A stretch of 64,000 bases of DNA from the NCBI GenBank assembly GCA_009746045.1, contig RPFO01000104.1:2556948-2620947 (forward strand), written 5' to 3'. Each line of letters starts with the position of its first letter. Positions within the stretch are counted from its first letter, which is position 1. The DNA is from Mesostigma viride (lineage: Eukaryota > Streptophyta > Mesostigmatophyceae > Mesostigmatales > Mesostigmataceae). The notes under the pieces were generated by a model. The model ran no database searches. It was not told where the DNA came from and was given only the letters and a program-made list of their open reading frames with translations. A program made the translations under genes and the position numbers. Of this stretch, positions 1-64,000 are shown in pieces.

Positions 1-3000
1 ATAGCCTCCTCAAGGGTGGCAGGCTGATTGTGCTGGCTTGGTGGCTTGTGTATTACAAATCCCACTAGTAGGGGTGATATTTACATACATACTATGTAGG
101 TGTGGGTGTCTATGTGCGGCCCCGTGCGGGCATGTTTGTGCATGTAAGCAGGTGGGCAGGTGCCGCTGGTGCCGCTGGTGTGCAGGTTTGTGGGTTTGTG
201 TGTGGGATGGGGGGTGGGGGGTACATTTGTGGGGGGTTGCTCGTGGGTGGGGGTGGGGTTTGGGGGGCGTGGGGGTGTGGGAGGGGGATGGGGGGAGTGT
301 GCAATTGAGTGTATTTGCGGCTGCTGGGAAGCATGGTAGCTGCGTGGCTGCACCAGCCACCTGACAGCGGTTGTTGTTTGGAGTGCGCCCTTTATCATGC
401 TGGGCAAGCACTTGCCATTTGCACGGTTAGGGTGCGGCTCATCTTCTGTCAATCAAACGCACCCTCACCACTTCCTCTCGGTCCTCTTGCCCCATGCAGC
501 TGCCAAACAGCTGCCTTAATATCCAAAGTGTACTGACAGTGTTCTAGTGGGCTCATGCAGCTGCATACACAGTTGCTGTATTGATCTTTGTATTGGTTTT
601 TGTATTTTGTGAAAAAATTTATTGATTTTATCAAGATGTCGATCGACCTTATCCTGCCACTTAGATTATAATTGGTCCGTTATCTGCGACCATTTCTTGT
701 CGCTGATAATGTATTATTGATCACGCCATGCTAGATATTGTCATTTTGTGCATCAACTTGCAGTGAATTTTACTATACTGCAGTCTCCGGCACTATTCCA
801 AGCTCCTGGTCTTCGATGGCTTCCCTGACCAACATGTAAGTTCTCTGATAAGATATGCCAATGCCGCGCCGGCACAGCATGCACAGTTGATTTTCTTGGC
901 ACATGGCAGTCCGGCGTACCTCGCATCGAGATTTTGATGGTTAGCATCTGGCTGGATGGAAGAAGGCCATGCGTGCATCGTCAGTCAGCTATAATTTCAG
1001 CGCTACGGTAGCGCCCCATCGATTAGGGGCATCAGGCACCACCGCAGCAATGCAAATCATTTTCTGGTCACTGGCTGTGCTATTTGTCTCGTATTTCGTG
1101 TACTGCATAAGCGTATTGGAGGAAAGCTCCCCAATCGAGCTAATCCAACCTTGTAGTGCTTGCTTATATACTTTTACTTAACGTGAGAAATCAACAAAAG
1201 CTTTAGCCATAGTCATGGCGGCTAGGCTAGGCTACTTGGAGTGACTACCTAAATTACCATCGGCCATGCAAATGTCGGCCCGTGACCCAAATGTTGGCTG
1301 CACGACACAAAGTTGTGTTGCAGGGGGCGGCACAGGAAGATCAGTCCTGTCCGCTCAATGGCAGCATTATTTGGCCAATTTGCACAGCTCGAAACATCAT
1401 CACGTATCTAAAGTTCGGACTGCCACGGGGCAACAAAATTTCGTCACATACGACACCTGCGGCCAGTTACTGTACGGATCACAGTGTGGTGGTACGCCTC
1501 TTGGCAGGTTGACTGGTACAACAATTGGGCAAAGGCGGCGCCGGCCAGAAACCTAGTGCTGACATTCAGACAGCCTAAGGCAGCCAAACTACTCGCAAGC
1601 ATAATTTACCGGTGCCAAACACTTGGCACACGAAATGCGTCAAATAAATTCAGGTAAAGGTGACGGGATGTTTTGCAGAGGGCAGTCCCTTTGTCCATCA
1701 CTATTGTCCGCCATAAACGGCAGGGACTAAAAACCATCTCCCGCAAAACCTACGCTGTACTTCGTCATGATTGTTTTCATTAAGGTAGCATCCTGTTCGT
1801 TCTTTTTCGACTATGTAATCCCGCCCGCGTCTTTTATTTGGCACCTCGTAAACAAATTGTTATTACATGTATGCGGGTTATTACATGTATGCGGGTCACT
1901 AGCATGCATAGCTGGCATTATTAAGCTGACATATAGTGCATTTCAGAGATCCTTTTGCTAATAAATAAGGCCCGAGCTTGCTGGAAAGAATTGTTAGCGT
2001 CGAATCCAACCAGAATCTCTAATGGGAAGTCATTGTGCCGCGTCAAGTACCTCAGTCAGAACCTAGGCACCGATGCCGATACCTATGCGAAAAAGGCTGT
2101 AGTCCAAAGTCCCGAGTCACGTAGTACCGGTGTATAAATTATACTATGCCGTGCCGTAGAATATTCATTTTGCCGTCTTATTGCGGCCAGTATGGGCCTG
2201 TATTTGCCAACACGGAGCACAAGCACCGGTACATGGTGTGGTGGAGGGTAGCTCTAGCTACACTATAGGGGGCACTGTCGGCCCCCTTTGAGCCCACGCA
2301 ACGCAAGCATGAAGTGAGCAAATAGCAAGTGTCAAGCAACAATTCATTCATTCATTCTGGGATTTATTTTTGAACATGTCTTTGAATTGGAAGCGTCGTG
2401 TGATACCGCGTGCTCTTTGAGGGAGCCAATATCCTACCAGTCTGACAAATTCTGCTCTGTGCTTCGTGGGACAGCCCATCTGTGCATTCTTTGGTCACTT
2501 GTAATCATGCAACGCCACTCCTGCTGTTTGTATCTTTGCCCTGACGCGTCCTGGTCAGAAATCTGGAACATAACCGGCTGTGGGGCACCATCCCCAGCTT
2601 CATCATGGAGGGAGGAGATGATATCGAAGGGTTGTAAGTTGCCGCCGCGAAGTGACATCGAACCGATAAGTTCATGCGCCATCACGTTATAAACTTAATA
2701 CTAATATGATATGTTTATTGCAAATCAAAGCTACACTAGCTACACATGGAGTGCATGGAAACCCTTTGTCTCTTTTTTCTCTCAAGTTTTGGCCATTCAT
2801 GCTGTGGGTTGATTGACGGCAGCAGGTACTAACTATGGAATCTCTCTATTTGTGTTTGTACCATGGGTAAGTCAATATATCAGCCCAGGACATCGCTAGC
2901 CCAGGAAATCGAACTTAGTACAGACTGCGTAACTGACCCATTGAGAGGCTCTACACAGTCCCTTTCGCCCCTGTCTCTTAAATATCAGTACATTGTAAAT

Positions 3001-3090
3001 CTTGTGATTGCGTCACTGTCGTCGACCCTTAGTACGCAACGGGAAAAGAGAGGGCACTCAAGCTTGTCACTGCCGGGGGGGGCAGGCAAT
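1..3090. other. No recognisable gene
   Basis: I see no coding exon that I can support here. The first 330 bases are G/T-rich on the + strand (runs of GGGTGGGG type around 200-300). The rest is ordinary-composition sequence with only short ORFs and no domain I recognise. It may be intergenic or upstream intron of the gene whose first exon I can see lies at 6359. Confidence 0.5.
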
Positions 3091-3097
3091 AGCATAC

Positions 3098-3172
3098 AGT
3101 CATTACCGCGTTAAGTTGCGATCGATGCCAAAAATTCGGCGTCGCAACTTAAAGCGGTAACGCAACTTAATG
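3098..3172. mobile_element. Small inverted-repeat element (MITE-like), copy 1
   Basis: A stretch starting with ACAGTCATTACCGCG and continuing GTTAAGTTGCG is mirrored by CGCAACTTAAAGCGGTAACGC about 30 bases later, so it folds into a hairpin. The same motif family recurs at 3688-3812. No coding capacity. I infer a non-autonomous foldback or MITE family; no target duplication could be fixed. Confidence 0.5.
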
Positions 3173-3687
3173 GTAGAATTAGGCTAGCATCCCACCCCCT
3201 CCTCTCACGGACTTCTATACGGCATTCAACAGCTCTCGTCAAGCCCGATCCAGCTGCAGCATGATCAAAGCCACCCACAGTCCATTTTCCTGTTTTTCCA
3301 TACCAGGAATCTTTTCATGATTTTGTGAGAAAGGTGGGCCGGCCGCTACCGCAATACTGTACAAGTGCCCGAGCCCCGCCGGGTGCAGCCAGCCGGCCGC
3401 CACAGAGTGCGTGAGTGCCTGTCAGAATGACTGAGACAACATATGTGCCGTCCCCTGCATGTGCCGCGCCCTGCATGCTACTGATGTACCGCAGTCCGTG
3501 CAAATCAGTAATTGGAATCGCAAGGTTGCATTCGCGCAGATTCGCGCTTTTCAGGCGGGGGCTTCCTTTTTCGCGCCAGGGGAGCTTGCGTATTTTGCCG
3601 CCTCAGTAAAAAGCCACATAGCGGGTCCGGACTAGGCAAAAAGTGGCCTCCTGCGCGGCAAAAAATGGCCTGACACCTATAAATTGA

Positions 3688-3812
3688 GTCATTACCGGTT
3701 AAGTTGCGATGGCACCGATGCTTAAGTTGCGGTCGCCGCCCAAACTTCGGCGTCGCAACTTAACGCGGTAACGCAACCTTAAGAAACGCAACTCAACGCG
3801 GTAATGACTGTA
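3688..3812. mobile_element. Small inverted-repeat element (MITE-like), copy 2
   Basis: The outer ends are inverted copies: GTCATTACCGGTTAAGTTGC on the left and CAACTCAACGCGGTAATGAC on the right. The interior holds further copies of TTAAGTTGCG and its complement CGCAACTTAA. It shares motifs with the element at 3098 and lies 130 bases before the (CCCT)n array. Probably a non-autonomous DNA element. Confidence 0.55.
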
Positions 3813-3939
3813 CTCTATCTCTGCGACCCAAAGGGCACCTGGCATAACTGTGGGTGTGATAAAACCATTTGCGTTGGCAAACATGTGGCGGATGCTTCAC
3901 CAGAGCACTGCCCCCCCCCCCCCACCACACACACACACC

Positions 3940-5527
3940 CTCTCCCTCCCTCCCTCCCTCCCTCCCTCCCTCCCTCCCTCCCTCCCTCCCTCCCTCCCTC
4001 TCCCTCCCTCCCTCCCTCCCTCCCTCCCTCCCTCCCTCCCTCCCTCCTCCCTCCCTCCCTCCCTCCCTCCCTCCCTCCCTCCCTCCCTCCCTCCCTCCTC
4101 CCTCCCTCCCTCCCTCCCTCCCTCCTCCCTCCCTCCCTCCCTCCCTCCCTCCCTCCCCCTCCCTCCCTCCCTCCCTCCCTCCTCCTCCCTCCCTCCCTCC
4201 TCCCTCCCTCCCTCCCTCCCTCCCTCCCTCCCTCCCTCCCTCCCTCCCTCCCTCCCTCCCTCCCTCCCTCCCTCCTCCCTCCCTCCCTCCCTCCCTCCCT
4301 CCCTCCCTCCCTCCCTCCTCCCTCCCTCCCTCCCTCCCTCCCTCCCTCCCTCCCTCCCTCCCTCCCTCCCTCCCTCCCTCCTCTCCTCCCTCCCTCCCTC
4401 CCTCCTCCCTCCCTCCCTCCCTCCCTCCTCCCTCCCTCCCTCCCTCCCTCCCTCCCTCCTCTCCTCCCTCCCTCCCTCCCTCCCTCCCTCCCTCCCTCCC
4501 TCCCTCCCTCCCTCCCTCCCTCCCTCCCTCCCTCCCTCCCTCCCTCCCTCCCTCCCTCCCTCCCTCCCTCCCTCCCTCCTCCCTCCCTCCCCCTCCCTCC
4601 TCCCTCCCTCCCTCCCTCCCTCCCTCCCTCCCTCCCCCTCCCTCCCTCCCTCCCTCCTCCCTCCCTCCCTCCCTCCCTCCCTCCCTCCCTCCCTCCTCCC
4701 TCCCTCCCTCCCTCCCTCCCTCCTCCTCCCTCCCTCCCTCCCTCCCTCCCTCCCTCCCTCCCTCCCTCCCTCCCTCCCTCCCTCCCTCCCTCCCTCTCCC
4801 TCCCTCCCTCCCTCCCTCCCTCCCTCCCTCCCTCCCTCCCTCCCCCTCCCTCCCTCCTCCCTCCGCCCGCCCGCCGCCCGCCCGCCGCCGCGCCGCCCGC
4901 CCGCCCGCCCGCCCGCCCGCCCGCCCGCCGCCCGCCCGCCCGCCGCCGCCCGCCCGCCGCCCGCCCGCCCGCCCGCCCGCCGCCCGCCCGCCCGCCCGCC
5001 CGCCGCCCGCCCGCCCCCGCCCGCCCGCCGCCCGCCCGCCGCGCCGCCCGCCCGCCCGCCGCCCGCCCGCCCGCCCGCCCGCGCCCGCCCGCCCGCCCTC
5101 CCCCTCCTCCCTCCCTCCCTCCCTCCCTCCCTCCCTCCCTCCCTCCCTCCCTCCCTCCCTCCCTCCCTCCCTCCCTCCCTCCCTCCCTCCCTCCCTCCCT
5201 CCCTCCCTCCCTCCCTCCCTCCCTCCCTCCCTCCCTCCCTCCCTCCCTCCCTCCCTCCCGCCCGCCCGCCCGCCCGCCCGCCCGCCCGCCCGCCCTCCCT
5301 CCCTCCCTCCCGCCCTCCCGCCCTCCCTCCCTCCCTCCCTCCCTGCCTCCCTCCCTCCCTCCCTCCCTCCCTCCCTCCCTCCCTCCCTCCCTCCCTCCCT
5401 CCCTCCCTCCCTCCCTCCCTCCCTCCCTCCCTCCCTCCTCCCTCCCTCCCTCCCTCCCGCCCGCCCGCCCGCCCGCCCGCCCGCCCGCCCGCCCGCCCGC
5501 CCTCCCGCCCTCCCTCTCTCTCCCTCT
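3940..5527. repeat. (CCCT)n / (CCCG)n tetranucleotide array, about 1.6 kb
   Basis: Nearly pure CCCT repeats interrupted by single-unit slips (CCT, CCCCT). CCCG blocks lie at about 4864-5098, 5258-5296 and 5457-5510. The - strand is a continuous G3 tract and would form G-quadruplexes readily. The long proline/serine/leucine and glycine/arginine ORFs in every frame are products of the repeat and not genes. It precedes the first visible exon of the root-cap gene on the same strand. Confidence 0.97.
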
Positions 5528-6358
5528 CCACATTGAACGCGTGGTGCCGCCTGCAGAGATCGATGACTTGTGGAGGTGGGTTTGGGAGAATGTACATAGA
5601 TGCCTCTCGCGTGGCCTTAAGTGATTTAGGGGCATAACCATGGGGTACTCAAACCCAAGTACATCCCCTATGAGGCCACCTTTGCACATGGCCGGGTTGG
5701 CAGGTCGATTAGCTAGTTTCTGGTTTTCCTTCCAAAGCTATAGACATTCTCTGATGGTCGATATTGCCTTCGTGATCGGTAGGTGCCTTCATGAACGGTC
5801 GCTGTTACATACGTAAGGTACTCAAAATTATGAATGGAAATGTTCTTCCTGTTTTAGTGCTCCGACACCCAACGACCGTTGGCAGCTAGCTCGATCGTTA
5901 AAGGGTGGCTCATTGGCATGGTCAAACGCCTGTGCACCATACCCAACAATTGCAACAACAGGATGGCTCTTACTGCGTGGCTGCACGGGTCCCTGTGCCT
6001 TCTCTGCACGTATCCGTACTTGCTTCCAGGATGGACATTCAGTAAATTAGCGTGCATGTGCTGTGCTATGTAGTCACATCTGCATGTTGTAATCCGTGTC
6101 ATATGGAAGTTCTGCATGGACATTCGATTTGTCCTGGCCGCGCCTTGTTTATTGGCATGGGATGCGAGGGTGGGTGTCACGCTGCGCCGCGATTAATTAA
6201 TTGATCGTGGCCGCTGTACCAAAATATCTGCAATGATGACTTTCGTCGGCCGTGTAATGTGGGAACAGTGTCTTTTAATGCCTTGGGCTGGACCAGACTG
6301 GGCAACTTGACGTAACGGCCCTGTCACACCCAACTGTATGAACTGCTGTGACGTGCAG
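5528..6358. other. Unassigned stretch upstream of first visible exon
   Basis: Non-repetitive sequence. A pyrimidine tract ending in AG near 5854 could be a splice acceptor, but the open frame after it has no domain I recognise, so I do not call an exon. The first exon(s) and signal peptide of the gene at 6359-17631 must lie here or further upstream. Confidence 0.4.
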
Positions 6359-17631
<11,273 letters not shown>

Positions 17632-18730
17632 ACCCTACAATTGTTTTTGCGGCTATAGGCGTTTCTCATGTCCAATCTTATACCTACGTTTGCTTTGAGA
17701 TGCATGCTTGCTGATGTGATCACGGACCGACTTGTACGTGTGAGTATTTTTATGAGTGTTTTGTTGTTGTTGTTTGGGGCGCGCATGCACTATGGTGCCC
17801 CACTTTGTTGTGCTCGGCAACCAGTGTCATTTCTTGCCGACTTACCTTTGTGCCGAAACAATCCGTTCATGGGCTGAGTGGTCAGCAGTCAGCGACAGAA
17901 GTTGTTACCCTATCATGGCTGCCACTGGACAGCATGCTACTTGCGCTTGCAATACCGGCACCCTTTGCCGCATGGCTCTGCCTGCGCCGTTTGTCATGAT
18001 CTACTGCCACCGTTGGTAGTGGCCGCTGATAGCGCTCTGGTTCTCGTATAGTCATTCTTGGCATCACTAACAATTGCCTAGGATGAATTTCCATCTACAG
18101 AACTAACGCGATTAGGTCACAATTAGGATTGGCGTAGCATGGCGCATTGATGATCGCGTTACTGTGTACGTGCTGCATGAGCATGGTACTCATGTGACGC
18201 AGTAGTCCATGTACCTGAAGAAGTTCGGCCACTGTCAAGCTAATATCATTGAGAAATCAGTGAGACAAGTGGCTATGATATTGTGTATTGTTGTCATCGT
18301 GTTTGAGGTCTGCATGTTTTTGTTGTTGGTCGTAACGAGAAAAAAGGGGTTTTGCCTCATTTTGGCCAAGTATTAGAGTTGAGCCATTTACCGGATGGAC
18401 CTGCAGAGTTATACAAGGTCCACGTCTTATCATAGCTATATCATTGCATGGGACGTATCCGTGAAGGTCTTACGTCCACGTAAATGGCGCTGGGACCGAT
18501 TTTCAAGATGGTTCCGGAGGATGTGTGTGAATAATCTGCACTGGTTTTGGCCCTGTCCTACATGGCAGTACCGACAAGAAAGGTTCCATTCTTTTCCTTT
18601 ACCAGCATCTTTTCAGCCTGAACCAGTAGCAAGTAATAAAGATTAACGTACAATTCTAACTGGAGCCACGCGTCCCTTGTCAAATGATTAATTATGGAAT
18701 CGTGATGATGATATGCAATGTATTCATTCA
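17632..18730. other. Downstream of root-cap gene, no gene seen
   Basis: AT-richer sequence after the TAG stop at 17629-17631. It probably contains the 3' UTR, but I see no clear AATAAA close to the stop. No ORF with recognisable domains. Confidence 0.4.
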
Positions 18731-18733
18731 TTC

Positions 18734-18915
18734 ACGCGCCTCTGTTGGGAGACTCGCGGGGCACCAACTTTTGAATGGGTACCTTTCATCCCCGATTGAT
18801 GCACAGCAAGAAGGGGGCAGGGACCACCCCCTTCTCTCACTGCCTTGGAAGGCAGGCCACAGGTTCAATTAAACTGCTCGCTGCCCGGAGAGTCTAGCGA
18901 CCACTGTGGGTGCAA
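18734..18915 (-). mobile_element. LINE 3' end relic, family C
   Basis: The - strand ends in GTGGCGA/CTGGAG-rich UTR sequence, a hairpin around CGCGAGTCTCCCAACAGAGG, and a GAAT-type tetranucleotide tail (ATTCATTCATTC on +). The block ACTGTGGGTGCAATAA at 18903 matches ACTGTGGGTGCAATAA at 35833, and CAAAGGCATGCC/GGAAGGCAGGCC segments align with 35755. So this is a second, 5'-truncated copy of the element whose 3' end is at 35641. Confidence 0.6.
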
Positions 18916-19013
18916 TAAAGCTTCGACATAGCAAAAGCATATAGCAGCCCCGGCCATGCATGGTCCAGAGCCCACAGATAGGCTTGGAACACATTGTTAC
19001 AGGCGCTGGTCAG

Positions 19014-19150
19014 TAAGTAAGTACCTGTGTGTCACGCACATAGGCATGCCACGGAGTAAGTATTATGCAGTAATCTCATCATAAAATAATTACACAAAAG
19101 TTAAACATCGTACAGACAAAGATCGTCTGCATCATGCCCCAACCCTAGGA
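19014..19150 (-). mobile_element. LINE 3' end relic, family A (copy 1)
   Basis: Matches the 3' UTR seen at 19607, 22786 and 51435: on the - strand GCATGATGCAGACGATC, TTTTGTGTAATTATTTT, CCGTGGCATGCC, a small hairpin, then an ACTTACTTAC tail. It is heavily 5'-truncated and abuts a family B end at 19152. Confidence 0.7.
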
Positions 19151-19151
19151 C

Positions 19152-19330
19152 TAAATTAAATTAAATTATAACGTGACTGATCCATGGGGAGGTCCATGTA
19201 GCACATATTCCCGCCGGGGCAAACGGGGGGGACCCTAGGACTCTCAGGGATATGTGCTGGCATACTCTCCTTAATTAATTAATAGACACGTGACTGCGTC
19301 ACGTGAGCATAAGTCCTCAGTGGGAGGGGA
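19152..19330 (-). mobile_element. LINE 3' end relic, family B (copy 1)
   Basis: Tail of AAATTAAATTAAATTATAA on +, followed by a GTGATCCATGGGGAGGTCC block and GTAGCACATATTCC, which align with the 3' end of the LINE at 36613-36690. Contains a second related GATATGTGCTGGCA segment and AATTAATTAATTAA at 19274. Confidence 0.6.
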
Positions 19331-19606
19331 ACATGGGATGGAATGGATGGTATAAGCTATCTAGGTCCTAGTTACAGGGGTGTGGGCACCGCGGCCCGAA
19401 TCGCTATGAATGCCATATACTTGGTCACACGCGGAGCCCCCAGAGGCTTGGGGGTGGTCTCCTTCATCACTACTTGCCATCTATCAAAGAGACAACCAGC
19501 GCAGGCCAGAAATAATCTATCCTTGCGCACCATCTGCCTCCATATTACAGACAAACCAGGAGGCTGTCCGGGGGTGAGCCCGTCACGTCTAGTGTAGCAC
19601 GTGTCC

Positions 19607-19738
19607 ATAAGTAAGTAAGTATAAGTAAGTACTTGCGTGTCATGCGCAAAGGCATGCCACGGAGTACTATGCTAATCTCATTAGAAAAATAATTACACAA
19701 AAGTTTAAACAAATATCGTCTGCATCATCCCCCAACCG
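19607..19738 (-). mobile_element. LINE family A (copy 2), 3' UTR part
   Basis: The 3' UTR with tail TAAGTAAGTATAAGTAAGTA, CATGCCACGGAGTACTATGC and AAAATAATTACACAAAAG. It continues after the TTAA element at 21467 with the same LINE's coding end. The break falls at CAACCG/TTAA, where copy 3 (22786) reads CAACCATTAAGCACTAG without interruption. Confidence 0.85.
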
Positions 19739-19742
19739 TTAA

Positions 19743-21462
19743 CTCGTCGTCTGTCCCACTACCTCTGGAGAGGACTGAGTTTTTCTCAGTCCTCTCCTGA
19801 GGACCGAGTTTTGAGGTTCTGTACAAAATTCGCCCCGGTCAGAATGTTTGACAAAAAAATTCTCTCAAAATTTATTCAAATACTACGTGAAAAGATCTTT
19901 CTTGGACATATTTTTGGGATTTTTTTGGATTTGGTATGAGCGGCTAAATGTACGGTCAAAGTACAGGTGGTAAGGGTACTTTTCCACGTGAAACGCGAGT
20001 TCCGGAAATGCACGACCTAGCCATGGCGGCTCGCGCCCATGCATGCAGTTTACGTTTGCGGACGAGTTAGCTGTCCAAACTCAGGAAATAGATTTTATAT
20101 GTCCTATAGATGATAAATCCTAATTTTTAGCTCGCAGGGAAGCGATTTACCCGGTGTCGGCACTGTTCTTGCTGGAAAAAACTGCGATAAGGCAGGTCGA
20201 CGGAATTGATGACTGCGCTTGCTTTCCGGCGCGATTTCAATGGCTGATAGGTTTCTTTCTACATTGTAACATGTATTGTATTAGAATAAATTGAGTGGCA
20301 GTATAGATTTGATGATTTCGACCACTCTGTCACGTCATGGTCTATGTGCCGCAAAGTGCCACTTTTGCGGGCACCGCCTGGGCCAAGGTAACGCCAGCCG
20401 TGCCAGGTAAGGTCGGATTATCGTTGCCTCTTCGTTTCTTGATGTTCTTACATGAGTTTAAGCTTGCCAGGCGTTGTCAGGTTCAAGTCTTGATGCTCTT
20501 TCTTGACCGTTGCCTGCCCCTCTCTAAAACCCCCTTTTCAGATGATGTTAGCAGGCATTTGCCTTAACCCAGTGTAGTTGTGCAGGGTTTTAGGAGCTGT
20601 GCAGGTTTAAACACCTTCATAGATGTCAGTTATTCTTTTGCTACGTTCATACTGCATGATTGTGTGGCCACAGCCTGCGTCAAGGGTGCTTTCAAGCTTA
20701 TACGGGTGAGTGAAAAGTCTTGGTGACAAACCACTGCCATCATGTGCCAGCAACTATGTTGGCCACATCATGGCAAGGCAAAACAGTTATAGCCATATCT
20801 ATTGTTGTTAGAAACAATGGTAAGATGCTTAACCTACCCATTATATTGGTGGTTGACACTTATAACATAACCCTTTGTTGGTAGGTATCCAAGCCCATTC
20901 CCTACGTGCATGCATAGGCTCTCACTACATGGTAAGGTATGATACAACTGCAGCATGATGATGCAAGTGTGTTGTCCTGTTACGCTTGAAGGGAAATGAG
21001 GTGATTGGGATGGTTGGTGGCCACGGTGGTGTGTAGTATGACCGCACTTACATGCTAGCAAAGTTAGCAAAAGCCCCATTCCTCTCCTGAGGACTGAGAG
21101 TTTTTTAATTGTTTCAGGCAGTGGCAGTGGCCAAATTTAGCCCAGTTTTTTGCCACGTTTCAAGAACTATATTGTTTACATGCCTATATTTTTCTAACGT
21201 GCACCATGATTTGATTAAATTTTCCCCACGCGCTCTTATCCCGAAAAATGCGAATTCGCCGAGGGTGTCATATGTCCGAGTAATTTCCAGGTGTTTGGGT
21301 CAAGTTTTCACTAACGCAGCATTTTTTCCAGCAAATTGACATCAAATACACCCTCGATCCACATCAAAACATTTGGGATGGACCCCCCACCTAGTCGCTA
21401 CACCCGGTTGAAAAAGGTCAACTCAGTCCTCTTTTGAGGACTGAGTTGGGACAGACGACGAG
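19743..21462. mobile_element. 1720-bp DNA transposon-like element with TTAA target duplication
   Basis: Perfect 16-bp terminal inverted repeats: CTCGTCGTCTGTCCCA at 19743-19758 and its complement at 21447-21462. TTAA flanks both sides (19739-19742 and 21463-21466). Subterminal hairpins of GAGAGGACTGAG/CTCAGTCCTCTC lie at 19769 and 21421, with a related segment near 21080. It splits a LINE copy whose empty site is visible at 22905. TTAA specificity is typical of piggyBac-like elements, but the ends do not start CCC and no transposase is visible; a short frame at 20337 ends at a GTAAGG donor-like site and might be captured sequence. Non-autonomous. Confidence 0.85.
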
Positions 21463-21466
21463 TTAA

Positions 21467-21900
21467 GCACTAGATGGGGATGTAATCCTCATCCGAGCTG
21501 TCCTCTACTGTATTAAATGGCAGACGAGGCGGTAGTGTAGCGGCTAGATCCTCAGGACCAATAACCTCCACCTGCGGACTTCTACCCTGGCTAGCAACGG
21601 GCCGCGGGGCCCGTGGGGAGAAAACAGGAGCATACCCCTCGGGAAGGTGCTTATCGCAGATGGCAGCCCATTTATCCTTGTCAATCATGCGGGCGCGGAG
21701 TACGGATAGTCCCAGAAGCCCTGCATCTTCAAGCAGTTGTGTCACATAGGTCCGGGTCGCGCCGCGCCGGTGCCCGGCGCGCGCAAGTTCGCCGCACATG
21801 TCCATGCCGAGTCTATCACGAAAAGTCCACGGGTGGCGACCCTGCCGCGCGCGGCCGGGGGCACGCCAGGTGAGGACATATCGCCCAGGCTGGTACGGAG
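21467..21900 (-). pseudogene. LINE family A (copy 2), C-terminal coding part
   Basis: An open - strand frame ends with SSDEDYIPI and a stop at 21470. The same C-terminus, with MIDKDKWAAICDKHLPEGY upstream, recurs at 51555-51790, and the last 45 codons in degraded form at 22915-23034. Upstream the frame reads back through DRLGMDMCGELARAGHRRG to at least 21890. I infer the end of a LINE polyprotein from its position before a shared 3' UTR and tail; no reverse transcriptase motif is inside this fragment. Confidence 0.65.
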
Positions 21901-22054
21901 GTATGTTCTTAAATAATAGTCAAGTGGGCAAATGAAATGTCGTATTCCAGGGCAGCATGAAATGAAAGCCTTGAAAAATGGAAATGAAGCAGGGCAGCAG
22001 GAAATGCATCAATGCCCAATGCTACAACAAACCACCCAGCTTATTATTGGGCTT

Positions 22055-22165
22055 TTCTAGACTAGCTAGATTAGCGTTAGGTTAGTTCGATTACGCGGCT
22101 CCTCCCACCCCACCCATCCATCAAGGAATATGTGCTACATGATCTCCCAACGGAGGCATGTTATA
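22055..22165 (+). mobile_element. LINE 3' end relic, family B (copy 2)
   Basis: On the + strand CTAGACTAGCTAGATTAGCG, TTCGATTACGCGGCT, CACCCATCCATCAAGG, GTGCTACATGATCTCCCAAC and TTATAATTTAATTA repeat, in the opposite orientation, the 3' end of the LINE at 36613-36740. Heavily 5'-truncated. Confidence 0.75.
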
Positions 22166-22785
22166 ATTTAATTATTGGGCACCGGCCTGCTACCTCCCTA
22201 GCAGCTTTCACTTCGTCTCGGCAAAATCAACCCCTGCCCGCTCCGTCCACACTGTCAGGGCTGTTGAAGAATGGCCGGAACCGGCGTGAGCCGGCTGTTA
22301 TTTACATTCTTGAGTAACTCGTTAAAAAATCCCGACGGGATCGGGAGCCTTCTAAATTATTTCGGTCCATTTTGCGTGCACATGCCATGCACTTGCAGCA
22401 CCCCTGCCTACTTGCGCCCGACGGCCAGCTTTGCGTTTGCGTGAATGAGCGTATATTTCTCACAGGCGTGAACTCCGTGGTCAAAATCGCAATGTTAACT
22501 CGACGTGGCACCAACTGCACAAATCTGCCGTGTTTCACAAATCGGCGGTGGTCAGCGCCACGCGTAACTTTGACGCGCAAAACACACGGCCGAAAATACA
22601 AACGAAACGAAGGTTCCGTTTCTGACGTACAGTGGTTCGTCGGCCGCGCTCAGACTGTTGATTGCAGGCTTGAAGAGTACGTACCAATGAAATGCCAGCG
22701 GGGCATTATGCACGTAAAGTAAGATCCGCTTCTCTGACGGCCCTGACCAGGATTCCGTATCAAACCACCGCCTTACGACATTTTA

Positions 22786-23034
22786 AGTAAGTACTTGCGT
22801 GTCATGCACAAAGGCATGCCACGGAGGAGTACTATGCTAAACTCATTAGAAAAAAATTTACACAAACGTTTAAACAAATATCGACTGCATCATCCCCCAA
22901 CCATTAAGCACTAGATGGGGATGTAATCCTCATGCGAGCTGTCATCTACTGTAATGGCAGATGAGGCGGTATTGTAGCGGCTATCCTCAGGGCCAATAAT
23001 AACCTCCACCAGCGGACTTCTACCCTGGCTAGCA
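22786..23034 (-). mobile_element. LINE family A (copy 3), 5'-truncated, with 11-bp target duplication
   Basis: A 249-bp insertion flanked by ACGACATTTTA at 22775-22785 and 23035-23045. Internally: tail AAGTAAGTA, hairpin, UTR, then the degraded C-terminal codons of the family A ORF (a 7-base deletion relative to copy 2 near 22950 breaks the frame). The target duplication and truncation are the mark of target-primed reverse transcription. Confidence 0.85.
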
Positions 23035-23045
23035 ACGACATTTTA

Positions 23046-23500
23046 GTCAAGATTCAATTCGGCCGTCAGGCCCCAATAGGTTCTGTCTGACGTCTAGGGC
23101 CGGCCCGACCCCTAGAAGATCTCGTACTTCTGGCTACTAAGGCCCAAAATAACTGGTCCGAAACACACAAAGTACCAAATAAACACACAAAGCTAGTCCC
23201 GAACTTAGGACAAATCCCCAAATAAGTCCCGAATTGAGTCCTATAGTCCGGCGGACTATGAAAGCGAGCTATCGAAAGTTCCAAACGAATAACAAATGAC
23301 TTTCGACTTATTTATTGAAGGCATTGTTACGTACGCCCATACAAAGGTCTGGGCCGTAACACTCCTCTTTTTTCCCAGGGGACGATAGCTATATCGTCCA
23401 GGCTTGGGGCGCACGCAACAAGACAATTAGCACAAACAAAACAAACAAGAAAAAAAAGAAACACTTGTAAGCAAAACAAACAACACACACACAATAGCGG
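23046..23500 (-). mobile_element. Candidate LTR with polypurine tract
   Basis: On the - strand a purine tract AAAAAAGAGGAG (plus 23362-23373) is followed by TGTTACGGCCCAGACC, a typical Ty3/gypsy LTR start. A short frame DDIAIVPWEKRG lies before it, as expected for the end of a polyprotein. The other LTR end is not resolved and no second LTR is seen. Could be a 3' LTR fragment of a gypsy element. Confidence 0.4.
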
Positions 23501-23632
23501 CAATTGCCCAGGCTGGGAAGTCCACCTGTTTCTCGATCAGTCAGCTCATTGAGAACAATAGTACAAAATCGGCCATGGGGATACTATGTCCCAACCCCTG
23601 TTCGCCAGCGGGTTAGTAAAGCCAATTCTCCC

Positions 23633-23702
23633 TGGCGTTGCCACACAAGGGGTGGTTTTACCGGATTAGGATACATTTGCACGGCTTCAAATGTATCCTA
23701 AA
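23633..23702. repeat. Hairpin repeat shared with 32836-32885
   Basis: TTAGGATACATTTG and CAAATGTATCCTAA form a 14-bp stem around an 8-base loop. The segment GGTGGTTTTACCGGATTAGG is repeated in inverse orientation at about 32865-32885. Probably the end of a mobile element. Confidence 0.5.
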
Positions 23703-24480
23703 TGCACCATTGGCAAACATGGTTTCTGGACATGGTCGATATCATTAATATGTTTGGCAAGCATAATATGATCATGCTTGCCAAAGATGTTGTCTCTTTT
23801 CATATTTCACACATATATTATCGGCCTCGGCGTGCCATGCTTCCACGTTTGTTGTCTCTTTTCATATATTGTGAATATGATCAATAAAATTCCAAACATG
23901 ACCATGTTGGAGACTTCAAGTGGAGCATCATGATTACTGTTTTCACTATTACGTAACCCATGGTTCATGTTAACATGGCATAATGAGCAATCCTATTGAC
24001 CCCATGACTAATGGTGAAGTTAATAAAGTTACATCGTGGCACGTCACTATAGCATCAAGTTGCATCATTGTGCATAAAGTAGTTTAGCACTGAGTTGGCA
24101 TGCCAACACCAGGTACACTAAATAAATTAAAACCAGAATTGATAAACAACCCAGTATCCAAATACAGTATCCATATATATGCAGGTCGTACTACAGGTAC
24201 AGCCACGGCTGCCACGCGGCTTCTGCAGCGATCACGCTCTTTCTCCTAGACAATTGCTCTACTGGTCCCTACAGGTCGGTCGACTTGGACCATGATGCGT
24301 CAAGAACAGTTAATTGACCGACTTAAACAAGATGTTTGTCTACATGCAGCTGTCTGCACCTAACTAACGCGAAACCGCGTGCTACCAAATATAGGGGCAA
24401 ATGCATGAGTAACACATGTCAACGCACAACCGGTGGAAATCACGCGATACCAACCGCGGCAACAGTGGTGTGAACATAGC
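23703..24480. other. AT-rich stretch without gene
   Basis: Ordinary AT-rich sequence with poly-TATA-like runs. I see no exon, repeat or RNA gene. Confidence 0.4.
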
Positions 24481-24489
24481 GGGCACTGA

Positions 24490-24955
24490 CATGCAAAAAA
24501 GCACCAGCAGCGGCATCAGTAGCAAATTGTAGTAGCGGAACAATAGCCACTACATCAATGCAACAACACATCAGCCCAGCAACACAGCAGCAGCATGACC
24601 GTAGCACAGCAGCAGCACAACTGTAGCACATCAACACGGCCGCATAGCAGGAGCACAAGTCAGCGCAGCAGCAACTTAGTATGCCGATTCCTGAATTTCC
24701 TATCAGTGGACTATAGTCCATTGATAGGAAATTCACTAATAGGCAGTACTAGCTCAGCAGCACGGCAGCAATGCAGCAGTGCATCAACACAGCAGCACGA
24801 CAGCAATACATCAGCGGCACGGCAGCAATGCAGCAACACATCAGCACAATAGCACAGCAGCAGTACGGCAGCAATGCAGCAGCAATAGCATGGCAGCACA
24901 GCAGCAGCAGCAGCACATGAGCAGCTCAATGACAACAACGCTGCTTGCGCTTCAG
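24490..24955. repeat. Imperfect CAG/CAACA-rich tandem repeat
   Basis: Irregular units such as AGCAGCACGGCAGCAATGC and CAGCAACACATCAGC repeat across about 450 bases, broken by a 42-bp palindrome at 24693-24734. Frames in both directions give Ser/Gln or Cys/Ala-rich peptides which I treat as repeat products. It lies just downstream of the 405-codon - strand ORF. Confidence 0.8.
24693..24734. repeat. 42-bp near-perfect palindrome
   Basis: GAATTTCCTATCAGTGGACT is mirrored by AGTCCATTGATAGGAAATTC with a single mismatch in 21 pairs. It sits inside a trinucleotide-rich repeat of unrelated composition. Could be a minimal foldback element or a cruciform site. Confidence 0.8.
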
Positions 24956-26169
24956 CAGTCGTCGTCGTCGTCATCGTCATCGGCAAGGATGAGCGCTCGC
25001 TTCCGACGCCGGGAGGCGCCTGCGTTGTTGTTCTCCGCCACAACGTCGCTGGGTGGAACCATCTCGCGCAATCGAGCCTCGGCCAGGGTGATATCCGGCG
25101 CTTGCAACGCAGGGACGACCACACCGGGGCACCCGCAGATCTGTGCCTCCAGCTCGTGGAGAGGCACGCAAGAAACCGCGTCCTCCTCCCAACGGGCACC
25201 CCAGTACATGGCTACCATGTCGTTTTGCGTGTCGACAACAGCGACACGACCATGGTACCTGCCGTCCCGGCTTTCGGTGCGACCGTCCGCGGATGTCACA
25301 CGCTCCGACGCCCAATGACACACGACTTGCCCTACGAGGTTGCGGCTGCCACTCTTGACCTGCAGCGTTACGCCTTCCCAGCATGCCTTCGCCATGCCGA
25401 CGATGCCCTTCGAGCATTCAGCATCTTGCCACTTCACGACCGGGTGTTCCGCGTCATAGGGCACCTCCTTCAGCGCCTTTAGGCACTCCTTGGTGAGCTT
25501 TTCGTTCGCACCCAAGGAGACTCCATGGGGCGGCTGACCTCGCTTGCCCACCACTTGTGTCAAGACGAGGTCTGAGGCGGTGATGATCACCGTGTGCGCC
25601 GCAGTGGTTGGCGGATGGGGCCATTGCGCAATGTCTGTATTCCACGGGTGCCACGTGTCATGCAAATGCTTAGCGCGGTATACAAAGAGCTCAATAGAAG
25701 GTTGGCCGCCATCCTCCTTCGCAACCACCTCCTTGATGATGCCAACGAGGACTGGAGTCCACGTGAGCTTCGAGTTGCAGAGAATACCAGCTGAAGGGTG
25801 CCAGTATAGAACAGCGGAGCCTTTCTCAACGCCTTGCATGCGCTTCAAGTAAGCGACCTTGGCTGCCATGGCCCTGTCTTCTGCCGCCCATTCCTGCTGT
25901 GTGTGGCCATCATGACGAACTCGGTCTACCAGCGGGGTGACGCGCACCGCCTCTGCGTCGACCAACGCCATGAAGTGCTCTTCTTGCGTCGGTGGTGGTT
26001 CAGGCGCTGCATCGTGCTCACGCAGGGCGGAGATGTCCGCGCGAGATGGCCACGGCAAAGGGCGCCACTCCTCAGGCACCTCCTCAGGGGCATGTGGGAC
26101 TTGACTTGCGAAAAAAGGCCTTGTTTGGCTTGATGGTGTCGGGCGGAAAGTACCACTGCCAGATGCCAT
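24952..26169 (-). CDS. Unknown 405-codon protein with acidic tail (probably transposon-encoded)
   Basis: An uninterrupted - strand frame with ordinary amino-acid composition. The C-terminus is RRRKRALILA followed by eight aspartates and Cys; the basic run could be a nuclear localisation signal. I recognise no catalytic motif. The frame upstream of about 26116 belongs to the overlapping ORF 26084-27493: at the T6 run (plus 26111-26116) moving back one base links the two frames smoothly, so the visible ATG at 26169 may not be the true start. Either the two ORFs are one gene with a frameshift (mutational, assembly error or programmed -1) or two overlapping genes. Repeat-rich surroundings favour a mobile-element origin. 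Confidence 0.5.
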   Translation of the reverse strand: MASGSGTFRPTPSSQTRPFFASQVPHAPEEVPEEWRPLPWPSRADISALREHDAAPEPPPTQEEHFMALVDAEAVRVTPLVDRVRHDGHTQQEWAAEDRAMAAKVAYLKRMQGVEKGSAVLYWHPSAGILCNSKLTWTPVLVGIIKEVVAKEDGGQPSIELFVYRAKHLHDTWHPWNTDIAQWPHPPTTAAHTVIITASDLVLTQVVGKRGQPPHGVSLGANEKLTKECLKALKEVPYDAEHPVVKWQDAECSKGIVGMAKACWEGVTLQVKSGSRNLVGQVVCHWASERVTSADGRTESRDGRYHGRVAVVDTQNDMVAMYWGARWEEDAVSCVPLHELEAQICGCPGVVVPALQAPDITLAEARLREMVPPSDVVAENNNAGASRRRKRALILADDDDDDDDC

Positions 26170-27493
26170 GGGGCAACTTCTCGACCCTTGTTTTGATCGA
26201 CTCCAGCTCCTTCCCCAGAAACTCCATGTTCAATGGTGCGAAGGCTGGGGTGTCCTGCAACATCGGAATGCGGTCTGGATCCACAAGTCGGACGCCAAAC
26301 AGCGGCCGCCCCTCCGCATCAAACCTGTATGGCTGTGTCATCGCCTTCCCGCACCGTGGCGCGCCTTCCTGTCGAGTCCCCGCGGGCTGCCACGGCGTCT
26401 TTTGGGACTCCGTGGTCCGGTAGGACAACCAGGTCTCTGTGTTGCCCTGTACCTGGAAGAAGACGGCGTGGTGCACCTTCATTGAGCGACCGCGTTTTTC
26501 AGGCACCGGCTGTGCCGCTCCGCCGCTCCGCCGCTCCGCCGCCCGCCGGCTGCGCCGCCGGCCCGCCGCGCGCCGGCTGCCCCGCCCCGTAGCCCGTCGA
26601 CAGGCTGCCCCGCCCCGCCGCATGCCAGCTGCGCCGGCCCGCCGCCCACGCGCGCCGGCAGCGCCGTTGGCCCCCCGCGCGCCGACGGCCCTGCCCCGCC
26701 GCCCGTTGACAGCCCCGCCCCGCCGCATGCCAGCTGCGCCGGCCCGCCGCCCATGCGCGCCGGCAGCGCCGCTGGCCCCCGCGCGCCGACGGCCCTGCCC
26801 CGCCGCCCGTCGACTGCCCCGCCCCGCCGCCCGTCGACAGCCCTGCCCCGCCGCATGCAGGCTGCGCCGCCGCTGCCACCTCGCTGCGCGCTGGCTGCGC
26901 CACCTCGCCGCCCGCCGACGGCGCCGCCCCGCCGCGCACCGGCTGCCCCGCCCCGCCGCCTGTCGACTGCCCCGCCCCGCCGCATGCCAGCTGCGCCGGC
27001 CCGCCGCCCACGCGCGCCGGCAGCGCCGCTGGCCCCCCGCGCGCTGACGGCCCTGCCCCGCCGCCCGTCGACTGCCCCGCCCCGCCGCCCGTCGACAGCC
27101 CCGACCCACCGCATGCCAGGTGCGCCGGCCCGCCGCCCGCGCGCGCCGGCAGCGCCGCTGGCCCCCGCGCGCCGACGGCCCTGCCCCGCCGCCCGTCAAC
27201 AGCCCTGCCCCGACGCCCGTCGACAGCCCCGCCCCGCCGCATGCCAGCTGCGCCGGCCCGCTGCCCACGCGCGCCGGCAGCGCCGCTGGCCCTGCCCCGC
27301 CGCCCGTCGACTGCCCCGCCCCGCCGCCCGTCGACAGCCCTGCCCCGCCGCATGCCAGGTGCGCCGGCCCGCCGCCCGCGCGCACCGGCAGCGCCGCTGG
27401 CCCCCCGCGCGCCGACGGCCCTGCCCCGCCGCCCGTCGACAGCCCCGCCCCGCCGCATGCCAGCTGCGCCGGCCGGCCGCCCATGCGCGCCAT
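26084..27493 (-). CDS. 469-codon ORF: repeat-made N-terminus and unique C-terminus (frameshifted partner of 405-codon ORF)
   Basis: Residues 1 to about 330 are repeats of a Gly/Ala/Arg-rich unit (ACGGAGLSTGGGAG, RRPAQL variants) produced by the minisatellite at 26500-27490. The last 140 residues are unique: VHHAVFFQVQGNTETWLSYR, PLFGVRLVDPDRIPMLQDTP and GIWQWYFPPDTIKPNKAFF, then a stop just after the T6 run. The unique part looks like genuine coding sequence; the repeat part may be intron or non-coding sequence that happens to be open. No function recognised. Confidence 0.4.
   Translation of the reverse strand: MARMGGRPAQLACGGAGLSTGGGAGPSARGGPAALPVRAGGGPAHLACGGAGLSTGGGAGQSTGGGAGPAALPARVGSGPAQLACGGAGLSTGVGAGLLTGGGAGPSARGGQRRCRRARAAGRRTWHAVGRGCRRAAGRGSRRAAGQGRQRAGGQRRCRRAWAAGRRSWHAAGRGSRQAAGRGSRCAAGRRRRRAARWRSQRAARWQRRRSLHAAGQGCRRAAGRGSRRAAGQGRRRAGASGAAGAHGRRAGAAGMRRGGAVNGRRGRAVGARGANGAAGARGRRAGAAGMRRGGAACRRATGRGSRRAAGRRRSRRAAERRSGGAAQPVPEKRGRSMKVHHAVFFQVQGNTETWLSYRTTESQKTPWQPAGTRQEGAPRCGKAMTQPYRFDAEGRPLFGVRLVDPDRIPMLQDTPAFAPLNMEFLGKELESIKTRVEKLPHGIWQWYFPPDTIKPNKAFFRKSSPTCP
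26500..27490. repeat. GC-rich minisatellite, about 1 kb
   Basis: Variants of CCGCCGCATGCCAGCTGCGC, CGGCCCGCCGCCCACGCGCG, CGCCGGCAGCGCCGCTGGCC and GCCCGTCGACAGCCCCGCCC alternate about nine times with sub-unit duplications and deletions. Many lengths stay divisible by three, so several frames are open on both strands. Confidence 0.9.
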
Positions 27494-27559
27494 GCGCTTC
27501 GCAGGTCCATTGGGATCATGAGGCCTGCGCAGAATCTCACCTCGGAGGCCCGTGCTACT

Positions 27560-28590
27560 TCTAGTAAGATGCTTGCATTTTCAATGCGTCACCTATATGC
27601 AGGCATAGAGGGTGGTACATGGCGCTAGACTCATCAAGGGATAGGAGCCATGCCCTCAGCAATTACTCACCTCCTGGCCCTTGCTGTTGCGGTCTCGGAT
27701 GAAGATGATGGTCTACACGCCGCCGCATGCAAACAAGGAATGAGAGACAAAGCCGTGCGAGGCCAATATGGGCACAGTGAGAGAAACAAGTCGACGCGAA
27801 CCTACATCACGAGTGTCAGCGAAGGGGACCCATGGGAGAAGTCTCCCTCCCATGGTATCATTCACGGACACACGCAGCGGCCATGGGAACAGCCAAAACA
27901 GCAGGTTCACACACGCAAGGGCAACGACCTGCAGTGCCTGACCAGCATGTCGGTCAGTTGTGATTGGCAAGGCAGAGCCACACACACCAGGTACACGCTG
28001 CATGGGCAGGGAAGACGCTCTTACATGAGAAAAAGCGAGGAAACGTGCGCGAGAAGGATATTAAGAGCGATCCGCGCTAGAAGGATGCTACAATAGCATC
28101 ATATATTCAAGAATTAGCAAAGAAAGATGTAGAAAAGAGACAAAAGAAAGAAATACGAGAGAAAGCAAAGACAGGGAGCTGCCAAACAGGGCAGACAAAA
28201 GGTTACGAGCGGCAAGAGTTGTGAACGCTGCACTTGATTGCTTTCTCTGACTTGTCAACTGCGAAGAGTGACTGACTTACCTCTCTGGAAATGGTATGCT
28301 CAGCATCCCATGGTAATGAAATGGTGAGCTATGCTGTCAGACATGCCTATATAACATAGCTACCCTAGGGTCCTAATACAAAACTAGAAATCAAACCATA
28401 CCGTGAGTTTCCCGGCTCGCACGGCCTCCTCCCTTTGTGCCGACGCCTGCAAACACAACGGGCCGTGGAGGAGGGTGGAAAGGTGGGCAAGTGTGGAGGA
28501 GTTTGGGGGGGACCGGGTTGAGCAGCGGTGGGGGAAAGATGTGCCGGTCATGATGTTGTCAACTACAGCTGTTGTATCGTGATTCACCTT
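27560..28590. other. No gene recognised
   Basis: A + strand frame of 148 codons at 27650 and a - strand frame at 28384 exist, but neither shows a domain or biased composition. A purine-rich AAAGAAAG run lies near 28120-28170. Confidence 0.4.
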
Positions 28591-28596
28591 CAATAA

Positions 28597-28890
28597 GTCT
28601 ACTGTTCTACATCCGGTGGTGGATGGACACAAGCAATAAAGGCCCCGCCCACAACTCAGATTTCTTTAGAAAATCTACTGATCTACATTCGATGGCGCCT
28701 TCACAGAAGCAGGAAACTCCGCCCACCGGTCAAATGTGACGCCCAACAAAGCCCCAACTTATTTCTTCAAGAAGTATACTGTTTTACATCCGGTAGTGCT
28801 TGGACAGAAGCAATATGTAAAGCCCGCCCACAAATCGGATTTCTTTACGAAAAACCTGTTTTACATTCGATGGGGTCTTGACAGATTCAA
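28597..28890. repeat. Degenerate tandem repeat, unit about 75-95 bp, four copies
   Basis: Copies begin near 28597, 28672, 28766 and 28853 with variants of TCTACTGTTCTACATCCGGT, continue with an ACAGAAGCAA element and GCCCGCCCAC, and end TTTCTTTA(G/C)(A)AAA. Diverged but clearly related units directly before the CTTCACGT array. Confidence 0.7.
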
Positions 28891-28959
28891 GCAGCAATAC
28901 TCGTTTCTACCTGCGTGCGACTGCAGCGGCCGAGTGCTGCAACTTGCCTTCACGTCCCA

Positions 28960-30318
28960 GTCTTCACGTGTCAGTCCTGGTCTTCACGTCTTCACGTCTT
29001 CACGTCTTCACGTCTTCACGTCTTCACGTCTTCACGTCTTCACGACTTCACCTGAACTTGCGGCGTATCGTATCTTTGATACCTTGCATGCACGTCTTCA
29101 CGTCTTCACGTCTTCACCGCGTCTTCACCTGTCTTCACCACGTCTTCACGTCTTCGCGTCTTCACGTCTTCACGGCTTCACCTGAACACCTGAACTTCAC
29201 CTGAACTTGCCGTATCGTGTCTTCACGTCTTCACGTCTTCACGTCTTCACGTCTTCACCGCGTCTTCACCTGTCTTCACCACGTCTTCACGGCTTCACGG
29301 CTTCACGTCTTCACGGCTTCACCTGAACACCTGAACTTCACCTGAACTTGCCGTATCGTGTCTTCACGTCTTCACGTCTTCACGTCTTCACGTCTTCACG
29401 TCTTCACCGCGTCTTCACCTGTCTTCACCACGTCTTCACGTCTTCGCGTCTTCACGTCTTCACGGCTTCACCTGAACACCTGAACTTCACCTGAACTTGC
29501 CGTATCGTGTCTTCACGTCTTCACGTCTTCACGTCTTCACGTCTTCACCGCGTCTTCACCTGTCTTCACCACGTCTTCACGGCTTCACGGCTTCACGTCT
29601 TCACGGCTTCACCTGAACACCTGAACTTCACCTGAACTTGCCGTATCGTGTCTTCACGTCTTCACGTCTTCACGTCTTCACGTCTTCACGTCTTCACCGC
29701 GTCTTCACCTGTCTTCACCACGTCTTCACGTCTTCGCGTCTTCACGGCTTCACGGCTTCACCTGAACACCTGAACTTCACCTGAACTTGCCGTATCGTGT
29801 CTTCACGTCTTCACGTCTTCACGTCTTCACGTCTTCACGTCTTCACCGCGTCTTCACCTGTCTTCACCACGTCTTCACGGCTTCACCTGAACACCTGAAC
29901 TTCACCTGAACTTGCCGTATCGTGTCTTCACGTCTTCACGTCTTCACGTCTTCACGTCTTCACGTCTTCACCGCGTCTTCACCTGTCTTCACCACGTCTT
30001 CACGGCCTCACGGCTTCACGTCTTCACGGCTTCACCTGAACACCTGAACTTCACCTGAACTTGCCGTATCGTGTCTTCACGTCTTCACGTCTTCACGTCT
30101 TCACGTCTTCACGTCTTCACCGCGTCTTCACCTGTCTTCACCACGTCTTCACGGCTTCACGGCTTCACGTCTTCACGGCTTCACCTGAACACCTGAACTT
30201 CACCTGAACTTGCCGTATCGTGTCTTCACGTCTTCACGTCTTCACGTCTTCACGTCTTCACCGCGTCTTCACCTGTCTTCACCACGTCTTCACGGCTTCA
30301 CCTGAACACCTGAACTTT
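28960..30318. repeat. CTTCACGT minisatellite with higher-order repeat
   Basis: The basic unit is the 8-mer CTTCACGT with variants CTTCACGG, CTTCACCG and CTTCACCT. These are organised into higher-order units of about 120-150 bp: GCCGTATCGTGTCTTCACG, four to six basic units, CACCGCGTCTTCACCTG, CACCACG, more units, then CTGAACACCTGAACTTCACC. About eight such units begin near 29210, 29350, 29498, 29639, 29788, 29914, 30061 and 30210. Two types alternate: CACGTCTTCGCGTCTTC and CACGGCTTCACGGCTTC. Both array edges carry CGTATCGTATCTTT and TTGCAT, so the unit includes the original flanking sequence. Confidence 0.95.
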
Positions 30319-30482
30319 GCGTATCGTATCTTTCATACATTGCATCATTTGCATGCCTTGGAGCTGCACGTCTTCAAGCAGTGTCACCCAGTTCCCGCTT
30401 GATTCAAATGCACTTCGCGCTTGAATTCGTGACTTCGCCCCGCTCAAGGTGGAAAGAATGATGGGCACTAGCCACGGGAACT

Positions 30483-30830
30483 ATGCCCGATGCTGATAGC
30501 CGAAGCGATGACATGGACGAATTGATTGATTTGTGTTATGCCGGGGACGATTGTAGAAAATGGGTGCTAGGAAAGAAATCTGGTGCCATGAAAGTAGATT
30601 TTTTGGCCGGTGCAAACCACCAATGCGCCGGCCGATGTGGCAAGGTCCTGCACGGCAGCCAGAGCGCACCCAGCCAGAGCGTACCCAGCCGCTGCCGCCG
30701 CCGACCCCCGTACTGGTGGGCGTGGAACAGACGATGAGAGAGATGCAACGAGCTATGGAGAACCAAAGCAAGAAGGTTGAAGAGCTTGGTTTGCAGCTGC
30801 GTCAAGAGGTGCAGAAACAAGTGGTCCAGC

Positions 30831-30869
<39 letters not shown>

Positions 30870-30906
30870 TGCAGCAGCAACTGCAGCAGCAACTGCAGCA
30901 ACAACT

Positions 30907-30969
<63 letters not shown>

Positions 30970-32373
30970 CTTCAGTTCCCGCAGGCAGCGTCGGCAATGT
31001 CGCAGTTTCCACAGGCATTGTCGGCACTGCAGCAGTTTTCGCAGGGACCGTCGGCAGCAGAGCAGTTCCCGCAGGGATCATCGGTGGTGCAGCAGTTCTT
31101 TGTGAGTCATTCGTGTAGTGTTGAGTGGGTGGGGTGGGGGGTGTGTGTGGGGGGGGGTGTAGGGGGGTTTGACTGTGTGACTGCGTGGCTGCTTGGCTGG
31201 AAAGGAGGGTGCGTGGCTGTGTGGCTGCGTGGCTGCGCTGCTGCGTGGCTGCGTGGCTGCGTGGCTGCGTGGCTGCGCTGCTGCGTGGCTGCGTGGCTGC
31301 GTGGCTGTGTGGCTGCGTGGCTGCGCTGCTGCGTGGCTGCGTGGCTGCGCTGCTGCGTGGCTGCGTGGCTGGAAAGGAGGGTGCGTGGCTGTGTGGCTGC
31401 GTGGCTGCGCTGCTGCGTGGCTGCGTGGCTGCTTGGCTGGAAAGGAGGGTGCGTGGCTGTGTGGCTGCGTGGCTGCGCTGCTGCGTGGCTGCGTGGCTGC
31501 GTGGCTGCGTGGCTGCGTGGCTGCGTGGCTGCGTGGCTGCGTGGCTGCGTGGCTGGAAAGGAGGGTGCGTGGCTGTGTGGCTGCGTGGCTGCGCTGCTGC
31601 GTGGCTGCGTGGCTGCGTGGCTGCGCTGCTGCGTGGCTGCGTGGCTGCGTGGCTGTGTGGCTGCGTGGCTGCGCTGCTGCGTGGCTGCGTGGCTGCGTGG
31701 CTGCGTGGCTGCTTGGCTGGAAAGGAGGGTGCGTGGCTGTGTGGCTGCGTGGCTGCGCTGCTGCGTGGCTGCGTGGCTGCGTGGCTGGAAAGGAGGGTGC
31801 GTGGCTGTGTGGCTGCGTGGCTGCGCTGCTGCGTGGCTGCGTGGCTGCGTGGCTGCGTGGCTGCTTGGCTGGAAAGGAGGGTGCGTGGCTGTGTGGCTGC
31901 GTGTAGCTGCGCTGCTGCGTGGCTGCGTGGCTGCGTGGCTGCGTGGCTGCGTGGCTGCGTGGCTGCGTGGCTGGAAAGGAGGGTGCGTGGCTGTGTGGCT
32001 GCGTGGCTGCGCTGCTGCGTGGCTGCGTGGCTGCGTGGCTGCGTGGCTGGCTGGGGGGGGGGGGGGTGCCGGGTGCGTGGATGCGTGGATGTGTGGCTGG
32101 GTGGGTGCGTCACTGCGTGGCTGGCTGGCTCTGTGGCTGCGTGGGCGGCTGGATGGCCGGGTCAGCGTGGCTTCGTGTTCAATGGGATGCTAATATGTTG
32201 TTGCCTTTGGATGCCACAGTTCATGGATTCTTTTGTTCACATGCAGGTGCTGCCGTCTTCCCCATCGACGTCGTCAAGACCGATGTCGCCAAGAAGGATG
32301 ATGCAATCACTCTCGGCCATGTTTAACTCATGTGGGCCTTCATGGCCATACGGGAAATATTATTGAATCAGTT
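30483..32373 (+). CDS. Polyglutamine, coiled-coil protein of unknown function (frame disturbed)
   Basis: The first frame starts at ATG 30483 (MPDADSRSDDMDELIDLCYA) and later gives way to another frame with a likely coiled coil (EQTMREMQRAMENQSKKVEE) and then polyglutamine with LQQQ breaks at 30830-30968. After the CAG tract a third frame has the coherent repeat QFPQ-A-x-S-A (SAMSQFPQALSALQQF). A strong donor GTGAGT at 31099 follows QQFF, and an acceptor ends at 32246. Spliced in phase 0, the last exon reads VLPSSPSTSSRPMSPRR and stops at 32366. AATAAA-like signals lie at 32656 and 32776. The frame changes may be CAG length errors or real disruption. No enzyme motif; possibly a mobile-element or regulatory protein. 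Confidence 0.45.
30830..30968 (+). repeat. CAG trinucleotide tract
   Basis: Nearly pure CAG with four AACTG breaks (giving LQQQ) in the first half. It would encode about 45 residues, mostly Gln. The reading frame before and after the tract is not the same, so its length may be unstable or mis-assembled. Confidence 0.95.
31170..32055 (+). repeat. GTGGCTGC minisatellite with higher-order unit, within intron
   Basis: The 8-mer GTGGCTGC with the variants GCTGCTGC and GTGGCTGT is grouped into higher-order units each beginning TTGGCTGGAAAGGAGGGTGC or CGTGGCTGGAAAGGAGGG (near 31191, 31366, 31431, 31549, 31711, 31786, 31863, 31968). It fills most of the intron 31099-32246. The Trp/Leu/Arg/Gly ORFs through it are artefacts. 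Confidence 0.9.
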
Positions 32374-33250
32374 CTTTGACACTGAGTTGGCACTACGCAA
32401 CACCTTTGATGCACATGAGTGCAGGGCGCATGTGTTGAAACCATGCAACCATGGCGATCCCTCAAAAAGTTTGGTTATGTAATAAGTGACACAATTATTC
32501 CGGACGTATGATGGCCCAACGTCCTGTAAGGTTGAGTTGTCTTGGAGGAGGAGCGTGATGACCGCGGAAGCCGCGTGGGTGTCTGTAGTGCTATATCTTG
32601 AAGATGTACGGTCTTGGAAGAGTTATGGTCTTGGAATCATATAATAATGAACTTGGAATAAAGTTGCGGGCAGCCTTCAATTGGCATATGTTGTCTCATT
32701 GATGTTGTCTCATTGCGTTAATGGGTCAATTGTCTTAGTTTATATAATGTATATCTTGGGAAACTCATTGCTTCAATAAAATGCATGCTAGGCGCAATCA
32801 ACCCCCACAAACACATCTGAAAACTGCACAGTGCATCAAATGTATCCTAGACAAAAAAATGTATCCTAATCCGGTAAAACCACCCAAGGACAATTCCTTG
32901 ATAGCCGATGGGATGATGTCGTCATCCCGCTGCAATCCATCCATGAGGAGGTCGCGACCCTCACATTCCTCCAATGCTGGGGCCCACCCCTCTCGACCGC
33001 GCCTTCCGTTGGCGATACTCGTGGAGTACCTGGCGACCCTGCTCACCAATTTCCTCGAGGATCTTCCCGCGGTTAGCGAGGTGATCCGCATTGTATGCGA
33101 GCTGGTATTCGTTAATTCACGTTGGTCCGCGTTTGAGCGAGGTCTTAGTACCCACGTTGCGGTGGGCCACTACGACAACATAAATGCGGCCAGGTATTGC
33201 GGGTGGGTGTACATGACTGTGCCCGCGTTCCAATCAATAACCCCACATCC
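32374..33250. other. 3' flank of polyQ gene and unassigned sequence
   Basis: 32374-32790 reads as 3' UTR-like AT-rich sequence. 32836-32885 repeats, in inverse orientation, part of the hairpin element at 23633. Beyond that a + strand frame (32781-33593) is open but shows no domain. Confidence 0.4.
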
Positions 33251-33257
33251 ATGTTCC

Positions 33258-34513
33258 TCAAAGAAACCTCCCGCCATGGTCAACACTACGACGCGCACCT
33301 GGAGGAGCGTTAAAGCGAAAGCCCGGAGCCCTCACAAAGTTGGGCACGACCCAGTGGAGGAATGCCTCTCCCTGGCACGGAGCATAATACATACTTGGGA
33401 TACGGCCAACCTTTCGAGGTTTACCATCTACCATGTATTTTGGCAGCTCGATCCCGCTTGGGGCCGTATCGCGTACCAGAACCCTCTGCATGGCGTCGAT
33501 TCTAGGCAGTCCTGGGGTCGCGGGGCCGCTCTCCCTGGGTGCAAGTCGAAGCAGATCAGCTCGCGCATGAAGCCTCACTCCACATACGCATGAGTTCCTG
33601 CCTCAAAGTGCAGCGGTTGCGGTCGGTGATGGTCCGCGCTGCGGACGGCCACGAACGGCGATGGTGGGAGCTCAATGTAGATGGGAACACCCCAAAACTC
33701 GCGTAAGGGGCGTACTCGCTGTGGGCCGGGAAACGCGCTGACGTAGGCGCCTACCGTACGTCCTGATGGCGCCGGTCGAGCCACCGCCCGAGCCGACAAG
33801 ACCACGCTCTGTCCCAATCTGGCCGTGGGTCGCGCTCCAGCACCCGCAATCTCCGCCAGAGGCATAGAGTCGGCATCCACAAGTCCCATACCTGGAGGAG
33901 GCGGTGCTGAATTCTGAGGGGCCCGTGCGATCAAAGACCCCTGCGCGGGAGATATGAAGCCCACCGCTGGTATCGGGCCACGCCTCTCTGGTATATGTGC
34001 GCGGGACGTCTCCACGCGGGCCACCCGCTCGGAGTAAGTTTGCGCTTCTCGTCGCGGACTCTGGGAATCTGCGGAGACGCTGCCTGCCGACACCTCGTAC
34101 GTTCGTACATGCGCGACGTCTAACTTCTCGCTGGGCATCCGGTCCCAATTGGGGTCGTTTCTTGTTGCGCTCGATACCCTCGGAATCCAGCTTAGTCGGG
34201 TTGGTCGAGCCGCCCGTTCGCCGGGTCGGTCCCGTCCCGACAAGAATTAACTGTCATTCCGCCCGTTCCCTGGGTCCGAATGGTTCGCACGGCCGGCATC
34301 ACCGTCCTGTTGCTGGATCGGTGTCACCGCAGGTGCATGTGACAGAACCGCCCGCGTTCGCCGAGTCGGCCCTGCTTGCACATGGCGTTGGTCAGGAGTC
34401 TGAGGCTCCGCCAATGGCTGCGTGATGTTCATGTCCATGTCCATCCTCAAGTCGACGTTGTCAGCGAACAACGATATCTCTTGCTCCTCGCTGTCGGGCT
34501 GCTGTGGAAGCAT
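33258..34513 (-). CDS. Unknown - strand ORFs downstream of gypsy fragment
   Basis: Three consecutive frames on the - strand (34513-34247, 34243-33575, 33578-33258) have reasonable composition. The largest, 222 codons, is Pro/Arg/Ala-rich with no motif I recognise. They follow the gypsy chromodomain in the same direction. They could be remnants of an extra ORF of that element, or of another element, or spurious. I assign no function. Confidence 0.25.
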
Positions 34514-34720
34514 CTGCGATCATTGCGCACTCGAATTAAGGCGTGTGAGTGTGAAAAAGGGGTACGCTTGATACTATGCTCTTAGACCCAATTACCACGA
34601 TGGTGCGTACATGCATCGGCGTGAATAACTCAAGTGCCTTCGCGGTGCCCATCCTAGCGTACACGTGATCAGTCAAGCCAGTTGTCCTAGCGCCCCCACC
34701 ACTGCTACCTTCGCGGTAGC

Positions 34721-35636
34721 CTAGTGGAGGGCATGCTTGGCCTTATACTCGCAAAGCAAACGTTCATACCCTTCTAGCTCATTCTCGGTTCGCCACGAAT
34801 CCTCGTAATCATGCTGAGCAAAACGCCACCGTACGCGATACTGTCGCTGTCTACCTCTCGATCGATCCCATGACGCTTGATGTCCCGGTGCATGGTCCAC
34901 GATCTCGGCCACAGGTCTCGTCATCCTGCCGGTTCTCCAGTCTCGGGGTTGTACTGTACTCGACAGGGGCCGGTGCCAGGGTTGAGCCGACCTTAGATGG
35001 AGTTCTGGTGGTATAACTTGAGCTGGTCTCGATGGAAGTTAGAGGAAGTGTTCCAGGAGCTCGGGATGTCCACCTTGAACATCACATCTCCGAGCTTCTC
35101 CAGAACCTAAGTTGTGTGGCCCCAGGAACATAGGACGGAGCTTTGTCTTGAGCTCACCCTCTACCTTCTCAGAGAAACGTCCAAGGCGGGGGCCTTCCAC
35201 CAGTACCCAGTCGCCCACCTCGATGGCCGGCGTGCGCGCATCTAGGCGGCCAGCAGTCCTCGCCATGTAGCGCTCGGCTGCCGCCCGGTAGCCCTTGACC
35301 GCACTGTCATGGGCCTGGCGCATCTGGACCAGTAGCCGAGGTCTCTACCCCTTCGAGGGTGTCTCGCCGGACCGACTTCTCAGCTAAGGCTGGGCTCGTG
35401 AGAAGGTCAGTCAGCGTGAGCGGATGCCTGCCCGTGTTGAGGAGGAATGGTGTGAAGCCATGATCGGCTGCCTGGGGGGCGTTATTCAGATAGAACTCCA
35501 CCAAGCCCAAGAACTCTTCCCAGTTGCTTCCCACCGCGTCGGTGTAGTGGCGCATGGTCTCTTGCACTGTGCGGTTCAGCCTCTCCACCAGGTGGGAGGA
35601 CGAGCTGCACCCTCATGATCTATCACGCTATGCCCA
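34721..35636 (-). pseudogene. Ty3/gypsy integrase C-terminus and chromodomain fragment
   Basis: On the - strand, ERLNRTVQETMRHY, WEEFLGLVEFYLNNAP and TPFLLNTGRHPLT (35588-35307) are the end of a gypsy integrase core. A second frame (35323-35039) has the GDWVLV linker, and 34924-34721 encodes a chromodomain (PVAEIVDH, QYRVRWRF, DSWRTENELEGYERLL). The frame changes between these parts, so it is inactive. The 5' side is cut off at 35637 by a LINE tail (TTAATTAATTAATTAA). Chromodomain elements (chromoviruses) are common in plants and fungi. Confidence 0.85.
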
Positions 35637-36600
35637 GCTAATTAATTAATTAATTAAACTCGTGCTCCCGTTGGGGAGTCACGGAGCACCGAAGTGCTTT
35701 TAATCCCTGTGTGTGCACTACAGGAGAAAGGGCAGAGACCCCCAGTCTCCTTCATGCCAAAGGCATGCCACAGCTGCAATCGGGCGCGGCTAGCGAAAAG
35801 GACAGGCTAACGATCCGGCAAACTGTGGGTGCAATAAGACCCATGTGAGCATATCATAGCAAGGAGCGTGGGCAAGTAATCTGAACATAGCCAGGGCGTA
35901 GCATGGCTGTACTAGGACTAGGCTAAGGCTATGGCTGGTTGTGTACCGTGCGTTGGCGGCACGTGACTAGGTGTGTTGGCACAGCTAGGCATGGCTGCCT
36001 TAGCGGCAGTGACGCCAATGGTTACAAGCTAGGGCTATTGCTATTCTAGCCCGCTGGGGGCGTCCACATCTTGTGGTTGATCATCAGGTCCCCGCCCCTC
36101 CAGTACACCTTGGGCTTCTGGGGGTCCTGCTTATGGCGGAGGTATTCCGGCCACAGGTCGCGTCGCTGCTGTTGCTGAGCGGGGGTGAGGTCGTCATCCA
36201 GCGTCCAGGTGAGGTCGTGCAACCGCTTGCGACGAGAGAGGAACCGCTGCTTATCCTCAGGGGAGGGGAAGGTGAGTAGGACTGGTGGGGGGGCCGCCTT
36301 GTCCCGTGAGTGGGGAAGGCGGTGGCACCCACGCAGTTCTACCTCACCTACCAGGCCCATGAGGGTAAGAAGCTGGTTCTTGAGCTCGTCAGCAAGAGAG
36401 GTTGACGTCTCACCTGGCTTCTGGGGGAAGCGACGTAGCACCACTCGGCACTGCCCAGCTAAGGGGGAGCATGTCATGTGGGGGAAGATCATCATGGCTA
36501 TACAAGAGCTAGGGCATGGCTTCTCGACAGAGAGCGTCTCTCTGTATAGGCATAGCATGGCTAAATTCTTAAATGCAGCATCCATGGGAGGTCCCATTAT
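35637..36600 (-). pseudogene. LINE family C: ORF1 relic and 3' UTR
   Basis: The - strand frame 36597-36046 encodes an L1-type ORF1-like RNA-binding domain: GCHRLPHSRDK, PPPVLLTFPSPEDKQRFLSR, LDDDLTPAQQQQRRDLWPEY and KVYWRGGDLMINHK. About 390 bp of UTR follow, then a hairpin around CTCCCCAACGGGAG and a TTAA tandem tail at 35637-35656. The ORF2 (endonuclease and reverse transcriptase) is absent between ORF1 and the tail, so the copy is internally deleted or is a derived, ORF1-only element. It interrupts the gypsy integrase. Confidence 0.65.
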
Positions 36601-36732
36601 AGGATAGGCAAATTAAAATTAAATTATAACATGCCCGCCGTTGGGAGATCATGTAGCACATATTCCATGATGGATGGGTGGGGTGAAGGATTAGCCGCGT
36701 AATCGAACTATCCTAACTCTAAGCTATCTAGT

Positions 36733-39700
36733 CTAGAAAATCCTAACTACACTACTCATCAAAATGCCTCCTCCTCTTGGGGGGAGGGGGCTTGCCCACA
36801 GGGTCGGGCGTGTGAGCCTAGCTTGACAATCTTCTGCCACCGCGTCTTGTCCTGCATGCATGGCAGTCCAAAGACGAGAGAGAGAGTGGATGCGGTTCTC
36901 AAACTGGGCTGGGACCACTATATAGGTCGTCCAGCAACATCTGGATGTAGTTCGTGACAGGTTTCCCTACGGCTTTTGGGAATGCCCTTGGGGCCAGGCC
37001 AGGTCAGAATGTGGCGCCCTCGCTGGCCAAGCCGCTGGGGGCCGGCCAGACCAAGGGCGGTGTCGACCTGGCTGGTGCGAGCAAGGTGTCCTACAAATGC
37101 TATCCTACACTGCATGCCTAATCTCGTCCGAAATACGAGGCATACCATGATACAAAGACTCTGATGACGGGCGCTCGGAAAACCCTACGTTAAGGACCTG
37201 TCGGAGCATCCTGTAAACCGTGCCGTTGAGCCTAGCTGCCAGTTTTCTCAAGAGTGTGATTGTCCACGCCTCGACGCCATACGTGAGCACCGTGAGGACG
37301 AGGACCTTGAAGAGCATGCGCTTGCGATGCTCGCCCAGGCCCTTCGAGCGCCAGTAGGTGTTGAGCGAACGGAGCCTGCTGGCCCAGGCCAGGCCGATGC
37401 GGGTGTCCGGCCACATCATCTGCAGTGTCAGGGAGCCAACTCCCCAACAGTTTGAAGCGATCGCGGAACGGGACCTCCGTCCCGTCGAGCAGGTGCGGCA
37501 GCGGCGGTGTACTGGAGGCCCCAATCACCATCGCCTCAGTTTTGACACTAATCTCCAACCCCACCGGCGCCCGCGCCTCTGGCCAGGCCCAGCCAGACAG
37601 TCCAGCCAGGTCTGAATGTGCTCGGGGCTCGCGATGAGGGTGGTGTCATCTGCATAAATCAGGTCGGCAAGGCGGTAACCAGGTCTAACCCCGCCGTGCT
37701 CTTTCTCGTTAAGGATGCCCAAGCCTGGCTCGAGCAGTAAAGCGCGCACGTGCCCCGGCGCATGACGTGATCCACGACAATAATGAACAGGTATGGGGAC
37801 AGGACACAACCTTGCCACACCCCGTGGTGAAGGGGGAAGTGGTGGGGTGGTGCCTTCCGCAGTCCGCACTACTGCCTGTGAGCCCTCGATCATACAGTCG
37901 GCAAATGGCAGCAATAAACGCAGGTGGTACCCGATCCAGAGCTAGGATGGCCCAAAGAACCTCCCAGAGAACCGTGTCAAAGGCCTTGATATAGTCAACA
38001 AAAATGAAGACCAGCTAGCGGCAAACTGTCAGGGGGAAGGCGACGCACCTCCTCCATCAACCGGCGCGCGACAAACACAGCCATGACAGTGTTACGACCA
38101 CGACGGAAACCCATCTGAGACTCACCCAGGTGTGGGTCCAGCGCGGCGCGGAGCCTGTGCAGCATCATGTGCATGAAGACCTTCAGCGCGGCGCTCTGGA
38201 GGCCCGAGACACCCCGGTAGTTACCGGGGTCAGCAGCAGAGCCCTTCTTGTACAGCATGACGCGGATGGCCGTCTGCCACTCAGCAGGCGGAGGCTCGTC
38301 AGAGAGCAGGACACGGTTGCAGAACGCCAGCAGAAGATCCCTAACCGCCGGATCAGGGGTCTTCAGTCAGCATGCAGCTCAGCAGAAAGGTGCATGGTCG
38401 GCACCGACCGCCGCATCGTACCACAGGCGAGCAAGGGCGCCGTCCAATTCCTTCAAAGTGAAGGGGGGGACGGCCTCCTCGGTGGCAAGGCAGCCCTCCT
38501 GCAAGGCGGGGACTTGGTAGTCCGCGGCCGAGGAGGGGGGCGCTGGCGGCGGCGGGGGTCCGGCGACCCCGAGGTGGGCGGCCGTCTCGGGGTGAAGCGG
38601 CGGGGGGGGGGGCGCGAGCCCCACCGGTCAAGGAAACATTGTGGGCCAACCAGCGGTCAAGGCTGACCGGCGCCGTGCCGTCCCCCGTGTGCTCCACCGG
38701 GGTGCGCTGCCGCCGGCCGCCGAGCCGGTCGAGGTGGTACCACATGTCCTTGCCCTGGTTGCGAGCCTGGCAGACCTTGGCATCCGCGATGCACTGCATG
38801 GGCCACCTCCGCGTCCTGAGCGTGCTCGTAGGCCTCCACGAGGGCGGCCTTGAGCACTGGTTTCTGCAGCGGGTCCCGGTTACGCTTGAGGCGGTGCCGG
38901 GCGGCCAAGACCTTGGGGTCCTGGCGGTAGAGCGGGCCGGGGCGGCGGCGGGGCATCAGACCGGCAGGTGCCGGGCCGCCAGCAACGGGGCACGGGCCGC
39001 AAAGCCCGCAAAAATGGCGGCGTTGGGGGCACCCTTGTCCAGCTCGTCGACGTCCGCCCGGGCGCCCAGGGCCGACAGGTACTCCCGTCGGCACCGGTTC
39101 AGCTCGTGCTCGGCGTCCGTCCAGTCCTCAGGATCTCCCCGGACCGGGCGTGTGAGCAGACCAGTCAGGGCGGACCACTGGGGCGCGGCGCGCGCAGGGA
39201 CGTGGAACCGGAGCCGAATGGTCGCGCGCACCAACCGGTGCATGGTCAGAGCACACCGTGGGCGTGTCAAACACTCGGGCGTCCAGAACCGAGGTGCAAC
39301 TGGGCTGCCGTACCACCACGTTGTCCAAACAGGCCTGACGGCCGTTAGGGCCACGAAAAGTAACCAAGTCCTGTGAGGGACGTTGGAAGTGGCAGTTGAC
39401 AGCAACCATCCCGCTATCCCGCAAAAAGGCAGAAAACAGGGGCCTGTTGTCGTTAGCTTCCGTGTCAGCAGGCGCAAAGCGACTGCCAGCAGTGCCCACG
39501 GGGAGTGTGGCATTGGCGTCGAGCAGCATAACCAAAAAGTGGCGGGCAGGGGTGACCCCCTCTAGGCTATGCAAGGACAGCTCGAAGAACTGCTGGCGTT
39601 CCAACTCAGGTAGACCACTATGGGGTGCATAGCCCACCCCCACCGTGAGGTGGTGCTTAGACCGCCCCTCGACGGAGGTGAAATGTGCTACCATAAGGCG

Positions 39701-40189
39701 TGGCGTTAGGAACTGAAGCGTGCGCTGAGGCTAGCAACTGCCAGCGGCGAACACAAAAGACCAACACCACCTTGGCCTGGCGTCCCACTTCCAGCGAAGT
39801 AGAAACGCCAACCGCCTGCAAGGCGGTTAGTGCTCACCGTGCCAAATGGCCCCGTGCGACGGTGCTCCTGCACACCTAGAATAGATACACGATGTGCAAT
39901 GCAAAATGCGACGAGCTCCTCTACCCGGCAGCTATGGTCGTCATGAATCTGCTAGCAATGTGCATGCGTTGAAAGTGGCAAGGGCCAAGGATGCCTGCTG
40001 GCCCACCAGGGGAGCACGGCGATGGATGATGGGGGTGGATGCGGCGGGGGGTGGTGGTGGGGGTGGAACGGGGGGGGTAAGGGAAGCGGAGGAAATAGTG
40101 CTTTTCATCGCATTTATTTTGTCCTGCAAGCGTAGGATGCGAGCCTGCTGGCGCTTGCTCGGGGTATTCGGGGTTGGGGCTGATTGCAC
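36733..40189 (-). pseudogene. LINE ORF2: AP endonuclease and reverse transcriptase
   Basis: Endonuclease part: ALATFNACTLLADS (about 39970), VSILGVQEHRR (about 39875), GVGYAPHSG, LVMLLDANATLP, SDHAPVGA (about 39240). Reverse transcriptase: LYKKGSAADPGNYRGVSGLQ and SQMGFRRGRNTVMA (38240-38090), the LIYADDTTLIA active-site box (about 37650), GLEISVKTEAMVIG (37560), then the thumb region VLTVLTYGVEAW (37270) and RIAFVGHLART. The parts lie in different frames (shifts near 39100-38800, 38360, 37980, 37550 and 37140), so this is a pseudogene. No zinc-knuckle or RNase H was seen after the thumb. Confidence 0.85.
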
Positions 40190-40490
40190 AACGCCGAGGC
40201 GTAGGTATAATCTAGCAAACGTTGGGTTTTACGAATCTGACAGTTGACAGATGAGGTTGTAGCCCAAAATACCGGCACCACCATGGCTTTCACCCGACGG
40301 TTAGGTCGAGGCATGGTAGTGGAACGGGACTGTTTAGAGGCTGTCCCCGAAGCCTGTTAGCCACGAGCCGACGAGGAAGGTTGTCTACCTACGGACACCA
40401 CCTGGGAGGCAGCACCTGTCCTGCTAGACACCTCACGAGACTCCGCTCCGGGGGTGTTAATCTGAACACCTTTAAGCTGTTTCCCATCAA

Positions 40491-41265
40491 TTAATTAAAG
40501 AATGCTGCGAAGGAGCCATCCTGAAGCAGACGCAACTTAATGCGCTTACCCGGGGTCTCGAACTGCTTGGTCTCCTGGACGATGGTGCTGTTCCACACCG
40601 CGCTCCTCGCCTTCAGTTGAGCCGGCGTGTAGTCCTCGTCGAGGCTGAAGTCACCGCGCTGGAGCAGACGACGTGCTCCCAGCACGAGGCGTTTGTCGCA
40701 CGTGCATGGAGGCCATGGTGACGACGACCAGGCCTGAGAGGGCCTGGCAGCCGAATGGTGCACGTTCAATGGCAACACGGTTAGAAAGTGGAGCTGCAGC
40801 TTCCCCAGAAACGCTGTGCCACGCAGCTCCGGCATCGGCAAGGGAGTGTGCTGTCTTATGTGCTGCCGCGCCTTTCTGGAAGCCTTTGATTACCATATTG
40901 CGTTGGCGTTGCTGCACTGCATTCTGGGTGACCGCAGCGGTAGCTGCAGACTTGGCCGCCTGTTGAACGATGGTGGTCAACTGCTTGCCGGTGACATCGG
41001 CAAACGTGGTATTTTTGGCAGGGGCTGCCATGGCTTTCTTCAGCTCTAGCAATTGTGCTGTCGCAGCTGCAGACGCCTCCGTCAGGACCTTAATTATGTC
41101 GCCCTGCACGGTCGTAAAAGACTGACAGTGCGAGGTGCTGCAGCTGCACGGTAACATCGGTCGCGGGTGCTGGCCTGGCGATGGCTGTCGCCGGCAGCTC
41201 GACAAGTTCAGGGAAGCACGAAATAAGACAGGCAAGCCGACGAACGCTGGTCTGCCTCGATCCAA
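40491..41265 (-). pseudogene. LINE ORF1 (RNA-binding protein) relic
   Basis: Frames 41265-40651 and 40841-40491. The first has an Ala/Gln-rich helix (AAKSAATAAVTQNAVQQRQR, VIKGF); the second ends with FSLDEDYTPAQLKARSAVW and a basic tail, matching the LDDDLTPAQ...RRDLW segment of the ORF1 relic at 36100. Order and strand fit ORF1 of the LINE at 36607-41300. Confidence 0.65.
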
Positions 41266-41330
41266 TGAGGCCAGTCATCCGAAGCAGCCTCCATAACCTG
41301 GCCGCTCGTAGGGTGGCGAATCGGGGCGTA

Positions 41331-42794
41331 GTTACGTTAAATAGTGCCGGAACCTTTTGCCGCCTGAGGCAAATCGGGCCGGAACACTATTTTGCCCGGA
41401 ATAACCACTTCCGAGCACCCAAGTTAATTCGGCCGAATTAACTTGGGTGCTCGGAAGTGGTTATTCCGGGCAAAATAGTGTTCCGGCCCGATTTGCCTCA
41501 GGCGGCAAAAGGTTCCGGCACTATTTAACGTAACTAAAACCTGGCCTCGTGGAGGGGGGACGAAGAGCCCGAGACATCCGCCTAGGCCGCTGAGCACGCA
41601 CCACTAAATGCGCCGGAGCTGCCTCAGTGAGGATTCGAACCCCTGACCTCCAAGGTGCACAGGTTTTAGTTACGTTAAATAGTGCCGGAACCTTTTGCCG
41701 CCTGAGGCAAATCGGGCCGGAACACTATTTTGCCCGGAATAACCACTTCCGAGCACCCAAGTTAATTCGGCCGAATTAACTTGGGTGCTCGGAAGTGGTT
41801 ATTCCGGGCAAAATAGTGTTCCGGCCCGATTTGCCTCAGGCGGCAAAAGGTTCCGGCACTATTTAACGTAACTAAAACCTGGCCTCGTGGAGGGGGACGA
41901 AGAGCCCGAGACATCCGCCTAGGCCGCTGAGCACGCACCACTAAATGCGCCGGAGCTGCCTCAGTGAGGATTCGAACCCCTGACCTCCAAGGTGCACAGG
42001 TTTTAGTTACGTTAAATAGTGCCGGAACCTTTTGCCGCCTGAGGCAAATCGGGCCGGAACACTATTTTGCCCGGAATAACCACTTCCGAGCACCCAAGTT
42101 AATTCGGCCGAATTAACTTGGGTGCTCGGAAGTGGTTATTCCGGGCAAAATAGTGTTCCGGCCCGATTTGCCTCAGGCGGCAAAAGGTTCCGGCACTATT
42201 TAACGTAACTAAAACCTGGCCTCGTGGAGGGGGGACGAAGAGCCCGAGACATCCGCCTAGGCCGCTGAGCACGCACCACTAAATGCGCCGGAGCTGCCTC
42301 AGTGAGGATTCGAACCCCTGACCTCCAAGGTGCACAGGTTTTAGTTACGTTAAATATAAATAGTGCCGGAACCTTTTGCCGCCTGAGGCAAATCGGGCCG
42401 GAACACTATTTTGCCCGGAATAACCACTTCCGAGCACCCAAGTTAATTCGGCCGAATTAACTTGGGTGCTCGGAAGTGGTTATTCCGGGCAAAATAGTGT
42501 TCCGGCCCGATTTGCCTCAGGCGGCAAAAGGTTCCGGCACTATTTAACGTAACTAAAACCTGTGCACCTTGGAGGTCAGGGGTTCGAATCCTCACTGAGG
42601 CAGCTCCGGCGCATTTAGTGGTGCGTGCTCAGCGGCCTAGGCGGATGTCTCGGGCTCTTCGTCCCCCCTCCACGAGGCCAGGTTTAACTTATACGTTAAA
42701 TAGTGCCGGAACCTTTTGCCGCCTGAGGCAAATCGGGCCGGAACACTATTTTGCCCGGAATAACCACTTCCGAGCACCCAAGTTAATTCGGCCA
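41331..42794. repeat. Array of perfect long palindromes alternating with a tRNA-like cassette
   Basis: Palindromes: 41331-41534 (204 bp), 41660-41881 (222 bp), 41997-42218 (222 bp), 42335-42562 (222 bp plus a 6-base insertion in the left arm), and a left arm only at 42680-42794. Arms are identical by eye; the centre is AATTCGGCCGAATT. The ends read CAGGTTTTAGTTACG and its complement. Between them lies a cassette of about 115-125 bp with a GGTTCGAATCC B-box. Three cassettes share one orientation, and the fourth (42563-42679) is inverted. No coding capacity. Confidence 0.9.
42563..42679 (+). mobile_element. tRNA 3'-half-like cassette (SINE-like), inverted copy
   Basis: On + it reads GCACCTTGGAGGTCAGGGGT, then TCGAATCCTCACTGAGGC, like the anticodon arm, T arm and acceptor 3' strand of a tRNA. 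An unrelated stretch to CCACGAGGCCAGG follows. The A-box and 5' half are missing and the T stem is imperfect, so it is not a tRNA gene. Three copies on the - strand lie at 41535-41659, 41882-41996 and 42219-42334. Confidence 0.7.
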
Positions 42795-43429
42795 CGTAAC
42801 TGGCGTCGTTGTCGTTGCGGAGCTTCAGCACGCTTATCACAGCGGCGTCGTTGTAGGCGAGTAAGGTAGCGATGTCTGCCAGGCTCAAACGCTGGCCTGG
42901 CACGTAGAATGATGAGGGAATGGAGGCCGGCAATTAGGAGGTTTCAGCCTCTAGATATCGGAGTTGCTTCCGAAGTCTTGCGCTGCTTGTGCATGAGCGG
43001 CGTTCTCGGCGGCGACATTGCTGTCATTGGCGATTTTGTTTGCTGCAATGTGCATGGGCATCAATAGACTCGACAGGAGCAGAAGACGATGCGGGGGCCT
43101 CCTGGCATATCTACGTTGAATAACACCTAGACGATGGCATGCAGGGGGCGCAGGCGCACTGATCACGTGCGTGGTGCCGCCATAACGTGCAGAAAAATAG
43201 CGATATCTGCTGGGCAGGCCGCTGGCGATAACTTGCGAAATCCTGGGCGATGGCTGCCAAAAATTAGATCAGCGTGTTCGTCATCAAAAGGAGAGTCTGT
43301 TGCAATTTACCCGACCAAATTTTATGCCCGGAGTCAAAAGTTATGAGCATTCTCGGCATCCATAGCTCGGCACACCGTAAACCGCGAGAGTGGAGGTTTT
43401 GCATCTGAGGTTTTGCATCTGATTATAGG

Positions 43430-44500
43430 CATGGCTTGGCTAAATTCTGAAAGGCAACATCCATGGGGGCCATTATGGGCGCACATGCGCGTGGGCCACA
43501 TGCTAGGCTAATAAGCCTGACTAATGTGCACTACTGGTATATATTCCCTAGTCTGAGGTGGCAGGAGGTGCCTGCCAGGGCTTGTGGTCAACATGGATGA
43601 CCGCCCCCCTCCAGTATACCGGCTTCCCCCCTGCGCTCTGCCGTAGCTGAAGGTAGGTCGGCCATAGCTCGCGTCGCCGCTGTTGCTGCATGGGCCAGGG
43701 TCAAGTCGTCGTCCAGCGTGAAGTGCATGAGTCTCCGAGAGCTTCTTGCGGCATTTAAGGAACGCTGGCCAGCTTGTCCACCATGTACTTAAAGGTGAGG
43801 AGCACGGGTGCCGGGCCAGCCTTCCCCCGCGCGCGGGGGAGGCGGACAGCCGACATCCGCAGCTCACCAGTGAGTTGCATGGGGGCAAAAATGTCGCGCT
43901 TAAATCATTGCCTCAAGAAGGCTCGTGGAGGTCTCACCTGCCGGCTGGTCGAAGTGCGTGACGATGACATTGTGGCTGCGCTTGGCGATCGATGTCGGCT
44001 TCCTCGTGAAGGTCGAGGGCTTGTTGCTTGAGTTGTGCCGTGATGGTGGAGGTGGTGGAGGTGGTGTGATGCTTAAGCAAGTCCGCCCAGGTGGAGGGAG
44101 CATCGCCGCCCGGGCCAGCAGGTGCCGGCTGGACGGCGATGTCCTTCACCGCCTAGCTGGGCGGTGAGGCCGGCGGTGTCATGCAAGCACTCAAGCCGGG
44201 GCGGTGGCGGTGGCTTGAAGGCGTTGGTCGAGGTCGAGGAGCTGGGCTTTGATGTCGGCAGTGGAGGCGGAAATGGCAGTGGAGGTGGAGGCCGGCAGCG
44301 GTGGAAATGTGAGGAAGTTTGAACAGTAGCCAGCGTGCCACCCATTGCTGCTAGGTCGGCAGCAAGGGGGGTCACGTGCTGCTGAAAGGCTTTCGTGAGG
44401 ATGGAACGGAGGGTGGGGGCGGAAATGGATGGAGCCCAGATCTCGCCGTCAGAGCGCTGGAGAAGGGAGTTGATCGAGGACGGCATGCTCCACATCACCT
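43430..44500 (-). pseudogene. LINE ORF1 relic (third copy)
   Basis: - strand frames include a Pro/His-rich N-terminal part with RSILTKAFQQHVTPLAADLA (44400) and a degraded RNA-binding part ending near 43560 with the pattern KPVYWRGAVIHVDHKPW, equivalent to KVYWRGGDLMINHKMW at 36060. Downstream, GGCATGGCTTGGCTAAATTC and ATCCATGGGGGCCATTAT match 36546-36600. So it is another copy related to family C, broken by frameshifts. Confidence 0.6.
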
Positions 44501-47500
44501 AAAATCGGTCCGTCCGGTTACATGAGATCCTGGGAATTTTGGCGCGAACGCGTCGCGTTGAGGACGACGGGACCAGAAAAATTCCACCTCGCATGGCTGT
44601 CGACCCTATGTCCGCCGGAATATCAGTCCGAAGTCAATTATGCATGTTAAGTCGCTGCGATGGATGCAAACGACGCGTAAACTCTCCTGCTTTGCGATGA
44701 TGCATGGTAGATATTACTCGCGTATGTTCATGCGTCAAAATAATTCGCAAACTGAGACGCTGATTTTTTGTGTCGGCCAGATCTGGAATTGGCAGCGAAA
44801 ATGCATGTTTATTAATTGTGGGGGAAACTTTTTTGTTGGAAGCTCACAATTCCCAAAAGGTCGAATCCGAATGGGCTTCAAGTCTACTTTCACGAGCGCT
44901 AATCAGTTTTTCGAGAAACGAATCACATTTTCCAGGCTGTCGCATTACCTGCCGGCAGGTCAGATTTTGCTGTTTTCAGTGACGTTTACGACCGTCCTTG
45001 CTTGATGCGTTTCTTCCTTTTTTTCGGCTCACGGCATGGCGGGGCTTGTTCCAACATGCCTGCGGAGGTGTAAGCTGTGTAGCCATGATTTAAAAGTCAC
45101 ATATTGCTCTCGCGCCACCATCTGTTACTGCTCGACACTGCAAGAAACACTGGTTGCCTGCTCGCAACGCAAGCACAAGCACGACAACGGTGCCCTAATC
45201 CACATCCAGGCGTGTATTTCCGAGAAAAACTTCAGGCTTTTGTCGCGGCATACCTTCGGTGTTCCAAGCCGTTCACCGCTCCCCGAAATAGTCTTATGAC
45301 TCGCTTTTATAGCATTGTGGGTTCGCGTCCGCCATCTCCGCCGGGTGCTGACACGAGATGTTCGCGCTGAACCTGGACTGCAAGGTCGCCCGCTACCGGT
45401 TAGCTGTACGTATTTAGCAAGCTCTGGATGATATTGTCATGGTTTTGGTGCAGGAAGGTGCTGTGGGGGGTCTATCTCACCTCTTTACCTAGCTTTCCTC
45501 CTCCTAGCTTGACAGCTAAGTTTGCATCAGGAAGTCATGCTTGTTGACAAAGCTCGATGGATGTCAACCTTGGGATGTGCTGTGAAGGTGTTAGCATGCT
45601 TGCTTGAAGAATTGAATGCGTATGTGTGCAAGCAATCGACATTTTTTTTAAGGGCAGTAGGTAGCAGCCACGTTCTTATTCAATTGTGTCAGGACGTCTA
45701 TGTTGCCTTTACTGCACTCTGTCCTAGAGGAGTTTGATGCCACTGTAGATGACTATGACCAGTGGGGTGGTGAGGATGGGCCGGTGTGCTGGGGTGAGCC
45801 TGAAGGGCATCTTGGATCACGTGACCCTTAGGCAATCATGCCAGGCTGTGCAGTTTATGGCTTGTGATGTATGGATGCAGCGGGTGAAGCAGGTTGTCGT
45901 TGCCGTGGCCTGTGTTAGTGAACTCTATCATCTTTTAACTTACCCAAAGCCCCCCTAGACCTAAACTGCCTCGCCTTCTTTGAGGGGTTGCCTTCTTTGA
46001 GGAGTGCCATGTCTTGAAAGGTTTGTTGGGGCCCTGGCCTTTCAGAGTAGGTTGAGGTGGAGAGGGGTGGCACACTGCTAGGTGATGGCAGGGCCATCAA
46101 TGTGATGCACCTTACGTTGGGATGGGGACCATGCATTTGTTCTTGTTGCTAGCATGGGCAGGGTGAGCGGCTGGGAGTAAGGTGTAAGTGCTACTTGTGC
46201 CACTGTCCGAAAGGGGAGCTCCATGCGGTGGGCAAACAGCGTTGCAAGCGTACACTTAACACAAATGTGGTCTGATGCACTCAGCTGACCTGCCATTTCT
46301 CTTGATGCACCAAACCACACTAAAGGCTTGATATAGCCGGTAGGAAATGCATGTGCATGCAGTGTCAAAAGCAGAGAGGGACATTGTTAGCACATGAGTG
46401 TGATTGTAAACCGATGAGTGTGAGCCTCCCCGTGCCATCCCATGCATTTTACACCTATTTTTGGCAATCCCCCATCACGCCGCAGTTATGCACCGCCTAT
46501 GCAAGGGGGATGAATAGACAGTTCTAGGTGTGTTGAGGGATGAGATAAGGATAAACATGAGGAGCCATGCAGGCTAAAAAGGAAGGGTGATGTCAACAGT
46601 GTGTTTGCCCAGATTTTGATGTCAGGAGGGGCTGAAAGATCAGTGGCCACGATAAACCTAGGTGGATTACATGAGAGATGACACGACCATGAGAGGGTGG
46701 TAGATGAGTTCAACTGAGAAGAGCTAGCATTACATGCACAGATTCTTAATGACCTATGGACTGTCCAAGGGTTGGAGTTCAGTGCACGTTCCAAAGACTA
46801 TGATGAGCATGACGATGATGGCAAGGGGGCGGGGGGGCGCAATTAGGACAGGCACTGATGCAGAATCATGTTGTACAGCAGCTAGGTGCTGAGCTCAATT
46901 GAATAGCAGCTAGCAGCCCAAGCCACTGCTGTCCTTGATTGCGCTTTGTATTTCCATGTAGCAGAGAGGCACCTGGCAGATATATATTTGGATTAGCTGC
47001 TATAAGACACGCACAGCAGGGGTGCCCAGCAGAGTGGGCCAAGTACTGCAAAGGAGATTGTGTGTGCTGCCGAGCGGGGCCCGTTTAGAAAAGAGACTGG
47101 TCAGCCGACAGGCACGACTGGTCAGCCAAGCTCCCCTTCTTGAGGCTTGTAGGCACTATGGTGCTTGTTCCGAATGCCAGTCTCTACTGTGATTGATGGT
47201 GATTTTGTCCCTTGATGATCGCTTTTTTAGTCTGTGTTGGTTAATGTATCCAGCCCCAGTGGCATGTATATGAATCCCATGACAGCCATGACGATAATTG
47301 AGTGAAGAATGCAAAGTTTTCCAAGACAATGGCGCAGAATATGGAGTATTTTGGCAAAAATCGCTCTATTTCTGCTTGCATCCGTCACTTTTAGTGGGCC
47401 GGCAGTGGTCCTAATATGTCCAACTTGTGTTCTAGTGTAAATTCAAGTATTGTGCTATTAATGTGACGAATTCTGGCATGATTGGGCCACATATGTGCTG

Positions 47501-48360
47501 GCAGGGCTTCATAAGTTTGAAAATAATGCACTAAAACGGTGTTTTGGCTCATGTATGCCAGAATTATAGCACATAGTTTGGTCCTACATTGCATACTTAA
47601 GGGCGGTTGTTGTCTTTGGATGTAAATTAATAAGCATAACCATTTCCAGCTGAATTGGACTACATTTACTACTTGTGTGTGGCTGCTATGCCTCCATATG
47701 CCTGGAAAACATCGTTTTTTGCACTTTTCCACGTCACGGTTTGATGCTAAAAATAGGTCAGTTGGCCCCCCAATTTATGTGATGTGAACAGGGTCCTAGG
47801 GGGACCTTAAGTCCAGAAAGGCACCCCGATCTGACTATATGCGTGGGAGATATGACCCCATGTAACAAAAAAGGCCATTTTTAGGTGATGTGAGTGCAGT
47901 TGGGGGCGGGGGCACCCGAACAGCTGGCTGATGTTGTGCCAGCGACCCAAGTTGGTCTGTACGCCGTACGGATGCGAAAAAATGCGGGATAAAGAATATT
48001 TTAGGCCTCCGCGTATTATACGCGTTCCGTTTACTTCAGACTACGCGGTTTGGACTTGGAATTTTTCGGGGGTATACCAGCGGGCAGCGGGCACTGGCGC
48101 AGTGCCCAGGTTCTGGGCGCGGCGCGCTCACTGCACAGTTGAGATTTTTACTACTAGAAGTAGATGCGTACAGTTCTTTTCATAAAGCGCAAGCCTTGCA
48201 AAATGTTTGGCCGGTAGGAGACAGCTACTAGGACTAGGTACATAACGCACAATAACAGTGTGCCAGCAAATGCCAGCTGTGCTACTGACGGTGTAATGCA
48301 ATATAGCCACGACGAGGCCAGTGCGACTGTGCGACAGTGTGCAGCCATTTTCGATTTGCA
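44500..48360. other. No recognisable gene (3.9 kb)
   Basis: Short ORFs only, the longest 121 codons on + at 44640. None carries a domain that I recognise. The + strand stretch 45510-45960 has two adjacent open frames (71 and 69 codons) that might be a decayed gene. No tandem repeat, tRNA or transposon end was seen. Confidence 0.4.
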
Positions 48361-48363
48361 GCC

Positions 48364-48950
48364 ATGAAGAAGAAAGGGCCTGAATGGGATTTGGTTCTCG
48401 AGAAGAAAGAAGCAGTCACAGATGCTGTTAGTAACAAAACGCAGTTTGTGTCGAATAAGTTCTGCTCATTTTGCAACAAGAAGTTCTCATACGGGGCGGG
48501 GGCAATCAGCGTATTCCGAGTCCGTGCACACTTTGCCGGAATCGCAGGGGAAGGGATGTTACCCTGCGACAAAATTCCGCCGAATATCCGGAGCAGGTTT
48601 CTCAGGATTGCTAACAACAAGTTGCAGAAGTCAGACACCAAGAAGCAGCACAATTTGAACAGGGCAATGGCGGAGATGGGAGGGGCTGCATGCGCCGGCT
48701 GGTCAACTTGTCGTCGGTTCCCAGCAAAGGCCAGCTGAGCATCACCAAATGGCTGGTTCTCGTCGACGAGAAAGGTGTCCAGCTGCTGGCTGCCGAATTT
48801 TTTATCGAGAACGGCATTGCCTTCAATGCGGCTGATCCTCGAGCGCCGGCCTCTTTCAAGCAGATGGTGGCCGGCATGATCCAGTACAAAGGAGGGCATG
48901 CGCACGTCACCCCTCCTTCTCGGAAGTTGTGTCTTATGTCCTCTCATGCA
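48364..48950 (+). pseudogene. hAT transposase N-terminal relic (BED zinc finger)
   Basis: Frame 1 from ATG 48364 has a BED-type finger: CSFCNKKF, then a distal RVRAHFAG, IAGEG and LPCDKIP. A second frame from about 48690 continues LSITKWLVL, AAEFFIENGIAFNAADPRAP, SFKQMVAGMIQY, the conserved hAT segment that follows the linker. A frameshift between the two, and loss of the DDE core and dimerisation domain, make it a fragment. Terminal repeats not found. Confidence 0.75.
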
Positions 48951-49239
48951 TTATACAGTGGATGGCTTTCCTTACAATCAATTAATTAATTGATTCCTTA
49001 CTATTCCCTTTGCAGCCTGCTCCCCCCTGCACAATTACAAATCATAATCAGATAGGATTCCAGGGCATAAATGGAAGATGTTAATAAATAAGCATATACA
49101 CCAAATTTCAGTTGCAATAACTGCATGACCATCATCAAGGAGCGTGCTGATTGGGTGACTGACAATTGGACCACAAAAACTGTCGCGTATTTTACCGCCA
49201 CGTATTTTACACCGGCCCCCCACGTATAATACGCGTATT

Positions 49240-49686
49240 TTAGGTCCGCGTATTATACCCCGCACACGTATTTGCCACCCCGGCCAGCGACGGCCGTCGG
49301 TGACGAGGAGGCGTCCGGTGGCGTGGAGATGGAGGCACAGGTCGTAAAGCTCGAGGCGTAGTCCCCGTAGAATTGATGCAGTGCAGAGCATCGGACGGAG
49401 ACATGTTGGTCCAGTCGTGATCATCGACCTGGAAAGGTTGGGGCCAAAAGCGCAGTTCCGAGGGGCGTGAAGACCCTCCTGTTTTGTCGGCTGAGCGGGC
49501 GCGTTTAGGGTCAGGCGATGCCGAGGGCGAGGCATTGAGCCCGGGAGGTTGCTGGGCGACCACCAGTGCACGACTAGTGTCACCGCTGCCTGCCGGATCT
49601 GGCGAAGCTGCAGCCTCAGCTGCCGCATTTTCATGGGCGAGCGCATCCGCCAAACTGTGTTGCATCGAGGGGCGTTTGCTCGTCAT
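49240..49686 (-). CDS. Unknown 148-codon - strand ORF
   Basis: An Ala/Ser/Pro-rich N-terminal part with a basic PKRARS motif and FWPQPFQVDDHDWTNMSPSD. No domain recognised. Its 3' end runs into GTATTATACGCG-type short repeats (49180-49270), which also occur at 48010. May be the start of a mobile-element ORF, or spurious. Confidence 0.25.
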   Translation of the reverse strand: MTSKRPSMQHSLADALAHENAAAEAAASPDPAGSGDTSRALVVAQQPPGLNASPSASPDPKRARSADKTGGSSRPSELRFWPQPFQVDDHDWTNMSPSDALHCINSTGTTPRALRPVPPSPRHRTPPRHRRPSLAGVANTCAGYNTRT

Positions 49687-50485
49687 ATACTGCGCAATAG
49701 ATTCGGAAAATTATATCAGCATGTGCGTCTTAGAAAGACGAAGCGATAGTGATGTTCACGGCTAAATTCGGTGCTCAAACGTGAAAGTTATGAGCTCCGC
49801 CGTCAGCCATGGCTACCTCGTGGCTCCTCGTGGCTCGTGGCACGGAGCATTAACCTACTCTGTAGTTCATGGGAACCTCTATTCATGGGAAACCTCTGGG
49901 CACGAGCTATGGGCAACATATGCAGGCTTTGTGGAACAAAACTCAGGCCCATTGGGCCACTGGAGCTATTTTTCATTAGCATCACAATTACAACGCAGTA
50001 CAACGCAGTGGGAAAAATGAGAGCCCTTAATTCACAACATGACGCAACGACACAAGCCCCATAAATGGGGCCATAGTGATCTTGGAGGGTCAAAACGTTG
50101 AAAATAGGTGTTGTATAAGTTATACAGCATCAAACATGCATCAAACATCATGACTGGATGACCTAATATGACTGAATCAGGCAGCCAAAGCATCATCCAC
50201 TCTCACAACGTGTTGAGCACATGCCTCGTGGGAAAGGAGGTGCTGGGTTGTCATTCCATAACGTGTGCAATACTGAAAGAAAGAGGCACGTGTAATGCAA
50301 GGCTTGGATAGGTTGAGTGATCCATGAGCTTACAAGCAGGCAAAGATGACGCTGGAATGCATGCTAGCAAATGGTGGCAAGATGCTAACAACACATGATT
50401 ATACACCATAATTATGGGCACCTAGCTGATCTTCTTGCACAATCAACGTAGTATAAACCATCAACATCCAATCCTCACGATATAT

Positions 50486-50996
50486 TCTGATCAGGCACTC
50501 CGCAAAGGTGAAAACCTTTGCGTTCAGTGCCGGGCCGCGGAAAACGCGGAAAACACGATCTGCAAATGAATCCGACCGGAATCGAACTGGGGACCTCTCG
50601 CACCAATTTTGCTGACTATAGGACGGACGTCTCCGGTTACCATGGCATCGCCAACTTACACCTACAGTCATCCGCAAAAGTTCTCCTGTCCGGGGAGTGA
50701 TGCAAGCCTTTCGGATTTGGTACTAGATAAATCACTCGAGATCTGTGTGTAGGAGTACTACACACGTGTCTGCACGCGAGACTTGTTCAGTCTCGCACCG
50801 TGAGACGGGCTGAACACGGCTGAATCCTTCTTTAGAAGGGGGCGTAGCCGGTACTATCGAAATCAGCCAAGCGTATATTCTGATCAGGCACTCCGCAAAG
50901 GTGAAAACCTTTGCGTTCAGTGCCGGGCCGCGAAAAACGCGGAAAACGCGATCTGCAAATGAATCGACCGGAATCGAACTGGGGACCTCTCGCACC
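50486..50996 (-). mobile_element. Dimeric SINE-like insertion with 16-bp target duplication
   Basis: Flanked by AATCCTCACGATATAT at 50470-50485 and 50997-51012. Inside, two direct copies of a 120-130 bp unit (50486-50607 and 50876-50996) bracket about 265 bp. On the - strand each unit starts GGTGCGAGAGGTCCCC followed by AGTTCGATTCCGGT, a tRNA T-arm/B-box-like match, and ends with a hairpin of CGCAAAGG/CCTTTGCG and CTGATCAG. The long duplication is typical of LINE-mobilised SINEs; the two direct end units also recall a tiny LTR element. Confidence 0.75.
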
Positions 50997-51012
50997 AATC
51001 CTCACGATATAT

Positions 51013-51430
51013 GCACGGCTTGACGACGTATACAGCACCTAAATACTGCACAGCTGCAACCTGCTATTGCTGACATGCAAGCGACGTCGAGTAGGATAGC
51101 GGTCTTAGAGAGGCTGGGTAGAGGTCGGTAGAAATTAGTGGAAAACTGGCAGAAACTAGGTAGAAACACGATATACTTACGCCTGCAAGCACTATTGAGC
51201 AGGTGGCATAGGCCCGTTTCCAGGGAAATACAGCATACCGTAGCAATAGCCACGGTCACGCCTTACGCTATTTGCAGGCACCATAATGCCGGAGCTACCC
51301 AATAAAAGTCTGCACAAATCTCGGTTTAGCCGAAAATCCGGGCGTTCGGAATGAATAAAGATGTGTTAAGAAGTCGAAACACCATGGAAATACCAAGCAT
51401 GGTGCCGCAGCAGACCCGAGTCTTGACGTA
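51013..51430. other. No gene seen
   Basis: Ordinary sequence between the SINE-like insertion and a LINE relic. Short - strand frames only. Confidence 0.35.
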
Positions 51431-51434
51431 AAAA

Positions 51435-51785
51435 TATAAGTAAGTAAGTAAGTACTTGCGTGTCATGCGCAAAGGCATGCCACGGAGCACTATGCTAATC
51501 TCATTAGAAAAATAATTACACAAATCGTCTGCATCATCCCCCAACCGCTAGGCACTAGATGGGGATGTAATCCTCATCTGAGCTGTCCTCTACTGTAATG
51601 GCAGACGAGGCGGTAGTGCAGCGGCTATCCTCAGGACCAATAACCTCCACCTGCGGACTTCTACCCGGGCTAGCAACGGGCCGCGGGGCCTGTGGGGAGA
51701 AAACAGGAGCATACCCCTCAGGAAGGTGCTTATCGCAGATGGCAGCCCATTTATCCTTGTCAATCATGCGGGCGCGGAGTAATAA
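51435..51785 (-). mobile_element. LINE family A (copy 4), 5'-truncated
   Basis: Tail ATAAGTAAGTAAGTAAGTAC, hairpin, UTR and the intact C-terminal frame MIDKDKWAAICDKHLPEGY to SSDEDYIPI at 51790-51555. It is closest to copy 2 but has small deletions in the SRCTTASSA region. The 5' truncation point is at about 51780, inside RARMIDKDKW. Confidence 0.8.
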
Positions 51786-52163
51786 TATGTATTCCTGTTT
51801 CCAGGGTTTCCGCATGAAAGTTGGGTGAGAAACTGGAAAAACTACGTTTCCTTTGCCCCAGTACCTCAACAAACTCGTAGAAACCTAATTATCAACCTTT
51901 GAACGCATCATCATGATCCTGCCACCCAACAGCCACTGAAATTCGCGCGAAAACTGGCGAGATCTACCTGCCGCCATCGCCGTCGTCTTCACCTTCGTCC
52001 CGCGAAAATGCCTGATTTCAGAGGTACATACTTGTTTGCAGCTGTCACAAAAAAAATACCAAAAATACCAGGATTTTTCTTGAATTCTATGAGATGTTTC
52101 TGACCTATGTTGAAAGTTTCAGACCCAAAATCGCATGTTTAATAGGTTTGCCACGTGTCAGAT

Positions 52164-52216
52164 TACAACGCGATACATCGCGTTCTAACCCTACAACGCG
52201 ATGTATCACGTTGTAA
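52164..52216. repeat. Inverted repeat of CAACGCGATACATCGCGTT
   Basis: ACAACGCGATACATCGCGTT is followed, after a 9-base spacer, by CAACGCGATGTATCACGTTG. Each arm is itself near-palindromic (CGCGATACATCGCG), so it can fold in two ways. Short and without neighbours that explain it. Confidence 0.65.
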
Positions 52217-52229
52217 AAAAACACGGGTT

Positions 52230-53600
52230 AATAATTGACTAGTGTTGATGACTGGTTATTGTCAGTTTTTGGGGTGGTAGGCATGTCACCTCCGACTTTG
52301 ATGAAATACGCATACATGCAGCGCCAAACAACGCTGCGTCGCAGGAACAACCTGGCTGCACATGTTTTGACACGTAGTTGTCTCACTTATTGTAGGTACT
52401 CCAGATTTCCCAGGCCCTAACAACCCCCAGACATCGGGGTCACTTCATGGGATACCAATGAGGCAGTCAGTCCTAAATGCGCCGGAAAATGGCGACATGT
52501 TTCTCTCCGCTGTTGCGTTCGACCTGTCAAATCAACGGTGCATAACAGATTACCAAAAGCCCAACGCGGGTAACCGATCAATGTTGACTGGAATTCCATA
52601 TTCCGAAACTTCCCTGAAGAGGTACGAAATGACCTGATGCATGGCTTAGATTGGGACGGCATGATAACCACATCCCAATACAAACAAAAACCTAACAAAA
52701 AAGAGGAAAAAATTACGTGCACGCTGCCAGCATTTTCATTCACAGACGCAACAGACCATGGGTCGCAACAACACAAGGTGGGCCCTATGGCCTTGAACTG
52801 TCCGACCGTGTGAAAATGAGAAAGAAGCCACATATTTTTCCCAAGCTCCACATATAAGCTTGTCAACAAACCAATACATGACAGGGGCTGTGCAGGATTG
52901 AAGATGACAAAAAGCTCTTGTGAAAACCACTTAATACATGGTGGGGGCTGCGCCGTCCTAAGTAAAGTCGCAAGAACAAGCTCTTGCAAAAGTTCAGCTA
53001 ACGGATGGAAGGCAGTTTAAAAAAGAAGTGGATGGCCGATGGGGACATTGCAATCATGGCATGCACTGCGCCCACCGAACGTCGCTAGACTTTAGGATCG
53101 CAACCACGTCTTCAAGGGGTTGGACTCCCATCATCGGCAGACAGGCAACCAATCGAAATAGCCCAGTCTCGATGGACAGATGCCATGACGTATGGCCAGC
53201 AACCAATCCAAAAGCAAGGATCAATAAACATAGAAATAGAAATAATCCAGAAGCAACCAATTCAAGCCCAGAATGCTGTCAAAAAATGGAACGAGGGCAC
53301 TAAGACTGGTAACCACAGGGCACATGTGCACTCATCAATACCAGGATAAATCAACGGCCCGGGGCATGGCATGCCAACGCCAATAAATAATCTAGAATCC
53401 TTGTAAGCGAAAAAAGGCGGGAGAAGCACCGGCTGATGTCTACATTGCGGCATGTCCATCGCACTACACATTGCTACCTGTCCGTCCCATTACGGATGCC
53501 AACTGTATGCTAACTTCAACCAGACATGCATGGGCCCCACCACCTCTAGCATGCTCACGTGATGCATTGCATTGGTATATACAGACAGATCCTAGTGACC
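52230..53600. other. No gene seen
   Basis: Several open frames, the longest 190 codons on - at 52417-52989, with no domain or codon bias that convinces me. If the Trm8 gene's last exon exists in this window it should lie here or in 53600-53950, but I could not find its conserved end. Confidence 0.35.
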
Positions 53601-53608
53601 GTTGGCGT

Positions 53609-53874
53609 GTCCTACCACGAGAGTGTAGATACTGGAACCCAGTTCTGTCCTACCACGAGAGTGTAGATACGGGAACCCAGTTCTGTCCTACCACGAGAGT
53701 GTAGATACGGAAACCCAGTTCTGTCCTACCACGAGAGTGTAGATACGGGAACCCAGTTCTGTCCTACCACGAGAGTGTGGATACGGGAACCCAGTTCTGT
53801 CCTACCACGAGAGTGTAGATACGGGAACCCAGTTCTGTCCCACCACGAGAGTGTAGATACGGGAACCTAGATTA
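53609..53874. repeat. 38-bp minisatellite, seven copies
   Basis: The unit starts GTCCTACCACGAGAGTGTAG and continues ATACGGGAACCCAGTTCT. Spacing is exactly 38 bases from 53609, with only point differences. It lies just downstream of the last visible Trm8 exon. Confidence 0.95.
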
Positions 53875-53951
53875 TCTGTTGAATTGCTCAATCATAGCCA
53901 ACCTGACCACCACCGCCTGGTCAAGGGTAACAGAGGGTGCAGGCGGCCCAC

Positions 53952-56900
53952 CTTCTGCCCCTCCTCGGTGGCGCTGTATAGCTGCGCGGTGCAGACGTCG
54001 GCCTCCTGAGGATAACACACACACACATATAAATAGTGGTAAAATTTACAGGGAGATGGGGAGGTGGCGAGAGGGGAAGAGATATAGGCACAGGCATAAG
54101 GCAAAGCACGGATGCCAGAGTAAGGTGATCAACACAACTGAGGTCGGTCGGTCGGTCGGTCGGTCGGTCGGTCGGTCGGTCGGTCGGTCGGGTGGTCGGT
54201 CCGTGCTATACAATGTTATCTAGAGAAACACATCAACTAGCAACTGGCGTTATGGCACTTACGTGCGTATTCTGGGGTGTGCACCAACCCTGTCAACACG
54301 TGTTGCGTTTGCGATTCGTTGTTTACTAAAACAACTAGTTGCAAATGCAAAACGCATGTCACTATTTGGAGGCTCTGCTTGTCCTCTGTCGCGGCAGCAC
54401 TACGGGTCAGCACTATGGGTCATCCGTCTCATTCTGGTAGTGATTGATTCATGCACCGAAACACACTCTCACACCCCATAGACATCCCCTGTCCTCCAAC
54501 CAACAACCGCACACACAATACCCTCCTGTGGCAGCGGCTCTACCTGCATCTACAGAACCGTCAGACAGTAGTCTATCTACACTACTATTAGTTAACTGCT
54601 GCCACACGCACGCACCATCTCCTCCCGTGACAGCGGCTCGAACAGCGGGTGCTCCTCCAGCTTGGCCCTCATCCAGTCGGCGAGCTCTTTGACGTCCGTG
54701 ATTGTGTAGACGATGCCTGCAAGAGTGACAGGATAGTAGAGCCGGCCCTTGTGCGTGAGGAGACCAGGGGTTGTCAGTGTGGCTCTTTGGCGTCCGTGAT
54801 GCGTACACGACGCCTCCAAGGACACTTGATAGAAGAAAAGGTTTGAGCAGCAAGGGTGTGAGTGTGGCTCTTTCACGTCCGTGATGGCATACAGCATGCC
54901 TGCGGGTGCGCCGGCAGCAACCGTGTGTGAGTGGCTAGCCGTTAGTTCGCTCACCCATGCCCTCCACTGCGACCATCTGGGGGGAACGTCACCATCTTCA
55001 AGGCTCAGCCTGACTGTCGTAGTGTTTAGAGTCTGGGGTTTCGGGTTCACGTGCACAGGAAGGGATGCTCCGATTGGGGGTCATTACAACGTCACACGTT
55101 CATCAATCCATCCTGAGGTGCCTCACCGATCCCTGGTAAACGGCATGGTGTACCCCTGGTAAACGACACGGCGTTCTCGGTCGTGGTGATATGGCCTCTC
55201 TGCAACGTGGCCATACTCAACCCTGGATGCCAGCAATAGTAGTAGCACGCCCGCATCACTCACACCCAGAGGTCTCCGATGCCAGAAGATTTTGATCGGC
55301 GCCCTCACTCACCCCCGGATGCCAGCAGGCAGGCGCCCTAACTCACCCCCCCGATGCCAGCAGGCGGGCGCCCTAACTCACCCCCGGATGCCAGCAGGTA
55401 GGCGCCCTAACTCACCCCCCGGATGCCAGCAGGCGGGCGCCCTAACTCACCCCCGGATGCCAGCAGGTAGGCGCCCTAACTCACCCCCCGGATGCCAGCA
55501 GGCGGGCGCCCTAACTCACCCCCGGATGCCAGCAGGTAGGCGTATTCGGTGAGAAGCTCCCGGCTGTGGCTCCACGTCCAAAAAAAGACAAGAACCATGG
55601 TCGAAATGGGGGTGGAAGTGAGCAGAAGAAAGGTTGTACGTTGGAAGCACTAACTGGTGCAGAAGACAAGTTGGGTCTTTGGAAACGTCCGAAAAAAGGT
55701 ACCCTAGGGCAGGACGCATGCAAGCCGATCGACGTCCCGTGTCTCTGCGACTATCAACCACCTGTGCCAGAAGATTATTAGGGAGGACTGTCTTGCCTTA
55801 CTGTGCCGAAAGATTATTAGGGAGGACTGTCTTGCCTTACTGTGCCGAAAGATTATTAGGGAGGACTGTCTTGCCTTACTGTGCCAAAAGATTATTAGGG
55901 AGGACTGTCTTGCCTTACTGTGCCGAAAGATTATTAGGGAGGACTGTCTTGCCTTACTGTGCCAAAAGATTATCAGGGAGGACTGTCTTGCCTTACTGTG
56001 CCACAAGATGATTAGGGAGGACTGTCTTGCCTTACTGCGCCGAAAGATTATTAGGGAGGACTGTCTTGCCTTACTGCGCCCAAAGATTATTAGGGAGGAC
56101 TGTCTTGCCTTACTGTGCCAAAAGATTATTAGGGAGGACTGTCTTGCCTTACTGTGCCGAAAGATTATCAGGGAGGACTGTCTTGCCTTACTGTGCCAAA
56201 AGATGGTTAGGGAGGACTGTCTTGCCTTACTGTGCCGAAAGATTATTAGGGAGGACTGTCTTGCCTTACTGTGCTAGATTATTAGGGAGGACTATCTTGC
56301 CTTACTGTGCCCAAAGATTATTAGGGAGGACTGTCTTGTATTACTGCGCCAAAAGATTATTAGGGAGGACTGTCTTGCCTTACTGTGCCAAAAGATTATT
56401 AGGGAGGACTGTCTTGCCTTACTGTGCCGAAAGATTATTAGGGAGGACTGTCTTGCCTTACTGCGCCCAGAGATGATTAGGGAGGACTGTCTTGCCTTAC
56501 TGTGCCAAAAGATTATTAGGGAGGACTGTCTTGCCTTACTGCGCCCAAAGATTATTAGGGAGGACTGTCTTGCCTTGTCCATGACTTGCCTTACCACATC
56601 TTTTCCTAGGCTGATGTCGTACCTACATTACCACCCATGGAGAGTAGAGCACCAGATGTTAGAACTCCTCAATGATGTCCATAAGTGACAGCAAAACTCG
56701 GGGAAGCCGAAAAAAAGAGGGAATAGAAGATTCAGGGGGGGGGGGGGGGGGGAAATTCGCGCTTGCCAGTATCCAACGGCCACATTCGCTTCTAGCCCAC
56801 ACAGGTGAAGTAAATATGAAGTACATGACAATCTCTCTTGTCTGCTGGTTTCCAAGAAAACAAGAGTCTATCTTGGTCCACAACAACCATGACCAGGGGG

Positions 56901-59900
56901 AATAACAAGGACCACCAGCCATCGCCTCTGCTGTGCCTACCTGAACATGCGACACCACTTGACCAAACACACCAGTAAATTAACTATAGGTCGGGCTGTC
57001 CCGTCCCGTCAGCGGGGTGGATTGTGAAATGTTGGTCAAAGTTTTCAGAACAAATGCAGGTAGGCAACGTTGGTCACGGCTCATGCAGGGGCCCCCACAT
57101 GTACCTGATGATCCTCCGCCGGTGGTTGGCGGCCTTGAAGTGGGGGTCCGGGAATAGGAAGAACATCTTGGTCAGCTGCCGGTGCAAGCATAGGGAAAAG
57201 GACGAGCATCTCGGTCAGCTGCCGGTGCAAGCATTCGGAATAGGAAGAGCGTCTTGGTCAGCTGCCGGTGCAAGCATAGGGAATAGGAAAAGCGTCTTGG
57301 TTAGCTGCCGGTGGAAGCATAGGGAATAGGAAGAGCGTCTTGGTCAGCTGCCAGTGCAAGCATAGGGAACAGGAAGAGCGTCTCGGTCAGCTGCCGGTGC
57401 AAGCATAGGGAACAGGAAGAGCGTCTCGGTCAGCTGCCGGTGCAAGCATAGGGAATAGGAAAAGCGTCTTGGTTAGCTGCCGGTGGAAGCATAGGGAATA
57501 GGAAGAGCGTCTTGGTCAGCTGCCAGTGCAAGCATAGGGAACAGGAAGAGCGTCTCGGTCAGCTGCCGGTGCAAGCATAGGGAATAGGAAAAGCGTCTTG
57601 GTTAGCTGCCGGTGGAAGCATAGGGAACAGGAAGAGCGTCTTGGTCAGCTGCCAGTGCAAGCATAGGGAACAGGAAGCGCGTCTTGGTCAGCTGCCGACA
57701 GAAACACTAGCAAACTTGAAGAACAGGGTAAGCGTTTGTGCATGTGTGTGAAAGAGACACATTCACAGACAGAGAGAGTCAGAGAGAGATGGAGAGAGAG
57801 ATTGGAATACACGCTACTGGCATACCTGGCAGTGGCACGCACCTGCCCCTTGCGGAAATAGTTGGGGAGGAACTTCATTGCGTTCGTGCGGATGCAAGAG
57901 ATGTTGCCGTACTGCAGGAGCGTGGGGTGGTGGTGGGGCGGGAGGATGGAGTTAGCAATAGTTATAAACTATTACTAACTGATGGAGGATGGACGCAAAC
58001 GAGGTCAAGTAGGTTGGGAGAAAAGCCATCATGTCAAGTTGGACCGCCCGGCGAAACGGTTAACGTAAGTCACTAGGTCATGTTAATTGCAGAGCTCGAA
58101 GAGACCTTTCTAACGCCGCCAAATCCTTATTATTAGCGGTCTAAGTGCATAACCACCTCCTTTGGCTACGGGGTTTCTCCGCCAGGGGACCCCTGCGGAG
58201 CTTACTGCAGGAAGAACCATCATGCAGCCATACCTCAGGCGAGGGCAGTTGAGGAACCCTACAACCTAAACAGCGCTCGTTCAGGATGAAGACCGGAAGA
58301 AGGAAAGGCATCGGAATGGGTCCGTTCAGTGAATGGAGATGAATGCAGAAAGAAATGCGCAGCATTGCACATTACAATTAGGGCTGGCATGCATCATGCG
58401 AAGCTACATATTCTGTTATACGCATACGTGTAGCAGCCAGCATGCGTCGCACAGGCGCTGTTCTACTGGCACTGCATTCTGTGAAAGCTGTATTCTGCCA
58501 AATCTGTATTATCCAAAAGCTGTCTGAATTCAGCAAAAGCTGCATTCAGTGAAAGCACTCGCTGCCCACATGATGTGATGGCAGGCAGCAGCTGTCCAGG
58601 TGTTCACCCGTACCTGCCCAGGGTGGTTGCGCCGTAACCCAAGGATTCGCTCCTTCACGTACTCCGCCACCTGGCAGGGTGGCACATGAACACACAAGGT
58701 TGGTGCGGTCAAAGTGCGGGTAAATGGTTTAACATGTAGGAGTTGCACATGCGTCCATGGGTGAAGGTATAGGTGTTGCAAATGCTACCATCGGTTAAGA
58801 TTACAGGTGTTGCAAGTGCTACCATCGGTTAAGAGTATAGGTGTTGCAAGACTACGTTTTGTTAAAATTATAGGTGTTGCAAATGCTACATTTGGTTAAG
58901 AAAATAGGTGTTGCAAGACTACATGTGGTTAAGATTATAGGTGTTGCAAATGCTACATTTGGTTAAGAAAATAGGTGTTGCAAATGCTACCATTGGTTAA
59001 GAATATAGGTGTTGCAGGTACTGGAGAAAACCGGTGACCGAGGAGGTGGGGCCGGGAGTTGGAGCGGGCGTGGGGCCTTGACGGTTTGCTCGTGGTGGGG
59101 AGCAGGGGCTTCCAGGATACTGCGGTGAGGTAGGCATACGTCTGGGGTTATGGATGTAGGTCTGGGTGACCTTGAATGGGTTTACCTTGTCCGGGTGACC
59201 TTGGATGGGGGGAGTACACATAGGGATACTTCATTTGTTGGAAAATGGGGGGTATCTCCGCGGAATGACCTGTGCTATCTCCCAGGCATATCAAACGGAA
59301 TTGTTATTCTTGTGCCTCCTTGTGCCAGACATGGGAACTCCGTTGTAACAAGAAAGGACCCCTAAGCCGAAATGCCCCCGCTAGCAAACTTAACCCAATC
59401 TAATATTATACCCTGGCGACAAGACCGCAGCATTGGGACGTTTGTGCCTACCCCAACGCGAGCCATGGCCACCGCTGCGTTCAAGGCCACCACATTCACC
59501 TTGTGCTACGAGCACCGTCTGACAGTCACGACACCCACCGTGGCCCCACGGTGGCCACAAGGACGGCACAAGACATGCTGGCGACATTGGTAGTGCTGGT
59601 AAGGTCTGCGCTACAACCAACTGATGGATGTATCACATTTTATCATTTCTGCATGCGACCGTTGCAGGTTCTGCCTTAATGCAGGAACGGATGCCAGCTT
59701 CTGGCGTCGGCACATCCCTGCCACTCTTGACCATCCCACGGGGTGCATATCGGTGGCATAGTAACAGAGAGGGCGTGAAACTGCAACTGCGTGGAGTCAG
59801 ATGATCGAATGAATTTCTACTTTGTATTAGATCCCTCCCTCCGATTGGGTGCTGGGTCGGACCATCGCAATCGATCCAAGCGGGCAGCAGAGACTCACCT

Positions 59901-62409
59901 TGTCTCGTATTTCAAACCCCACCATCAGCTTGGTCGGGAAGAGCGGGGAGAGCTTGACTGCGCGACAAGGGCATGAGGAATGGGTACCACAGGAATCGGA
60001 AACAGAAAGACGACGACAACATTCATCAGGACTGGTGTCAGGCATTGCATACAGGCATTGCATACAAAACGACAGAGAGAAATGGCAGGAAAGCTTGGGA
60101 CTTTCTGTGGGGGGGCGTAGCACAGACAGTCCCATGCTATCCTGCGTGTGCATGCATGCTTCCTACTAACAATATGTTCCTTTCACTGCACACTCACAAC
60201 ATCGTTAGATGGTGTGAGACAGAATAGATACTGCAATTGTATACTACCTAGTCTGGTAGTAGACGTGTTACTACATTGTTGGTGCCCGGATGAAGACGAA
60301 AGGACAGGGAGCGCAGGGGATGGGAAAAATAGACGATGGCAAAACAGGGGAAAGCTTAATGGCACTTTAAGCCATGGTAAACCCAATCTAGAACGGGAAG
60401 GAGACACGGGGAGAAAAAACAACCCCCACCAAAGGAACCCCCCACCATATGGACCCCCCCTGAATAGGAAACCCTCCACCAAATATAACCAATACCAAAG
60501 CAAACCGGCCACCATAGGAAACCCTCCACCATAAGCCCCCCCCCCTGAACAGGAAACCCTACACCACATAGAACCAATACCAAAGCAAACCGGCCACCAT
60601 AGGAAACCCTCCACCATAAGCCCCCCACCCCGAATAGGAAACCCTCCGCCACATAGAACCAATACCAAAGCAAACCGGCCACCATAGGAGACCCACTGCG
60701 CCGGGAAATCATCCCAGCAACCCACCAAGCAGGCCTCCAAATCCGCAGCCGACGTCTGCAAACTCCACCGCCGGTTGCGCCTTTCCCGCATCCTCTGCAG
60801 CGCGCGAAAACGGCCCAATGGGGACATGGGGACACGAGACAGGAGCAGAACAGCAACAACTCATTATGAAGCCGATTGGCGAACGTGAGGCGATTGGGAT
60901 GTAAGGCATCCGTGCATCGTGACACTGCAGAGAAGAACCTTCCTACTTGATTCTTCTATCCCAGAGAAAACGACCGCGGGCGGATACAAGACAGCCGCCC
61001 CTTGAGACAGCACCCGCGGCATGTCCGACAACGACATCGGCTCGGTGTGGTAATCAAAGGTGCTATAGGGTCGCTAGAACCCTCGGCTAGAGCACTTGTG
61101 ACAGCCAAACAGTACCTGGGTGCCACCTGGGCTTGGTAGGAAACATATCTGGTTTAAGAGTGAAGGATAGAGATGTACCTGGAGTGGAGGGGAAAAGTGT
61201 AGGTGGAGTGGGGGCCAACCTTAGGAGACACAACAGCGAACGATAGGGGGCATGACTTGTTTGGGGTGGACTACAGGAGATATACCTGGTTTGGGGGCCA
61301 ACATTAGGAGACACAACAGGCTTGGGGGAGAAATAGTAGTCCACATACAAGGTTTGGGGGCCAGCAGCTGCGAATAAACCTGTTCAGGGAGGGACAGCAG
61401 GGGCCATAGTAACAGCAGAGGACCTGGCCTGATCGCGCGCGCGCTGAACAGGGGCCTTACCTGGTTTTGGCGGGAAGAACGAGGGGTAGTGTTGCGACCA
61501 GTCCACTTCGCGCGGTGTCACCGGCCTGAAGGGGGAAAACGAGGAACAAGTGAACAAGCAAGAGCACAGGTTAAATAAGAGTGCAGGTTAAGCGCGCATA
61601 CAGTGGCTTCTTGGAACGTCACGAGCCTGGGGGGAAAAGTAAGCAAGAGGAAAAGGTAAACAAATTGAACCATTATGAGTAGTTTGTAGTGTATTGACTC
61701 TATTGCACGGGATTTGTATGAGTACCAAGTGATTGGAAGCACACTTGGTAATTAATGCACGCTGTGAAAATCCTCAATTACGGGTGGCAGAGCTGGGCAC
61801 GTGGGAGGGCAGCTATGAGCCATGAGCAATGAAGTACTAATAGGCATGAGTGATGGAGTATGGCTATGAAGGCAGATAGGGGCCACCGCAATGGAGCACG
61901 GCTATCAGGCAGATAGGGGCCACTGCTAGCCGCATAATCGAGCCTAGACAAGGGGAGGCATAACATGACATGGCGCAACCGAGGATGAGCCAGACATGCA
62001 TCCATCATTCTCCCACGAGCAAACCAATGCCTTTACCAACGTCTATTCTGTATGCATCAAATGGTTTCTACTCTCGGCCTCCAAGTCTCAAACACTTCTG
62101 GGTAGACCCTAACCAAACCACGATATATTCCTGACCCACGATATACTGGAAACCAAACAATTTCATGCTTCCTCGGCGATTGGAGAGCTGGATGATAGCA
62201 TGATTTGGCAGATCTTTTCTTCAAATAATCCGATAATCTAACGCACAGGCGTACTCAGGCAGGGAGTTGATGGTCCGTAAAAAACTTGTTACTCACACAG
62301 GGAACTGGTGGTCGGTCAGTGGGTTGCTGTGGGCCCGGGCCCGGAAGAATCGTTTCCGCGGCATGGCGCCGATTCTACCATCTGGACCGGGGATCCCTCC
62401 CGCCTCCAT
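53952..62409 (-). CDS. tRNA (guanine(46)-N7)-methyltransferase, catalytic subunit (C-terminal end missing)
   Basis: Methylates G46 of tRNA with S-adenosylmethionine; in eukaryotes it acts with a WD-repeat partner (Trm82/WDR4). Exons on the - strand: 62364(or 62409)-62297, 61525-61461, 60794-60726, 59957-59899, 58670-58614, 57911-57843, 57175-57105, 55563-55520, 54716-54616, 54005-53952. All phases agree, giving about 219 codons. Landmarks: RARAHSNPLTDHQFPV, REVDWSQHYPSFF, the SAM site EFADVGCGFGGLL, LMVGFEIRDK, VAEYVKERILGLR, RTNAMKFLPNYF, the family signature MFFLFPDPHFKAANHRRR, LTEYAYLLASGG, IVYTITDVKELADWM and LYSATEEGQK. The usual last 15-20 residues after EEGQK (VARNGG type in relatives) are not found; the nearest acceptor leads to a short unrelated frame. 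The start is uncertain between ATG 62364 and 62409 because the frame is open upstream. Confidence 0.92.
54145..54192. repeat. (GGTC)n tetranucleotide
   Basis: About eleven GGTC units with one GGGTGGTC break, in the Trm8 intron between exons 54616 and 54005. Confidence 0.9.
54778..54910 (-). repeat. Two partial duplicates of Trm8 exon 9 acceptor edge
   Basis: On - the exon 9 start reads GGCATCGTCTACACAATCAC, then GGACGTCAAAGAG. Copies without the rest of the exon lie at about 54785-54815 (GGCGTCGTGTACGCATCACG) and 54865-54902 (GGCATGCTGTATGCCATCAC), each followed by GAGCCACACT. Spacing is about 83-90 bases. They lie in the intron directly upstream of exon 9. Confidence 0.8.
55316..55537 (-). 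repeat. Array of Trm8 exon 8 donor edge, seven copies
   Basis: The unit alternates 34 and 35 bases. On - it reads CTGCTGGCATCCGGGGGTGA, then GTTAGGGCGCC: the last 15 bases of exon 8 plus its GTGAG donor. Copies have GATGCCAGCAGG (plus) at 55318, 55353, 55387, 55422, 55456, 55491 and 55525; the 55525 copy is the real exon edge. Confidence 0.9.
55765..56577. repeat. 38-bp minisatellite, about 21 copies
   Basis: The unit begins GATTATTAGGGAGGACTGTC and continues TTGCCTTACTGTGCCAAA. Units vary at a few positions (CCAAAG, CCGAAAG, CGCCC) and one is shortened near 56275. It lies in the Trm8 intron between exons 57105 and 55563. All frames are open (REDCLALLC type), which is an artefact. Confidence 0.95.
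57167..57700 (-). repeat. Array of Trm8 exon 7 acceptor edge, 13 copies
   Basis: 43-bp unit. On - each copy reads CACCGGCAG, the acceptor, then CTGACCAAGAYG-CTCTTCCTATTCCC, the first 25 bases of exon 7 with one or two changes, then TATGCTTG. Copies start (plus CTTGGTCAGCTGCC) at 57167, 57210, 57253 and so on to 57683. The 57167 copy is the real exon edge; the other 12 stretch upstream into the intron. Confidence 0.93.
58768..59025. repeat. 33-34-bp minisatellite, about eight copies
   Basis: The unit is TAGGTGTTGCAAATGCTACC followed by ATTGGTTAAGAA with variants (TACATTT, TACATGT). It lies in the Trm8 intron between exons 59899 and 58670 and is not derived from either exon edge as far as I can see. 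Confidence 0.9.
60425..60700. repeat. Tandem repeat of about 86 bp, three copies
   Basis: The unit contains AGGAAACCCTCCACCATAAG, a C-run, GAATAGGAAACCCTCC, CATAGAACCAATACCAAAGC and AAACCGGCCACCATAGGA. It starts about 25 bases after the donor of Trm8 exon 3 (60726), on the intron side. Confidence 0.85.
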
Positions 62410-64000
62410 GTCCTCCTCGCAGGGCCCAGAATCCTCATTAAGCTCATCACCTGCGCCACACGGTGAAATGCCGGCGCAAATGACACGGACGCGCTGGATA
62501 GCTGGCTTGGTTTCGTACACGGGGCGCTTTGGTCCGAAAATGATGACGGCACAAGCAACGTGATAGTCGGGGTTTACTAAATGACAATTCACAATGCATT
62601 TTATACGGGACGCTGGCTGCCCTCCGCTAAGTAGGCAAGGATGTACTGGCATCAAAATGCAGGCAGTAAACAGAGAACAGGACAATTCTCTGCCACAGGA
62701 AAGTCAGCAAACGCATACTCTCGCAATACCTACAAGCAATGTTACATATCCGTTAATTACATGTGCATGTGCACAGTTTTGTTATTTCCCGAGAAGTGTG
62801 CTATCCGCAGGTAAAGTAATTCACAATGTGAATGAACATGAGCAAATATCCGTATAATGCAATCCCCAAAACGTAAGCAAGATACCCATAATGCCAACGA
62901 CGGGGCTTCAGAATAAGGTTTATACTCGATGCAGCTTAAGCGAGAAGCCAGTGACCGGATTTCCATTACCTTCGACTGAGACAGTCGGCATGGTTGGAAC
63001 TGGGCGGGGCACACACACGATATCACCAAAGTACTGGAAGACTGCCCCCTGGTGTACGCGGCTCCTGCCTGATAGAAACTCGTTCACGGGGTATATGATA
63101 GCGAATTGTGTGCTATCATAAAGATATTAATATTCCAAAAAGATAACGGTTCGTGAAGAAATTCCGAATAATTACGCACAGGCCAAGCCAGGCAATGTGC
63201 TACAATGCTGTCACGTGCGCGGCCGCTGTCTTGCTCCTGCCACAGGTTCTTCTGCCATAGCTTGCAGAGGCAGCAGAATTCTTCAGAAGAGTTATGTATG
63301 TTGATTCTGCTTTCGTCGGCAGTATACACCGATGGAGATGGATACGTACGTGGATACTAATACAGGTATATGACTAGATTAAAGTTATTGATTTCGTACG
63401 TGTGTACGTAGGTACCTACGTACATACCTTGTTCACGGCTGGCAGCCTAAACATGAACTCACTAAAAAAATGTGACCGACTTGGGCGAGTGGCGACTTCA
63501 CGAGTGCCATTTCTACTGTAAGTGCCCGGATGCATTATACAGTAGTAATTTCTGGCATGGCATGGCGACAGCCCTAGCGTCGACCTGTCACGTCCCTAGC
63601 TGAGCCGGGTGAGTTAACGGTCTAAAACGTGTAACAGCATCTTGCGACGCTGTCGTTTTTTAAATTCTAAACAGTATCGCTGTCAACAATAACTAAGGTG
63701 TGACACCGAGTGCTTCATTATAACACACATCAGACTTCGCTGGTTCCTTCCGTCTACCCACCATAGCTACCTGTGGCTTCAGTACCGGTGTGACAACCCG
63801 AACCTTTGAGCAATAACGCTTCCTCTGTGTCTTTGGCATAGCTGGGAATGGCTCCCGTTGACCCAACCAAGACGGAAAAGGATGACGGCGTACTCCAAGC
63901 CATACGCTATTCTCGGGGCTCCTTGGACCTGCTAGACCAGGTATCTCTCTTTGTCCATACTTCATGATTTTTTCCCGTGTGTCCTGCGTTCTCGCATTTG
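62410..64000. other. Upstream flank of Trm8, no gene recognised
   Basis: The promoter region of the Trm8 gene should lie here; I see no clear TATA box at a fixed position. A 90-codon - strand frame at 63693-63965 and others show no domain. Confidence 0.35.

Follow-up and report, generated by a model that had tools for sequence, protein, structure and literature searches.

Minisatellite-like copies of exon borders in the introns of a tRNA methyltransferase gene of the streptophyte alga Mesostigma viride

The window, the whole 64,000-nucleotide stretch of Mesostigma viride DNA analyzed here, contains a Trm8/METTL1-type tRNA (guanine-N7)-methyltransferase gene with 12 coding exons (52476..62991, minus strand; Table 1). 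Its spliced translation is identical, letter for letter, to the deposited 271-residue protein P0001 (eukprot jgi/Mesvir1/847/Mv17420-RA.1), and all 11 introns of the 12-exon model have GT-AG ends. The protein carries a Methyltransf_4 domain (Pfam PF02390, E 1.6e-48) and matches the solved tRNA (guanine-N(7)-)-methyltransferase 3ckk (E 1.5e-66), which we take to be human METTL1. Judging from its domain and this close similarity, the product is a predicted eukaryotic-type tRNA (guanine-N7)-methyltransferase. An initial annotation of this DNA had described repeated borders at three exons, which it numbered 7, 8, and 9. All three repeats are present, but the exon numbers move by one because the deposited model has 12 exons, so that the exons concerned are 8, 9, and 10 (71, 44, and 101 nt, respectively). 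The open frame is intact when the exon-proximal splice sites are joined, and these are the only sites that the deposited model takes.

Table 1. Exons and repeat features of the Trm8 gene, in positions of the window
Feature	Position	Strand	Remarks
Trm8 exons 1-4	62991-62970, 62450-62297, 61525-61461, 60794-60726	-	
Trm8 exons 5-8	59957-59899, 58670-58614, 57911-57843, 57175-57105	-	
Trm8 exons 9-12	55563-55520, 54716-54616, 54005-53952, 52523-52476	-	
Exon 8	57105..57175	-	start is source unit of the acceptor array
Exon 8 acceptor array	57150..57708	-	13 units x 43 bp; exon-proximal unit is exon 8
Exon 9 donor array	55298..55542	-	7 units, 34/35-bp steps, GTGAGT in each
Two decayed further exon 9 donor copies	55215..55297	-	alignment reaches 55215; sequence inspection
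Upstream copy 1, exon 10 acceptor edge	54782..54836	-	scores 28 and 31
Upstream copy 2, exon 10 acceptor edge	54867..54903	-	score 23
Downstream copy, exon 10 donor edge	54508..54540	-	27/33 bases
Exon 2 donor-edge decayed copy, weak candidate	62252..62275	-	score 14, GT lost
Exon 3 acceptor-edge decayed copy, weak candidate	61618..61661	-	score 15, shuffle p 0.010
39-bp x 21 minisatellite, intron 8	55762..56576	-	no exon edge touched; background array
34-bp x 8 minisatellite, intron 5	58737..59016	-	no exon edge touched; background array

The 13 copies of a 43-bp acceptor unit that had been noted are borne out at exon 8, with 17 intron bases and 26 exon bases per unit. The units lie head to tail, and the last of them is exon 8 itself, leaving 12 extra acceptors. 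Their junctions run from 57691 to 57175 in exact 43-bp steps with no gap in the series. Each of the 13 units contains GGCAG-CT(A/G)ACC (hyphen at the junction), the same pattern that served to find them, and the acceptor AG is kept in 13/13, while the intron half of the outermost unit has diverged. TRF reports 12.7 copies with 90% matches at 57150-57697, and the array aligns to itself with an E value of 1e-148. Where exon 8 reads ATG TTC, the adjoining unit reads ATG CTC and the remaining 11 copies have ACG; the ATG TTC of exon 8 falls within QLTKMFFLFPDPHFK, which is identical in 3ckk. Since ATG TTC, whose residues are conserved in 3ckk, stays in exon 8, exon 8 is the source of the array. A common branch-point role for the CTGAC of the acceptor units was considered and rejected, as CTRAC occurs within about 45 nt of just one of the ten other acceptors (that of exon 7).

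At exon 9, the seven 34/35-bp donor units with GTGAG were likewise found, together with decayed copies beyond them. The steps alternate between 35 and 34 bp, the first unit is the real end of exon 9, and GTGAGT is present in all seven; inspection of the sequence reveals a decayed eighth copy with GTGAGT at 55264 and a ninth near 55230. The self-alignment of this array has an E value of 5e-39, and a chance origin of the exon 8 and exon 9 arrays is excluded. Masking of the donor copies by RNA structure was rejected as an idea, given that the donor array shows only ordinary folding (z 0.61 versus shuffles). The two extra copies of an exon start are those upstream of exon 10. Both retain AG-GC at the junction, and none of 300 shuffles was as good as the exon 10 acceptor copy, which excludes chance. 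The acceptor of copy 1, at 54813, would add 97 nt out of frame, and that of copy 2, at 54899, would add 183 nt in a frame that stays open. To the borders listed earlier we add the donor edge of exon 10, a copy of which lies 99 nt downstream with its GT kept (score 21 versus a shuffle maximum of 17, 0/300); its use is predicted to lead to a stop after 244 residues.

Other edges of the gene yielded weaker matches. The exon 2 donor-edge candidate scored just 10 (p 0.56) when the search began 30 nt into the intron, the exon 3 acceptor-edge candidate scores a weak 13-15 across searches, and the candidates at the exon 3 donor edge (score 13) and the exon 6 acceptor edge (score 16, gapped) are weak as well; copies at these edges are not secure. 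Past the Trm8 stop lies a weak match (score 15, p 0.015), and a search of coding ends found no secure copy at the Trm8 start or at the start of an HSP70 model. Tandem repetition is widespread here: TRF finds six arrays of period 34-85 bp in the Trm8 gene, two of which touch an exon edge, and 72 arrays (period 10-200, TRF score >=80) across 264 kb of sequence, some of it N.

We also surveyed the neighborhood for other genes. Pfam searches of ten window ORFs gave one weak Root_cap match, and those of 20 high-scoring ORFs (18 in the flanks, two in the window) hit retroelement fragments and histone folds and yielded one weak match to IF-2B/PP2C. The histone-fold gene is an intronless H4. Read-through frames (plus strand 33001-48001 and minus strand 38001-53001, three each) gave no Pfam match above curated cut-offs and two below them, RVT_1 and HpaP, in a type of scan that short exons would escape. 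A tblastn search of the 264 kb with 191 E. coli reading frames found nothing beyond an HSP70 gene. This mitochondrial HSP70 gene, 78 kb away, has five of its ten edges copied into the adjacent intron, and several single copies in it and in Trm8 have offsets of 95-107 bp. The coding end of this gene, which has no splice site, likewise has a secure copy: the last codons recur 153 bp downstream (score 18, 0/200 shuffles).

We then compared exon edges with intron positions at 13 loci, counting copies in the adjacent intron at a score >=18 and one unit per array. Copied edges numbered 4/22 in Trm8 (intron positions 72/925), 0/8 in the Root_cap gene (120/619), 5/10 in mitochondrial HSP70 (55/393), and 0/34 in ten other HSP70 loci (72/1959). 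Pooled over the 13 loci, 9/74 edges are copied where 5.93 are expected from intron positions (P 0.13); for the first three genes (Trm8, Root_cap, and mitochondrial HSP70) the figures are 9/40 and 4.66 (P 0.037). Exon-interior positions were copied in 2/388 cases (score 18), a near absence that is expected if copies extend barely into exons. Within Trm8, circular shifting of 21 edges gave no significant edge enrichment at five thresholds (P 0.10 to 0.38). After the arrays were masked, four significant self-matches were left in Trm8 and mitochondrial HSP70; two of the four were flagged at an exon edge, and the acceptor copy of exon 10 accounts, by offset and position, for a third. This richness in edges weighs against the reading preferred below, though it might stem from slower evolution of the exon partner.

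The ten HSP70 loci were taken from 44 matches listed, others being omitted (for example, two more C1580 genes). Among the ten, L039, L040, and L041 sit on matches listed with internal stop codons, so some of these three are possibly broken genes or reflect read-through into an intron. Twenty-eight of the 34 edges adjoin introns of at least 250 bp, copies being hardly detectable in shorter ones. Doubtful introns in L034 and L036 (two) were dropped before counting, a poly-C match was removed by the low-complexity filter, and in the HSP70 model based on DnaK the final border, later seen not to be an intron, was excluded.

Our preferred reading, which we consider probable, is that the repeats arose as side products of local tandem duplication of an ordinary kind within repeat-rich introns and are tolerated by splicing. 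The duplicated unit would occasionally span an exon-intron border, and its intron-side copy would then hold either an acceptor followed by the start of the exon or the end of the exon followed by a donor. The spliceosome would keep to the exon-proximal site of each of these small exons, presumably through exon definition, with the extra sites remaining intronic; use of the exon-proximal sites is what the deposited models predict. Border-spanning copies would be tolerated because the exon-proximal site remains in use. The intronic copies could then mutate freely and multiply from one another, with the exon unit held fixed by selection on the protein.

The initial annotation had raised a duplication mechanism centered on exon-intron borders. 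Such a mechanism, which might be linked to splicing or R-loops, would favor exon edges over other sequence. The mitochondrial HSP70 edges, the P value of the first three genes, and the single copies at similar offsets speak for such a process, but the ten HSP70 loci and the pooled count, the uncopied Root_cap edges, the Trm8 shift test, and the copying of the mitochondrial HSP70 coding end without a splice site all argue against it, and in this sample borders are copied at about the rate of intron positions. We therefore reject the idea that borders are hot spots in general and regard a border-focused process as unlikely. A modest or local bias is possible because the sample is small and uneven, with half of the edges copied in one gene and none in ten others. 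A related reading, hardly more probable, is that in some genes or regions a recurrent process copies exon ends into introns with a preferred spacing of about 100 bp, as the copied edges of mitochondrial HSP70 and Trm8 might suggest. If so, long introns would be seeded with border decoys for the spliceosome to reject and would amount to a large-scale natural experiment in exon definition.

The competing sites had also been described as mostly out of frame, and on paper this holds: their signals are intact, and splicing to 11 of the 12 extra exon 8 acceptors or from 7/7 extra GTGAGT donors after exon 9 is predicted to produce premature stops. The arrays might thus act as a poison-splicing switch, with decoy sites diverting transcripts to stops and setting the level of the methyltransferase. 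Against this, the high identity of the units fits young repeats and gives no sign of conserved function, the donor array has no RNA structure above shuffles, the unrelated mitochondrial HSP70 gene has border copies as well, and the amphioxus examples are described without aberrant mRNA in the reports cited (PMC3087553, PMC3902484). Such a switch seems improbable to us, and the proposal that the arrays tune or destroy expression is not borne out, given the intact frame, the exon-proximal deposited model, and, by analogy, amphioxus repeats reported to be harmless to splicing. Assembly error that invented or inflated the copy numbers is less probable still. The arrays (245-815 bp) are far shorter than the 11.2-kb read N50 given for the published PacBio assembly (442 Mb, 2363 scaffolds; PMC6947507), which the assembly analyzed fits in size at 439.9 Mb and 2243 contigs; moreover, the units differ by ordered point variants and the window contains no N, making collapse or expansion of the arrays by assembly unlikely. 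Least credible of all is a dispersed introner-like or mobile repeat inserted by chance at splice sites. Introners carry splice signals, which would suit this explanation, but the 43-bp unit includes the gene's own coding bases and occurs, among the matches listed, at the Trm8 locus only (at least six, all lying within 0.6 kb). With no unrelated locus among those matches, this origin of the 43-bp unit is largely refuted.

In Rogers-type intron gain, as described in PMC4974935 and PMC2891723, tandem duplication brings splice signals into a gene. Duplication would likewise have placed splice signals within Trm8, but unlike in that model as described there, Trm8 gives no sign of a new intron; existing introns have gained copies of their own borders. 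The closest parallel lies in the amphioxus "mirages" of Adh3, the globins BflGb6 and BflGb9, troponin C, and PGBD5, which are described as minisatellite-like tandem repeats that cross exon-intron boundaries, whether at the 5' or the 3' border, and retain splice signals in many copies, with splicing reported undisturbed and instability also reported (PMC3087553; PMC3902484). As in the mirages, the Mesostigma tandem unit spans the border (17 intron and 26 exon bases, or an exon end with GTGAGT), both border types are hit (acceptors of exons 8 and 10, donors of exons 9 and 10), and the signals are kept (AG in 13/13 and 2/2, GTGAGT in 7/7, and the GT of the exon 10 donor copy). The differences are that Mesostigma is a streptophyte green alga, that its units are 43 and 34/35 bp in up to 13 copies, and that three adjacent exons of one gene are affected. 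By this analogy, the best reading is that the Mesostigma repeats work as the mirages do. The human interferon-induced gene 6-16 (IFI6) reportedly has a minisatellite at an exon end with a donor-like site in each unit, and several of its donors are said to be used. The end of Trm8 exon 9 likewise has a tandem repeat with a donor per unit, but in Trm8 only the exon-proximal donor, among those examined, keeps the frame. The weight of these findings lessens if borders are merely caught up in general tandem duplication, as the counts suggest. The gene offers a ready-made competition among 13 near-identical acceptors and among seven near-identical donors, of which the exon-proximal ones alone yield the deposited protein, and exon-border minisatellites, known from lancelets and reportedly from one human gene, now extend to the green-plant lineage.

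The 12-exon model of the Trm8-type gene reproduces 271/271 residues of the deposited protein jgi/Mesvir1/847 (Mesvir presumably denoting Mesostigma viride), and 11/11 of its introns are bounded by GT-AG. The same eukprot protein is 100% identical to the eight-exon assembly of this gene; agreement with deposited Mesvir1 protein models was not treated as independent evidence of splicing. The encoded protein carries the PF02390 domain and matches solved tRNA (guanine-N(7)-)-methyltransferases with an E value of 1.5e-66, including 3ckk, which we take to be human METTL1.

Positions of the features discussed (window coordinates unless a contig or stretch is named)
Feature	Position	Strand	Basis or remark
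Trm8/METTL1-type tRNA (guanine-N7)-methyltransferase gene	62991-52476	minus	12-exon model, PF02390, solved homologues
Exon 8 of Trm8-type gene	57175-57105	minus	12-exon model
Exon 9 of Trm8-type gene	55563-55520	minus	12-exon model
Exon 10 of Trm8-type gene	54716-54616	minus	12-exon model
Mitochondrial HSP70 gene	G000:C1801 (M. viride contig), about 2699019-2705102, ~78 kb right of window		exact match to deposited Mesvir1/854, 604 residues
Root_cap-like family gene	8569-17625	plus	at least 18 Mesvir1 relatives among matches listed
Very long microsatellites	3942-5526, 7516-8147, 9608-11047, 12645-13751		e.g. (CTCC) over 1.6 kb
Tandem repeat, 338 bp	41329-42793		4.3 copies
Histone H4 gene, intronless	L020:8653-8961	plus

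The initial annotation described repeats at the borders of three neighboring exons, and these are real. Upstream of exon 8 lie 12 extra copies of its start, spaced at exactly 43 bp, with each unit comprising 17 intron bases (ending GGCAG) and 26 exon-like bases; the intron half is diverged in the outermost unit. Exon 8 has ATG TTC, encoding residues that are identical in a solved homologue, while ATG CTC is present in the adjoining copy and ACG in the remaining 11, where the next triplet is CTC or CTT in 10 cases and CGC in one. These codons suggest that exon 8 itself is the likely source of the array, and that the intron copies probably diverged and were amplified afterwards, in part in a three-unit pattern. 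The end of exon 9 is repeated six more times downstream at a spacing of 34/35 bp; each of the six repeats carries GTGAGT, and decayed copies lie beyond them. The start of exon 10 is copied twice upstream, at 97 and 183 nt, and its end once downstream, 99 nt away (27/33 bases), a copy that the initial annotation did not list. Exons 2, 3, and 6 have weak edge matches only.

As had been proposed, the extra splice sites are mostly out of frame. On paper, splicing to any of 11/12 extra exon 8 acceptors would bring a stop after residue 194, splicing to the nearest one would shift the frame, and 7/7 of the extra GTGAGT donors after exon 9 (six in the array and one decayed) lead to stops. The exon 10 donor copy likewise gives a stop and the acceptor copy at 97 nt a frame shift, the acceptor copy at 183 nt being in frame and open with 61 extra residues. 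Since nearly all of these sites give a stop or a frame shift, the protein would be expected to rely on exon-proximal splice sites almost throughout.

The first donor edge of the mitochondrial HSP70 gene has a copy 156 bp downstream that matches at 37/39 bases, with AT replacing the donor GT. Other donor edges of this gene have copies at distances of 107, 105, and 891 bp, and a copy of one acceptor edge lies 95 bp upstream. Offsets of about 100 bp recur at exon 10 (97 and 99 nt; window 54508-54903) and in three HSP70 copies (95-107 bp), and a preferred spacing of border copies is possible.

The genome assembly analyzed comprises 439.9 Mb in 2243 contigs, and the window is without N, long microsatellites included. 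Long microsatellites are present in the introns of the Root_cap-like gene. In other stretches examined, the L020 gene has a translation identical to the histone H4 sequence used for comparison, and reading frames in L029, L023, and L014 are probably retroelements, since they match reverse transcriptase, Tf2-type, or zinc-knuckle entries, in part under curated cut-offs. Published accounts give 2363 scaffolds and 442 Mb for the PacBio assembly of strain NIES-296 (PMC6947507) and 281 Mb for the Illumina assembly of strain CCAC 1140 (PMC7027972); the assembly analyzed agrees in size with the former and not with the latter.

A duplication mechanism focused on exon-intron borders had also been suggested. 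For edge finding, we wrote a spliced protein-to-DNA aligner, which recovered 22/22 edges with the Trm8 gene's own protein; with four distant homologues, 18/24, 19/28, 19/26, and 20/22 predicted edges were correct, the errors being confined to the 5' part of the gene. An edge was counted when a same-strand copy spanning the border was present in the adjacent intron, and intron positions, with arrays reduced to one unit each, served as the control. At a score threshold of 18, copies were found for 4/22 edges versus 72/925 intron positions in the Trm8 gene, 5/10 versus 55/393 in the mitochondrial HSP70 gene, and 0/8 versus 120/619 in the Root_cap gene, whose edges are inferred from paralogues; exon-interior positions of the three genes had copies at 2/388. 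These genes alone give P = 0.037. Ten more HSP70 loci were then taken from a DnaK search; in these, 19 introns were present in at least two of three models and 17 were used after two doubtful ones were dropped; edge copies were 0/34 in these 17 introns versus 72/1959 intron positions. When all loci are pooled, 9/74 edges are copied at score 18 (5.93 expected, P = 0.13), 10/74 at score 16 (P = 0.20), and 9/74 at score 20 (P = 0.09), and a circular-shift test of 21 Trm8 edges gives P = 0.10 to 0.38. Given these values, a general border hot spot is not shown, and the border-focused mechanism is unsupported in the sample examined; a weak or local hot spot in M. viride would be compatible with the counts.

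We propose that tandem duplication occurs through slippage or repair at any position and that a filter would then act: a duplication internal to an exon would disrupt the protein, and one that spans a border would spare it provided the exon-proximal site is still chosen. Small exon size favors exon definition, as the small exons here would. Border copies may also remain recognizable longer than intron pairs because the exon partner is held by selection. The last codons of the mitochondrial HSP70 gene are repeated 153 bp past the coding end, where there is no splice site, which argues for duplication and tolerance over a splice-linked process.

Searches of a library of open-licence papers turned up no report of exon-border repeats in Mesostigma or another streptophyte; one paper there, on SSR markers, contains both "Mesostigma" and "minisatellite" (PMC3037304). 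In amphioxus, one study describes "mirages", repeats that span exon-intron boundaries at both 5' and 3' borders, retain splice signals in many copies, and differ in copy number between haplotypes; Adh3 data and globin RT-PCR suggested that splicing is undisturbed (PMC3087553). Imperfect duplications over splice sites are likewise described for lancelet PGBD5 (PMC3902484). The border repeats of the Mesostigma Trm8 gene are a further case of this already known kind.
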